The notes under the pieces are model-generated. The model was not told the origin of the DNA. It saw only the letters and a list, made by a program, of their open reading frames with translations, and ran no database searches. 64,000 bases of DNA, taken from the NCBI GenBank assembly GCA_019915135.1, contig JAHLMK010000014.1:1116001-1180000 (forward strand), written 5' to 3'. Below, in pieces: positions 1 to 64,000 of the stretch. The DNA comes from Strobilurus pachycystidiatus. Lineage: Eukaryota > Basidiomycota > Agaricomycetes > Agaricales > Physalacriaceae. Within the stretch, counting starts at the first letter, position 1; every line of letters starts with the position of its first letter. The translations under genes and the position numbers were made by a program.

Positions 1-90
1 CGAACGGGAGGTAGGTAGGAAGTGTGGTTCAAAAAATAATTGCGTAACCACATCACATTCCTCGCCGCCCTGCCGGTTCACATTTGCTCA

Positions 91-176
91 CCCTGTCTGT
101 CTCGAGCCCTGCCCGTCTCATAAACCCTGCCCGTCTCGTAAACCCTGAACGTCTCGTAAAGCCTGTCCGTCTCAAA
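91..176. repeat. 18-bp minisatellite, about 5 units
   Basis: Five head-to-tail units begin at 91, 107, 125, 143 and 161. The core reads CCCTGCCCGTCTCGTAAA; the first unit is 16 bp and the last is diverged. No coding role is visible. Confidence 0.85.
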
Positions 177-2199
177 AGTTTCTTGTATAGCTCAACTCAA
201 ATCCTGTCTTGTGCAAACAATCCGCCTGAGAAATCCGCTTTGAAAGACACCAATTCCGCTACAAAAGACACCAAGAAACGACCTTGCTATCCCTATTCCA
301 GAGGTGAACTCACCCGTGGTCCAGAAATAGCGAGGTACATAATTCAGGCGTGATATATTGCTGATATGAAATACAACAAGTTTAAGCAACGAGAATCTAC
401 TGTGAGCTCAGGCTGCTGTGTGAGAGAAGACAAGAGAAGGTATATATGAATCGGAAGGGAACAGTGGTATGTAGAGTAGAGCAAAGATGAATGAGAAGTG
501 TGGCACCAATAAATCAAAGTGACGTGTTGAGCAACCGGTCCGCCGTGCCAAGATGCCGCAGTAGATGTAAAATATGCCAAGAAGAGGGTGATTTTGCGCC
601 GGAACCCGATTGGAGGGTGGAAAACATATATAAGAGCGGAATTCTTGAAAGTCACCTTTGTTTCGTTCTCTCACTACGCCGCCATTATGCTCTACTCAGA
701 AGCCCCCACCCCTTGCTGCTGTTGTCCACGCCCGCTTTCCTTGTATGTGCCGCATCACATTGCGTCGACGGCGGTGACTTCCGTATTGGGATTGACGTTT
801 TCGGTGAGTCTCCAGATGTTCGCAAAGTGTTATAGAGTCTCACCAGACTTGTAGACGCGTCAACCAGTCCTTCCCAGCTCCCTAAGTCCCCCACCCTTGC
901 CCCCAACCACCGCTGACTTTACTAGAACGCCGATCCCCTGCGGTGTGACTGCCCACGGCACGCGTCCTCGCGACGTGTGTTAGCCCATGACATTCGGGAC
1001 CAGCTCGGCTACGCCACGGTCTGGGGACTTGGCTCCGGCCATATGCAGAACACCCGCGTGAAACGCCCGAGATTTGGTTGGAGGCACGGTTCTCTGCCAG
1101 CCGGTGACTGTTCTTGAATGAGCTCACCGAGTGACATATGTCGCGTAGCTGAACCCGTACGCGGCGTAGAAGTAGTGTGAACGTGCTGACCTTTACAGCC
1201 ACCGCCGCCGTTCCCTTGAGGAACGGCGGTCTTCTTTTTTTTTAAGCCAAGAGCCGGCTGGCTGGGGAATCTATGGAGAAATTTCTGATTTTGTAAAAAC
1301 CGAGCCACCTTGCAACGCACCACGAAAAATGAAAATGCAAGCTTGAGTTCTCAAAATCAGTTTCGTCGTCGCGCGAGTCTGTTTGAGTGAGCCGCCATCG
1401 AGTTATCCACAACGGAAGCGATCGCCGTTAGCGCCGTATTCAACCATCAACCTTGCCGAGAATCTGAGTCGAAACGGCACCCGGATAGGGAATTAGACTG
1501 AGGTAAGGGCACTTTGGCGCGCAAGTCGACTTGTCTCTGACCACGACAGGACGGCATTCAGGTGCGTGAATTTCACTCGGCACCCATCCACCCGCTGACT
1601 TGTGGCGGACGCGAGGGGCAGGCACACACCGGGGGCACACGCCGGGGCCACGCTGGGGGGACGGACGCGCACGACGGAGGGGCGGACACACACACAGCGA
1701 GGGGCACGCACACACGCCGGGGGACGCACACACACCGAGGGACGCGAAGAGGCGCAGGGAAGAGGACGGCCGCGCGAGGAGGACCACCAAAGCCCGCTCG
1801 CACCCCATCGCCATCGATCGCCAGCAGCCCACCCGCAACCCAGCCAGCCAGCCATCGCCAGCCATTGCCGAGTAGACACGTAGACACGTAGACACGGCAA
1901 TACACGTCATCGCGTCATCCACTTAAGCAAGATGCGTGGCGCCACTCTTCTTTCGAAAAGAAGCACGGCCATGCCCCACGCGTACAGTGACGGTTCGTTT
2001 TTGCTCGATTCTCTCTGCATTCTCAGTGCCGGCGTCGCTACAACACAGACTCTCTCAACCTGCCAAATCGGACGGGATCTATCTCTGAACTTTCCTGCTC
2101 TGCCTGCCTGCGCTGCCCTGTTAACTTACGTATGATGTCTTCTCTTAATCCTGTCAAGTCACCGGATCTAGAGTGCTACGATACCTCGAAAGGCACTTC
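177..2199. other. No supportable gene
   Basis: I find no open frame here that links by plausible splice sites into a recognisable protein. About 1615-1770 is low-complexity GC/CA-rich sequence made of CACAC and GGGG tracts. At 1875-1896 the 8-mer TAGACACG is repeated. A strong hairpin at 1205-1229 is listed separately. Confidence 0.5.
1205..1238 (+). other. Perfect 10-bp hairpin followed by a T tract
   Basis: CCGCCGTTCC (1205-1214) and GGAACGGCGG (1220-1229) are perfect inverted repeats around a 5-nt loop, followed by a T-rich run to about 1243. It looks like a bacterial intrinsic terminator. In a fungal chromosome that function is not expected and no adjacent gene supports it. Confidence 0.5.
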
Positions 2200-3990
2200 C
2201 CAAATTCGGTTCAACAAATGCCGTTTATCCTTGACACGGTTTTCTCGTTACGTTACGGAATCTGTGGAACTGATACATACGGATGCGCCACACCTTCATT
2301 ATGAGGTGAATCAAAGTCACAACGGAGCTAGCACGATCTGTCTGCGAACCTCACCACTGATCCTTTTGTTACGCACGTCAATGCGAGCTTGAAGGGCTTC
2401 TTTCGCTACCTACAACCTTCCGAAGCAACGAGAAACTATCGTCAATCTTTCTTCTTGTCCGAATTGGAGCTGTCCCAATCCACAGTAGGCATGTAGTGCC
2501 TGTATGATCTGCGACATACAAGCCACACATTTGCTGCTGCAGGCTCACAAACGACGGCGTGCCGTACAACTCGACGATGACTGCCACCTCGTTCTGCTCA
2601 GAGGGACGCGACGAGCGGCGCAGAGACCGCGATTCCCCGATCTTCGGTCCGCTTTTCTATTCCACTGTGACTCGACATTGTGAAGGCTATTGCACCTCAC
2701 CCCCAAGAAATCTTCTACTACCCCTCTGCACTTGGCCAAGCTTTGACGATTATCACCCAAACACAATGAACAGGTGCTTTCCGGGTCATCCTTACCGCCA
2801 TACCCTCGTACTCAAGCCTACAAGATCCGCTAGACTATCACGACACAACACTGTACATCACAGAATCCCACGTTCGAGTCGTACACTTGCTTTGACGCGG
2901 TCTTCTTGTTACGGAATCAGTGGAACTGGAACATCACCTTCATTATGAAGTGAATCGAAGTCACGACGGAGCTAGCACGATCTGTCTCCAAATATCACTT
3001 GCGAAGCAACGAGAAACAATGCAAATTGGAGCTGTCCCAGTCCCATACAATTCACGGTAGACCTGTAGTGCCTGTGTAATCTGTGACATACAAGCCATGC
3101 GGCATCTGGTGCATAAACGACGGTGTACCGTACAAGTTCACCATGAATACCATTTAAATTCCTTGTCTTGCTCGTGGACACGACGAATTGCAGAGACCGC
3201 AATTACCCCGAGCTTCATCCTATGTTACACACACGCACTCGACGTGGTGAAGGCTTTTTTTTAATACCTTGGCACCTCCCAAGAACTTCTCTTTCTTTAT
3301 CATGGGCTGTAACTAATTTAAACATCAACACGTTGTTGCAGTGGCGAAGACATAGAGAGCTGGAGACGCGCCTTGGAAGATAAGATTAGTTGGGTGTCTG
3401 GTGCGGCGAAAGAACATACAACAGGTAATTTTCTATCGCCATTTCCTCATTTTCTCGTACCCCAGCCCACAAGATCCACTGTCACTAAACTGTCACGACT
3501 CAGCCTAGAGTCGTGTACATCACAGAACCCCACGTTCGAGTCGTACACTTGACGCGGTCTTCTTGTTACGGAATGAGTGGAACTTGAACATACAGACGCG
3601 CCACACCTTCGTTATGAGGTGAATCAAAGTCACACCGGAGCTAGCACTGATCCTTCTGCTACGCATGTCAATGGGAGATCTATGGCGCTTCAGAGCCATA
3701 CTCCATCGTGTTTCACTGTGGCTCGACATGGTGAAGGTGTCTCCCAAGAAATAAAATCTTTCATCAAGCTTCAATTGAGCTAATTGAAGCATGGCCAGTC
3801 CATCGTTGCAGTGGCGAAGCTCGGCTGAGTATATAGAGAGGAGAAACGACAAGGCTTGGACACATAGCAATTTCATCCTTATCGCCGTACCCTCATACTC
3901 AAGCCCACGATATCCGCGAGACAGTATACGGATCTGTACATCTACGAGCTAATCCCACTGCACCATCTGAGTATTATTACATCAATTCCA
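2200..3990. repeat. Degenerate tandem array, period about 656 bp
   Basis: Three diverged units follow each other. The anchor GTTACGGAA lies at 2252, 2908 and 3565, giving spacings of 656 and 657 bp. Each unit also has a block like ATGAGGTGAATCAAAGTCAC, a GACATACAAGCCA block and a CTCGACATGGTGAAGG block; the third unit is shorter. No unit has a coherent open frame. An old tandem duplication of non-coding DNA or of a degraded element is the simplest reading. Confidence 0.75.
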
Positions 3991-4133
3991 GACAGCTTAC
4001 GATACATTGAAATGTTTACATGGTTTCCAGCCCACTGGCATCGCTACCTCCGAGCCACCGAAAGAAGAATCAAAAACGACAGTCACCAGAAATTCGTTCC
4101 ACTCCATTCGCAAACCTTACTCAGGCTTTCACC

Positions 4134-5749
4134 TCACATGGCTTCAACCTTTCTCTCCGTCACAGCGATCCCCATCTCCACATCCCGGTCGCCCATCTTG
4201 TCCTCGTCGAACATCTCAGACTCGGGCGTCTCGAGCATGTCATCATCCGTTCGCGTGAACGTCTCCATCTGGACGTGTACGCCCAAGGCCGAGGTCCGTA
4301 TGACGCTCGCGTGTCTCGCAGTGTTGATCCGAGGTCCAGGCTCGCCAGGCTTTCTGAACCGGACAGCTGTATGCGATACATGAGATCCAGAGCTGCAATT
4401 TCCTCAAGATCAGCTAAAGGCGAGTAACGCAATAATTCGACGTACTTCAGCATCTCCGGCCCTTGATTCGCAAACTTGTTCAGACGGCGAACAACTCTGC
4501 ACGCCACGATCTGTGTCGACATGAGTTGCTAGCCCCCGATGGAGTGGTGACATGTACGTACTGTGTTGAAGATTGCAGCAGGGACATTGAATATGATGCT
4601 CATGATAGCGTTGAGATCCAGGAGCATAAACACCGTCGCGAGAAGATTCGATAGGAAACTGTCTGGAGGGTTAGGTCACCTTTACAGTTGCCACGCAGAA
4701 ACACTAACGCGATGATGAAATACACAAGTCCATCCGCAAAGAGCAGTCTCCCGAGGCGACTTGATCCCATCGCGCTGCAGTTGTCCGAGTTGCCGAATAC
4801 AAGTTTGTACGCGTTGAGCACGAGGACGATGAAGTCAAAGACCATAGAATAAATGAATGTCGCTGCAAGGATCGTGTTGTTGGTGGATGTGATGATGCAT
4901 GCTTGGGCTACCGGTGACCATTCGGCGTCAAGGAGCACGCCTTGGAGAGTGTCAGTGCCGTACACTGGTTAGTCATGTAACGAGGGTACTAGTAGTTACC
5001 TTGGAGAATCAGAGACCAATGCCCCAAAATAAGAATAGAAAGAGCGATGGAGATGTTCCGCGCATTGCCATAGACCGCGATTCTGTTTAAATCAGCGTAA
5101 AGATTTGCACTACATGTGTTGAATAATAGGAAGCTTTACGTGCGGAGACACAAGTTGATACTGGCGAGGCCTACAGCAGCGTTACCGGCTAACTGATGAT
5201 ACCGGTGAGGCTGACGAAATGCGACAGAGACGGAGAACGCCGCCTTACCTGATTGAACGTGTACAAGGCCTGACAATTGACTTCCCTACGATTCAGTGGA
5301 TGTTAGCATATGCCGAATGAGCAAAGCTATCATATCATTATGGACCTCGTGGTATCCAGAGCGATAATTCTATGTTCGGAAAACATGAGAATGCGGAGGG
5401 CTAATTTGAGGAAAGACCCACATGCCGACCAGCGCAAACAAGAGAAGGTATCGGTTGAGAAAATAGAAGACCTGAGTGAGTGGCAAATTCGTCAGCAACT
5501 CGAGCGCGAATAGAATGCTGAATCATGCTCGCACCATGGGCCACCGGAACGTCTTCTTCCCAGACAGGTAGTCCCAGTCGAATGAGAGGGATACGAAGTA
5601 CTCCCATCTGGAAGTGGAATCAGCTTCCTTCGTACGCGTCGTCAGGTAGACGCTAGCACTCACACGTAGACTCCCAACAACGCGTGCATCAAGTTGGCAA
5701 ATATCGTCGAGTCGATTTGGACTTCATGCTCGGATTTCCAGTCAGGCAT
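4134..5749 (-). CDS. Agaricomycete multi-pass membrane protein, 354 aa, 11 exons
   Basis: Exons read on the minus strand: 5664-5749, 5535-5607, 5422-5471, 5346-5369, 5249-5285, 5140-5192, 5000-5082, 4703-4940, 4562-4658, 4446-4510 and 4134-4392. All introns are GT-AG and the sum is 1065 nt. The start was chosen because MPDWKSEHEVQ leads directly into the first hydrophobic helix (FANLMHALLGVYVWE). Family-like blocks follow: FYFLNRYLLLFALVG, CQALYTFNQLAGNAA, GHWSLILQG, TNNTILAATFIYSM and FADGLVYFIIA, giving about seven membrane segments. The tail is hydrophilic and acidic and contains HVQMETFTRTDDDMLETPES. I know this architecture as a large, uncharacterised family in mushroom-forming fungi (DUF6533-like); no function is established. 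Very small exons (24 and 37 nt) explain why no long frame shows. Confidence 0.85.
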
Positions 5750-7114
5750 CTGATCAGCACACTCGGAGGGAAGAAGAGATGGTAGCCAAGGAACAGACGG
5801 TGAATGGGCGTGCTTTTGTACCCATCATTCGAGCGGGTACGGGAGCGTTTGATCGTTGAAAATTTAGTGTGCACTTTGAGGGCCTGGGAGCCGAATGGGT
5901 TGAGGGAATCATATTGCCGCGGTCCGCCTGCTAGCGCATGCGATAACATTGTCACTGTATTGGGGTATCAGGCAGCCGCCGAGTAGAAATGATCTGATGA
6001 CGACTTGGAGGAGTCTTCTCAGGGTGACATCCATACTGGTTCTTTCTGTCCAGTATCGCCGCTTAGAAACAAGAGACCCATATCGCAATGAAATGTCGAT
6101 AACATTGGCAAGCACGAGTTGCGGCGTTGCATGCGCCCTTTGACGTAAGAATACCTGTCGACTGTAGTGGAGACAGCGGGTTTTGAACGAGAGGTACCTT
6201 TAAAGAAGGGAATCAGGCGAACGAGTGAAAGAGTCGACGATATACACGGATATCATGACGATGATGGTTCTCCCATCAGACCAAGAAGATGCCCCCCGGA
6301 GACAACCAAAGGCCTAGTCAAACTTGCAATTGCGGAGCAGTCTATACGCAATACTGTAGTGTATTGGACAGAGAGCGAACTATCGCCTGTTGCGTAACAT
6401 CTGAGAGCCACCAGAGATCCAGAGGCGCAAGTTCCGAGGATTGTATTCGAGCTGGGAAAGCGGGGCCCGGGACCGTGCGATCTGGTAAGCATCTTTGGTG
6501 AGGGAAAGCATTATCATGCAAAATGTATCTCACCTTTCGAAAGCACTAGAAGACTCCGTCTCCGACTATTGCAGTGACCCGACGTCGTCTGAGCTTAGTT
6601 GCCACATAGTCGAATTGTCATTCGGGGGCGAGGAGCAAATCGCCGGTGAATGGGAATACTATTGCTTGCAGCCTGTTCTGTCTGGCCCGGTGAGTCCTCT
6701 GTCCGCCCCATCACAAAATAGCTTTGTCCACCTAATGCTCCCCAGTATAACGAATGCATGCTCCTTCTGTCCGGGATCTGCTACTATCGCAGTGAAGTTT
6801 GGTGATTATGTGACTAGAGGACGTTTGAGCGCAGTAATTCGAGAGATAGAGACTCAGAGAGGGAGTAAGCGACAGGGTCGGATGCAAGGTCGGGCGAACC
6901 GGAAAGACCCGGCTTACATCTCGGGCCGGTATCCGCACAGTGTGGCGTATAATCAAATGAAATTTATTAAATTGACACAGTGACACAGGCCCTCCATCTC
7001 ACGCTGGCAGTACAGAAGAGTCAAATATGCTATACAGTACAGTTAATCATGTCCGATGCTCTAATACGTTACAGTTGGAGATCAAGCTATAAATTGGTTA
7101 TGATGATATAATGA
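5750..7114. other. No supportable gene
   Basis: This lies between two minus-strand genes. The longest open stretch (about 6495-6983, +) has no recognisable motif and does not extend by splicing into anything family-like. It probably holds the upstream region of the membrane-protein gene and the 3' region of the next gene. Confidence 0.45.
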
Positions 7115-7551
7115 TTATGGTGTCTGGGGACGCGGCGCGCGCTGAATGCGATATGGATGAACCCTAGCGCCTTTAGCCAGAGGACGCTGGGGATGGCGGA
7201 ATGGCAGCATGGCGGGCCCGACGAGGAGGAGCGCCTCGGGGCGGGGTTGGTTTGGCATGGATGGTGGTACAAAGACGATGGCGTCCGCCTCTTCCATTGA
7301 GCATGGAAGTAAGCGGACGTTGCCGTCATTTGGCGCAGACGGAGGGGATGGGGAGCGCCAGGAGGACGAGGAAATGGAGAGTTGTCTTGACTTTGGCATG
7401 TCGGAGCGTGAGGATGATGACTGACGCGAGGTGTTAGGGAGGGTGAAGAAGGGAAGGAAGTTTCACGCACTGTTTGACAGTCATAAGTTGTGGTAGTGGG
7501 CAGCAGATTCAAACTGCGGAGGGAAGGAAGAGTGGGTCGTGTAGCGGGCAT
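7115..7551 (-). CDS. Small conserved fungal protein, 128 aa, two exons
   Basis: Exon 1 is 7471-7551 and exon 2 is 7115-7420, joined by a 50-nt GT-AG intron. The start at 7551 gives MPATRPTLPSLRSLNLLP. The middle is serine/proline-rich and low-complexity. The C-terminal part reads RLLPCSMEEADAIVFVPPS, then ALLLVGPAM, then PQRPLAKGARVHPYRI. I recognise this last block (KGARxHPYRI) as a conserved signature of an uncharacterised basidiomycete family. No enzymatic motif or membrane segment is visible. An upstream ATG at 7650 would add an N-terminal extension, but the MP-start fits the family better. Confidence 0.8.
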
Positions 7552-8591
7552 GATGATGGGTCGTGAGTAGGAAGTGTACAGATGTGAGGACCAGCCCGTT
7601 ATTATCAGAAATCTAGCGATGGAGAGAAAAGAAATGGAGATGGACTGCATACTCAGTCTTGACCTCTCACTTTTTATCTAATTGGGCAATTCAGGCGCGC
7701 ACAATGGCCTGCGACAAGACAATGGTCACGCATCATTACAATCAGCCTCCGTCACGCGTTCTTTCCATTCTTGTCTCCCATTTCGATGTCCTTCCTTTGT
7801 GCCATTTTTCTATTGTCTGTGCTGGACCGCTCAACTCCATGGAACTGTTCCTGTTCTACACATGCTGCCTCTCTGATCCACCTGAAGTAAAACTTGTCTT
7901 CCCAGCACCTTGATCCCGCTGGCAGCATCCTCGGGAGTCGGCCGAAGACATGTTTTCCTTTATCTTCGTCCAGTCTCTTCCGATGGGCAGCACGGAAGAC
8001 TACGGGCGGCCTGGATTGCTCACAGCATTCTGACAACAACGAGCGCCGTTGCACAGGCATCGTCAAGAATTTGAACTGAGGTCCGAGCTCAGAGGGTCGA
8101 CTGCGTCGAGTACGTCCTGATCTGAAGCACCCGAACACTGCCGCTCGTTTCCTATCTAGACATTCTGTGTATCTGCTTGGGGATTGAATATTGAATCTCT
8201 AGCTGCGGGCAATGTGTCCGGGAGACGTCGCCGCGAAACAACAGTCCACAACGGCGACGACATCAAAGTGACTCACTGCTGCCGGTAGACATCACGCTCC
8301 GTGCCGCGCTCTCCTTGAGAACAGATAGATTGTGCTTTGGAACTATGTGCAAACTTGCTGTTACACGTACCCACAAAGCAATCTTGTTCTGCAATCTCCA
8401 TGGTGCGCCGTGATCACTAGGAGAGTGGCAATGCACCCCTTCCCGGGGGCTTCTCCGTGCTATTCCACACCCGTAGTTTCAGTACGTTTCGACGTTCTCC
8501 GTCCATTCCAAATCCGTCCTCTAAACCTCGGTATCCCAGCGCCGTTCTCTGCTATATAGGAATGTTGCGAGTATGAAGTTCGGGACCAGAA
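7552..8591. other. Divergent intergenic region
   Basis: This separates the minus-strand small gene from the plus-strand regulator and must hold both promoters. I see no third gene. Pyrimidine-rich tracts occur around 7780-7900. Confidence 0.5.
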
Positions 8592-10521
8592 ATGACTTCA
8601 AGGTCTTCTACGCCACGTCCAGGTCGCGGTAACTCTTCTTCGCGTTCGCCTCAAATTCACAAAGGAGGCGCGTGTTTGAATTGCAGGTCAGTGAACAAGT
8701 CGCGTCGTCTGGATCTACGTTCTCAATGAACTTCATTATAGGCACAGAAAGATTGTAAAGTGTATCTCCAGCCGGCTGACTGAAGTTGACGTCCCATCTA
8801 TGTAGCGATGCGATGGTAGAAAGCCGACATGTGGGCAATGTGCCTCTTCAAATATCTTTACGGACTGCGAGTACGGGGGATCAGGCGTCACGAAAACTCA
8901 GATGCTGGAAGAGCAGATCGCCACCGTCCAAAGAAGGATACAAGAGCTGGAACAACCTGGTCAAGCCGGTCCTGAACCTATGCCCGTGGCTTTGTCGCAG
9001 CCCTATACGTCGGCTCAAGGTGATGCTACTGATTCATCTCTTACGATCACTACTAACATTGAGTTTAGGCGAGAATCTTCTGAGCATCCCGATCCAGATG
9101 CAACATGCCATGTAGGAATATTCGCCTCAAGGAACTCTAAAACGCCTCTAATCATCTTCATCCTCAGCTTACAGACCTTCCTCTCCAACTGCTATGCACT
9201 CGGCTTCTTTCTCGACGTCTCTCGCATCACCCAAGCATTCTTGAATCAGACCGACCGCCCTATCCCTGCTCTGCACCTCGCCGTGCTTCTCTGGGGGATC
9301 CACCTCAGCTCCCAGGCGCAAGTGCGCGAGTACGAAAAACCCTGCCTTGCCACCCTTGCAACCCAAAGTCTCGATGCGGCGCACCCACAAGGCGTGATAC
9401 AATACCTCCAGGCCGAAGTCCTTCTCGCGCAGTACTTCTTTCGAACCGGCAAGATACTCGAAGGGAAGTACCACACGAGTACGGCTGTGTCTTTGGTTTT
9501 GAGTTCGGGATTGCATAAGCATAATCCGGGAAATGCGAACGGGGGAGACTTGGTGGCGGAAGGAGAGAAGCTGAACGGGATGTGGGCTGTGTTTGCGCTG
9601 AATAACTGCTGGACGGCCCTGGATGGGTCGCCTTCGAATTTTGTCATTGATGCAGAGGCATCGAGGATCGACGCGCCGTGGCCGTTGGAGATGGCACAGT
9701 ATCCCGAGGTGAGCTCAGTCCCAAAAGCAGCTTTTGGTGGTGATTCATGACATATCGTGTGCCGTGTAGATCACTCAGCTGCCCCCCAGGATCACGTATA
9801 CTGTCCAGAAGTTTCTCGCTGGCGATTCGGATTCCGGAACTTCTAATCTAGCCCTCCAAGTAAAGGCATCCATCCTTTTTGAACAGGCTGGACGACTCGC
9901 AGAGCAATACAATCCTCGTAAGTCTGTCTCCTCTCATTGCAGTGTCTCGCACTGATGCGTCGATACTCAGGTACTCCATCTCAAGACGCGAGCCGATTCC
10001 TTTCGCGCTTCAACTCGTTCTCCGCCATACTGGAGAGGTTCATCCAAACTCTCCCGCCCACGAGTTTGTTGGTCTCCTCCCTGGCCCACGGCGCGATTCT
10101 CGCTTTGCACATGCCGGTCATCGCGGCGAACCCAAACGCGCGCCTGCGTATGGTCACTGCTGTGCGTCAGATGGTCGAGTTGCTGAATGCTTTCAGAGGA
10201 GGGTTCGTCGACGCGATTGTTGGGGTCAGTCCGAGTACTGTACTGTCTGGCTGTGATCACGACATTGATATCTAATCAGGTCGTCTGGACGAAGAGCTGC
10301 ATGTTCCTCATTCACGAAATACAGGGGAACCCACGGCAGGAGGAACCCATGGCGCTGTTGAACGCGGTCATGAGGGCCATGGCGGCCCTTGCTCCGAGTT
10401 GCCAGTTCATCGGTATGTACGTTCAACTGTCGGGTGTCAAGTAAGACTGACACTTTTATTCCACTCGGAAGCTTCTCAGCTCGGCCAGGTGCAGAGCGCT
10501 TTGGGAGCCTCTGGTCGTTGA
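8592..10521 (+). CDS. Zn2Cys6 transcription factor, 496 aa, nine exons
   Basis: Exons: 8592-8686, 8742-8754, 8806-9019, 9069-9111, 9168-9708, 9770-9917, 9971-10224, 10280-10412 and 10472-10521. All are GT-AG and the sum is 1491 nt. The product is a fungal GAL4-type DNA-binding regulator acting in the nucleus. The cluster is C28-x2-C31-x6-C38-x6-C45-x2-C48-x8-C57, the canonical spacing. A coiled coil follows (MLEEQIATVQRRIQELE), then the fungal-specific middle domain (LGFFLDVSRITQAFLN, LHLAVLLWGIHLSS, YFFRTGKILEGKYH). The 13-nt second exon supplies residues between the second and third zinc cysteines. Without it the spacing would be non-canonical, which supports the call. The target genes cannot be told from sequence. 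Confidence 0.92.
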
Positions 10522-11164
10522 GCCGCTTTGTACTGTATTTATCGTAAGTTACGGGGAGAAATTAGAGCCCATTATAATACTCTATGCCCAGGATTGGCGT
10601 ATACTTGATGTTGTTTAGATTGTGATCAGTTCATTTATTTATTACCAGTGTCGTTGATTTGTGCCAGTCGATTTTATTGTACTTAGAACCTCTATTATTT
10701 CAGATTGTTTGCCTTTCGGAAGGGTGGCACACGTCTGACTTTGAGATTGGCGTCGAGTCTCCAGAACCTGCTTCTGATGGCTCATGGAGCAGGAGAACTT
10801 GAACATTGCGACCTCAATGCATGCGCATGGGCGCACACAAAATGATTGCACAAAATCGACTTCGACCCGTATCTCCGTTTGGCCATGCCTGATCCATCAA
10901 GCCCAACCTGAGCCCAACACAGCCACTTAACGGTATCTGCTGCACTTTCATGTCGCGAGGGCCATACCACCGCTGTACGACGAACTAACGACCATCCGCT
11001 GCTCAACTCGCATTAATTTTATGTCCATCTCATAACCTCACTGCTATCTTGTTTCTGTCGCTGTCCTGTATACCATTGTACGCTGTCGTTCGCATTTCTG
11101 CCGCATCACAGCTGATCTAGTCACGGATTGCAGATTTTACTCGCTCTCGACGTGCAAAAATTGT
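10522..11164. other. Intergenic region
   Basis: AT-rich sequence after the regulator stop (around 10560-10680) grades into the promoter region of the next plus-strand gene. No gene or repeat seen. Confidence 0.5.
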
Positions 11165-12204
11165 ATGGACCCTACAGAGCGCCGCACATCTCTCGATTCT
11201 AATGCTGAGAAGCCACTGCGATCCATTCTAAAGTCAACTGGCGCGCATTCCACCACACCACCATTGCCGCAATATGCTCCGTCCGCCTCTGGCGGCCGCG
11301 TTCGAATCAATGAACCTTACCGAACCCCCGCTCCTCTTCCCGACATTACCGGGCTACCTCACGACGGTCCTGTCCCCCCAGTCACCCTCCCACGTACACA
11401 AAACCTAGAATCCCTCGAAGCACTCGCTTTTCAGCTCGCAACAAAATTGCGGGTACAACGCTTGCGAGGACAAGACAGTTACCGGGAGCAACCTGCACCC
11501 GATACTGCCAGTCTCATGCCCCGCCCGACGCACAAACCCGACAACTCTCCAGAGTTCAGGCATATCCTTATGGGCAAATGGGTCCCCGGCCCCGACTGTG
11601 CGTTCTCTCATTTCCTAGCTTGCGCTGTGGTTTTGACTCACCGTCAGTGGGACCTGTCCTTTCGCCTACTCTCGCCATGTCTCGCGGTACCATCGCTGTT
11701 AATCCTATGATTGTTGGCCCTTTCTCAGATATTCGGCGACTTGACTGGGACGTGCGACTTCCCCCCCTGGACTCTAAGTACATCACGCCGGAGCGCGAAA
11801 TTCCTATGCTTTTGCCCAATGCGCATCTCCAACCAGCCACGGCTCCAAAGCTTCCCCGACTGTTCCTTCTTTCAGAATTATTCCCGTGGTTCATCACAGT
11901 GGATGCGCGACAGGCGTCCACAGGTGTCACCGTCCATGATGTTCTACGGCAGCTGTCCGCCTTTCTGAGCATGGTTCTAGCCGAGCGCGATATACGGGCA
12001 ACAACGCCAGAACATAGAGAGGCGGTCACGGAGGCAAATCATACCCGTCTCGCTCAATCGATAGGTCCGCCAGGCATTCGGATATTTGATTGGCTTGCGG
12101 AGAACACGAAGTTCAATGGTCTAGTTTACAAGCCCGGGCACGTACCATTGAAATCCTTCTACTCCAGAGAGGCTTATTTCGTTGTATCTTTCGAGCAGTG
12201 TTGA
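11165..12204 (+). CDS. DUF6699-like protein, 329 aa, two exons
   Basis: Exons 11165-11597 and 11648-12204 join by a 50-nt GT-AG intron that restores the frame (GKWVPGPD then LGPVLSPTLA). The N-terminal 130 residues are proline/serine-rich with RSILKSTGAH. The C-terminal 180 residues fit the basidiomycete DUF6699 pattern: LDWDVRLPP, a PRLFLLSELFPWFITVDA strand, TVHDVLRQLSAFL, and a closing FDWLAENTKFNGL. No function is known for the family. The stop lies 2 bp from the stop of the convergent gene, so the 3' untranslated regions must overlap. Confidence 0.8.
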
Positions 12205-12206
12205 AT

Positions 12207-15200
12207 TCATAGTTCTGCCAGTAGGTCTTTGAGATAGCTATACACTTCGTAATGCTGCTGGTCGTACGTTTTCCCATTGAATTCTATCGCCCAAATGTCC
12301 AAAAATTCTTCTAATCGCCTTTTGTTATTGTAGTTGTCAAGGATTCTGAGGGTATCTGACAAGTCTTTATAAAGGTGGCGATCAATAAAGCATTGAATCA
12401 CGCTGCGGTCATCAGCGGCACTCTGCTTCAATGCTGCGATGATAGCATCGCATACCTCTTCTCTCAGCTCCTGTCCATCCTGTAGTTGAGTCTGCAGGAA
12501 TGAGAGCATCGTTGGGACCAGAGTCCGCTGACGTTCGGACCAAGTCATGCAGAGCATGTCTTCAAAGGCAGTCAGAGTGCTTATTTTGCCAACCTCCGAA
12601 AAGTCGGGCTTGCTATAGTAGCCAGAGAAAAGCTCGACGATCCACGAAGGATTGTATAGCCAGTGAGATGCGTCTCCGCCTTCCATCACTACGCTGACGA
12701 CATGGTCAGCGTATGTGCCAGACAAGTTCGCGAGCGGTTTCTCTATGAGATTTTGAGAGCGGTTGACCGAGTAGCAAAACTGGTATAGCGAGTAGGCCAC
12801 CTCCTTCAAAAAGTCCTCTTGATCCTTAGGCATAAGCGTGAACAATTGGCCAACGCTGTTCACGAGCTGAAGGTATCCATCCTTCGGACCGAACTGGAGA
12901 CTTTCCTCCGGCTTCTTGTTCAAGTTACGCATAAGGGCTTCCCTCCTCTCTTCCGTATCGCCCACAAACATAGTGATGCATGCGTGGAGTGGCAAGAACC
13001 CACGGAAGTCCTTGGGATTCCATGTCCGGAGTATCTGGTGCAGTGTATCGAGTATCCCAATACCCTGCTGTCTTAGAATACAACCGTCGAAACGGTATAG
13101 AGCATGGGCCAGAGAATCGAGAAGCACAATCATAGTATTCTGGTCGAGGTACATTTTGCTCTCGGCGTTGCTCATAGAGCTCAGGTGCCATTGGAGGATG
13201 AGCTCGAGATCTTTGAGCGGACTTCCTGTCGCGTATAAGACCACTTGGTTCACAGCAGAGTTGATAGGATGGAGGGCGTGGTATATCGCCTCTGTGGCAA
13301 GAACAACCACGATGTTGTCCATCTGCCAACCGTGACTGTACACATCTTCAAACGACTCGCAGGACTGCTTCAAAGCGTCCCATATGCCCATCACCTCCGG
13401 ATACAATCTCTCATATTTTGGAGACGTGCGACCCGTGATTAGAGCGAGTTGGGAGACGGATGAGATGTTGTCGAGGGACACGCATTTCCACAGCAGTAGA
13501 AAGCTCATCATATAGTCAAACTTTCGTGCGAAGGTGTCTTCCATCGTCGCAAGCGAGGCCCGGAACTCGTCTAATGGCGGTATAGGGTCCATTGACAGTT
13601 TGGAATAGAGGAGGAAGGGAACACGGGTAGGGAGAACGGTGTTCATCTTCAATGGTACATATTTGAGAGAAGACATAGAGCGGAGGCAGGTATCGATGCT
13701 AATGACGTTCCGGGACGAGCTGAGGAGCCAAATAACGGCGTCCCAAGTGAGTGACGCCTTGTTCTGCTCGATGATCGTCTGCTCTCGCGATACAAGCGCG
13801 CTCTTGTGGAAGGGCTTAACCGTGAACATGGGCAACGTCGGAGTACGTCCGAGGGAGCGCTTCGATAGAAGGTTCAGGAAATGGATCGCACGACCGTAGA
13901 TGTACATGCAAGCGCGTTTGGTCGAGTTCACAGATGACCAGTAGACTTTGATGAAGAGGACAAGCGCGGTGTTGTGATACGGGCATGTGGGGGAGAATAG
14001 AGGCAGGATAGTCATACTGGTATACGCGATGAGCATGAAAACGCATAGGCTCAGCACAATGAAAGCGGGCGTTCGGTGAAACTGCCACAGTTTCAGGACC
14101 CATCCACCGAGGAAAAGCGCAACAGCGCTGTGAATGGAAAGGGGGAGAAGGGATATGATACTCGGGACGTTCCACGAGTTTAGCGCCCCAAAGCGCAACT
14201 GACGACGCTGGGCGCAGTCAAACGTGCTGCCGTTACTGAGATCCCGGTCGTACTCTGAGATCCAGTGTCGGATAAATAACGAAAAGAGGAGTACACCGAG
14301 ACATATGGCACACGAGAGTGACCACGCGCTGACTATCCAGATGTTGCTGGTCGTGGGAGGTATCGAGAGCGGCGACAGCAGTTGGTTTGTTATCTGTTCG
14401 GGGGAAGGCAGGGATGACGACGAAGACATGTCTGTGTAGAGGATGAAGGCCTGCACGAGAACCAGGGCAAATGTTTCGGATGGATCGTCGTTGAGTTGAT
14501 CAACGATGAAGGCACCGATGATGCCTGCAAACAGACCAGTCTGCAGTTGCGATCAGGTTGCGATCAGGCGCTGGACACGACCGTATTCAGCCATCAACGC
14601 TTACAATGATACACAGATTGTCCAGACCCTCCCTCCAACCTCGGAAAAGCTCGCGATCGGACTCGGTAGCCTCGAGGTTGAAATGCTCCCACATCGTGGC
14701 CTTTGGGTCAACCCCGGGGCGGACTCCTCGTGGCCTCGTGGCTCGGAAACCCGTCGTGGATGCTTGCGAGGATAGGACGGACGGTGCCCGTGGCGTTATT
14801 TTGGAATCTGCAGAGAGAGTTCAAAGACGAGGATAGAATACGCCAATGACAGTGACTCCCTGGTTGGAACTTTGTGGCCGCTCACGGTGGGAAGTTTGGG
14901 TAGATTTGTTTCGGGGGATGCATAGATATAGGTCATCCGCGTCGCGGCATCGTGCGTTATTGGCGTCTCCGAAGTAGCAGTGAAGAAATTCGAGCTCGTC
15001 TGTCCGATCCCAGAGGCATCAACTTGGAGATCATGTCGGAAGGATGACGCAGGTTGGTCGGGATGGGGGAAAGTCGGGTGAGCAGAAGCAAACGGCTCGG
15101 GCTCCGTATACAGGACATCTCCACCATAGTCCCCAATAGTGTCTTCGTATCCTTGAATTGGGTCGAATATGAAGCCTCGGTCCTCAGATTCACTGCGGCC

Positions 15201-15323
15201 TGGGTTGTAATAGTCCATGCCCAAACCAAATGGCGAGGCGTAGTGCGGAAGAGCAGAGATCGATGACGGGGAGCCACAGGGACTAACAACACGTTTTGGA
15301 AGGAACTCGAGTCTTGGTCTCAT
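12207..15323 (-). CDS. DUF6535-like membrane protein, at least 807 aa
   Basis: The secure part is exon 14605-14694 (from MWEHFNLEATE) joined by a 64-nt GT-AG intron to 12207-14540; this alone gives 807 aa. WREGLDNLCIITGLFAGII-GAFIVDQL is the first DUF6535-type membrane helix. Helices follow near IWIVSAWSLSCAICLGVLL, SIHSAVALFLGGWVLKLW and FIVLSLCVFMLIAYTSM; the remaining 550 residues are a soluble, helix-rich domain. An upstream frame starting at 15323 (MRPRLEFLPKRV) has the low-complexity make-up usual for such N-termini. It can be joined in phase by a 185-nt intron (14701-14885), but that splice is a guess. Families of this kind are expanded in agaricomycetes and have no assigned function. 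Confidence 0.75.
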
Positions 15324-16160
15324 TCTGAGACCATCAGAACAAACTCCTTATGGGTATAGAGTAAAAACTACCGAGACGTTGATGAGAGGAAGGACACAAT
15401 TCAGGTGCGAATCGCGGTCCTGAAGAAGTGGTTACCCGGCCGCGTTGAGGAAGGTTGCTGCAGAATATAGGATAGCAGGCGCGCAAGAACGGGTTGAACT
15501 CTAGATGGTACTTGATCAGCACGATTGGATACTTCAGAAGCAGAGGTCCCAGCAGCTCCGTCGGAAATCGTGGCCAGCAATGAGAGTGTATATGATCTCC
15601 TTGGAGTTATCCCGACGTCGGTGTAAGGCGCACACATAGCCAATCGACTTCGAATTTCGGTCTGCCAGTTCGACCTCGATATATGATGCACCAGTAATCC
15701 TTGAAAAGTTGGTAGTTTGACCTCGGTGTAAACGTCTAAAGACTAAACGTCTAAGGCGCACCGCACCCCTGTCGCACGACCTCGATTTGGCCATGAACCT
15801 TATCAAGTCATCAGCATCATTGATGGCGGACCCGCTCTTCCAGCGCTCTTCTCTTTGAGTTCGACGCTCGCGATCGTCTACTGAGGTAGGAGCGCATCAA
15901 AGCTAGTGTAAAAGTGAAGCGTTCACTCACCTCTCTTTCACATCTTGCCTTAGCTGATTTTTTTTCTATATCGAGGAGAACAAAGGAGCGGAGTTTCCCC
16001 CACATGCATGTTCCTGGAATTAGCGTCCTATAGATAGGGCCAGTATATGTCGTGCTTCGTTGGGGGGAAACCTCAGTGTTGGCTTTGCTTTCAATCATAT
16101 CGTACGTCCAAATTCTCGCTTTTTATCAAAAAGCTCGACGGATTTCTGATGTGCTATAGT
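15324..16160. other. Divergent intergenic region
   Basis: This lies between the N-terminus of the DUF6535-like gene (-) and the MYND gene (+). Short minus-strand frames (15401-15806) show no motif. A T-run occurs at about 15958-15966. Confidence 0.4.
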
Positions 16161-17600
16161 ATGGCCCCCAAAACCAAGCCACAGCTGCCTGCGAACGCAA
16201 TCCAAACCGCAAACGATTCATCCGACTTCTTTGCAGACTCCCTCAAGTCGCCACAATCCCCCGAATATTGCTCCATATTCTACGTCGGTTGTCTCATGAG
16301 CTTTTCGGGCGACCAGGCGCTGTCCTACATGCGCGAAGAGCGTCACGATGTCTTTAACGCCACTGTGCGCTTTCTTACACATCCCCGGAAGGACGTAGAG
16401 ATCCAAGCGCTAGAGACTCAAATCCGAAACTGCTCATGCCCTTCACGACTTGGGCCGATCCACCAAACGCAGAGGTTGTGCCAACCGGACAATCCGAGAC
16501 CGACGTTGCAAGAGGTCTTTGAATGGTGTGCAAAGTTCGTCACTATGTGCTTCGCCAGCGCTCCAGGCCCTGCGCCTGAAGTGGTGACACTAGACAGCGC
16601 AAGGAAGAGGACGAACAAGGCAGGGAAGAGAGGTCAGAAGGCGCTGTGGCCTATGAAGACCAACGACTTGTTTGCGAATCCGCCGGATACGACCCTCATG
16701 ATGATGTGGCGGCTCTCTTTCCGGTATCGGTCGCTCGCAATGTTGATCTCCCTCAATACTATGGTCCACGCGGCTGGGTCGACGCTCTCGTCCCTCTACC
16801 ACACCGTACCATCATTCGTTCCCCAGATCATTCGGTGCTTCCAGGACGAGACATCAAAAATTGATGCAAGGCGGCAGAGCTCGAAGCCTCAAGATATCTT
16901 CTCTCTCGTGACACTGGGCGTCACACTTTCGCAGGCAAGCTCCGAGAGATTCACAGCACGCGACCTGAACGCCATGTTCCTCTGGAAGTCTCATGTACAT
17001 GAAATCCTCACCATGCTCACGAAATCCCTATCCATCCTCTCCAGATTACCTCCATCGATGCCGCATTTGTCGAGATTGGTGCACACCCTTGAGGGTATTG
17101 GAGGTTGCTTCATGTTGTCCTTCAGCGAGGACATCGCCGCTAATCCCGGTGTCTATCATCCTGGCATCGTACGCCAGTTTCGGCAGTTAGAGGAAAAGGA
17201 CAGGGACGACTCGAGCGCGCTATGCATTAAGGCATACCAGCTCGTTCGGCAGGTGGCTACTTCGGATCGCTGCCAGAATCCTACCTGCAAGGAAACGTTT
17301 GAGACGCAGAATCGGCGGTTCCAATCATGCAGTGGATGTTCGATTTCTTGCTACTGCTCGTCGGTATGCCAAAAGCAGGCGTGGGGTAAGGACCTTGGGC
17401 CCCACAAGCACCTGTGCAAGGCGATGAAGGACTTTGCTTCAAAGATGAAGATCTCTGGACAAGGGTTCAAAGCGCTTAATTTGGAGTCTGAAGAGGTCTT
17501 GCGACGGTGCAGAGATGGAAATGTGACTGAGAGGCAGAGTAAGGAACTCGTCCTAATGATGATGGATTTGGCCATTTCTAGAGACATGATCAACGTATGA
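16161..17600 (+). CDS. MYND-type zinc finger protein, 479 aa
   Basis: A single open frame ends at 17600. I chose the ATG at 16161 (MAPKTKPQLPAN); an upstream in-frame start at 16047 is possible. The MYND finger is C-terminal, residues about 371-418: CQNPTCKETF, then CSGCSISCYCSSVCQKQAW, then HKHLC. This gives the C-C, C-C, C-C, H-C ligand order. MYND fingers bind proline-rich peptides in partner proteins. The first 370 residues have no catalytic motif (there is no SET domain) and are predicted helical. Intronless MYND proteins of this layout are common in agaricomycetes. Partner and process are unknown. Confidence 0.85.
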   Translation: MAPKTKPQLPANAIQTANDSSDFFADSLKSPQSPEYCSIFYVGCLMSFSGDQALSYMREERHDVFNATVRFLTHPRKDVEIQALETQIRNCSCPSRLGPIHQTQRLCQPDNPRPTLQEVFEWCAKFVTMCFASAPGPAPEVVTLDSARKRTNKAGKRGQKALWPMKTNDLFANPPDTTLMMMWRLSFRYRSLAMLISLNTMVHAAGSTLSSLYHTVPSFVPQIIRCFQDETSKIDARRQSSKPQDIFSLVTLGVTLSQASSERFTARDLNAMFLWKSHVHEILTMLTKSLSILSRLPPSMPHLSRLVHTLEGIGGCFMLSFSEDIAANPGVYHPGIVRQFRQLEEKDRDDSSALCIKAYQLVRQVATSDRCQNPTCKETFETQNRRFQSCSGCSISCYCSSVCQKQAWGKDLGPHKHLCKAMKDFASKMKISGQGFKALNLESEEVLRRCRDGNVTERQSKELVLMMMDLAISRDMINV

Positions 17601-18158
17601 TTGCGCACCGCTATATGTACCACCTGTAATTTCTATCGAGGTTTCTTTCATCTTTGTAACATGATGTGGTGTGAATGCCATCAAATTCAAAGTGAATCTC
17701 AGCTGGACGGGAAGCAGGAATGAAGATGCCATAAAATAGAAGCATATTGGACTTGTACCAATTGAGGAAGGAGGATCAGCGGCTGCGCGGCCCATCTACA
17801 TTCGCAGTCATCATTCGTGGCGCAGCTATATATTTGAAATGGTCGTGACATCTACATATGTACCTGTCACATAACGCTCACCGTGTCTGCTCTTGTCCAT
17901 CAACTACCAATTCGACGTGTCTCCGTCCTTGGTGCCACAGGCAACAGTGAGGACCCGAGGAGGTGCTATAAGCTGGAGCATGTTGTAGAACGGCAAAGGA
18001 ATTTTTGTTGTGCGTTTCTTATTTGACCTGAACACCAGCGCTGATCGTTATTAATGAGCTGTCTTTGCCAGAATTTCCCGTTTCTTGTCGGGCCAGACGT
18101 GCAAACGTGCGCTTAATTGGACGCCCTTTGTCTTCTGTCTTATTTGTCTTTGCAGACA
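17601..18158. other. Intergenic region
   Basis: Holds the 3' end of the MYND gene and the promoter of the F-box gene. TTTGTCTTTGCAG just before 18159 looks like a 3' splice site, so the F-box gene may have a 5'-UTR intron. Confidence 0.45.
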
Positions 18159-19480
18159 ATGCAGGAACTTCCGACCGAGCTTCTCGATCTCGTCCTCGAA
18201 CATATTCACGATGATCGAGCTACTGTGCATGCCTGCGCGCAGGTCTGCCAATCCTGGAGACCTCGGATGCAGCGGGTACTGTTCAGAGATCTCTCAATCC
18301 CCGTCTACGTGCGCTCCAAGTCGCGCATTCCGCCATGTCGGGAGACGGTACGCATCAGACCCGATATCCGGCCGCTGTACAAGGCGGTGAAGAAGGCACC
18401 GCACCTCCTGTCATACGTCCGGAACTTTACCTTGAAGATCCACGGAGATTACTGGCGCTACAAAGCCCTCCTAGACGCGCCTTCGTGCTTTCTCCAGAGT
18501 CGAGATTCCAAGGTCTGGTATCGTTACCTGCCCTTCATCATCAATGGGCTCACCGGCGTCGAGAAATTCATGTTCACCAACTATCTCATGCACCCACTCA
18601 TTACGCACTGCCCCAATGCCGTCCGCGACAGTTTGATCAATCTCCTCCACCGTCCGACACTCAAATCCTTGCACATGCCCTTCGGCTCCGCATTCGAGCT
18701 CTTCGCGTTACTCAGCGAGTGCCCCCAGATTACGAACCTTTCCCTCGGAATGATCACCTGTGCTAGCAACTCTGACCTGTCGCTTTACCCCCGCGTTCCA
18801 GAGTTGCATCTAGATACACTCTTAGTTTCCTGTGGCAAATATCTCTTCCTGCGGCTGCTGAACAGGGAGTTCCCATCGCAGGACTTGATCAGGTTCGATC
18901 ATCTCAACCGATTACAGATTCACGTTAGCATGTGCTATGTCGTCGGGGATTCCAGCGTCATTGAAACGACGGAGGAGGTGTTGATCCAGACCAGGGATAC
19001 GTTGAGACATCTTGCACTCAACATCTATCTCAACGGTGCGTTTCATCCCAATGCTTGACGTCCCTACTTATTCGCCCATCTGCAGAGTCGCTATCAGAGC
19101 TAGTTGACCTGACACGTTTGCAGTCGGTTGATTTCAAGATCGAGTCGACCAGCAGTTCAAGCGAAGAGATGCCCGCTCCGAAACGGTGGATCGAGTGGCT
19201 AGTCGACTCCTTTGGTAGGCATAGAGGCGATGTGGCGATAGAGGAGTGTACACTCCAGTTGGTGCAGTTTTCGGTGCAGGACGATCTGGAAAAGTTCGTT
19301 GACAACTGGCTCGCGCTGGATACGGTCATCGCGTTGTGGCCCTGTCTGCGGAAGCTGACTGTCGTCAACCAGTGGCGCGGGCCGTCTTTCTCTGAGCCGC
19401 GATTGTGTGGAGTCAGTGCGGCCGATGTGGATGCGGTGTTTCCGGTGATGAGCGCCTCGGGGAAGCTCACGGTTGCTTAA
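18159..19480 (+). CDS. F-box protein, 423 aa, two exons
   Basis: Exons 18159-19035 and 19086-19480 join by a 50-nt GT-AG intron. The N-terminus is an F-box: LPTELLDLVLEHIHDD followed by ACAQVCQSWRPRMQRVLF. F-box proteins recruit substrates to SCF ubiquitin ligases through Skp1. The rest has irregular leucine-rich spacing (LKSLHMPFG, ITNLSLGMI, LHLDTLL), usual for the basidiomycete F-box families that recognise unknown substrates. An upstream in-frame start at 18117 is less likely because it lies in a probable intron end. Confidence 0.88.
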
Positions 19481-19888
19481 TGGACTCGGAATGGGTAGAA
19501 GAACATACTTACTGACTATGCTTTCGAATTGCTGTGGATATTGACAATGGCCATTACTAAACTACTATGATCTGAAAATCGTGTTGTACATAGGGAATAG
19601 ACTCGTGAGCAGATTACAAGCAAATGTTTTGAACGATGCAAAGACTTGGAGATACGCATGTGCAGAATATTAAGAGCCAGAGACCATCAAGAGAGTGTAA
19701 ATAGAGTGTTGACCGTTCAACGTTTGACTACCTACCAACTCTATCCATTGCTCTGCACCTTCGCCGCCTACTGTGACATATCCGAAGTTCACCACCCTTG
19801 TGAAAACAGAATTACATAACCTCTTCCAGGCTCCAGCGTATTGCCATACGCCCCAAAAGTAGCACGGCGGCAACGTGTCCGAGCCGTC

Positions 19889-22800
19889 TTAGCCAGGACA
19901 CGATTTTGACCCTGAGAGCGCTCTTTGGCGCAAAAACCGGACAAGCACCATCGAGGCAGCATCATCAGAGTCAACACAGGAATTATTCACAGGATCCTGT
20001 GCTGGGACAGACGTGCTTGCCACAGGCTCCGTCGCTGTCGATGGTTCCGATCCATGGTGGGCAGCACGAAGTTCCATCCATTTGTCCTTGCCGTAGCCGC
20101 CGCATTCAAGAAGGCCCAGGCTTTCCGCCTGCTTGAACAGCGCGTTCAGAGTGCTTGGTTTTTTTCCGTAGACATCTGGCATCCGTCGGCGAAAGAACCT
20201 ACGTGCAACCGTAAACGTAATTCGAGTTTGTCCTTGAGCCCCTTGTGTACGAAGATAATCTACGACTCGACGAGTGGGTCCCAGTTCGGTATAGCAGTCG
20301 ACAAAGCCGTTATTTCGGGTGGTCCTACAGCTGTCGCAGAAGGCTGTGGCAAATAGGCCGTCGACGTTTCTGTGTGTGCCTCACTATCCGGTAAATCCGG
20401 CGCAGCTGGATGGACTGGAGATCGCAAGACGATGCTAGGTGATTGTACAACACCAGCACTCGCATTGCTGCCCTCAATCTTCATCCACTGCTCTTTAACA
20501 TCACCCCCACACTGAACGAGACCGAGTCTTTCCGCCTCCTTGAAGAGAGAATTGAGACGACTCGGAATCTTCCCATAAACCTCTGGCCTCTTGCGGCGGA
20601 AGAACTTTCGTGCCCGCTTAAGCGTAACACAAGGCCTTTCACGCAGGTACTGAAGAAGTGGCTCGTAATCTGGTGCGGCACCGTAAGTTTCCGTGTGCGT
20701 TGTGGTAAGAAGTGATTTTGATTGGCTAGTGGGAGGCATTGCCGTTTCGCGTACTGTCAAAGACGGGTCTCCAGACGAAACTGAGGTCGATCGTTGAACA
20801 GACAGGACAGCCTTCCTTGGGACTTGGGCTTCTCGTTCATCAGCGGCCTGCACTTCGGTGGAAGAAGGTGGAGGTAATGGCATTCCAATGATTGTAGGGG
20901 GGAGTTCATGGTGCCTGACTCGTTCAAGACTTGTCGCACTGTCCGAGTTCCGTACAGCGAGCAACGAATGTCCATCGTCGCGCGTAATGCGGAGGCGAGG
21001 TGATATTGATTGGCTAGTGGGAGGCACCGGCGTTTTGCGTACCGTTGAAGACACGTTTCCAGACAAAACCGAGGTTGACCATTGAGCAGACAGGACAGCG
21101 TTCCATGTGACTTGGGCTCCTCGTTCAACAGCTGCATGCACTTCGGTGGAAGAAGGTGGAGGTAATGACATTCCAGTGATTGTAGGTGTTGGATCATACA
21201 GCCTAACTCGTCCAAGACGTGTCGCACTGTCCGAGTTCCGTACAGCGAGCAACGAATGTCCACCGCCACGCGTAATGCGGAGGCGCGACCGTACATGCAG
21301 GTATCCCCGTCCGAACGGTTCAACTCGGCTTTCTTGATCTGAACGCAGACCAATGCCGCTCGGTGAGAAGATGATTGCTTCCCCAGTGCGCAGTTCAACG
21401 ATCTGTATTGAGCCTTGTCAACTCCGCGGTCCAACGAAACAAAGTACATAGCTGACCTTTTCAAATAGTTCGTCTGTCATTGACTCTCCCGCCGAGACGT
21501 GGTCCGCTAACAATTTCAACCACTTCGGTGACGAGAATCTATGAGCGATGATGAAGGAACATAGATCGAGGAATTTCGTCGGAACGACGGTAGGTTCCTG
21601 TGTCGAGATGATGACGCGTGTTGCGAAGTGGCGTTGTTGTCGAATGACGGTCAATAGCGACTCAGTCAAGCGAGACGATGTTTCATTTTGTGAGATGTAC
21701 TAGAGAGAACATGTATTAGTGGACATGTTCCATGGGCACTTGGACTCATGATTACCTTGTGAGCCTCGTCGAGTACTGGTGATTAGAGATATGTTGTTAG
21801 CATGTCACGGAAGTTCGATGCGAGGTCGATGCTTACCAACTATCTTGCCAGCGCCGCCAGCGTCCCCTTCAACAAATAACCCCAGTATCATATCAAAGAA
21901 GCCGCATGCGGATGAGGCGTCCATGAACAGAGAGGACAGACTGGCGAATGGTCAGTGTTCATTTCGACCATCAAAGACTTATCCTTACTCGATGATCGTG
22001 AGTTGCCCTTGCATGAAATGATTCGAAACCTTGTTCGCATCATTGCCCCCTTTGAGGCACGAATCAAGAAGAGCGAGGCGAAGATTGAGCATCGACAGCT
22101 GGACAGGGCTGAACTTTTGCGCCTTCAGTTGACGTCGGAATGTGTTGTAGTCAAATGCGCCCTCCATGGAACGTAGAATGTTCATGATGCACTCCATGTA
22201 GAGAGGTATGTCTATGAACTATGGTGTCAATACTTCGTTTCATTCTACCAGTGTAATAACCCACGGGAGCCATCGTCGACCTTCATCATCGCCAGCAGGC
22301 GATCGCCGCTGATATCTTGAGGCCCGAAGTGCAGGCATTCGACCGAGACACCAGGGAGACCAGCGTACACTTTCTTCATTGCTGCTAGGTTACCTGGCCT
22401 TGCAAACAACCAGATGAGGCAGCATCGATATGTGCTTGCAATCCCAGACTTACAACACAAGCACTTTGACCTGTGGCGGAGTCGCATTGCCTCCCCTAGA
22501 TGGATCCAATGACGCTAGATACGCTGCTTCACAGGGTTGGACCAGCCCGCCTCCAGCTGAGGTATCAAAGTGAAATCTGGACATCGTCGGATTAGTACAA
22601 CCTCCCGGTCGATAAAAATATAGCGCACACAAGCCCACTCAGAGGTTGTGGAAGAGTTCCTAAGCGTGAATCACGTATTAAGCAGCTCTCCAAAAGGACC
22701 GACGTCGTGTGGCTTTTGCCTGAACCCCGCGTAGCAATCAGCACTCAAAAAAGGATAGGTCAAAGTCCGCGACGGTATTCACCTGGACACCACAGACAAC

Positions 22801-23148
22801 AGCGCTGAACGGAGCATTTGTGTTGACGTAGAGTTTGGGCGACTGAGGGTGCGACGGGAACCCGGAAGCGTTTTGTGCTAGGACGCGACCGTATACAGCG
22901 CGCTGCGGAACGGTGTCCTCCCCAAGAGCGGCCAATGCGTCTGCAGTGAAGACGGGTGCCGTGGTGAGTGCGGTGACGGGACGTCGTGTGGGTCAAACAT
23001 TGGTCGGTAGCCGTAGAGAAAGTCGTAGCGCTGAGTCTGGTTCAATGGCGAGAAACGAGCCCGTATAAGTCTTTCTTACCTCGCTGAGACGGTAGTATCT
23101 CAGAATGCGATATAGGACAATTGCAGCGATGGCGGTTAGCCAGAACAT
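19889..23148 (-). pseudogene. HerA/FtsK-like P-loop ATPase gene with three lesions
   Basis: The start is MFWLTAIAAIVLYRILRYY (23148), a single membrane anchor. Many exons joined by GT-AG introns then give a P-loop ATPase: VVCGVQ plus GSGKSHT (Walker A), FHFDTSAGGG, LVLPGNLAAMKK, FDYNTFRRQL, LTIIDLSSLFM, VLDEAHK (Walker B, DEAH), ISTQEPTVVPTKFLD and IAHRFSSPKWLK. The C-terminus has tandem copies of a small domain (FFRRKRPEVYGKIPSRLN and FFRRRMPDVYGKKPSTLN). Lesions: a frameshift near 22970-22985; the 3' splice site before GSGKS reads GG at 22727-22728 instead of AG; and a frameshift near 20265-20275 inside the second C-terminal copy. I recognise the intact family from other agaricomycetes as an uncharacterised ATPase. 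Assembly error could explain one lesion but hardly all three. Confidence 0.75.
20721..21296 (-). repeat. 288-bp in-frame tandem duplication in the ATPase tail
   Basis: Two adjacent copies (20721-21008 and 21009-21296) are offset by exactly 288 bp. ATTGGCTAGTGGGAGGCA lies at 20721 and 21009, and GTCGCACTGTCCGAGTTCCG at 20933 and 21221. The unit encodes 96 residues rich in serine and proline (LLAVRNSDSAT, MPLPPPSSTEV), so length change stays in frame. Confidence 0.9.
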
Positions 23149-23383
23149 GATGGCAGTATTGAGAGTCTAGAGAGGATTCATATACTTATATACGAGAGCC
23201 AGATTGATGTTCCCAGCATCATGAGGGTGAGAGTTTTGGCGGGATGATCGGTGTACACTAGGCATTAGAGTGGGTCCCTCTGAGGATGATGGTGGGAGGA
23301 AGTGCATCCAGGGAATTTGGTGATCTACGTCGGTTTTTCTTGCCTTTCATATAGTTAAATTGCTCTATTCTGAAGGCTGGTCA
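23149..23383. other. Short intergenic spacer
   Basis: Lies between the ATPase start and the tRNA. Nothing further seen. Confidence 0.4.
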
Positions 23384-23478
23384 GACTCCATAGCTCAGTG
23401 GTTTAGAGCATGCGATTGCAGTTCAGGTGTTGCCCCAGCATTATCGCAGGGTCCCGTGTTCAAATCACGGTGGGGTCT
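23384..23478 (+). tRNA. tRNA-Cys (GCA) with 21-nt intron
   Basis: The acceptor arm is GACTCCA (23384-23390) pairing with TGGGGTC (23471-23477), with discriminator T at 23478, as expected for cysteine tRNAs. The D arm is TAGCTCAGTGGTTTAGAGCA. The anticodon stem is TGCGA/TCGCA (23411-23415, 23444-23448) with anticodon GCA at 23418-23420. A 21-nt intron (23422-23442) sits after position 37. The T arm is CCGTG TTCAAAT CACGG. CCA is not encoded. Confidence 0.93.
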
Positions 23479-23523
23479 TCGTTTTAACTTTTGTCTCGAG
23501 AGTCGAGACTCGACTCCTCTTAG

Positions 23524-24385
23524 GGTGGGCCTAGGGTGGCGAAGTAAACCTCCCCCTCGGTATCTTACCGGTTTTTTACCGACCCGTCCGGACCCCCCAG
23601 GTATCAATACGGTAACTTACCGTCCAATAGTCACATGATGCTTTCACGTGATGCTTGTGGCGCATTTTCCGGCCCAGGCTAAAATGGCATGAGAATTTTG
23701 TTTCTACACCTCAGAATCAACACATTTGAGCTTCCAATGTCAGTAACAGGTACCAGCTCTCAAAATTACCTCTTCTTGATACCAGCAGCCCAGCCACACC
23801 TTTCCACACCATCCCGCCGCTTCCCGCCGCGCCGCGCGCCTCTCACGTGAATCAGTCACGTGAAAGCATCACGTGGAGGTAACTTACCTACCCTCCAGCG
23901 GCCGAGGAGGACCGATGATAATGTCTATAAGAGGTTGGACAGGAAATGCGGACAAAATTTTGACTTTTGGACCCAAATGTCGGCCCAGAATGCGGACAAA
24001 TGGGACTCCGAGAGCCCGAGGTCAGACGCAAAATGCGGACATGCTCTGTTGCCCCAAGGGTGAGTGAGACTCCGGCATACCGTTTTGGTCAAACAATGGG
24101 CGGGACCTCGTGGTGGCGCCGCAGGCGGGCAAAAATCTGTCCAAATCGGGAAGTTTTGCGCTTGACAGGGTCATGTTAGCCCAGAATGCGGACAGATCTG
24201 GCGGCGTAGCCGCCGAGAAAAATGCGGACAAATTCTGCTCAAAGGCAAAATTTTCCGTCTAACCTCACAATGGTATTATCATCGGTCCTGGCCGAGGTAT
24301 CTTACCAGTAAGTTACCGGTAACAAACCGTCACAAACCGGTCCGGTACCAATACCTAAGGTTTACTTCGCCACCCTAGGTGGGCC
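23524..24385. mobile_element. Non-autonomous hAT-type element, 846 bp
   Basis: The element itself is 23532-24377, flanked by the 8-bp target duplication GGTGGGCC (23524-23531 and 24378-24385). Its ends are perfect 20-bp inverted repeats starting TAGGGTGGCGAAGTAAACCT. The 8-bp duplication and TA-x-x-G ends fit the hAT superfamily. There is no transposase frame. Inside, AATGCGGACA occurs five times (23945, 23989, 24032, 24185, 24221), like the repeated subterminal sites that hAT transposases bind. TCACGTGA-type palindromes and ACCGG-rich stretches flank this core. It inserted 45 bp past the tRNA-Cys. Confidence 0.85.
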
Positions 24386-24964
24386 AGGGGCCTGGGTTAG
24401 GGTCGTGGGTCAAACCTCCCGAGGCGGTACAAAACCGGTTTGGTACCGACCCCGCCGCCCCGCCAGGTTTGATACCGGTTTGAAACCAGTTTCAAACCCT
24501 CACGTGATATATTCACGTGATCCCGCCGCGCGCCTCCCGCCCCAGTCCCGCCTTGGTCTGGCGGCCAAAATTGGCTTTCAAAATTCTGAGTCTTGTGAGT
24601 GTCTGACAGTTGGAATCGGTTTATCAACTACTGGTGTGTCTTTGTGTCCACTTGCTGGGCTAACAAGTGGTTTGCTACACATTTTGCGCCACATCCGACT
24701 TCTTTAAGTTCTTAGTACTTCTTACCCTCCCGCCCCGCATCACGTGGATTTATCATGTGACCGGTACCAAACCTACCCTCTGGGACCTCTGAGGTTTGGA
24801 ACCGGTTCCAAACCGGTAACTTACCGAGTCAAACCATTTTCGGGGGGAAACCTAGGTATTGGCGATATACTGTAAAATAATTCATTTTCATTCCACTACT
24901 CACTTTTTTGGCGGGGAGCACCACAGATCAAACTCTAACGCACTTTATCAATGGTCAACACACT
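24386..24964. repeat. Palindrome-rich ACCGGT/CACGTGA segment
   Basis: The segment resembles the inside of the adjacent hAT element: many ACCGG/CCGGT/GGTACC words, paired TCACGTGA palindromes (about 24501-24520; TCACGTGG with TCATGTGA around 24740-24760) and GGTTTGxxACCGG blocks at both ends. I could not define terminal repeats or a target duplication. It may be a second, degraded element of the same kind. Confidence 0.4.
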
Positions 24965-24969
24965 TTGTC

Positions 24970-26060
24970 TGTTAGCGTCCGTCCTAGGATCCTAAGTAGG
25001 TCGGTCCGTCTATCGAGATCGAGGATGTTCCGCTGGCAGGAATCAACACGAGCGAGGGTCGAGATGTCAATCAGACGGACTCCCCGAGTCGTCTATTGGT
25101 CTGTTCTCGCGAGAGGTCGTTCACTTTAGAGATCGACCCGGTCGATATCTTAAGAGGACGGTCTGTTTGGATGAGGAGACGGGGACGAGGACGAAGAACG
25201 GGATGGTTAAACGTAAAGTCCACTCTAAGGTTTTACAAGTATGATAGCGCTGTATTTATACGTCGGGCGGCGGGACCACGCTGTCCCGCCATCTACCCAA
25301 AAGGGCGCTCCTGACTCATTCTCCAAACATCGAGAACCTTCTTCAAGGTTCCGGCTAAAAGCGTAAACGACCCAGGCCTGTCCGGCGATGGCGGGTTGTC
25401 AGCCGACGCGGCGGGAGTCGATGCCGATCAGCGGCGGGATTCACCCATGCGGTCGCGAAGGCGGAATCGATGGCGATGGGCGCGATAGGGCGGGCGGTAT
25501 CATGGGAGCGCGTGGTGCTTCTTCTCAAGAAGCGCCAGCCAGCTCTACCAGAGGAGAGAGCCCTCGTGAACATAGTTGTGCGAGGGGCGGGCGATCGGGA
25601 AAGGTCCTCGGCCGAGCGGAGACGGTCGGGCGCGCCTTTCTCCTACGGTGGTCGACCGCCCTGCTGAGTCTAGACTCGTACGAGCGAGTTCGGTAGGTGA
25701 TGTGGCGAGAGTATTCCTTCGGGCTTCCCTGTAGTCGGACCGAGTGATCCGGATGTGGGCGCGTATGTTACTTAGTTCGCTAGGGTTTCCCTGAGGTGTC
25801 GAAATGACGGAGAGAGTCCGCAACCTGATTGCGCTGGCTTCTCGTAAGGTCGTATCCAATGGTACGTTTGCAGGGGGAGGGAGGAAGACGGTGCTTCCGC
25901 GGAGGTGATATCCGTGAACGGAGTTCGTGGTGGAACAAGATATAGGTTTCGCCCGCGGGTACGCTCCTCGAGCGCCCCGAGGGGTTTCCGACGACCTTTC
26001 GGGAACCAGGAGGATGGCAAGGCCTTGTGCCTGTCGGACACCCGGACCAAGATCATAACA
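24970..26060 (-). repeat. LTR of the 4.85-kb element (left copy)
   Basis: 1091 bp, TGTTAGCG...ATCATAACA. It matches the right copy over its whole length as far as I can read, implying a very recent insertion. It contains no convincing gene. Confidence 0.93.
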
Positions 26061-26063
26061 ATA

Positions 26064-26072
26064 TCTCCTCTT
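26064..26072 (-). promoter_or_regulatory. Polypurine-tract candidate
   Basis: On the minus strand AAGAGGAGA lies 3 nt from the LTR. The outer Gypsy element has the identical 9-mer directly at its own LTR (47544-47552). Confidence 0.5.
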
Positions 26073-26708
26073 CAAGATTCTTGTCCCCAAGAATCGCAAA
26101 GGACAAATCCATTCGCTTGCGCGGAGCCCGGTCCTCTCGGCGATCGATATCACCGATCGACGCTTTGAGAACCGGGAATTCGGGACCGGGACAGGCGGGG
26201 TGTGGCGCAGAGTGAATACCTGCGCCACCTTTCTGCGCTAACCGTGCGTCTAAGAAATCTTTTCGAAAACTCGAGGACCGGGACAGGCGAGTCCCTATGA
26301 ATGGTTGTGAAATGATAGATCGATCTGTCGGGTAAGATATGTTCCCGTTGTGTGGCGATCGCCTGGAAATGCGAGTATTTGGGTGTCGATTCGTCCTAAA
26401 TTCGGCGATCCCAGTTCTGGGGGAACGATGCGATCGTGTTCTCCTATTCGCTTTCGGTGTTTCGGGGGTCTGCGGCTGCCACCCAATCTCAGAGCCTCGC
26501 TCTTCTGCGAGGTACAACCGGTCCCGCCTCGCGGTCGTTTGTCCTCATGTTTTCGTCGTAGCTGTCGACGGTCCTCCCTGAGGCCGCCGCCTTTCCAGAA
26601 TCGAATCGACCCTTCGTTACCCAAGTCTGACGCCCTTTTAAAGGGAGGACGGGGCTGCGAAGTCGCCACCCGCCCGCCTTCGTTCGTTTCGCCCGTATCG
26701 CTGCCGCC

Positions 26709-28181
26709 ATGTCCGTTTCCTCCAACCCTTCCAAGCCAGTCGCTGTCGATCCCACCTTATCCCACTTCTGGTTAGGCGCGGAGCTCCTGGACGTGGCCAT
26801 CCCGCGGCAGTTGTCACATATTACGGAGGCGGCGAAGGACGAGATTCATGATGCGCTGGCAGGGCCTGCGCTCTTGATTTCTCTAGCGGTCCAGTCGGGG
26901 ATCCTATGCGACGCGGTCGTAGATGGGTCGGACGTCCCGGCGTTGGAACGCTGGGCGGAGATTCGGGTCCCGTTGGTGCGTGCTGGTCGTCGAAGGGTCC
27001 TCGGGCGTGCTCTGATTCTTTACTTCTTTGGATAGGAATCCCTGTGTCGTGTGACGGCAGAGCTACGAGCTTGGGGTTGTATCCTCTGGGCTCGTCCAGA
27101 GCTCCGAGACGTAGTCATCTGCCTGAAGTGCGTTGTCCAACTGGACCTGATGTTCGACCTAGGCGTTACCGAGGGGATTTTCGCCGAGGCTCTTCACTGG
27201 TGGGACTCGGATTCTCATCCCCTGGACCTGTCCATCCTTCAGGTCACTTGTTGGGAGAGGGAGGACCCCCCGGTCTTCGCTTCCCTGGCGTACGAACCGT
27301 CGGAAGGGGACGACGCTTTCGAGGGGCGATGGGATCCTCCTCGTTCTTCCATGAGGCCGACCCAGCTTAGCGTTGTCCGCCCCATCGCCGAGCCTTCTCT
27401 TGTTGTGCCTTCGGTCGTCGTAGAGCCCAAGTCTTTGGACTGGTTCGAGGCGTCGTACGAGGATGACGATGCGATTTCTTGGGGCGTGGACTCGACGCCT
27501 TCGTTGGAGACGGACTCGCGATCTTCGGCACCATCCCTCGAACTCCCCGAGTTCGAAGAGACGGTGTGTTTCCCTCTTCATATAGTTCGTCGTATGTCTT
27601 TTGCTGAATTCTTTGCCTTCTAGATTTCGGAGGTCGAGACGTTTGTGGCCGCCGCAGATCCAGTACCCTATGAGGTCCGCTTGTTCCCCGAACAAGACTG
27701 TCGCTCCTGCTCCCAGTCGGGCCAACCCGAAAGTCATCCGTGTTTCTTTCGTCTGGACCAGTGGGCGTGGAAGGCGGGGAGTTTTGCTTGTGTGTGCTGT
27801 CGAACTCGGGGGGTTCTGTGCTCGCTGGCTTTGGTCCTGCGATCCTCTCGTGAGGCTCGAGATGCGCTCCGGGCTTGTGTTGCTATTGGGGATAGTCGGG
27901 GTGGTTACGAGTGGCACTTGCGCACTCAACGCTTCCTTCGCGATGTGAACTATGAGTTCCCGGAGGCGTATTACACCGGCCATTACTTCGAGACGGGGAA
28001 GTCGATGGAGGGGAAGAGGTTCTCCTGGGTTTGTCCGCTTCATGGGACTGGGGAGGGCGATGCAGCGTTTGACGAACTTCCCGAGTATCATTCTCGGTCG
28101 GAGTTTCGTCCTCCTCGGGGTCCCCGGAAGGCGCCACGCCCTTCTCAGAGTTTCCCCTTTCTGCCTCATCGTCGAGTGTGA
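26709..28181 (+). CDS. Spliced gene inside the 4.85-kb element, 450 aa, six-cysteine cluster
   Basis: Exons 26709-26975, 27036-27563 and 27624-28181 join by two 60-nt GT-AG introns; the sum is 1353 nt. The start has a strong context (GCCGCCATGT), with a TTTTAAAGG TATA-like box near 26635. I do not recognise the protein. The first 170 residues are helical and hydrophobic (LLISLAVQSGILCDAVV); the middle is acidic and serine-rich. Residues about 280-325 hold six cysteines: CRSC, then C after 10, then CVCC after 15, then C after 6. This is a zinc-cluster-like spacing. The C-terminus is basic. It runs opposite to the mini-gag, so its introns would not be read as introns in the element's genomic RNA. 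It could be captured host cargo or an element-specific regulator. Confidence 0.75.
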
Positions 28182-28302
28182 GGAGGTTCGTGTGTTGATC
28201 TTTGGTGTATGATCAGGTCATTTGTTCGGGTGTCCTATAGCGATTTTCCGTAGTAGTTATATGTGTCCGTTTGAATGATAAGTTCGTGGTCGTTCCGCTC
28301 GT

Positions 28303-28683
28303 CTAGGTTCGAAGGGGGAGCTGAGGGCAGTTCCGTCGATAGTGTCCCACACGTCGACACTGGAAGCATTCCGTGGTGATCGCTTGCTGGTTCCTTGGAC
28401 GAGGGGGGTTTCCAATGTGACGCGGGACGGGTGGGTGCGTATGGAACGAGTGGAGGACGCGTTCCGCGACTTGATCTACATCGCGTCGTACTCGGACGGG
28501 ATTGATGGTAGGGGGCCTTGGGAGGAAGGGGCGAGACGGGGTTATGAAGTGGTTGTTCCTCTGAAGCGGTGAGGATCCCCGATCCCCACCCTTCAGCCTG
28601 GTCTCCAGTAGCCAGACGCATCTCCCCAGGAGTGCGAGGGCAATTGCGGTCGTTACAGCGCCCGCTAATTCGAGGTGGTTCAT
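28303..28683 (-). CDS. Mini-gag-like protein with CCHC zinc knuckle, 126 aa
   Basis: It starts 45 nt inside the right LTR, where gag would begin in a minus-oriented element. A hydrophobic N-terminus (AVTTAIALALLGRCVWLLE) is followed by a basic linker. Near the C-terminus is the retroviral-type knuckle CFQCRRVGHYRRNC (C-x2-C-x4-H-x4-C), which binds RNA. There is no capsid-length region and no downstream protease. It may serve packaging of the element's RNA by another element's proteins. Confidence 0.65.
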   Translation of the reverse strand: MNHLELAGAVTTAIALALLGRCVWLLETRLKGGDRGSSPLQRNNHFITPSRPFLPRPPTINPVRVRRDVDQVAERVLHSFHTHPPVPRHIGNPPRPRNQQAITTECFQCRRVGHYRRNCPQLPLRT

Positions 28684-28727
28684 CGTGGCGTGTTATTCCT
28701 GGGAGCGATAGTAGAGAGTGGACTTAT

Positions 28728-29818
28728 TGTTAGCGTCCGTCCTAGGATCCTAAGTAGGTCGGTCCGTCTATCGAGATCGAGGATGTTCCGCTGGCAGGAA
28801 TCAACACGAGCGAGGGTCGAGATGTCAATCAGACGGACTCCCCGAGTCGTCTATTGGTCTGTTCTCGCGAGAGGTCGTTCACTTTAGAGATCGACCCGGT
28901 CGATATCTTAAGAGGACGGTCTGTTTGGATGAGGAGACGGGGACGAGGACGAAGAACGGGATGGTTAAACGTAAAGTCCACTCTAAGGTTTTACAAGTAT
29001 GATAGCGCTGTATTTATACGTCGGGCGGCGGGACCACGCTGTCCCGCCATCTACCCAAAAGGGCGCTCCTGACTCATTCTCCAAACATCGAGAACCTTCT
29101 TCAAGGTTCCGGCTAAAAGCGTAAACGACCCAGGCCTGTCCGGCGATGGCGGGTTGTCAGCCGACGCGGCGGGAGTCGATGCCGATCAGCGGCGGGATTC
29201 ACCCATGCGGTCGCGAAGGCGGAATCGATGGCGATGGGCGCGATAGGGCGGGCGGTATCATGGGAGCGCGTGGTGCTTCTTCTCAAGAAGCGCCAGCCAG
29301 CTCTACCAGAGGAGAGAGCCCTCGTGAACATAGTTGTGCGAGGGGCGGGCGATCGGGAAAGGTCCTCGGCCGAGCGGAGACGGTCGGGCGCGCCTTTCTC
29401 CTACGGTGGTCGACCGCCCTGCTGAGTCTAGACTCGTACGAGCGAGTTCGGTAGGTGATGTGGCGAGAGTATTCCTTCGGGCTTCCCTGTAGTCGGACCG
29501 AGTGATCCGGATGTGGGCGCGTATGTTACTTAGTTCGCTAGGGTTTCCCTGAGGTGTCGAAATGACGGAGAGAGTCCGCAACCTGATTGCGCTGGCTTCT
29601 CGTAAGGTCGTATCCAATGGTACGTTTGCAGGGGGAGGGAGGAAGACGGTGCTTCCGCGGAGGTGATATCCGTGAACGGAGTTCGTGGTGGAACAAGATA
29701 TAGGTTTCGCCCGCGGGTACGCTCCTCGAGCGCCCCGAGGGGTTTCCGACGACCTTTCGGGAACCAGGAGGATGGCAAGGCCTTGTGCCTGTCGGACACC
29801 CGGACCAAGATCATAACA
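28728..29818 (-). repeat. LTR of the 4.85-kb element (right copy)
   Basis: 1091 bp, matching 24970-26060; followed by the TTGTC target duplication at 29819-29823. Confidence 0.93.
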
Positions 29819-29823
29819 TTGTC

Positions 29824-30683
29824 CAACATAATTTCACTTGCACAATAGAAACTCACGTTGCACGCCAAAATTACCACTCTTGAAGTTCAAAACCCACTTT
29901 TGCTAGCTAAAATCGCACTTTGATTGGCATTACTTATGTTTGACTACGCCACATGATGCATGATCGGGCACGCACATGAGCATGCCCGTCTCTACTCTCG
30001 ATTAGGCTACCCTCCGGCGGTGTCCCCCCAGCCCTCCTAGATAGCCGCGGGGGCCGCGCCGCAGCCAGAGCTTTATTAACACCGGGCTCGCTTGCTAAAG
30101 CTGGTTGTCCGTGCATGTATTGTACCAATTGCTGATCATGCACCTCAAGGGCTCCTAGTACACTCATCAATTGGCAGTGAGCGGTTTCCACTCACTGTGC
30201 ACGTCCGTGTAGAGGTGAGGTAGAGAGCAGAGATCATCCTCAATGGCTCGGGATGAGAAACAACTGTTGCACTCAGGGTGATTACAAGAAACATTGACCG
30301 TTCCGCACATATACAGATGTCGGACGCGGACGCGACGTGAACGCCGTTATTTCAATGACTGGCACTCACTCCGGGCGTTTGTTCAACAGTCAATCATTTC
30401 TCATTCGGAAGCTGTGAGGTTGGCAATAAATAGGTATAGCTAACAATGATGTCTGCGAAAAAGAGAAAGACTAGACAACATACTAGTCCCATGAGCTAAA
30501 GGAAAGCTGACCTGCGAGATCCTTGGCTCCAGATGAGTGCTACTCCTAGCGTAAATCGTGTCCCGCTGATTGCGTGTGCATCCAGCCACAACTAGTCGAC
30601 CGGGTGCACTGCCGGTGTATCCTGGTCCGCATTCAGCAGTTGTCGACTCGTGCATATTCCGCTACTGGGCTTCCTCGTTGAAT
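29824..30683. other. Host DNA between two LTR elements
   Basis: This continues the sequence interrupted at 24969 and runs to the outer Gypsy insertion. It has no open frame of note; a GC-rich patch lies at about 30040-30070. Confidence 0.5.
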
Positions 30684-30687
30684 ACGC

Positions 30688-31950
30688 TGATATGCACGTT
30701 CGAAATAGACCTCTAAAAAGGGACTATGAAATCTATCCTATCTATCCTTATATCTCACTAATACTCCTTGTGGGAGCGAGGCTGGTGTAGTTGTTCAAGG
30801 GAACAAGTACTTTTGGTATTGGAACAATAGAGATGTATTCCGAACTTGCGTTCGAGTAGTTTTAGGGGGTGTAGGGAGATTGATTCACAAAGTTGAACAA
30901 GATAATCTGAAAGTCGTAGGCCGAAGTCACAACGTACGGAGACCTTAAACAGCGCGAGGCAATGTAGCTCCTTCTTATTGATCGTTCTTTTGTACAAGGT
31001 GATTGTCTTATGGTAGGCCGCTACCGTAGGTGTTTAGGCTACTGGACTGCTACCAAGTAAGGCGATTTCCTTGTCCTTAAACCAAACTTCTAGTGTCTTG
31101 GACTGGGACCAAAGATTCCGTAAGGTGTTTCAGACGATAAACAACACTCGTTCAAACTCAACTAAACTCCTCAAAGGCGAATACTTCACAACAGAGCGTG
31201 ATTGCAAGGCAGAACTACTTGCAACCCGGCCTTCTAACGAACACAAGGGTCTAACGCCAAGTGGTGTCGTTTAGTATTGTCTTAGTGACTTGGAGGATAG
31301 GAACCGATGAGTTCTTCAAGGAGTTTGCTAACACCTGATATCGCCTAAATGGTTCTAAGGTCTTTTTGGGGCTTTCAAGGTCTTTTGGGTTCTCTCAAAT
31401 TCAGAGTAAGTTGAGTCGAAACTCGAGTTAGATTCACTACAGCGACTGCGTATTACTAGCGGATACTGTGGGGGCACTAAGCTGCCTATCTACTGGCGCT
31501 TTCTGGCCTTTTATACTATTCCTACTATTCTGTACTGTAAGCGGGTTTACTACCTGTCGGGCCTCTCGGAGGTCGAGTCATTCTGTACTAGCGTCCTGAT
31601 TGGCTATCCCTGTTTGAAACAGCCGACCCGGGAGAAGACTGAACACTTGGTCAGCGCCAAGTGCGCCACACCACCGATCTGGCTCTTCCTTAAGTCTATT
31701 TCTGTCTCCCGAGGTTCCGCTTGTCTTGGCAAAACTCCTTAATGAGTTCTTTCGTGTCTTTAGGCGTTGGTTGGGTTTATCCTTAGCGCTTGGAAGGTGA
31801 TTCGTTTTCGACAACTCAGTGACGCCACATCAATATGTGAGTTCCAGTGAGGTACAAGGTCCATGATCGGGCCTTTTAGCCAGGTCTATCTTTAGTGATC
31901 GGCGGCGGCGGATCGAAGTCCGTTTTCTTTGGTGCGGGGCGTCGGAGCGG
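30688..31950 (-). repeat. Outer element LTR, left copy, first part
   Basis: It matches 60773-62035 of the right LTR apart from scattered substitutions. It is broken after GGAGCGG by the inner element; the remaining 432 bp resume at 47112. Confidence 0.93.
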
Positions 31951-32441
31951 TGTCACGGTAAAAGAGGTAAGCAGATGTTCCTCCTTTGACTGTAGCAGAG
32001 ATTGACGGGGCTTAGTATAGCTCGGACTAATCCCTGTGGTGTTCGTGTGCGTGGTTGAGTGGGGTTGGGTGAAGGTCTGAAACTAGTGGGGCTCTGCGCC
32101 CTCCGAGGTATCGAGGCTGGGAACTTGATGTCGGGTGTCTTGCCCGCTGCTGTACTAAAAGATCTTTGACTTAAGTGCTTCGCTGAAGCACACTCGAGCG
32201 GTAGCGATGAAAAGTTAGATTGTGACTGGTAAGTGGGTAATTGTTAACTCTCCGGGATGCGTTCTACGCGCCCTTATATATCGTAAATTCTGATCTATTA
32301 ATAGGTGCCGGCGTATACGCGTTCTTTCGGGTACTATTGTCCTTCCGTGTACGCGCGTTCATACGCGTCAGCGCCGAGCCGCAGAATATGGCTCTTGACG
32401 CGCGTTCCTTCGGAGGCCTTTATCACGCTCCAGTCGTGACA
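31951..32441 (-). repeat. Inner element LTR (3' in element orientation)
   Basis: 491 bp, no mismatch seen with 46617-47107. Confidence 0.95.
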
Positions 32442-32509
32442 TTCGCGGGGTAGTTTTAAAACTGATCGTCCTCGATCTCTTCCAAAAAACGTTTCTGATT
32501 TTATGCTAT

Positions 32510-33597
32510 TCAAAATTGATAGTCCTCGCGCAATTTCAGTATTTCGGTTGTGGCCGGGCTCCACCACGTCCCTCGTCCTCTGCTGGCCTGGTCATCCATG
32601 ACCGAATACCACCCTTTTGGTACGGATCTCCAATCCTTCTCTTCCCTCTTGTTCTTCCCTTTCTGTCGCATGGCGGGGCTCAAGAACTGGTTAGGTACTG
32701 CAAGGAATCGCGGGTACGAGGTAGTTCCGGGTTGTTCTGGTCGATCCACTTGCACTACAATGAAGACCGCGTATCCTGATGCCTGCAGGAAAAGAGTTTC
32801 TACCCTGAAGTTTCCTAGGCGTTGCCCTCCATATCCGAAAAACCAGGGCTCTATTGCGGCTGAGGTGCTGGTTACGCTCAAGAATAACTGGTGCGTGGGT
32901 AAATACGCCAAATATTCGATTGTTACCGGCAGATGATTCTGGAAGGGTGGCTGGTTCCACTTCGGGGGTCGTCCCTGCGTAGCCTGTCGCGTGAACAATT
33001 GCTCGGGCTTGGTTGTCTCGACGTCTGTGAGATTGTGGCATAAGTTTGTCATACGGCACTCAGTCGGGACTTACTCGGCTTATTGGAAATTTCGGCGTGG
33101 CCCTCCTGAGTGGAGTCGCTGCCTAGGGCGACTCGTGATCCGTCTTGGTGTGCGGCAAATATGTTTTGAATGTGAGCTATCTTTTCTTCTTCGCTCTCGC
33201 AATTTGCTTCCTCTGATCGACCATCCTCCAACCCGTCCTCCTCGAGATTCATCCCAGAATAAGCGTCTCGCAGCCGGGCGAGGTTCGTAAAATCGTCATC
33301 CTTTGTGAAGACAAGAGGGTTCCCTGTGTCGAACATGGGGAATATGAGCGGCAATCTTTGCTGTTGGGCGAGTGTGAGAAGTGGCGGCTTCTCATACTCC
33401 GCGTCCTTGGCAGCGAGCGGCTTTAGGGCAGGAAATCGATAGGGAGCTGGCATCGCCCATTCATAAAAGGCCTGGTCTTGGTCGTCTTGCTAGTTTCAGG
33501 TCAGTACGGTTGGTAGGCGACTCTTGTTGTGGACCATACTTACTTTAATGGCTCGTTTCCAGGTTTTTCGAATTGTGCCGAGGATGTCTTTGGTCAT
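32510..33597 (-). CDS. Spliced gene downstream of pol in inner element, 327 aa
   Basis: Exons read 33544-33597, 33075-33489 and 32510-33024. Both introns have perfect GTAAGT donors and AG acceptors (54 and 50 nt), and the sum is 984 nt. It starts MTKDILGTIRKTWKRAIK. Unknown protein: no membrane segment, signal peptide or zinc motif, so it is not an obvious envelope although it occupies the env position. The second exon is acidic (EEDGLEDGRSEEANCESEEE). The third has several tryptophan/aromatic residues (WFFGYGGQRLGNF, WWSPATTEI). It lies in the sense direction, so the introns survive retrotransposition only if the genomic RNA escapes splicing or expression uses a separate transcript. Confidence 0.7.
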
Positions 33598-33780
33598 GGT
33601 GGTTAAGCGCTTGTGGAGACGGCATAAAGTCCAGCTTTTATCGATTTTTTAATGTGGTTGCCTGCAACCTTGAGTCTATTTAGCTTTCGAAGTCTCGGCC
33701 TCTTATACGCGTCGTTTCGGCTTTGCGTCAGCTGAATTTGTCTCATTTCCCCGTTTTTTTTCTTGATGTTTCTCTGGCCC

Positions 33781-36700
33781 TTATTCTTCGCCTGAGTCCT
33801 GGTCGTCGTAGTCTTCTCCCATTGTCTTATCTGCCATTGTGTTGATAAGCCCTTCTCTTCGTGTGACGTAGGGTATTATTCGAAATCCTGCCACAGGCTG
33901 AGTCCAGCGTGTTCCGTCTAGTTCGGCCAGTAAATAATTTCCCCGACGGGTACGTTCTATTACTTTATATGGTCCTAAATAGCGAGGGTTTGTCTTCTTT
34001 TCAATGCGGTAGGTGGTTTCGAACTGCACGTCTCGAACCAATACTAATTCTCCTTGTTCGTATTGTGATCGTTGCAAGCAATGCCAGTATCGTTTGTTGA
34101 ATTGTTCACGGTTTCGCTGCCGGCTTTTGTACAGAGCTTCTGAAGCTGCCTTGGTTCCTTCTTCCAGCTTTGCTAACTGACGTATCCTTTGCTCTAGCAA
34201 TTCTGTGGTTGTCATGTTCATGGTAAATTCTCCTTCTCCGCATGTCATGTCTAGCAAGTCGAGTGGCAACACCGGCTCTACCCCATGGGCCAGAAAGAAT
34301 GGTGAATACCCGGTACTGGCATTTATTGTAACTTTATCCGCGAATACTCCGATTCGTACCTTAGTGTGCCAATTTAGGGGAGCTCCTGTTTCTGGATGCT
34401 TGTCGCATGATCTGATTATTGCTTCCCTTAGTGTGAAATGTCCCCTTTCTACAAGCCCATTTGCATGCTTGTTATAGGGGGTAATGTGAATGTGAGGAAT
34501 ACCCAGTCTCCGTGCTAGCAGCTTGAAGGCTCCTTGAAGTTCCGCCCCGTTGTCCGTAACAACGGTTCCTACTACCCCATATCGACAATAGATTTCTTCT
34601 TCTAGAAAGGCTGCTATGGTCTCGGCTGTGATTCGTCGTATTGGTCGGGCCTCTGTTAGTCCTGACAAGTCATCTTTGGCGGCTACTATGGCAATGTACC
34701 CAGCACTCGGAGGCATCATCATTACATCTAGATAAATCTTTTCCATGAAGCGTAAGGGTCTTGCTATTGTTGGCGGAATTTGGACCTTGATTAAGTTTCG
34801 GGTTTGGCACTCGTGACATGATGCAATATAATCTCTTACGTCCTTTTGCATATGAGGCCAGTAGTACCTGTGGCGCAATAACTCATACACCGTATAAGAT
34901 CCTCGATGCCCCAAACGATCATGTGCCCACTCTAGTATCTGCGGTCGTTTATTTGGGTCTAAAACTACTTTCAGGTTTCGCCCTTCTGAGTTTCTTTTGT
35001 ACATGGTACGGTTCCGGACATAAAACTGTAGGGTTGTTTTAACAAATTTCTTGCGCTCCCTTGCCGACGAAAATTTATCGTTTAGACCTAATATTCCTGT
35101 ATCTGGGCCGGTTAGGTATTCATAAACCTTGGCTAATTCTTGATCTCTTGCAGTCTGCCGGTGTAAGACTAGTTCTTCTTTTTCTATGGCAGGTTTCTCT
35201 AGTATGTGCCATGCTTCCATTGCAAGATTGGAAATCTTGCGCCTTGTGGGTACCAACACAATCAGTGCTATGTTGTCTAGCCACTCATCTGCTGCGTCTC
35301 GATCGTCTTCTTCCATTTCTTGGCTAGTGGCTCTTCTTCTTGACAACCCGTCAGGGCCTTTGAATCTGGATGCTGGTACGTGGACTAGTTCGAAATCGAA
35401 AAGGAGAATTCCCTGGATCCAACGATTTATCACTGCAGACGGCTGCAGGTCGGGTTCGTTGAGCATACCCTTGATGTATTTGGCGTCCATTTCTACCACT
35501 AGTTGTGAAGCACCGATTATGTATAGTCTCCAGTGCCGCAGGGCTCTGAATAATCCGTAAAGCTCCAGCTTGGGCTGTGAATATTTGGCTTCTACCGCGT
35601 TCATGGGTAATGATCCATATCTAGCCGGTCGGCGTTTATTCCGGTCATCAGCTTGTGCTAACACCATTCCTACTGCAATGTAGCTGGTGTCGACAGACAA
35701 CACTATAGGTTGTGACGATCGATAATCTATGGCTCGCAGAGCAGGTGCGGAGGTGATCTTCTGCTTTAACACTTCGAAGGCTTGGTCTCTGGCACGCGTC
35801 CACACAAATTCTTCTCCCGTCCGTGTTAGCTCTGTGAGTGGTCTAGCACGCAGCGTATAGTTTTCTATCCAAATGCGTACGGTGCCACACAGTCCCAAAA
35901 ATCCTCTGACTTCCTTAACATCACGCGGAATAGGCCATGCTAGCACCTTCTGTACTCTGTCCTTATCCGGTGTCCTTCCACGTGCACTACACGTTTGTCC
36001 CACTATCACAGCTTCTGGTCTGCACATTTTTATCTTTTTGGGTGCAAAAGTGGCTCCTGCGCACTCAAATCGATGCATGATTCGGTGCACATCGTTTGCA
36101 TGTACCCATATAAACTTGCGTATTTGCCTATTTTCCGGTATCGTTTCCGGCTCGCCTTGGCTGTCCAGGAATGCTGATTTAGGGCCTTTAATTCCTAGAT
36201 CATCGATGAAGATATTTGCAGTATCAGGTATCTCCGGGTGAATGATAAACGAAGTACAATTCTGAAATTCTGCCGGTGAATTTGTGTATCCCATCGGAAG
36301 CGATGTTATTCTGAGCAATCCTAGTGGTGTGTAAAAGGCCGTGAGATCCCTAGATTTCGGATGTACAAGCCTTGCATCGAATCCCCAGAACAGGTCGAAC
36401 ACCGTAAAACATTGGCTGCCTCCAAAGGGTTCTACAAAGTCATCTATAACTGGTAGCTGTCCCGCGTCTCTTATTGAGACCTTGTTTAAAGGCTGGAGAT
36501 CATGAATAATTCGTAACGTCCCGTTTTTCTTCAGGATGCAGAACCATCTACATCGGTACGAAGACTGGCTGTGTTCATAAACTCCTGCTGCCATCTTGCT
36601 TCGTAGTAATTCGATTACTTTATCTCTGATGCCCGGAGGTATAGGAATGTTTTTGTATTCCCATGGCACGTGCGGTACGGTGGGCATAATGTAGTCCGAG

Positions 36701-37530
36701 AAATATTCGCGACTAAGAGTTCCTCTATCCTTTTCTTCGTAGGCTAGTGTTTTTTCATGTTCCTTAAGTATGTGCATGAATAGCTTTTCTTCTTCCTCTG
36801 ATAAAAACCCGTTCTCGTTTATTTTTAACTCCGCCATTCTTTCTCTGGTTAGTTTTTCTGAGGGTGTGAAATGTGGCGGGTGTGTTGGTAACGGTTTAAG
36901 CGAGAGTAACGGGTCTCGGGGAACCGATCGTTTGACTCTAGCTTCTTCCGGAAATGTTCCTGATACTGGTTTGACCTTTTTGGCCACCGTTTTATACATG
37001 GTGAATGTTTCCTGGGATTCGTCCGGGTATGATTCGTTCTCTGTGCATTCGATGAGGAAATCATCTTCTTCGAACTCATAATTTTCGGTTATATAAAATC
37101 CTGTGTCCAATGTTTTGACTTCCGGTAACTCCTTCTCCTCTACGACTTCTTCGATCCAAGTGTTTCCGCACCATAACGTTTCATCCCCTCCTTGGTCGGG
37201 GCTTTTTGAATCGCACTCGTGTTGTGATTCACTAGATCTCGTTTTTCTTCTCCAGTCATCTTTCCATTTCACCAACATACAACCTATTATTATTGTCGCT
37301 CCTAATCGTACAATCCAGTCTCTGCTGTCATTTCCTCTCACGGTCTCCTGCTTTCCTGCTTGCAACGGCGGTTGATCCCTTGGAATAATGTCAGTTAATG
37401 ATTGAAAGAGATTGCTCCTTGGACCTACTTCAAGGCAAGATCTCGTTATTGGTAGCGCGTTTGAATCCGTAATCATCAAAGTAGTCGATAGAATCCAAGT
37501 AGCCATGGTCAAGTATCCTATAAACTTCAT
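33781..37530 (-). CDS. pol: Ty3/Gypsy Pol (RT, RNase H, integrase), inner element
   Basis: About 1249 aa from the ATG at 37530; the frame is open up to 37863 but overlaps the preceding gene there. It begins MKFIGYLTMATWILS, a hydrophobic leader, with a second membrane-like stretch (LGATIIIGCMLVKWK) before the polymerase. RT has FIDDLG at about residue 441 in place of the usual YxDD. RNase H has LSVDTS near 611 and VEMDAKYIKG. Integrase has HDRLGH with CHEC zinc ligands near 880-915, then catalytic D (YLDVMM), D (VTDNGAE) and E (VERGH), followed by a GPY/F motif (NPRYLGPYKVIE). No chromodomain is seen. The frame differs from the upstream gene, so expression needs frameshifting, splicing or a separate start. 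Confidence 0.9.
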   Translation of the reverse strand: MKFIGYLTMATWILSTTLMITDSNALPITRSCLEVGPRSNLFQSLTDIIPRDQPPLQAGKQETVRGNDSRDWIVRLGATIIIGCMLVKWKDDWRRKTRSSESQHECDSKSPDQGGDETLWCGNTWIEEVVEEKELPEVKTLDTGFYITENYEFEEDDFLIECTENESYPDESQETFTMYKTVAKKVKPVSGTFPEEARVKRSVPRDPLLSLKPLPTHPPHFTPSEKLTRERMAELKINENGFLSEEEEKLFMHILKEHEKTLAYEEKDRGTLSREYFSDYIMPTVPHVPWEYKNIPIPPGIRDKVIELLRSKMAAGVYEHSQSSYRCRWFCILKKNGTLRIIHDLQPLNKVSIRDAGQLPVIDDFVEPFGGSQCFTVFDLFWGFDARLVHPKSRDLTAFYTPLGLLRITSLPMGYTNSPAEFQNCTSFIIHPEIPDTANIFIDDLGIKGPKSAFLDSQGEPETIPENRQIRKFIWVHANDVHRIMHRFECAGATFAPKKIKMCRPEAVIVGQTCSARGRTPDKDRVQKVLAWPIPRDVKEVRGFLGLCGTVRIWIENYTLRARPLTELTRTGEEFVWTRARDQAFEVLKQKITSAPALRAIDYRSSQPIVLSVDTSYIAVGMVLAQADDRNKRRPARYGSLPMNAVEAKYSQPKLELYGLFRALRHWRLYIIGASQLVVEMDAKYIKGMLNEPDLQPSAVINRWIQGILLFDFELVHVPASRFKGPDGLSRRRATSQEMEEDDRDAADEWLDNIALIVLVPTRRKISNLAMEAWHILEKPAIEKEELVLHRQTARDQELAKVYEYLTGPDTGILGLNDKFSSARERKKFVKTTLQFYVRNRTMYKRNSEGRNLKVVLDPNKRPQILEWAHDRLGHRGSYTVYELLRHRYYWPHMQKDVRDYIASCHECQTRNLIKVQIPPTIARPLRFMEKIYLDVMMMPPSAGYIAIVAAKDDLSGLTEARPIRRITAETIAAFLEEEIYCRYGVVGTVVTDNGAELQGAFKLLARRLGIPHIHITPYNKHANGLVERGHFTLREAIIRSCDKHPETGAPLNWHTKVRIGVFADKVTINASTGYSPFFLAHGVEPVLPLDLLDMTCGEGEFTMNMTTTELLEQRIRQLAKLEEGTKAASEALYKSRQRNREQFNKRYWHCLQRSQYEQGELVLVRDVQFETTYRIEKKTNPRYLGPYKVIERTRRGNYLLAELDGTRWTQPVAGFRIIPYVTRREGLINTMADKTMGEDYDDQDSGEE

Positions 37531-40500
37531 GGGGCAACGAAAGGGTAATGTTCCTAGTGGCTCGGAGCGTGTTCGCCAGTTCTTCCGCTCCTCCGATTTC
37601 CAGAACTGACGCGGCGTGATGAAAGAACTCGTCGTCTTGCCACGTGAGGAGAGGATTAACGGGCATGTAGGGGACGCGCGGCTGTAGGAATCCCGACTCG
37701 TTTTCTTCCCCGTGCAAACATAGGCTTTGAAATCCTTGCGAGTCTTCGCCGAATTCGTCAAAGAAACGAAAGTAAACGTTATGCCTATAAAAGAAATGCC
37801 TTGAATCATCGAGCTCGCTGAGCGAGTCCACCACAGCTCTCCATTGGGGCTGTACCAGTACATGAGCCAGCTCGGTTGCAGATCTCAAGGCGTACCACCG
37901 CGCCAGCCTAAGTTTGTCAATGATGGGTCTGTAAACAGAGTAGCGGACGTCTGGGTTGGAGGCGTAGGCGATATCTGCAAACCTCCGAAATCTTTCGGTG
38001 GTCGGCTCTTGTAGAAGGGAAAGCTTTTCGGGTTGGGCACGAGCTTCGAGGATGTCGCGATGTTGATGCTGGAAGGGTTCATGGATGGCTAAGACCGAGC
38101 ACGCTTCCTCTTCGTCGTGCTCGAAGAATCGAGAGTAGATGTCAGCGCAGGCGACGTCTAGTCCTGGAATGAGTGACAGTCGTACTCCCGGTTCCGTTAG
38201 GCTTGCTTGTTGAAACATGTCCTTCTCCTTTTCCGCAATCCTGCGCCGGTTCAATTCGTGTGTCGTGAGATGCTTCGAAGGCCATTCCTCCTCGTCTAAA
38301 CGAATCGAATTGCAGATTACGGCTAGAAGCGCCAGGGGTTCCCCTACAGCCCGATACTCTTTCGTACTCCAGGTGTAGCAGTTTCGGACATTGGGGTCGG
38401 CGAACCCGTTTCCGCGGCTCCTCAGCGGATGGTTGTCTATCGTTCCTGCGAAAACGATAATGTCGCGGAGTCGTGGCTGGCCTATATTCATGCCCTCCCT
38501 CTCGTCTTCTCCCGCGCATTGCTCTCCTTCTCTCCTGCTAGTGGGATGGGCATGGTATCGTTTGATGAAGGAATCGTAAAAGTTATACCCTCCGGGGTTG
38601 GGTTTAGTGCTGGGCATGGCAAAGACTCTCCATTCCGGCTCTTCCTCCTTGATCGCCGTCTCCGTAGTCACCCGTTCGTTTCCTAGCACAGCATCTGTTT
38701 CGCTCATGAGTCGAGAGTAGACAGGGAGTGTGCCGTCTGAATCTGTACCTTTGGCGCCCATATCCGACCCTTCCGTACTCGACTCTTCTTCCACTAGCTG
38801 TTTTAGCATCTCGTAGTCGGAAGTCTTGATGCTACTACCCGTGCTGCTGTTCTCTGCCTCGGGTGGGTATTCGAGGTCAAATTTCTCTTCTTCCTTCATG
38901 TGGACTCCGAATTCGTAGTCAAACGGGTTGAACTCCGTTTGATGGTTTGTAACCGGAATCTCCCCTCCGCGCGTTCGGTGCCATGATTGTTCGTGTCGAA
39001 TGGCCTTTGGTCGTTTAGCCGGGAATCGAGGAGAATCTAATCCTTTGCGTTTCTCCGCGGTGAGTGCAGCTGAGACGGATCCTAGGATTGAATTTCCCAA
39101 CGCTTGTCGCCTCCATATGTCTGTGCTGGTCGTTTGAGGATCTCTGTGTTCGACTGCGACGTCCTGGTTAGCCGTGTTAGGGAAGAAGGTATAAACCAAT
39201 TGCCCACTTTGGCTAGAGATTGACGTTCCAGTTGTCTCGCCTTTCTGACTGACAATATTTTGCGTGGCATTGATCATGATTCCCTGCTGAAAAACTAGGC
39301 CCTCCGATTTCATAATGGTTGTGGCGACCGCTGAGTTACTTGTCAGTGAGGCCATATGAACACAACGAGTGGGGCCACCTTGCGCATCCACTTCCTCCTC
39401 CTTTATCTCCTTGATGGTTAAGGCGTCAATCTGTACGCGCAAGTTGGATACTCCTTTGGAAGCAGTAGGGCAAGCCACCATGTTGTGCGCGAATTGTTCG
39501 CACGCACACGGTTTGAGTTTAGAGGGGGAGGATTCTGTTGACTGGAAGGGCGTGGGTGGTCGTCGGGCGATCGGCGGCGCGGCGAGGTCGGCGAGTTGAT
39601 AACTCATCTCTCGATCTTCGTCCTGGCCCTTGCTGGGGACGTCGGAGGGTATAGCTTCTGCCTCCCCGCCTGTCCTCCTTTTCCTCGTCTCCTTCGTCCT
39701 GCCCTCTAGCGTGGTTTTCCCGTCCACTCCCATTATGAACACTCGTCCTTGCCGAAATACTCCTCCCTCATCTTGATACATCACGCCGTCGACGATAGCT
39801 TCCATTTTGAATTCGGCGCTTCCCATCTTGCGGCTCTGGATCTGAAAACCCAATTGTCCTTCGAACACAGTTCCAACCATGAGGTTGTCCGGAGCTTCGG
39901 CCTCTCCTATTACGAAGTCCCTGAGTCGTCCATTATACGTTTCGCCCTGTCAAATAACAGCCAGCGCCGTCTCGAAGAATTCGGATGAAAAGTCCGGCAC
40001 GAACCGGCTAGCGTCCCGTATTTCGTCGTCCGTATCAGCGGCAAGAGGCGGGTCATAGATGGACGAGGGAATGTAGCGATCCACTATAACAGGAACAGGG
40101 GGTGGTGGAGGAAGCGTTCGGTTGCTTAGCGAGTACCAATTCTGCTGGAATATTTGCCGCTGCGCGCAATCCATGACCTTTTCTTTCATCTCGCAGAAAC
40201 GTTCGCGCGTGAGGCCATCTTCATCTACTCCTTCATTATCCTTCCAGAAGCGGTTAAATTCGTCGTCTCCGTGGTGCGCGTAGAATTTAGGGTGGTCTAG
40301 CTGGTCGTGGAGAGAGCCTGGTAGTTGCACTGCGTCCACAAACCACACGTAGATGGCGTCATACGTCGTTTTACGCCAATTCCCGTTTTTCTGAAACAAC
40401 TGGGCCTCGAATAGCAGCATGGGCTGAATACACAGATGCGAAAGTTGGATAACTGGGAGCGTGATCCCTCGGTCGCTTTCAAGGACGACCTCATGACGGT

Positions 40501-43198
40501 TGGATGCCTTGAGCTCAGTGGGGGGGTTGAGAGTGTTGAGCAGTCTCTCGTCGTCTAGATGAGCTGCTCGCCGCCCCATTTGGCACAAGGTAGACCACAT
40601 TACACGTAGATCGCGTGTCTGGTAGTGGGGGTCGAACGCCAAATCCGGTGGTGGAAAATCCCGGGTTAGCGCTCTTCTGATTACTTCCCATTCGTGGTTG
40701 ACATGCGGAAGGATAGCTGGGGCGGTTATCAGGTCAGTAGTGATGATAAATAGCATAAATTTCAGGGTACCTAGTCTCTGTTCCGTGTCATTTCCTTGCG
40801 CCATCATTCCACTCTCATTGTGGTTAAGTGCATGCGTGGCAACTATCTCTCGTTGGCGGAGGTCCTGTGTGGCGAAATGATGAATTCCTTCCACATGAGT
40901 ATTGGGTCGCGGGGTTTCTGCCAGGTAGTAGATGTCGAACCCTGGTTCGAAGACATGGAAGTATGGAGGTTTGGACGGATTGTTCTCTAAGGCACGCATT
41001 TTCGTACCCGGTTCGAACCATACTCCCGAGAAGAATCTGCTCCGTGGGTTCATGTGCGGTTGAATGCGTTCTCCATCGTCTACTCCCGCCTGTAGCAGTA
41101 GTACGGGGTAGATCTCTTCCAAAGGCGTCTTTTCCTGTAGGGTGCGAGTCTTGCCGAATGGTCCCAGTTTAGCGGGTGTCCAGCTGACTCTTTCGTAGGT
41201 CTTCGGCTGCGCCTCTCGCATGTTCGCGACTCCTCCACAAATCCTGGACATTGCGTCGTCAGCATCCGTTTTGGGGTGTATCCACACCACCGGTCCCAGA
41301 ACCGGCGGTGAGTTGTTAAGCTTGACGGCTGCGTCCAGTATGATACCGGATCGGTAGGTGACTCCGTCGATGCGGTTTGGCGAGAATTGCATGTGCACGC
41401 GTCCTGTGATGAAAGTCTGCAATAGAGTTTGTTTCGCCTCCGGGTGGCTAAAAGCTGCTCAGAGATGTCCTGCAGCAGATGCTATGGCGTCGCTGATAGT
41501 CTCGGCCTGTGTCCAGCGCAGAACCGGGGACTCGGTGCGTAGAACACTCTTGTGCGCTGGCGCAGAGATCGAGCGAGCAGCCACAGGGTGCCGGCGAGTT
41601 GCGTTCATTGACACGGGTACCGCATTCAGCAGGTACTGGTGTTCCGCTAGCTGTTCGTACAGCGAGGGTACTGCGCTAGCATCCATTTGAAACCATATTA
41701 CCGACCCCTGCATGCGTTCTCGTCCAAAACAACTCATTTCGGATTCCAACATTACTCCTTGCCTAACGTCTCCGTCTTCCGGTTTGAGATTGGGTAGTCG
41801 GACCGAAGCGCGCGACAGGATCCGGGACTCCTCCGTCCAGGAAAGAGCGCGAGTATAGGTTTGGATGCCTCGAACGTCCGGAGAAATAAGTTCGCGTTTA
41901 GATCGACCGATCATGCTGTAGAGTCGGTCTGCATCCATTACTTCTCGAAGATCGGGGGCTGAATATGGAAATAGGATGGGATTGAGAACAATGGGTATGT
42001 CCGCGCCTGACTGCAGCGAAGGGCTGTTTGAGTCCACCAACTCGTTCTTGCCGGTGCCTCCTCCTGGCCGCTCGCCCGTTTCATTCTCTTCTACTCTTTC
42101 CTCCTCCATGACTTCTTCTTCCTCTTCTGCCACCACGTCCTCGATCCCAAACGCGGTCCAGAGTACTGTAGCTCTGCGAGCACGTTCTCTACCGCATCGA
42201 ATTTCTGCATCGAAGATAATTCCTGAGACTGCCGCGCCTTGTTCGTCCCTTTTGTAAGGTTCAAAGCTTGCGCCTATCCCTTTGATTTCGAAGGGATGGA
42301 AATGGGTACGCGTTTCTCGTTCGACGTGTCGCAGGGGCAACATGACTGGTTTCGTTTCCAAGAGGGTGGTTTGCGCGGCTTTGATGTACGCTCGCATGTA
42401 ATGCAAATCTTCGCGGTTTATAGGAGAAGGTCGGTACAGCGTGGTGTAGGGATACGCGCGGGTTTCTTCGGGTACTTCGGTGTCGAACGGGTCTACTTCT
42501 TCTTCTTCATCCTCCTTCGTCCCTTCGCAGGCTTTCCAGTTAAAGAGAGTTCTGCCTTCTGAAGTACTTTTAATCCGCGAAGTGAACGATTTTGATACAC
42601 ACTTACGTTGTTCGTCGCTCTCTTTCTTGACGCGATTTATCCATGATTCGGCGCCTGTCATTCCTTGCCGGTACTGGGCTAAGAAATCCTCTTTGTCGGT
42701 GTTCGTCAACTCTTCACCGCATAGCGTGTAAAACACTGGGCCGCTTCTGACCGAGCATTCTCCTCGTACGATGGCGGCGTCCAGGATCACGCCGCTTTCC
42801 AAGATGTCGTTGTACCAGCCAACGGGGTTGACGTGCACGCTATGCGCGCCGTAGATGTGGAATGGGTGGTAGGTAGTGGCGCGCTCCCGCATCGCGGAGG
42901 GATTCAGACGCGGCAACTCCTGCTGTTCTACTACGAAGTCCAAAAAGTCCGTCAAGAAGTCATCCGCCACCGCGTCTCCGAGACGAGCGAGGTTCCAGCC
43001 ATACCGCGCGGAGGCGTCGTAGTCCAAGATTTGAAAAGGGTCCAGGTGGTCAGCCGTGAAAAAGACCGACTGTGGAAAGAAATCATTCTGTGGGGGTGGA
43101 TTCGATAGTCGCACGACTGCCAGGTTCGGCGAGATGCTCGCATCTGAGACCGGCGATCGAGTATGATGATCGTTGGGGTTCGCGGAATCAGGGGTCAT
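37430..43198 (-). CDS. Undescribed multi-module gene between protease and RT (inner element)
   Basis: The ATG at 43198 (MTPDSANPNDHH) follows a TATA-like AATAAAAG near 43275-43282 and a CA-rich leader. The reading frame runs to 37430 with two TGA stops (41459 and 39950). A 48-nt GTAAGT-CAG intron fits just after RVKKESDEQ, and a 54-nt intron (39947-40000) removes the second TGA in phase; how the first is bypassed is unclear. At least five copies of a module of about 50 residues recur: cores ESGVILDAAI, VSGIIFDAEI, RQGVMLESEM, RSGIILDAAV and MEAIVDGVMY, each followed by R-rich residues and a hydrophobic strand (GPVFYT, ATVLWTAFG, GSVIWFQMD, GPVVWIHP, GRVFIMGVD). The last 700 residues are acidic with no known motif. 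No family recognised. Confidence 0.65.
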
Positions 43199-46100
43199 TC
43201 TGAACGAAACGATGTGTGTGTTTGTTTGTCTGGTGCAAGTTTGAGATGGGGGCGTTCCCGCTCGCTCCTTCGTGCTTTTATTCGTTTCTGAATGCTTCTC
43301 ACGACGCGGCTGCCAGATTACGCATGCGAGTTGTCTGATAATGTTGATTAGGATGCTTAAAATTATGCTGTGGTCGACGCGTCTTGTTTTTCGGAATTTC
43401 CCATTATCGGCTGGCGTGCCTCGGCCAGTTAGTGTGAGAGCTTCGTTCTTGCCGTGAGGGCTGTCAGCCATTTCGGCGTCTGTTTTCGACCACGTGCTTA
43501 ATTCTAGCTCTGTCGCGCTGGAATTTGGCTCGTTATCCTTTTCAGCTCCACAAATCTCGACTCTCTGCTCCACTCGAATTGAATCGGCGTCTATTAAGGC
43601 GGCATACGTTCCCTCGGGCAGACCACGCAATCCGTCCTCGTCGTCGTCCTCACTCGGCACTCTCGTAAGACGATACTCCGACGGTTTGGGAGTACCTAAT
43701 GCTTTGAATACGTGCCGTCTTCTTCCTGTGGGGTCCTTTGGGTCTTTATAGAGCAGATATGTTCCTTCAGTACGCTCATCGATGCAAATTAGGTTTCCTC
43801 GTTGCCAGGGGCGTCCTAGCAGCATTTCGAACGGGAAGGTCTCCAGTCCTACAAATAAGTTGGCTCTCGTCCTTACTTGTCCGGACCCTTGGGTGAGCTC
43901 GGCCTCTTTCACAAAGCCTCTCATGCGGGTATTCCGTCCACTTGCATCTCGCATGGTCGTTATTACTGATTCGTCTATTAAAAATCCTAGTTTTTCGGCG
44001 GCGGTCCTTTTGATTATATTTAGCTGCGAGCCCGTATCCACAATTGCCTGCACGCAATCGCCGTTTGCCCACAGTGGAATTGTTATTAACACACCTCGAT
44101 CAAACACGTCCTCAAGCTGGAACACAGTAGGCATTCCTCCCACATGTGCTATCTTAGCTTCTTCATCGTTCGATTTCTGGCTTTTGCGTTTTAACAGGTC
44201 AAACAATGATTCACTGATCTCCTTGGATGCGGCCAGCAGCTCGAATATTCGTATTGTTACGTCCGTGTTCAGGATGACTTCTAGGATATCTTTAGGTTCC
44301 GCCCTCTTGCTGATTTCGGACGTCCTTTTTGCGCTCCGGATTTTTGTTTCTTCGTCTAAGTCGTCCTTGAGTTTCCTATTGGTGGGGTTCGTCTGTGTCT
44401 TTAAAGGTACATGCTTGCCATGTTTTGTGGTGCCGTCCTTCATGTCCACATCCTGATAGCTTGGTCTGTTTGCTTGTGTAGCGGGGATTCTGACGTCTAT
44501 TGGTGTGGGCTCCGGAAACTCCATGGCTCCTTTTGTCATTCTTTTAATGGACACGCTCTCCTGATCCTGGGCTTTAGGTCTCGGTGTGTCTACCGGCACG
44601 GTTCCGGTTGTCCTTTCTGCGTCCTGGTTTCCCCTTTTTGCTTTCTGGCTGGTGGATTCCGAGGTGGGCTTGAATCTTTCGTTCGCCGCTTTTCGAGTTG
44701 CTGATCTGGTTACTACCCGTTTGGCCCTATCTACGTTGAACGCATCATAAGCATATGCTTTTCCTTTGTTCGTTACCCAGTAACTCACCTCTTCCGGTTC
44801 GCTTCCTGAGTCATTGTCTTCTTGTTGCGGTTCGTCGTAGCCATTCTCTTCCTCGAGGGCAAGTTCGGTTCCCAAATATACGTCCTGTTCTTCCTCGATG
44901 GTGGATACTTCCACGTAATTCGACCCAAACGTTTGTTCTCGATACTCCATAAAATTAGCTACCGGAGCTTGGGCTGGACTCATTCCTTGTTGTCGGTATG
45001 CGGCTTGGGCATACGATTCGCCATTTCGCCTGACGATGTTGGTTCCGTCGGGCATGAAGATTTTTCCGTCTTCGTTTCTCCCTATTAACTTCTTGTTCAC
45101 CATTTCGGATATGATTTGACAGTTTCGCATGTTATGTCCAGGTTTGTTGCACCCGTAACATGTGTTGCTGGGTGGAGGTGCGCTTCTGTATTGGGGCTGG
45201 TTAAACGGAGGATATACCGGCGCACTTCGGTCTGGTATCTTCTGTGGTTGGATTATTGCAGGCGGCGCTAACACTCTCTCTGCTCCGGGTTCCACCGTTA
45301 GGGCTTTGTAGTACAATGCCGAGTACTGCACATAGTACTGAGGATCGCTAATGGACAATCGCCCCATCTGATGAATGATATCTTCCAACTCGTTTGTGGG
45401 CTTTGAACTCTGATCTGTTACTTCCGGATCCTTAGTGTTTTCGATTCGTTTCTGCCCGTCGTGCTTCCGATGTCTCTTGTGTTTGGACTTGCTCCGAACT
45501 ACTATTTCTTCTTCTGAACTGTCCGAATCTCCCGAACGCTGATCTTCTGAGTCCGTATCGTATTCTTCGGATGAATTCGACTCGGAATCCGAGTCTACCA
45601 GGTTAGATTCAAATCGGTTTCTTTCGAAAAGCGTTTTGGCTATGTTGTGAATAGTGTTGTGGTCAAATGCCTTTGTCAGGTCTACCGTGGGATCGCGTGA
45701 AATGTGAATTTTTTCGATGTCTCTTCGAAGTTTCTTAGGGATTCCGTGCCAAAAATAGGCATTGTAATCCTCGTCCCGTATCTTCTTCTTTTCTCTAAGC
45801 CATCCTGCTATGGTGACAAACTCTCTCCGGTACTGCTTCCATCGGCTAAGAGTTTTGACTTTGGAGTGTCTCCACTTTCTAGTGAGCTGCAGCAAATGCC
45901 TTGTTTGGTACGAGTTGTTCACTTGTTCTTCATCGTAATGGTCTAAAATCTCGTCTTTCAGTGCAACATATTTGGGAGTGTGATAGTTCTTACACCCTTC
46001 CATAAACTTCACCACTTTTGGCGACATGTATTCCATCATGGTTTCTACCTTTTCCTTGTCGTCTTTTACGGCGTACTTCTGAAAAAGACGTTCTAACCTT

Positions 46101-46510
46101 TTGAAAAAAGGTTTCAATTCTCGAGGCTTGCCTTTGAATGTTTTGATGGCGTCTTTAGACCCTCCCATAGGGATATCTGCCGGCGTTCGTTGGATGGCGG
46201 TTTGGGATATAGCGACGTTCTGAAATGGTTTGAGGATGTTGTTGTGAACTGGGGGATGCTGTGAGTGTGAGGATACCGATGACTCGGTAAGTGATGATTC
46301 GCTTGTACGGTGTCTTCTGGGTGGTGAAGTCGTAAATCTGACTTCCTGTCGTAATTCTTCGTCTGAAAATAGCTGGAATGGATATTCTGCACTGCTGCCT
46401 ACGATATCTGCGTCAGTGTCCGGTTCAAAACGTGCGGAGATGTTGCTTTCGATGCTGCTGGTGCTAGAATGAGGTCGACTAATGCAAGGCGTCGATGGGT
46501 AGGATTGCAT
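41459..46510 (-). CDS. gag-pro: Ty3/Gypsy Gag-protease polyprotein, inner element
   Basis: It starts MQSYPSTPCISRPHSS. Capsid-like helices follow (FKGKPRELKPFFKRLERLF, HYDEEQVNNSYQTRHLLQL), then an acidic/serine region and a CCHC knuckle CYGCNKPGHNMRNC near residue 450. A DUF4100-like segment (DILEVILNTDVTIRIFELL) comes next. The aspartic protease has VDTGSQLNII near residue 822 and a closing FEMLLGRPWQ. After the protease come a basic/hydrophobic stretch (HSIILSILINIIRQLACVIW) and then, in the same frame, the start of the module gene at 43198; the frame does not stop until 41459. Whether Gag-Pro really reads into the module region or ends by splicing or processing near 43.3 kb cannot be told. 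Confidence 0.88.
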   Translation of the reverse strand: MQSYPSTPCISRPHSSTSSIESNISARFEPDTDADIVGSSAEYPFQLFSDEELRQEVRFTTSPPRRHRTSESSLTESSVSSHSQHPPVHNNILKPFQNVAISQTAIQRTPADIPMGGSKDAIKTFKGKPRELKPFFKRLERLFQKYAVKDDKEKVETMMEYMSPKVVKFMEGCKNYHTPKYVALKDEILDHYDEEQVNNSYQTRHLLQLTRKWRHSKVKTLSRWKQYRREFVTIAGWLREKKKIRDEDYNAYFWHGIPKKLRRDIEKIHISRDPTVDLTKAFDHNTIHNIAKTLFERNRFESNLVDSDSESNSSEEYDTDSEDQRSGDSDSSEEEIVVRSKSKHKRHRKHDGQKRIENTKDPEVTDQSSKPTNELEDIIHQMGRLSISDPQYYVQYSALYYKALTVEPGAERVLAPPAIIQPQKIPDRSAPVYPPFNQPQYRSAPPPSNTCYGCNKPGHNMRNCQIISEMVNKKLIGRNEDGKIFMPDGTNIVRRNGESYAQAAYRQQGMSPAQAPVANFMEYREQTFGSNYVEVSTIEEEQDVYLGTELALEEENGYDEPQQEDNDSGSEPEEVSYWVTNKGKAYAYDAFNVDRAKRVVTRSATRKAANERFKPTSESTSQKAKRGNQDAERTTGTVPVDTPRPKAQDQESVSIKRMTKGAMEFPEPTPIDVRIPATQANRPSYQDVDMKDGTTKHGKHVPLKTQTNPTNRKLKDDLDEETKIRSAKRTSEISKRAEPKDILEVILNTDVTIRIFELLAASKEISESLFDLLKRKSQKSNDEEAKIAHVGGMPTVFQLEDVFDRGVLITIPLWANGDCVQAIVDTGSQLNIIKRTAAEKLGFLIDESVITTMRDASGRNTRMRGFVKEAELTQGSGQVRTRANLFVGLETFPFEMLLGRPWQRGNLICIDERTEGTYLLYKDPKDPTGRRRHVFKALGTPKPSEYRLTRVPSEDDDEDGLRGLPEGTYAALIDADSIRVEQRVEICGAEKDNEPNSSATELELSTWSKTDAEMADSPHGKNEALTLTGRGTPADNGKFRKTRRVDHSIILSILINIIRQLACVIWQPRREKHSETNKSTKERAGTPPSQTCTRQTNTHIVSFRMTPDSANPNDHHTRSPVSDASISPNLAVVRLSNPPPQNDFFPQSVFFTADHLDPFQILDYDASARYGWNLARLGDAVADDFLTDFLDFVVEQQELPRLNPSAMRERATTYHPFHIYGAHSVHVNPVGWYNDILESGVILDAAIVRGECSVRSGPVFYTLCGEELTNTDKEDFLAQYRQGMTGAESWINRVKKESDEQRKCVSKSFTSRIKSTSEGRTLFNWKACEGTKEDEEEEVDPFDTEVPEETRAYPYTTLYRPSPINREDLHYMRAYIKAAQTTLLETKPVMLPLRHVERETRTHFHPFEIKGIGASFEPYKRDEQGAAVSGIIFDAEIRCGRERARRATVLWTAFGIEDVVAEEEEEVMEEERVEENETGERPGGGTGKNELVDSNSPSLQSGADIPIVLNPILFPYSAPDLREVMDADRLYSMIGRSKRELISPDVRGIQTYTRALSWTEESRILSRASVRLPNLKPEDGDVRQGVMLESEMSCFGRERMQGSVIWFQMDASAVPSLYEQLAEHQYLLNAVPVSMNATRRHPVAARSISAPAHKSVLRTESPVLRWTQAETISDAIASAAGHL

Positions 46511-46592
46511 AAACTGCTGGCACTATATGCTTGGTAGATTATCCACTCTGTTATGCACACAGTGAATGCGGAGGGAGTAAGAGATTCACTGG

Positions 46593-46610
46593 CCCTCGCG
46601 GTGGGCTCCA
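46593..46610 (-). promoter_or_regulatory. Primer binding site, inner element
   Basis: On the minus strand TGGAGCCCACCGCGAGGG begins 6 nt inside the 5' LTR. The leading TGG pairs with a tRNA CCA end. The same 18-mer is present at the equivalent place in the outer element. The implied primer has U before CCA, as in tRNA-Cys, but does not match the tRNA-Cys in this window exactly. Confidence 0.75.
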
Positions 46611-46616
46611 AATCTA

Positions 46617-47107
46617 TGTCACGGTAAAAGAGGTAAGCAGATGTTCCTCCTTTGACTGTAGCAGAGATTGACGGGGCTTAGTATAGCTCGGACTAATCCC
46701 TGTGGTGTTCGTGTGCGTGGTTGAGTGGGGTTGGGTGAAGGTCTGAAACTAGTGGGGCTCTGCGCCCTCCGAGGTATCGAGGCTGGGAACTTGATGTCGG
46801 GTGTCTTGCCCGCTGCTGTACTAAAAGATCTTTGACTTAAGTGCTTCGCTGAAGCACACTCGAGCGGTAGCGATGAAAAGTTAGATTGTGACTGGTAAGT
46901 GGGTAATTGTTAACTCTCCGGGATGCGTTCTACGCGCCCTTATATATCGTAAATTCTGATCTATTAATAGGTGCCGGCGTATACGCGTTCTTTCGGGTAC
47001 TATTGTCCTTCCGTGTACGCGCGTTCATACGCGTCAGCGCCGAGCCGCAGAATATGGCTCTTGACGCGCGTTCCTTCGGAGGCCTTTATCACGCTCCAGT
47101 CGTGACA
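46617..47107 (-). repeat. Inner element LTR (5' in element orientation)
   Basis: 491 bp, no mismatch seen with 31951-32441; followed by the GCGG duplication. Confidence 0.95.
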
Positions 47108-47111
47108 GCGG

Positions 47112-47543
47112 AGATCACTATTCCGAAGGCGCCATGGCCCGGAAGAGAGATCTTCTCCTTGATCTATTCTTAGTCGCGCGAGTTCTGACTTAGCACGAGT
47201 AAACTCCTTGAGCCTTCTTGGTAGAGTATCTCCTGCCTGGGTACTTTCCGCAGTGCTATTTCTGGTAGGCACTTGTCGTTGCATGACCAACACGGTTGAA
47301 TGAACTCCTGGTTTTAAGAGTACAACGCTTGGATAATGATATTCGGAGTTAAGGAGTATGATTGGTCGATCATACCGCGTCCTAAAGGCGCGTATCCCTT
47401 AGTCCTGGAGACTTGCCTGCGTTAAGGTAGTTTCTCCGTGTGTCTCTCTGGTCGTTGTGCTGTGACTGGAAGTCCTGGCATAGACTTCTACAGGAATCGC
47501 AAAATTCCCTGGTTCTGGCACTAGGATTCTACAATGCGTATCA
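47112..47543 (-). repeat. Outer element LTR, left copy, second part
   Basis: Resumes the outer LTR after the inner insertion and ends GCGTATCA; matches 62037-62468 with a few substitutions. Confidence 0.92.
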
Positions 47544-47552
47544 TCTCCTCTT
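47544..47552 (-). promoter_or_regulatory. Polypurine tract, outer element
   Basis: Minus strand AAGAGGAGA lies directly against the 3' LTR, the position needed for plus-strand priming. Confidence 0.65.
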
Positions 47553-47686
47553 GACTTTTGAAATGTCGTCCCCGACATCCTAGTAGTATCGCGAAAACGC
47601 TTATTCCTTCTGCCTTGGTGCAAAGCCCCAGACCTTTTGCCGTTCTATCTTTATCAAGGTCCTTGGCAATTTTCACCTTGCTCGCC

Positions 47687-47698
47687 TATAAAAACGCC
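47687..47698 (+). promoter_or_regulatory. Core promoter TATAAAAACGCC (first copy)
   Basis: A TATA box 54 bp before the ATG at 47741. The same 12-mer lies 42 bp before the next plus-strand gene (49661). Two identical copies at matching positions point to genuine Pol II promoters for the antisense genes. Confidence 0.75.
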
Positions 47699-47740
47699 TG
47701 TCTTATCTCCTGGGCGTTTTCATCCTTACTTTCCTTCGAC

Positions 47741-49250
47741 ATGGCTCCCAAATCCTGGACTTCCTGCGCTCGTCTTTTGCCTTCGGTTCCTTACCTTCCT
47801 TCCGCGAAGGAGATCGCCACTCACAAGGACGCTTCCGTCGCCGTCCTCGCCTACTCCGTAGAATACGATCCTCCTGCGACCACCCCGGACACCTTTACGG
47901 TCCTCGGGCTTCGCATGTCGATGGCTCTCCCTCGCCTCAACCGTCTCGACATCAAAAAGGCCTGCCTCAACATGGAACTTTCCAAGCAGATCACCGAGCA
48001 GGTCGATAAAATCATGGAGGCGGTCTTGGTGTGTCCCTTTTATCCTTCGTTCATGTCGTTGTTTCCTTAATTCCTCCTAGATGGCCAACACCGACATCAA
48101 GTCCGTTCCTTCCGACTCGAAGGTCCCATCCGACCTTGTCTTGTTCTTCCACAACGTCAAGAACTATCTCGGATTGACGCTCCATCTCCTTGGTATTCAT
48201 CCTCAAACGCCTTCGCACCACATTGCGCACATCTTCCAACCTTTGGTGAACACCGCCAAGAAGATGTCGAACGCGCAGTTCCAGCCTTTGCCTACTGATC
48301 ATCCCATGCATCCGACCAACGTCTTTGTTAAACCGGACCCCAAGGGCAAGGTTTGTCTTTCATACCTGTTCGTTAGGTCTTTCTTAGCGCCTTACCTCTT
48401 CACAGGGAAAAAGCAAGAAATCTCCTGAAGTTATCACCGACGCTATGGAGAAACAGGCGGAAGAAGACATCGACATGGATGCCAATGGCCGTGCGCGATT
48501 CTTCAAGCGCGAGTATTTTGATTGGGCTGACGATGTTGCAGAAGCCGACACCGACGGTGAGGAGTCCGTGATTGTCGTTGGTGAGAACATACGCTCAATT
48601 CCTTTATAGCCCTTCGCCTTCAGCTGGCTGATTTCTTCCAACAGATGTCCTTGTCCAACAACCTTTTCAAAGAGGCGGAAGCGGTGAGGCGTTTTCTACT
48701 CTTGGCCTTTTTGCCTTTACTTGGTTCTGATTGGGATTCCCCTTTAGAGCACTTCCGTGCGTTATCTTCCTTTTGCTGCCCTACCCAAGATGGACGTTAA
48801 CGCCCGTGTTTATCAGCGCGCCATGCAAACCTTGGGATCCCTTAACGGTCAGGAACTTCCTCCTAAGCGCAAGCTCCCCGACGACCTTTCTCGCCGCACC
48901 GCTAAGGCTGCTCGTCCTTCGACCTTTATGATCGAGCCGGTCTTGCTCAAGCAGTTGTCCGCTGGTACGCCCTGTTACTTGATTTGTCTTTCTCCTTTCT
49001 GACTCCTTGGATAATAGCACCCCAGTACATCAACGGTTTGCAGGCAGCCTTGGCGCAAGTCCATAAGCGCATGACCCGCTTGGCCGGCGTGGATGATCCC
49101 AATATTTCGCCGGGACTTCTCCAGTTGGAGCGTCAATACCGCCACAACATTATCTCGTCTTACAATGAGATCCGGGGTCGTATTCAGTTCGTTTTGTCGA
49201 CTCGGGATTTGTACATTTCCGCCTTAGACGGAGTGGACCAAGTCCAGTAG
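47741..49250 (+). CDS. Antisense cargo gene 1 of the outer element, 410 aa, six exons
   Basis: Exons: 47741-48028, 48081-48350, 48406-48556, 48610-48683, 48748-48964 and 49018-49250. All are GT-AG with introns of 52-64 nt; the sum is 1233 nt. It runs opposite to gag-pol. The product is not recognised. It is largely helical, with amphipathic stretches (LSKQITEQVDKIMEAVL, LRLQLADFFQQMSLSNNLF, QLERQYRHNIISSYNEIRG), two lysine-rich segments (KGKGKSKKSPE, PPKRKLPDDL) that could be nuclear signals, and no membrane helix or catalytic motif. Phase agrees at all five junctions and the codons are unbroken, which argues for a maintained gene. Confidence 0.78.
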
Positions 49251-49660
49251 TTTCCTAAAGGTGGTCTCAACCTCCTCCAAGTCTTAGCCAGTCGTCTAGC
49301 CCTTTCTCCTTTCATGTTTACACTGGCTTCGGATTTCGTTTTATCCCTTGTAAGTCCGGTAGCACTTTGTTTCCCGTAGCTACTTTAGTACACAGCCGTC
49401 TCAACACGACTACCCTTGTTTTTACCCTTTGGCGCGATCCGTTAGAACTCCGGCGATCCTTCTTAAGTCCAGTGATCGCCTTCATCAAACTAAGTAAGTT
49501 CGATCGGGAATTCCCGATCACCTTCGTCGAATCGTTCATCCTAAGTTTTTACAGTGCCTAGGTCTTTTTAATGGTCTTCGGAGTAGCTTAAACTTTATTC
49601 CTAGACTCGCTTAAGCTATTTCTTCCTTTGCCTTGGATCGTCACGGCGGTCCAGGCGCTC

Positions 49661-49672
49661 TATAAAAACGCC
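49661..49672 (+). promoter_or_regulatory. Core promoter TATAAAAACGCC (second copy)
   Basis: Identical 12-mer to 47687-47698, 42 bp before the ATG at 49703. Confidence 0.75.
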
Positions 49673-49702
49673 AGAGTTGCTTCTGGTTTTGCCATAACCG
49701 CC

Positions 49703-50822
49703 ATGCCTATCCCAATTCTTCCTTCGTTCTCTGACACTCGCCTTCGCGGCATCCCTTTGCACAACCAACCTGCTCCGGAGGAGCTCGAGGCCCTACTTGG
49801 CGAATTGGCCTTGACCAGCGCCTTGGAATTGTATACCTTCGCTCGGCGATTCAGCATCGTTATCCGCTATGACGACGGTACTCTCTCCACGGTTGACGAT
49901 ACCGCGGCGGTAGCTGCCTTAGAAGAGCCAGTACTTCATTTTGGTGAAGGGAAGCCTTTGGATGCCCCGTCCCTGCGGTATTTGTTGTATACCTTGGTGC
50001 GTAACAACGCCTTAGGCCCTTTATGCCTGCTTACTTCCACTCCAGCGTCGTCTGGCGTATATGTGGGATCCCGCCTTCTACGAAAACCCCGTCATTTACC
50101 TTGGCTTTCGCCGGTACTTCTTTCCCTTGTACTACGGAGCCGTGGAGCTCTGTAAGTCCTGGTTCCGAGCCGTCAATGGAAGGACCCTCGACGGTTTCGC
50201 CCTTGATAACTTCCTTGGGTATGGTTTGCTGGACATCCCGGGCGTGCATCCTGACTTGATGCAGGACATTATTCCCCGGTTTATGGTGCGCAAACACCTG
50301 CTCCAGAACCGCCTTGTCTGATTATTTCTTCCAGGTGGAATCCACCTTCGGCGGTTACATGGGATTCGATTCCACTCTTTGCGAGTTGATCATTGATCCA
50401 AACGCCTTGCGGATCCTCCCTGTTCAATACGATCAAACGCCTCCGTCCATCGTAACCGTTATGAAGTGGTGGCCGGAGTTCCAGCGAGCGAATTCCGCCT
50501 TGTATGGTTTTCCTAAGTTGGGAGCCTTGATGCGACCTACTCGTCTTAGGCGTTTGGCTCCCCACGTTGAAGTTCCTTCGAACACCGTTTGTCAACTCCT
50601 TCCCGCGCTTCGCACACCTTGTAACTTCTGTGCTTGTAGCGAGCCGATGAGCATTTGTCTTTTGTCACTCCATCCTTCTGGGAAATAGACTGGTCAAACG
50701 CCTCCGCACTGGACTACGAACTCCTGGAGAATTATATCATGATCCTTGATGTTAGGTCTTCGGGTTTCTTCTACGAACGCTTAGCGCGTCTCCCAGTGGG
50801 TCCTGATTGGAATCGTTTTTAG
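49703..50822 (+). CDS. Antisense cargo gene 2 of the outer element, 322 aa, four exons
   Basis: Exons: 49703-49996, 50046-50285, 50335-50586 and 50640-50822. Introns are 49, 49 and 53 nt, GT-AG; the sum is 969 nt. The start is in a good context (ACCGCCATGC). The protein is not recognised. It is rich in aromatic residues (MWDPAFYENPVIYLGFRRYF, VMKWWPEFQRANSALYGF, SFWEIDWSNAS) and globular, with an acidic N-terminal helix (EELEALLGELALTSALELY). No zinc, nucleotide or membrane motif is visible. It lies 450 bp after cargo gene 1 with its own copy of the shared core promoter, so the two may be co-regulated. Confidence 0.78.
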
Positions 50823-51230
50823 TCTTATTGCCTCCCAGAAACTCCTTTACTCGTCTAAATTTAACCACCTTAGTCTACAAAAAGACCTTAGTCGTTTAGT
50901 CTACTTAGCCAGGTCCTATAGAATTTCTCCTTAGTTCGTTTTTTATACACGCTTGTATTTCCCCTTAGACCTTATTCGAAACTCCTCTTGACTTTTTGAG
51001 AAGTTTGCCCTGCCTGGGCTTGGCCTTTAAGGCGTTTTTTGTCTTAACACCTTAGGTCTCGAGGTCTTTTTCTTTCTTCAAATAAAATCACACTTGTTTT
51101 TAATGAAAAGCAGATTTTATTTTTGTCGGGCGGGTGCGTGCGGTAGATGTACATGTAGATAAAATGTTCGTAAATTGTTCTAAGAAAGCCAGGCGGCGGC
51201 GGCGAAGGGAAAACTATCCGCGACGAAGTC
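50823..51230. other. Spacer between convergent cargo genes
   Basis: T-rich on the plus strand, probably the 3' ends of cargo gene 2 (+) and the six-cysteine gene (-). AATAAA at 51081-51086 is a possible polyadenylation signal for the plus-strand gene. Confidence 0.5.
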
Positions 51231-53438
51231 CTACTTCTTGCCGATGATCTCCCTGACCTTCTTCTGCGCGGTGGGCGGCAACGTGAAGTACCACGACAGG
51301 ATCAGGTTGACCCGGTTGGTGACTTCTTGTTGATCCATCGAGGGGAGGAAGTCGCGCGCGGAGGAGGTGGGCGCGACGGTTTGGCGCGAAGATCCTTCGC
51401 CTGCGTTGGCGGCCCTTCGCTTCTTGTCCTGCTCGGCCTTCTCTTTCTCCGTGACGAGGCGGAGGGGCGACATGAGAGAGACGCGACGCGTCGACTCTCG
51501 GCGTGCGCGCGGGGCTTCGACCTCCTCGAGTTCATCGTCGTCGTCGTCCTCCGGTACCGGGGTCGGGGCTCGTTTCGCCTTGGCCTTCCCCTTCTCCTTC
51601 TTCTTCGGGGGCTCGACCACCTCGACCTCGCTATCCTCTTCAACTTCTCTTCGACGCTTGTTAGACTGTGCCGTCGCCTCTTTCTTCTCCTGAACCCCCG
51701 ATTTGACGGCAGTTCCTCGACGCGCGGGGTAGACGTAACGCGCGAGCGAGATCTTCTTGTCGCTAACCAGCGGCTGTGCCAGTTTCTGCAGCTTGGCTCG
51801 AAGATGCCCGTCGAGACTCATCCAAGTCGGCGCCTTTGGCTCCCGGTCCCAGACAAGCAGACATGGACCGTAGATCCCTCGACTCAGGGAACACTGGTCG
51901 CAACTGGTCTTGTTGCCGCGGTCGCTCGACCGCATTCGGTTGAAGGTACATACGACGCTCCGCTGCTCGCAGGCGAGACAGTGGGCGTCGTCGTCGTACA
52001 GGGGAACACGCCTTGTCATTTTGCTGGAGGCCTCCGTCGTTCCTTCTTTGGCCTCGGTTTCTCCTTCGGCGTCCTCCTCGACCTCCGAAGGTTCCTTGTC
52101 CCGCGGTTCGACCTTGGCGATTACTTTGGGCCTGATTCGGGTGTTAGGAGGGTATAACGGCGCCACGAATCGTTTAACCACGTACTTGGAAACTGTCTTG
52201 GGCCCAAGCCCTCTCTTCGCCATGTGTCGTTTGGCGGCGGGGACTTCGACTGCCTTCATGGTTTTGGCTGGCGAGTGGGGCTTTGGTTGGGGACGGGGCC
52301 GCGTGGCTACAGGCGTGGAGGATTTGTTCGTTGCCAGTTTGTCTTCCTCCGGCTCGCTGCCTTCCTCGGCGGCCAAATCCTGCATCGTTCGTGGCGGCGT
52401 TTCTGTGCGTTTCCCGGCTTCGCCCTGCTCATCCTCCTTCTCGTCCCGTTCTGCGGCTTCCGGCTCGTCTGGTTCGTATAGTCGCAGCTGACATAAGGTG
52501 GCCGAGTCCTCGATTAAGAGGTCTAGGACATGTCGAAATGAGAAGTAGACCGGCTGAGCGGCGTTGGCGTTTTTGAGTTCAGGGATCATGCGACCCCAAA
52601 ATCCTTCGGCTACTTCGGTATGTGGTACAAAGGCCCATAACTGCTCTGGGTCGAGGAAGCAGACCTGTGCGTCGTCTTCCTCGAGTTGGAGGGCAATGTC
52701 CGCGCGCGCACGGCTGTTTCCTAGGAAGAGAGGGGGCTGGGGCGCGTTCTGTCTTGGTGCCAGCTCGACTTGTTCCATGGCACGCGTCAGGGCGATCTCG
52801 ACTCGCTCCAGAGGGTGGTCGGCTGGGTCGTCCAACGCGCTGAGCACATCCTGGAATTCCACCCAAAACACCGCATTAGCGCGGTAAGCTTTGTAGTCGT
52901 TCTCTTCCAGGATTTTACGGGTGCGCTCGGGCGTCGATGCTAGCTGGTGCGCCATCCCGAGTCCAATGCCTGCTGCTCGGAGCGCCGTGGGTACGCGGTC
53001 GTTCAAGAAGAACCCGCTGTAGTCGAACACCGGGCGTGGGGCCGGGAGTTCATCTGGTCGCGTGTTGATTTCTTGTTTGTCCTAGGACGCGTTAAAATCT
53101 CCTGTTGCCTTGTTCGTTTTGGGCTTACTCACCTTTTCTTGCTCCTGGTCGCGTTCCTCTTGCTCCTGCGCGGGTTCATCATCTTTCGCAGGGGTGGGCA
53201 ACTTCTCCTTTAGGTAAGTTAGTTCGTTGTCCTGTTCTTTTTGGGTTTTTCGCCCAAAACTTACCTTCTCCGAGGTGGGTTTTGGTGCGGGTACGGGCGA
53301 CGACATGGTGGGCGCAGTAGAAGGTGAACGGACTTGTTCGAACTTCTTTTCTTCGCTTACCACATTAATTCCGTTGCTCATCACTTTTAAGCTTTCGCGT
53401 TCGTGGCCGGGCACAGCCCTGCCCGAGGTGCGCGTCAT
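51231..53438 (-). CDS. Sense cargo gene of the outer element, 718 aa, six-cysteine cluster, two exons
   Basis: Exons 53133-53438 and 51231-53081 join by a 51-nt GT-AG intron (GTGAGT donor); the sum is 2157 nt. The N-terminus is charged and low-complexity. A globular part follows (VFDYSGFFLNDRVPTALRAA, YRANAVFWVEFQDVLSALDD). Later comes a cysteine cluster CLACEQRSVVC, then CDQC, then C: C-x2-C-x6-C-x15-C-x2-C-x9-C. This is close to a fungal Zn2Cys6 finger with a long loop. Basic nuclear-type runs follow (NKRRREVEEDSE, KKKEKGKAKAKR) and an acidic run EDDDDDELEEVE. I infer a nuclear DNA- or chromatin-binding protein; it has no counterpart in ordinary Gypsy elements. Confidence 0.75.
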
Positions 53439-53800
53439 TATTTTCAAGGGGCTACGACCCTTTTTCCTTCCATTTCCTTGTTACGACGCTCTCTTGTACC
53501 GTATTTAGAGCTTCAAATATAATATTTATTTCAAAATTATAGTCATTAGAATAAATGGGACCATTGTCCCTCTATTCCCTTTTTACTTTTTTCTGATGAC
53601 GTCCCCGTCATCCTGCCAGAGCACTTGGATTATTTCGGACACTACTGGCTCAACGGTTGAGCGTCTCGTCTTGGACTTGGTTTCAATACCCGAGCGCCGG
53701 TTCGAGTCCCTCTGCTGCCAGTCTTGCATCCTTAACTGTCAATTGCATCCAAATCTTTTTCGCACAAGTACTTTTTCATTGTTATCGTTTTTAATCCTTT
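53439..53800. other. Spacer with tRNA-like sequence
   Basis: AT-rich DNA upstream of the six-cysteine gene, then the tRNA-like segment described separately, before the end of the pol frame. Confidence 0.4.
53638..53724 (+). other. tRNA-like sequence with A and B boxes
   Basis: TGGCTCAACGG (53646-53656) fits a Pol III A box and GGTTCGAGTCC (53699-53709) is a perfect B box. The D stem GCTC/GAGC pairs. The T stem and anticodon stem do not pair properly and the 5' acceptor strand does not match CTGCTGCC. It is therefore a decayed tRNA or a tRNA-derived element head, not a functional tRNA. Confidence 0.5.
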
Positions 53801-56800
53801 TTAAGTAGTTTTTGCAATTCTATCCAGTGCTTTCCCGACTCCGCGACTGATACGCCTAAGCCTAGAGAAGAATGTCTCTCCTAAAGCAATAGGATCCCTT
53901 CTGGCCACAAAGGGTATTACTCGAAATTGAGCAATCTTATCCCTCCAGATGGTGCCATCCAGTTCGCATACCACATAATTCCCTGCGGATGTCCTGGAAA
54001 TCACCGCAAAAGGTCCCATAAAGCGTTCTTTAAACTTGGCGTTCATTTCAGGAATCAGCTTCAATCCGGGTGTTCCGTACTAACACTAATTCACCTGTTT
54101 TGAATACATAACGCGGAATGCTGTTGTTGAATTCTTCCATGAACTTCTCCGCTGCCTTCTGTTTGTTCAGAAGGACTTTAGACTTTAACCTTGCCGTATC
54201 ACCTTTGTGTTTTATTAACTGCCTTGCTCGGAGTGCAACCAAATCCGAGTGCGATACAAGGTGATCTGGCATATCCACCAGCCAAGTAATCTCCACTAGG
54301 TCCATAGGCATTATAGGTTCACAGCCCGTTACAGCATGGAAGGGAGAAGTTCCTATACTCCTTTTGATAGTGATTCGTTCTGCCCATAGGACTTCGTGTA
54401 GATACTCCGGCCAATGTTCCGGATTTCCTTTACACACCTTAAAGAGTGACTGGCGAATATCCCAATGTCCTCTTTCGACTTTACCATTTGCCTGTTTGTT
54501 ATAGGCGGTAATTAGGATACCCGTGATACCATATTTCTCCTCTATGTGTCTAAGGGCTTTCTTGATAGCCGGACCATTGTCCGTTACAATCTCCTTGATG
54601 CAGCCCCAGCGGCAGAGAATGTCCTCAAAGATCCATTCTCCTAGTGTTTCCGCTGTTTCATCTCGGAGAGCTTTGGCTTCTGGCCAACCTGTCAGACCAC
54701 ACCTTGTCACGGTAACAGCGTTGAACCCAGCCCACTTGGACGGTTGTTTCTTTTTGGCTGAATGTTCCCCGGCCTTGGGCATTCGGAAGGTGTCTATGTA
54801 GGCCCTTTCGAATATCCCAGGTGTAGAGGTGATGGTTGGCGCTATCTTTATGTTTCGTTTCTGTCTCTTTTGGCATATAAGGCAAGATCGCACATACCAC
54901 CGTATGTCTACCTCCATCCCTGGCCACCAGAACCATTTGGTAAGTAGCTGAAGCACCGAGTACTGACCTTTATGACCAGCTCTGTCATGCATAGCTTTGC
55001 AAATCGGAATCCGTTCCTTCGGTAGGAGTACACGGCGGAGATTTCCATCTAAGTGAGACCTATATAGTTTCTCGTGTCTGATTGAAAAGTCCTGACTCCA
55101 TCTTTCGAAGTCTTCATCCTTCTGGACTTTACTCCCGACCAAGTGTGGCTGGAGATCCGGCAACCTACTTTCCCAAAGGCGTTCTCGCTTGCTCTTTACT
55201 AAGCTAGGGAACTCCTCGATCTCCATCCACTCCTCAATGTCCTTGATACCAGTTAGCGCGGAGGTCCTGATCGCCTTAGATACTTTCATATGCTTTGGCA
55301 AGGGACTTCTAGCTATTTCCTGACTGTAGCCTCCCCTAGTATCGATATCATATCTGAATGTCTCAAACTCCAGAGGTTTGTCTTCGGTCGGAAGGTCCTC
55401 AGGTTCTTGATATTCAAAGCTATTGATTCGATCGTCCTCATCCCCTTGAGCGGGTCTGGGTATTACTTCGTCGTTCTCCGAAGCAGGACGGCGGCTAAGA
55501 CCGTCTGGACCATGGACTTTTCCTGGTACGTGTATAAGCTTGAAATGGTACATCAAAATCTCCTCTGCCCATCTTTGTAGGTTGGCATTGGCTAGGGAGT
55601 CAATATTCGACAGCATCCCTTTGATGTACTTAGCATCTGTTTCAATCTCTAGTTTTCTACAACCTAGGAGATAGTACTTACACGCGGACAATGCCCGGAA
55701 CAGGCCAAACAATTCCCTCTTCGCTTGGGAGTACCTGGCTTCTCGGTCGTTGAGCGTTAAGGACATGAACTTGGCATAGTATCTTTTCTTTGGGTCATCC
55801 GGATCTACTTGGGATAGGTAATATCCTACCGCTTGGTAAGAAGTATCTACCGACAAGGTGATTGGAGTTGACCATTCGTAATTCAAGGGTTTTAGCATCG
55901 GACAAGTCCTAACTGCTTCCTTGAGGAGGTCCATACTAGCTTGTTCAATATCCGTCCATTGAAACTTCGTTATGTCCTTAGTCAACCGGGTAAGAGGTAA
56001 GGCTTTCTTCGAGTAGTCTTTCACGAAGGCCCTGAAGATCCCCGCGGTCCCTAGGAAAGCTCTAACTTCGGTCAGTGCCTTACAAGGTGGCCAATCAGAA
56101 ATCACCTTAACTCTTTCTTCTGCCGGTTTCCTTCCTTCATAAGTGCAGACATGTCCTACGACTACTATTTCTTCCGCACATATGATGGCTTTATGTCCAG
56201 AAAAGGTACCTCCGGCATATTTCATTCGTTGTATAATACGATTCATATTTAGAAGGTGTTCCCAGACAAAGCGCCTAACTTCTGGATGCCCCGGAAGCGT
56301 TTCATAACTTCCATCCGGCTGTACATATCTAGTGGCTGGGCCACGGACAGGTACATCATCAATGTAAGGTCTTGTGAACGCCGGTATCTCATCCATTAGA
56401 ATGGTTGTAACATCGTCGTGAAAGATCGGAACCGAATTGGTCCATCCCATAGGTAAAGTCTTTAATCGTAAAGCACCATAAGGTGTTGAGAAGGTAGTCA
56501 TATCGCGAGAGGCAGTGGCTAGTAGCCGTTCATCATACCCGACATACAAGTCCAGTGTACCTCTACAGGCTCTGCCTGCGAACGCTTCGGCCAACTCTTC
56601 TGTAGCAGGAGGCAACCCCGAATGTGCGATGGTTACCGCGTTAAGGGGTTCCAGGCTATGCACCAAGCGGAGTTTCTTTCCATCCTTTTTCACTACACAG
56701 AACCACCTTGAGCGATATGAAGAGTTCGAAGGTTCATATACGCCTGAGTCTAGTTTGTGCTTGATTATCTTACAGACTTCATCGTAGATTCCCGGGGGTA

Positions 56801-57647
56801 TAGGTATGTTCCTTAACACCCACGGAGTATATGGAATAACGGGTATATCGACAGGTGGAAAGTACTCTGGGTCAAAATGTCCTTTTTCCATTTCCTCCCA
56901 GGCGAATCCCGCATTCTGTCCACACATAAGTTGGTCTACAATTCGTCTTTCCACCGAGGTCAGAAAATCTCCAGGGTGATCCGCTTGTAGTTGTTCACGT
57001 CTTTCCGCGGTATACCTCCCAGTCGGTACGAAGGGCGGGGGATCTGGACTGAGTTCCGGCATTCCTGCTAGAGGATCGCCTTTGATATGTCGTTTGATCC
57101 TGAATTCTTCGGGTAGAGTCCCCAGATGGGCTTTGGTTTTCAGCGCCATTGGTTTATACTTTTTCCCGGCGAACACGCCTCGTACTGGCCGTTGACTTTC
57201 CAGCTCCAGGAACTTGTCCTGTGCTTCCGTCACATAATCTTTAGGTAGCGTCACTGAAAGTCCTGAGAATGATTTGTGCAACTCCTGTGGTACCCCATAG
57301 AAGAGATTCATGGTTACTGTGGCGTGGGACTTAGTTCGTTCTTGATCTTCGGCAATTCCCTTTATGTTAAACACCTTTCGAAATCCTTGTACCTTGGTTG
57401 TGTTGATTTCTTTCAATAAACCCCGAGGCGTTACCAGGCTAGCTGGGACGGTTCCCGGCACCGTAGAGGCTTTCATAAAGGCATGTTGTTTCCTAAGGCT
57501 TTTTGCCGCCTTGTCTATGTATGCAGGAGATTTCTTCAGGTAGAGGGAGGTTAAGGCCCCTTCTCGGAAGTGTGCTTCATTTTCTCCTGGTACCCATGTT
57601 TGCTTGACTTCTACATTACCATTAGGTGATCTTTCCAGGATCAACAC
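53801..57647 (-). pseudogene. pol: Ty3/Gypsy Pol of outer element, frameshifted near its end
   Basis: About 1199 residues are open (54048-57647). RT has the YIDDVPV active site near residue 426; RNase H has LSVDTS near 597; integrase has HDRAGH with CLIC zinc ligands near 885-927 and catalytic D (YIDTFRM), D (VTDNGPA) and E (VERGHW). The frame breaks at about 54050-54064 (LVRNTRIE), and the GPY-type tail (ERFMGPFAVISRT) continues in another frame to 53801. A one-base indel explains this. It is close in architecture to the inner pol but clearly diverged, so the two are separate lineages of one clade. The entry from the protease also needs a frame change at 57650-57670. Confidence 0.88.
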
Positions 57648-57667
57648 CGCCTCTCCGTAGGCGTTTC

Positions 57668-58318
57668 CTACTTCCTTGAGTCCAGGTGAAAACCCTGTTG
57701 CCCCGGTGGTAACATATGTCTAGGTATTTGTCCTCGTCGGTACGACGGTATGGTCAACTTCTTGCCGTTGGTATTATCGGTCAGGGTTCCCAAGGCGTTT
57801 CCATTGGACAAGTTCGTAATTACCAGGTTGGATACAATCTCGAATGGTCTACCTAATAGGACTTCATAGGCGGGGTCCTCCAGAACATGTAACTGGAGGT
57901 AGTACACAATCCCTTCGAAGTCGAAGGGTACATTGCGGGCTAACCCAAGTGTACTAGTCCGTCCTTTATCCGCGCTTTCCATGGTTATTTTGAAGTTCGG
58001 ATCATAAGAAACCCCTAGTTCTAACGCAGCTTTCAGCGAGATTGAGGCGATTTGAGAACCCCCGTCAATGAGACTTTCCTTCTTTCCGTTGCGGTTTATC
58101 ATAGGCCAGAAAGTCCTTAGATCAGCGTTCTCTGGTGCAATGTTTCCCGTAGCCATGTGGAATGGTCCAGTATATTGCCCTCCAGTGAGGTTTATGAACT
58201 GTTCCACCGCATCGTGAACTACAATTCCTCCAATCGGCAAGTTGTCTCGTGCTTGTAAGTTAACTGAGTATAACTCCGGTTGGTAGTCGTCTTGTACCGT
58301 TTCGGTCAATTCCTCCTG
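57668..58318 (-). CDS. pro: Retroviral-type aspartic protease, outer element
   Basis: About 213 residues. The active-site motif is LIDGGSQIAS, with D-G-G in place of the usual D-T/S-G, followed by YEVLLGRPFE at the expected spacing. A single in-frame TAA at 58319-58321 separates it from the preceding frame. That is either a lesion or a readthrough point; the sequence after it is TAACAGGAGG on the minus strand. G in place of T/S at the second position also occurs in active fungal elements of this type, so activity cannot be excluded. Confidence 0.75.
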   Translation of the reverse strand, partial: QEELTETVQDDYQPELYSVNLQARDNLPIGGIVVHDAVEQFINLTGGQYTGPFHMATGNIAPENADLRTFWPMINRNGKKESLIDGGSQIASISLKAALELGVSYDPNFKITMESADKGRTSTLGLARNVPFDFEGIVYYLQLHVLEDPAYEVLLGRPFEIVSNLVITNLSNGNALGTLTDNTNGKKLTIPSYRRGQIPRHMLPPGQQGFHLDSRK

Positions 58319-58843
58319 TTAGAGTACCGAAACCGGCGCATTTCGTTTTCTAATGAAGTCCGATATGCTTTGCTGCCACGGAGGATTTGTTGCTAAAAGA
58401 GCTTCCGGAAGTAAGAACTTCCATGCTTCTCTCCAGCTCGGATTCTTGTGTAGCAATTCTTCCGCTAAGCTGCGGCGTTGGAAACTTTTGACCTTCTGCT
58501 GAGGGTGTAAGGTCTTCTGGTTCGTTGGTGTACTCGAAGGTAGAGTTGAATCTACCTTAGACTGCGCTGCAGGCGCGGGTTCTTCCATAGCCAGAATCTC
58601 TTCAAGAATTTCCTGATCCACTGGAGGTATTTCTTGAGTGACTTCGGGTTTGGTGAAGGTTACCTTTGGCGATACCGGGGCTTTAGGAGGTATTACCACG
58701 GAGACCCGGTCCCGAGGCCAAGGTATTTTTGTCTTTTCCGGTGTTGAAACCGGTTTGGAATGATTATCTTTATTACTTTGTCGAGTTTGAACAGTCAATT
58801 GGCTCTCCGGAGGAGTCTGTGCACTAGGCACTCCTTCCTTCAT
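58319..58843 (-). CDS. Second frame of Gag region, outer element, 174 aa
   Basis: Its ATG (58843-58841) overlaps the gag stop by one base (TGATG on the minus strand), a termination-reinitiation arrangement. The product is proline/lysine-rich (PWPRDRVSVVIPPKAPVSPK), then acidic, then helical (RRSLAEELLHKNPSWREAWK), in the position of the DUF4100-like linker of related elements. It ends at TAA 58319-58321. Confidence 0.6.
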   Translation of the reverse strand: MKEGVPSAQTPPESQLTVQTRQSNKDNHSKPVSTPEKTKIPWPRDRVSVVIPPKAPVSPKVTFTKPEVTQEIPPVDQEILEEILAMEEPAPAAQSKVDSTLPSSTPTNQKTLHPQQKVKSFQRRSLAEELLHKNPSWREAWKFLLPEALLATNPPWQQSISDFIRKRNAPVSVL

Positions 58844-60204
58844 CAAGCCTTGCCGAAACCCGAAAATGGTTCACTACTGAACTCGCTTTCCTGGGGAGTC
58901 ATTTGCATATATACCGAGGGATCCGGCGCGAATTCATCTTCTTGGGATTGGAACGCGGAGACCTTGGTTGCATTTTCTTGTTGGTATTTTTGTACCTGTT
59001 CCCAAGGACTTAGCGGTTGCTTCGCATTGGTCCTTTGAATGGGCTGTCCATTCTGTAAGTGGTATATGTTTGTCCCCCCTGGTTTGAATATATGACCTTG
59101 GGTTTCACACATTTCTTTTACCGGACAATTGGCGATTATATGCCCCACATCCCGGCAGAAATAACATCTTCCATCGTTTACTACAAACTTGTTGCCTGGA
59201 GGAATCGCACCTTGCGGAGTCTTATAGATCCCGTTAGGCAGATTGGTCGGAAGCGAGACGCCATTCATTGGAGTTTGTAAATACACACTAGGTGTTTCTT
59301 GTACATAGCCTTGTGAACGCAGACCTTGAATGTTGGTCCTCTGCAGACTCTCCAGGACTGCCGTCAAGAGTTTCTGATCATTCTTTCTAGATTCCTCTCG
59401 ATCTTTCTCTCCTTTCTGGATAACGTCCTGGAGCGAGGCTATACGGTTCAGGTATTTGTCCAGCTCTTCGGTTTTGACACGCGAAGTGGGCATAGGAACT
59501 AAGTCCCTGGAAAATGCGTTCGTGGTTGGGGGACCAGATACCCATTTGTCCGTGAGGAAGTAATTGGAGACTGCCTTGGCTACTTGATCCAAGGTAAAGT
59601 CATACGTTGGAGTAGTTCCAGCGACTGCTGTCTTTAACACTTCCTGCCTTAGATCTCCTAGGACATTGTGCCAGATTCCCTCCGTAAGGGAGGACTTTAT
59701 ATACTCAATGGCACCTTTGTTGGTTACCTCTCCACTCTGAATCAAAGCTTCCAGAATATGGAGCACTTCGCGCGAGAACGCTTCCCAATACTGTTTGTTA
59801 TTAACAGGCCGGGAGATGTAAGGTTCCAAAGCGTCCTTGAGGTCGCTAGGGACATACTCCGGATCGTTCTTACCCTTTGAGTAGGAGGCTAAAATTGATT
59901 CCTTGAAGTCTGCCCAAACACCTTTTGCATAGTCTGCATGTCGGTGCCAGCGTTTCCTCTGTTCATGGCCTGCGTAGAAGGCAGCCATCTCCATTTTGGT
60001 TCCTTGTTCCTTGACGTTCGAGACATCGAAGATCCAGTCACAAGTCGCGAAGAATTCCCTAATATCTTCTCCAGTTTTGCCTTTGCATTTGGGGGCGTTG
60101 TTGGAGAAAGGTATGGGAACCTTTTTGTCCTTGATTTCTGCTTTTGCCTCATCACTGAGTTCGTCAGAAGGGATTAACTTTCTAACGGCAGCCATTGCGG
60201 GCAT
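58843..60204 (-). CDS. gag: Ty3/Gypsy Gag, outer element, 453 aa
   Basis: It starts MPAMAAVRKLIPSDELSDE. Capsid-like helices follow (KTGEDIREFFATCDWIF, YWEAFSREVLHILEALI) and then the CCHC knuckle CYFCRDVGHIIANC near residue 345. The frame is open a further 480 nt upstream (to 60688) and encodes a plausible proline/serine-rich stretch (PPPPKAKPVIAGSSSPTN) but contains no ATG before 60204. The true N-terminus may therefore be longer through an upstream exon or a non-AUG start. Confidence 0.82.
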   Translation of the reverse strand: MPAMAAVRKLIPSDELSDEAKAEIKDKKVPIPFSNNAPKCKGKTGEDIREFFATCDWIFDVSNVKEQGTKMEMAAFYAGHEQRKRWHRHADYAKGVWADFKESILASYSKGKNDPEYVPSDLKDALEPYISRPVNNKQYWEAFSREVLHILEALIQSGEVTNKGAIEYIKSSLTEGIWHNVLGDLRQEVLKTAVAGTTPTYDFTLDQVAKAVSNYFLTDKWVSGPPTTNAFSRDLVPMPTSRVKTEELDKYLNRIASLQDVIQKGEKDREESRKNDQKLLTAVLESLQRTNIQGLRSQGYVQETPSVYLQTPMNGVSLPTNLPNGIYKTPQGAIPPGNKFVVNDGRCYFCRDVGHIIANCPVKEMCETQGHIFKPGGTNIYHLQNGQPIQRTNAKQPLSPWEQVQKYQQENATKVSAFQSQEDEFAPDPSVYMQMTPQESEFSSEPFSGFGKA

Positions 60205-60749
60205 AGTGTTGGTTCGTGGGTTGGAGTTTCCAAAGTTAATAAACGTAGGAATCGGTGGTAAACTGTCGTCGTCTTCTAAACTAGTTAGAGGACTTCCAAA
60301 AGGTGTGGAGTTCGTAGAACTAGGCGAGATTTCGGAGGCTGAAGATCGCCTTTGGCTGGTAGTAGCTCGCGAAGGTGTTTCAGGATCTGAAGTAGCTCTT
60401 CTCCTAGTAGATGCTTGGGGCGTCGGTGGTACTTTTGTTCCACGTTTCGACTTTTTGGACTTTGGTGTTGACGGGTTCGCTAAACGCCTTTGAGCTGCAG
60501 CAACTTCTTGGGGAGTTCCGTTGAAGAGAGATCCGGCTGTAGGTCGTTTGGTTCGAAGCCGACTTGCTATCCCAGAGTTTGTAGGACTTGATGATCCTGC
60601 AATGACTGGTTTTGCTTTTGGTGGTGGCGGGTTTGCTTGGTTCTGACTGTTGGTATAACGTTCAGAGTTCCTAGCAGCCAGGTCGTTGTTTGGAATTTAA
60701 GACTTCGCAGATGCCTTGGTAGGTTTCGTTGAAATCAAAATATATCACC

Positions 60750-60767
60750 CCCTCGCGGTGGGCTCCA
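60750..60767 (-). promoter_or_regulatory. Primer binding site, outer element
   Basis: Minus strand TGGAGCCCACCGCGAGGG begins 5 nt inside the 5' LTR. Identical 18-mer to the inner element (46593-46610). Confidence 0.75.
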
Positions 60768-60772
60768 AAATA

Positions 60773-62468
60773 TGATATGCACGTTCGAAATAGACCTCTA
60801 AAAAGGGACTATGAAATCTATCCTATCTATCCTTATATCTCACTAATACTCCTTGTGGGAGCGAGGCTGGTGTAGTTGTTCAAGGGAACAAGTACTTTTG
60901 GTATTGGAACAATAGAGATGTATTCCGAACTTGCGTTCGAGTAGTTTTAGGGGGTGTAGGGAGATTGATTCACAAAGTCGAACAAGATAATCTGAAAGTC
61001 GTAGGCCGAAGTCACAACGTACGGAGACCTTAAACAGCGCGAGGCAATGTAGCTCCTTCTTATTGATCGTTCTTTTGTACAAGGTGATTGTCTTATGGTA
61101 GGCCGCTACCGTAGGTGTTTAGGCTACTGGACTGCTACCAAGTAAGGCAATTTCCTTGTCCTTAAACCAAACTTCTAGTGTCTTGGACTGGGACCAAAGA
61201 TTCCGTAAGGTGTTTCAGACGATAAACAACACTCGTTCAAACTCAACTAAACTCCTCAAAGGTGAATACTTCACAACAGAGCGTGATTGCAAGGCAGAAC
61301 TACTTGCAAACCCGGCCTTCTAACGAACACAAGGGTCTAACGCCAAGTGGTGTCGTTTAGTATTGTCTTAGTGACTTGGAGGATAGGAACCGATGAGTTC
61401 TTCAAGGAGTTTGCTAACACCTGATATCGCCTAAATGGTTCTAAGGTCTTTTTGGGGCTTTCAAGGTCTTTTGGGTTCTCTCAAATTCAGAGTAAGTTGA
61501 GTCGAAACTCGAGTTAGATTCACTACAGCGACTGCGTATTACTAGCGGATACTGTGGGGGCACTAAGCTGCCTATCTACTGGCGCTTTCTGGCCTTTTAT
61601 ACTATTCCTACTATTCTGTACTGTAAGCAGGTTTACTACCTGTCGGGCCTCTCGGAGGTCGAGTCATTCTGTACTAGCGTCCTGATTGGCTATCCCTGTT
61701 CGAAACAGCCGACCCGGGAGAAGACTGAACACTTGGTCAGCGCCAAGTGCGCCACACCACCGATCTGGCTCTTCCTTAAGTCTATTTCTGTCTCCCGAGG
61801 TTCCGCTTGTCTTGGCAAAACTCCTTAATGAGTTCTTTCGTGTCTTTAGGCGTTGGTTGGGTTTATCCTTAGCGCTTGGAAGGTGATTCGTTTTCGACAA
61901 CTCAGTGACGCCACATCAATATGTGAGTTCCAGTGAGGTACAAGGTCCATGATCGGGCCTTTTAGCCAGGTCTATCTTTAGTGATCGGCGGCGGCGGATC
62001 GAAGTCCGTTTTCTTTGGTGCGGGGCGTCGGAGCGGAGATCACTATTCCGAAGGCGCCATGGCCCGGAAGAGAGATCTTCTCCTTGATCTATTCTTAGTC
62101 GCGCGAGTTCTGACTTAGCACGAGTAAACTCCTTGAGCCTTCTTGGTAGAGTATCTCCTGCCTGGGTACTTTCCGCAGTGCTATTTCTGGTAGGCACTTG
62201 TCGTTGCATGACCGACACGGTTGAATGAACTCCTGGTTTTAAGAGTACAACGCTTGGATAATGATATTCGGAGTTAAGGAGTATGATTGGTCGATCATAC
62301 CGCGTCCTAAAGGCGCGTATCCCTTAGTCCTGGAGACTTGCCTGCGTTAAGGTAGTTTCTCCGTGTGTCTCTCTGGTCGTTGTGCTGTGACTGGAAGTCC
62401 TGGCATAGACTCCTACAGGAATCACAAAATTCCCTGGTTCTGGCACTAGGATTCTACAATGCGTATCA
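60773..62468 (-). repeat. Outer element LTR, right copy (5' in element orientation)
   Basis: 1696 bp, TGATATGC...GCGTATCA, uninterrupted. It shows the pre-insertion sequence GTCGGAGCGGAGATCAC (62027-62043) that the inner element split in the other LTR. Confidence 0.94.
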
Positions 62469-62472
62469 ACGC

Positions 62473-64000
62473 GGTAGAACATGAATGTCTTTGAGGCCCG
62501 TTGGCCCGTTCCGTGCATTCTCGTCAGAATCAGATAAGGTGCGGTTGTCGACAACTTGATCTTTGGAAGACTTCGCACAATGATGGCGTGGTTGATTAGT
62601 CGGTGTATATAGTATGCACTGGTGTAAGGTCAATCCAGTAGGCCAAAGGAAAGGGTGAACCACGCACGAAGATCCCAACAAGGCCGACCGCAAGACGCTG
62701 GTAAAACCAGCATGTAATACGCCGAGAAACGGTGTGATGAGACGGACAATCGAATGTCTACTTGAATCACTGATCCAAGACAGCATGACCAGTAGGACGT
62801 GGAGCTGGCAAGATGCGGGCCAAATGGATGATGTACGAGGATCTTAGAATGCGTGAGCAGGATTGAACCATCATAAGAATACATACAACGATCTGCCGAA
62901 CACACCGCGATGCGAGGCAGACTTGTAGCACTGGACGGGCACGATTGTGAGGCATACTGATACTCATTGCACAGTAGAATCATACAGAGATCAAAACCCC
63001 GGAACAGCGAACAGGAACTACAACTTACCGCATAATTAGTCGTTTCTACAGGCAGTGGATTGATTTTCAGTTGGTCAGATCAAGAGCTAGAGGACGAGGT
63101 CAGTCAGTACAACTACGGCGGTGAAGGACTGGTTTACATACCTTTGTGCCACAGCGCCGAGATTGGAGGCGTACAATTCACGCACTTTGAGCCATTTCTG
63201 GACTGCCGTCGGATAAGCAATGACATGGAAACTTATGTCGGTGACCACGGTAATTGAGCTTAGAAGATGAATGACATACCATGATGATAAGAACAAGACC
63301 CGCAGAGAGCGCTGACCCCAGCAATAGCAACGACACAAAGAAAGGTCAAGGGACTTTCTATATACATGACTGTCAATGTATACGACGGCCAGGAGACACC
63401 CGAGACGCACGCAACCAACTGGACTCGAGTTCGGCACAGAAGCGGTACAGAGCAGAGAGTAGCTCACCACTGTCGGAGCCTCGTACGCGCTACGAGCGCC
63501 TGTTTGCATGATGGAGCAAAGAGCATGCCGCCCGCCAGATATCCGAAATCACCTATAGGTGACCGATTAGCAACGAGAGAGTTAGAAGTCGAGTGTGACT
63601 GCTCACTCATATGGCGAATATTCCAGGGTGGACCGGATGATCTTGTGAGAGTGTGTATAGCTACCGGGAATGAATCACAACTAAAGACGCGTCCAGAATG
63701 TCCTTTGCCCCGCCCTGCTTGTTGTCTTGCGGCGCAATGCATACTGTACATCACGCCGCGGTTAACAACAAGTTTGATGACTGGCAGCGCGTGGGATCCG
63801 CTCCCTCATGCCAATGGTGCTTGAAGACATGTTCATGACGCATGCGGATGCTTTGAGTGTTCCGGTGCCGCTAGAGGGGATTGTGGGATAGATGACGGTA
63901 GCTGGTTGACTCCCTGGAAAGGCTCGGTGGTTGTGTTTCACCAAAGAACACCAAATGGTCCAGGATGGGAGCCCGGAGAAGGGACTCAGGGAGTTAGGGA
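62473..64000. other. Host flank, no supportable gene
   Basis: Host sequence resumes after the ACGC duplication. Short minus-strand frames (62466-63509) contain hydrophobic patches, for example SPLTFLCVVAIAGVSALCG near 63310-63370, that could be exons of a membrane-protein gene. I could not assemble them into one with consistent splice sites. Confidence 0.4.

Follow-up and report, generated by a model that had tools for sequence, protein, structure and literature searches.

Introns are expected to be lost from anything that moves via a spliced RNA copy, and in plants the Ogre elements carry an intron in gag-pol. Ogre elements are described as very large plant LTR elements that carry one or two additional ORFs whose function is unknown (PMC6431247); the element reported here is also a very large LTR element with extra ORFs, but its host is a fungus and not a plant. 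For the plant Ty3/Gypsy elements Retand, Grande and RIRE2, a long region between pol and the 3′ LTR has been described, with antisense ORFs in all the Retand clusters studied, for which a regulatory role was suggested, an antisense promoter reported for gene23 of Grande, and a TRP28 domain encoded by 97% of the Retand clusters (PMC7264820, PMC11963269). The word "intron" is absent from the main text of both papers. Boty-like elements of Botrytis cinerea are described as carrying an extra antisense gene, brtn (title of Zhao et al. 2011, as cited in PMC7264820 and PMC8365987), which is placed in BcGypsy1 (PMC8365987). The Cer1 element of C. elegans encodes CERV, a spliced accessory protein with no obvious relatives outside its group, which is reported to be required for the export of unspliced Cer1 genomic RNA and to be made from the sense transcript, with first exons that share the gag reading frame (PMC10309623).

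The locus described here lies in a window of 64,000 nt, the whole stretch of DNA analysed, and all coordinates are positions within it. The element resembles the Retand type in being Ty3/Gypsy with antisense ORFs (g1 and g2) between pol and the 3′ LTR, but TRP28 (PF04195) was absent from the Pfam matches of g1 and g2 in both families of the element, and two antisense multi-exon genes are accompanied here by a sense spliced gene (g3). Antisense extra ORFs are already known in LTR elements (Retand/Grande, brtn), and the present case adds a further variant of them. The Boty-like elements, which were compared by description and not by sequence, are likewise fungal LTR elements with an extra antisense gene, though a single gene is named there. 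With Cer1 it would share a spliced accessory protein in an LTR element and a genomic RNA that must leave the nucleus unspliced; CERV, however, is sense-encoded, and the part of its description drawn on here does not mention antisense genes (PMC10309623).

Structure of the outer element and its antisense genes

The outer element is a Ty3/Gypsy retrotransposon of 16.6 kb, with 13.2 kb of internal sequence and two LTRs of 1.7 kb, so that the "giant" size given to it by the first-pass annotation is a relative one. Its LTR pair is 99.3–99.5% identical, has TGATA...TATCA ends and is bordered by a 4-bp ACGC duplication, and the 3′ LTR is interrupted by a nested element of 15.2 kb.

60773–62468, minus strand: 5′ LTR of the outer element, 1,696 bp, TGATA...TATCA, with the 4-bp target-site duplication ACGC at the flanks
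58843–60204, minus strand: gag, with a zinc-knuckle match below the Pfam cut-off
57668–58309, minus strand: aspartic protease-like ORF, its Pfam match weak and below the cut-off
54048–57647, minus strand: pol, with RNase H and integrase domains, preceded within the one ORF by the reverse transcriptase region
47107–47543, minus strand: 3′ LTR of the outer element, part 2, 99.3% identical to 62032–62468
31951–47107, minus strand: nested second Gypsy-type element in the outer 3′ LTR, with identical 491-bp LTRs
30688–31950, minus strand: 3′ LTR of the outer element, part 1, 1,263 bp, 99.5% identical to 60773–62036

The pol frame shows the Gypsy domain order, RNase H (564–700) and then the integrase zinc-binding domain (877–931), both above the Pfam cut-off; the frame stops sooner than it does in copy L010. 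No RVT_1 match was obtained for the outer pol of the window (Pfam, E 0.1), and one was obtained for the pol of the nested element. An Rfam search of 30000–63000 gave 0 matches up to E 1.

Between the outer 3′ LTR and pol lie the following features.

47687–47698, plus strand: TATAAAAACGCC, 54 nt upstream of the g1 ATG, exact in 15 of 16 copies
47741–49250, plus strand: g1, six exons, 410 aa, antisense to gag-pol
49661–49672, plus strand: TATAAAAACGCC, 42 nt upstream of the g2 ATG, exact in 14 of 16 copies
49703–50822, plus strand: g2, four exons, 322 aa, antisense to gag-pol
51116–51121, minus strand: AATAAA poly(A)-like word in the tail-to-tail spacer of g2 and g3, kept in 16 of 16 copies
51231–53306, minus strand: g3, three exons and two introns, sense with gag-pol, hypervariable between copies

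The two plus-strand gene models of the first-pass annotation were reproduced exactly, with exons at 47741–48028, 48081–48350, 48406–48556, 48610–48683, 48748–48964 and 49018–49250 in g1 and at 49703–49996, 50046–50285, 50335–50586 and 50640–50822 in g2, and the five junctions that it named agree with the recomputed models at the sequence level. All eight introns are GT-AG and 49–64 nt long, in phases 0,0,1,0,1 (g1) and 0,0,0 (g2). The proposed shared promoter word, TATAAAAACGCC, does stand before both ATGs in family A, but, as far as the copies of the two families were examined, the exact word was found in that family only. The genome holds 41 occurrences of it, against 4 of a reversed control, and 34 of the 41 fall in family A copies. 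TATAAAA is kept in all 16 copies, before g1 and g2 alike. In family B, TATAAAAGG is found upstream of g1 instead (L027, L028), and TATAAA is missing ahead of g2 in L027.

As the first-pass annotation had stated, neither g1 nor g2 could be seen to resemble Gag, Pol or Env, judged by Pfam, by profile comparison with gag and by the lack of a membrane-spanning stretch (19-residue hydropathy maxima of 1.10 in g1, 1.07 in g2 and 0.86 in the g3 main exon). Pfam gave nothing above cut-off for the two, with one weak g1 match (Ino80_Iec3, E 0.039), and PDB profile searches gave 0 matches up to E 1. Protein database searches with g1, g2 and g3, run without a positive control, returned none at E 0.001, while IMG/VR scans matched neither g1 and g2 nor the control pol. 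That g1, g2, g3 and gag are copies of one another was rejected (hhalign probabilities 0.1–0.5%). An NLS-like KRKL..RR..K stretch was seen by eye in g1, and basic NLS-like stretches were also seen by eye in g3.

Copies, families and selection on g1 and g2

The genome search yielded 41 rows, comprising 16 full-length copies, six partial rows and 19 rows of a second family (family B). A total of 18 family A regions were fetched, with the partial L024, L025 and L026 left out of the g1/g2 counts. Family A has 16 full copies, of which 14 have an intact g1 and all have an intact g2; all eight GT-AG introns are kept throughout, and pooled pN/pS is 0.10 for g1 and 0.05 for g2; introns vary at about the rate of third codon positions, with positions 1 and 2 depressed. 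Family B carries both genes at the same place, in the same order and strands and with matching intron phases, at amino-acid identities to family A of 61% (g1) and 49% (g2). Of 14 family B copies compared, 13 have an intact g1 and 14 an intact g2, and pN/pS of 0.09 and 0.16, respectively, indicates purifying selection. The genes g1 and g2 are therefore real genes under protein-level selection; chance ORFs are ruled out by pN/pS in both families. Capture of host genes by chance in one copy, which the first-pass annotation had named as one refuting case, was rejected on the 41 rows, with their 16 full-length copies and 19 rows of the second family.

The ratio of nonsynonymous to synonymous changes is lower in variants shared by copies (0.02–0.12) than in singletons (0.12–0.27), as expected with selection acting during propagation of the element, though the case for this is only moderate because singletons are constrained too. 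Three family B copies have one common deletion that leaves almost nothing of g2 and takes out the greater part of g1, so a g1/g2-deleted derivative has multiplied. The products are therefore not needed in cis, and g1 and g2 may be helpful and not essential.

The sense gene g3

The third gene, on the minus strand at 53306–51231, was missed by the first-pass annotation inside its own coordinates. Its start was taken as the ATG common to the versions, some of which have a longer reading from an upstream ATG. Models of both sense introns were obtained for L027 and for every one of the 14 family A copies examined, with L029–L031 left out; the modelling imposed the intron-1 acceptor word, so that frame and length are tested and not the choice of acceptor, and intron-2 acceptors are not unique. 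Antisense placement had been offered as what spares the introns of g1 and g2 from splicing; it cannot alone explain intron survival, since g3, sense with gag-pol, keeps its introns as well.

Fungal Zn2Cys6 binuclear clusters have the spacing CX2CX6CX5-12CX2CX6-8C. The cysteine cluster of g3, CX2CX6CX15CX2CX9C (X17 in family B), exceeds this spacing, with all six cysteines present in 13 of 13 aligned sequences. Pfam Zn_clus reached 11.3 bits against a cut-off of 21 in one g3 version, with no match in the window or L027 versions. A single-sequence AlphaFold model of the N-terminal part had a mean pLDDT of 36.7 and was not used.

Between copies, g1, g2 and gag-pol are nearly uniform, at about 98% identity, but g3 occurs in at least four versions that are deeply diverged and recombine. 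The g3 counts exclude L014, L019, L024 and L026 (anchors missing or split) and also L025. L012 (402 aa) and L022 (287 aa) have broken main frames, and were dropped from the protein alignment by length and kept in the DNA block table; L015 has a stop ahead of the motif used for the splicing models. Most g3 matches in the genome (56 of 65) lie within 6.5 kb of g2 or of a family A g1–g2 block.

Proposed role of the module and the adjoining spacer

We consider it probable, at roughly 0.7, that the three genes are a conserved accessory module of a Gypsy lineage which serves the element and is not host cargo, a reading built on sequence comparison. The genes g1 and g2 would be transcribed antisense from their own TATA promoters and then spliced, and their proteins would act in trans for the propagation of the element itself, while g3 would be a sense spliced gene for a zinc-cluster-like protein, and copies would swap either the N-terminal half of this protein or all of it. 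The NLS-like stretches in g1 and g3 make a nuclear role the likeliest, in which element RNA might be kept transcribed, unspliced and exported, as by CERV for Cer1 and Rev for HIV; countering host silencing would be an alternative nuclear role. Where the first-pass annotation had spoken of maintained cargo, maintenance is borne out by the constraint in 16 and 14 copies of two families, but cargo is not, as this constraint and the multiplied derivative are easier to reconcile with accessory proteins that act in trans for the element than with a passenger. That the fungus benefits from the genes, and that selection on the host keeps them, appears unlikely: short introns and own TATA boxes do give g1 and g2 an ordinary fungal look, and likeness to Gag or Env was lacking, but a benefit to the host would hardly keep them intact in nearly all of these copies or place them identically in a second family, shared variants are more constrained than singletons, and no ordinary or lone host gene was identified among the 65 g3 matches (one is ambiguous). 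We give slightly less credit still to the idea that the antisense transcripts matter and not the proteins, by pairing with genomic RNA and tuning silencing or copy number. The orientation itself would suit it, and antisense regulation is described as proposed for other LTR elements (PMC7264820); depressed codon positions 1 and 2, next to introns and third positions that are not, and amino-acid conservation between families A and B argue against it.

The diversity of g3 might be a mere trace of recombination with other element families, its variety not selected, and we put this at a little under even odds. Its segments are mosaic, with the variable N-terminal half exchanged by recombination, and selection within versions is mostly purifying (N-terminal dN/dS 0.10–0.20 within family A where dS was computable). 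Positive selection is not convincingly indicated; the one exception, L010 against L020 at 1.58, rests on very few changes (dN 0.010, dS 0.006). Family B is also less clean, L027 and L028 being close in g3 and more different in g2 and the spacer region (89–98%). In 14 family A copies, on the other hand, deep departures are confined to the g3 coding sequence, with identities of at least 96% in the LTR flank, g1 and g2 and of no less than 87–89% in the two spacers; the one low block elsewhere, at the integrase end of L023, coincides with the point beyond which this copy no longer matches the element, and the nine other full-length gag-pol rows stand at 98%. Nor was a donor family found among the genomic matches of the odd g3 version, four of which (95–100%) lie in or beside family A copies, all others being at 39% or below. 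A more daring and tentative proposal, which we doubt more than we believe, is that g3 is a specificity gene held in an ancient balanced polymorphism. Versions dating back to the split of families A and B would circulate by recombination among copies otherwise about 98% identical, rare ones would evade either a silencing factor of the host or exclusion by copies already resident, and g1 and g2 would be the constant nuclear machinery. A degenerate or replaced envelope gene is very improbable; the sense strand, the position between pol and the 3′ LTR, splicing, variability like that of env and the swapped N-terminal half would agree with it, but the main exon has no membrane-spanning stretch, and a nuclear protein is what the cysteine cluster and the basic stretches suggest.

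An RNA-copied element thus keeps ten introns, eight antisense and two sense, in three genes, two of which show clear protein-level selection in families A and B, and this turns the escape of genomic RNA from splicing into a testable question. An ancient, exchangeable gene in an otherwise uniform element looks like a transposon-level arms race, for which the g3 versions offer natural allele swaps. Where repeat annotation masks elements of this type, g1, g2 and g3 would go unnoticed.

The spacer between g3 and pol holds one further feature.

53634–53760, plus strand: tRNA-like A box and B box (Pol III-type promoter), then a T run

ARAGORN called no tRNA at this unit, in the window or at 17 loci. 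A SINE was rejected: of the 19 genomic matches, 17 fall no more than 5.2 kb from a family A block, and the other two are at split copies, at distances of 11 and 27 kb. Both boxes are exact in 11 of 14 copies.

The outer element and its additional genes

The outer element, a 16.6 kb Ty3/Gypsy retrotransposon, is bordered by a 4-bp duplication (ACGC) and carries three additional genes, whose order in the plus direction from the 3' LTR to pol is g1 (+), g2 (+) and g3 (-). The following features were delimited.

60773-62468: LTR of the outer element (pair identity 99.3-99.5%)
30688-31950 and 47107-47543: its other LTR, in two pieces, interrupted by the nested element
31951-47107: nested Gypsy-type element of 15.2 kb that splits the outer LTR, its own 491-bp LTRs identical to each other
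Minus strand: gag, protease-like and pol ORFs of the outer element
53306 (inferred ATG) down to 51231, minus strand: g3, with two introns, sense with gag-pol

The pol frame of the window stops (54048) short of the C-terminal part present in copy L010, and given this early end the window copy may be non-autonomous. The nested element contains two long extra ORFs between protease and RT, which have no Pfam match, and a motif near 'SGVILDA...GPVxW' is apparently repeated, as seen by eye.

Constraint on g1 and g2 in two families

The exon boundaries proposed for g1 and g2 in the first-pass annotation, which had regarded them as maintained antisense cargo, were reproduced exactly, and both are, as judged from the comparison of copies, real genes. 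From the searched genome (61 contigs, 51.8 Mb in total), 18 further regions of family A, the full and partial copies of the outer element, were sampled, with 15 full copies, giving 16 with the window. All GT and AG ends of the eight g1 and g2 introns are preserved in 16/16 copies, g2 is intact in all 16, and g1 is intact in 14, with 5 bases missing in L020 and 20 in L023. The per-site density of segregating sites at the first, second and third codon positions was 0.036, 0.022 and 0.127 for g1 and 0.050, 0.015 and 0.207 for g2, with inner intron values of 0.142 and 0.137, respectively, and the pooled pN/pS of the 16 copies was 0.10 for g1 and 0.05 for g2.

A second family (family B) was detected at 19 genome places matching the g1 region at 67-68% identity, and its locus L027 contains diverged LTR sequence, g1, g2, g3 and the pol end in the same order and on the same strands as family A. 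Protein identity between the families is 61% for g1 and 49% for g2, with pN of 0.26 and 0.35 and pS of 0.67 and 0.76, respectively, so that synonymous sites are near saturation. The family B gene models, which were selected by likeness to family A, have the same intron phases (0,0,1,0,1 in g1 and 0,0,0 in g2), with intron 3 shifted to give exon 3/4 lengths of 178/50 vs 151/74 in family A. The 14 family B copies compared include 13 with an intact g1, and all 14 have an intact g2; pN/pS is 0.088 for g1 and 0.160 for g2. A genome search with g2 gave 188 matches; among the matches listed, 36 start at residue 1 and are 79-99% identical to family B. A 5 kb palindrome was observed in a single family B copy (L028, 1-5032), its arms of ~2.5 kb being 99.4% identical and comprising LTR and the g1 start.

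For variants found in at least two copies, N/S was 0.057 (g1) and 0.020 (g2) in family A and 0.063 and 0.122 in family B, while singletons gave 0.178 and 0.122 in family A and 0.157 and 0.265 in family B. Lower values for shared variants would be expected of genes that serve the element and whose constraint is partly relaxed after insertion, and the evidence for selection during propagation is only moderate because singletons remain constrained. Three family B loci (L029-L031) share an internal deletion that reduces g1 to its first 90-odd bases and leaves only the last 55 or so bases of g2, with LTR, g3 and pol sequence retained. Since these copies multiplied after the loss, g1 and g2 are, on this comparison, dispensable in cis, and the amplification was presumably helped in trans.

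Structure and polymorphism of g3

The two-intron model of g3 fits all 14 family A copies with a complete g3 region, plus L027. Close relatives differ in the length of intron 1 (52, 53 or 57 nt), and this variation, with the spliced frame undisturbed, argues that the intron is really removed from g3 mRNA. The earlier proposal that antisense introns could not be spliced from genomic RNA stands; as the sole account of intron retention it fails, because the sense introns of g3 are kept as well, and therefore either the reverse-transcribed RNA escapes splicing or spliced RNA goes unused. The main g3 frame is interrupted in L012 and L022, and a stop lies near the start in L015.

Across the 14 copies, minimum pairwise identity was 0.96-0.97 in the 5' flank, g1 and g2, 0.89 and 0.87 in the spacers flanking g3, and 0.45-0.53 in the g3 blocks; the integrase-end minimum of 0.65 is due to L023, whose element match ends at 54276. 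In gag-pol, identity is 98% for the nine remaining full-length rows and 96-100% for partial family A rows. The compared copies thus indicate that g3 is polymorphic within an otherwise uniform element. Grouping at an 88% threshold gave four N-terminal types (6, 4, 2 and 2 copies) and three linker types, which occur in combination (N type A is joined to linker B in the window copy); g3 segments therefore recombine. The steep fall in identity begins close to the coding ends in the L010 type; in other types it begins close to the 5' end and in the middle of the gene. N-terminal dS between the window and L009 types is 1.26, and comparisons with L017 and L010 are saturated; pairs that permit a dN/dS estimate give 0.10-0.20, with the exception of L010 vs L020 (1.58, on very few changes). 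At 37% identity to the g3 of the window and 31.5% to that of family B, the L010 g3 is about as divergent as the two families are (36.5%). The family B pair L027 and L029 match at 98-100% over the LTR and 5' sequence compared and at 74-94% over g3; divergence in this family is not limited to g3, because L027 and L028 are 97-100% identical in aligned g3 stretches and 89-98% around g2 and the spacer.

Genomic context and predicted role

The genome search gave 65 g3 matches, and 56 of them are no more than 6.5 kb from g2 or from a family A g1-g2 block. The remaining nine comprise the three deletion copies, three matches 11-27 kb from L014 and L019 (family A copies with truncated or split g3), two at 6.5 and 8.1 kb from a family B g2, and one, C18:743831, without assigned context; no lone host gene was identified among the 65. 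The protein database returned no homologues of g1, g2 or g3, and the viral collection gave no g1 or g2 match, as it gave none for the pol control.

No PDB relatives and no above-cut-off Pfam match were found for g1 or g2. The g1 stretch KRKL...RR..KAARP, preserved in both families, reads as a predicted nuclear localisation signal. Besides basic stretches, g3 carries six cysteines (CX2CX6CX15CX2CX9C) that resemble a Zn2Cys6 cluster with longer loops than the consensus spacing. We predict a nuclear, trans-acting accessory role for the module proteins, which would most likely concern the element's own RNA handling or counter-silencing; RNA handling alone is a tentative choice, somewhat against the odds. 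The closest worked example is Cer1 CERV (PMC10309623). Extra antisense ORFs are described for plant Retand and Grande elements (PMC7264820, PMC11963269), and one antisense gene, brtn, is reported for a fungal LTR element. The literature searched, drawn chiefly from outside subscription journals, gave no description of a Gypsy element whose antisense genes have several exons, or of an accessory gene that is hypervariable in the manner of g3; antisense extra genes in LTR elements are already known, and the multi-exon pair with a hypervariable g3 is apparently new.

Convergent poly(A)-like words were observed in the g2/g3 spacer (51081-51121), with the minus-strand AATAAA kept in 16/16 copies and the plus-strand word altered in 6/16; full-length genomic RNA has to read through the former. 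At 53634-53760 (+), antisense to pol, lie a tRNA-like A box TGGCTCAACGG, a B box GGTTCGAGTCC and a T run. The boxes are 52-53 nt apart and exact in 11/14 family A copies, and were not found in family B loci L027-L031. All 19 genome matches, placed by coordinate, fall in or close to family A copies; the sequence is possibly a Pol III unit or an insulator. A DUF6535 gene, together with F-box-like and MYND-like matches that both fall below the Pfam cut-off, suggests that the host is probably an agaricomycete. Elsewhere in the window, ARAGORN called a tRNA-Cys gene at 23383-23480 (+). Direct repeats of 1,091 bp, 100% identical and 2.7 kb apart (24970-29818), look like a recent small LTR element.
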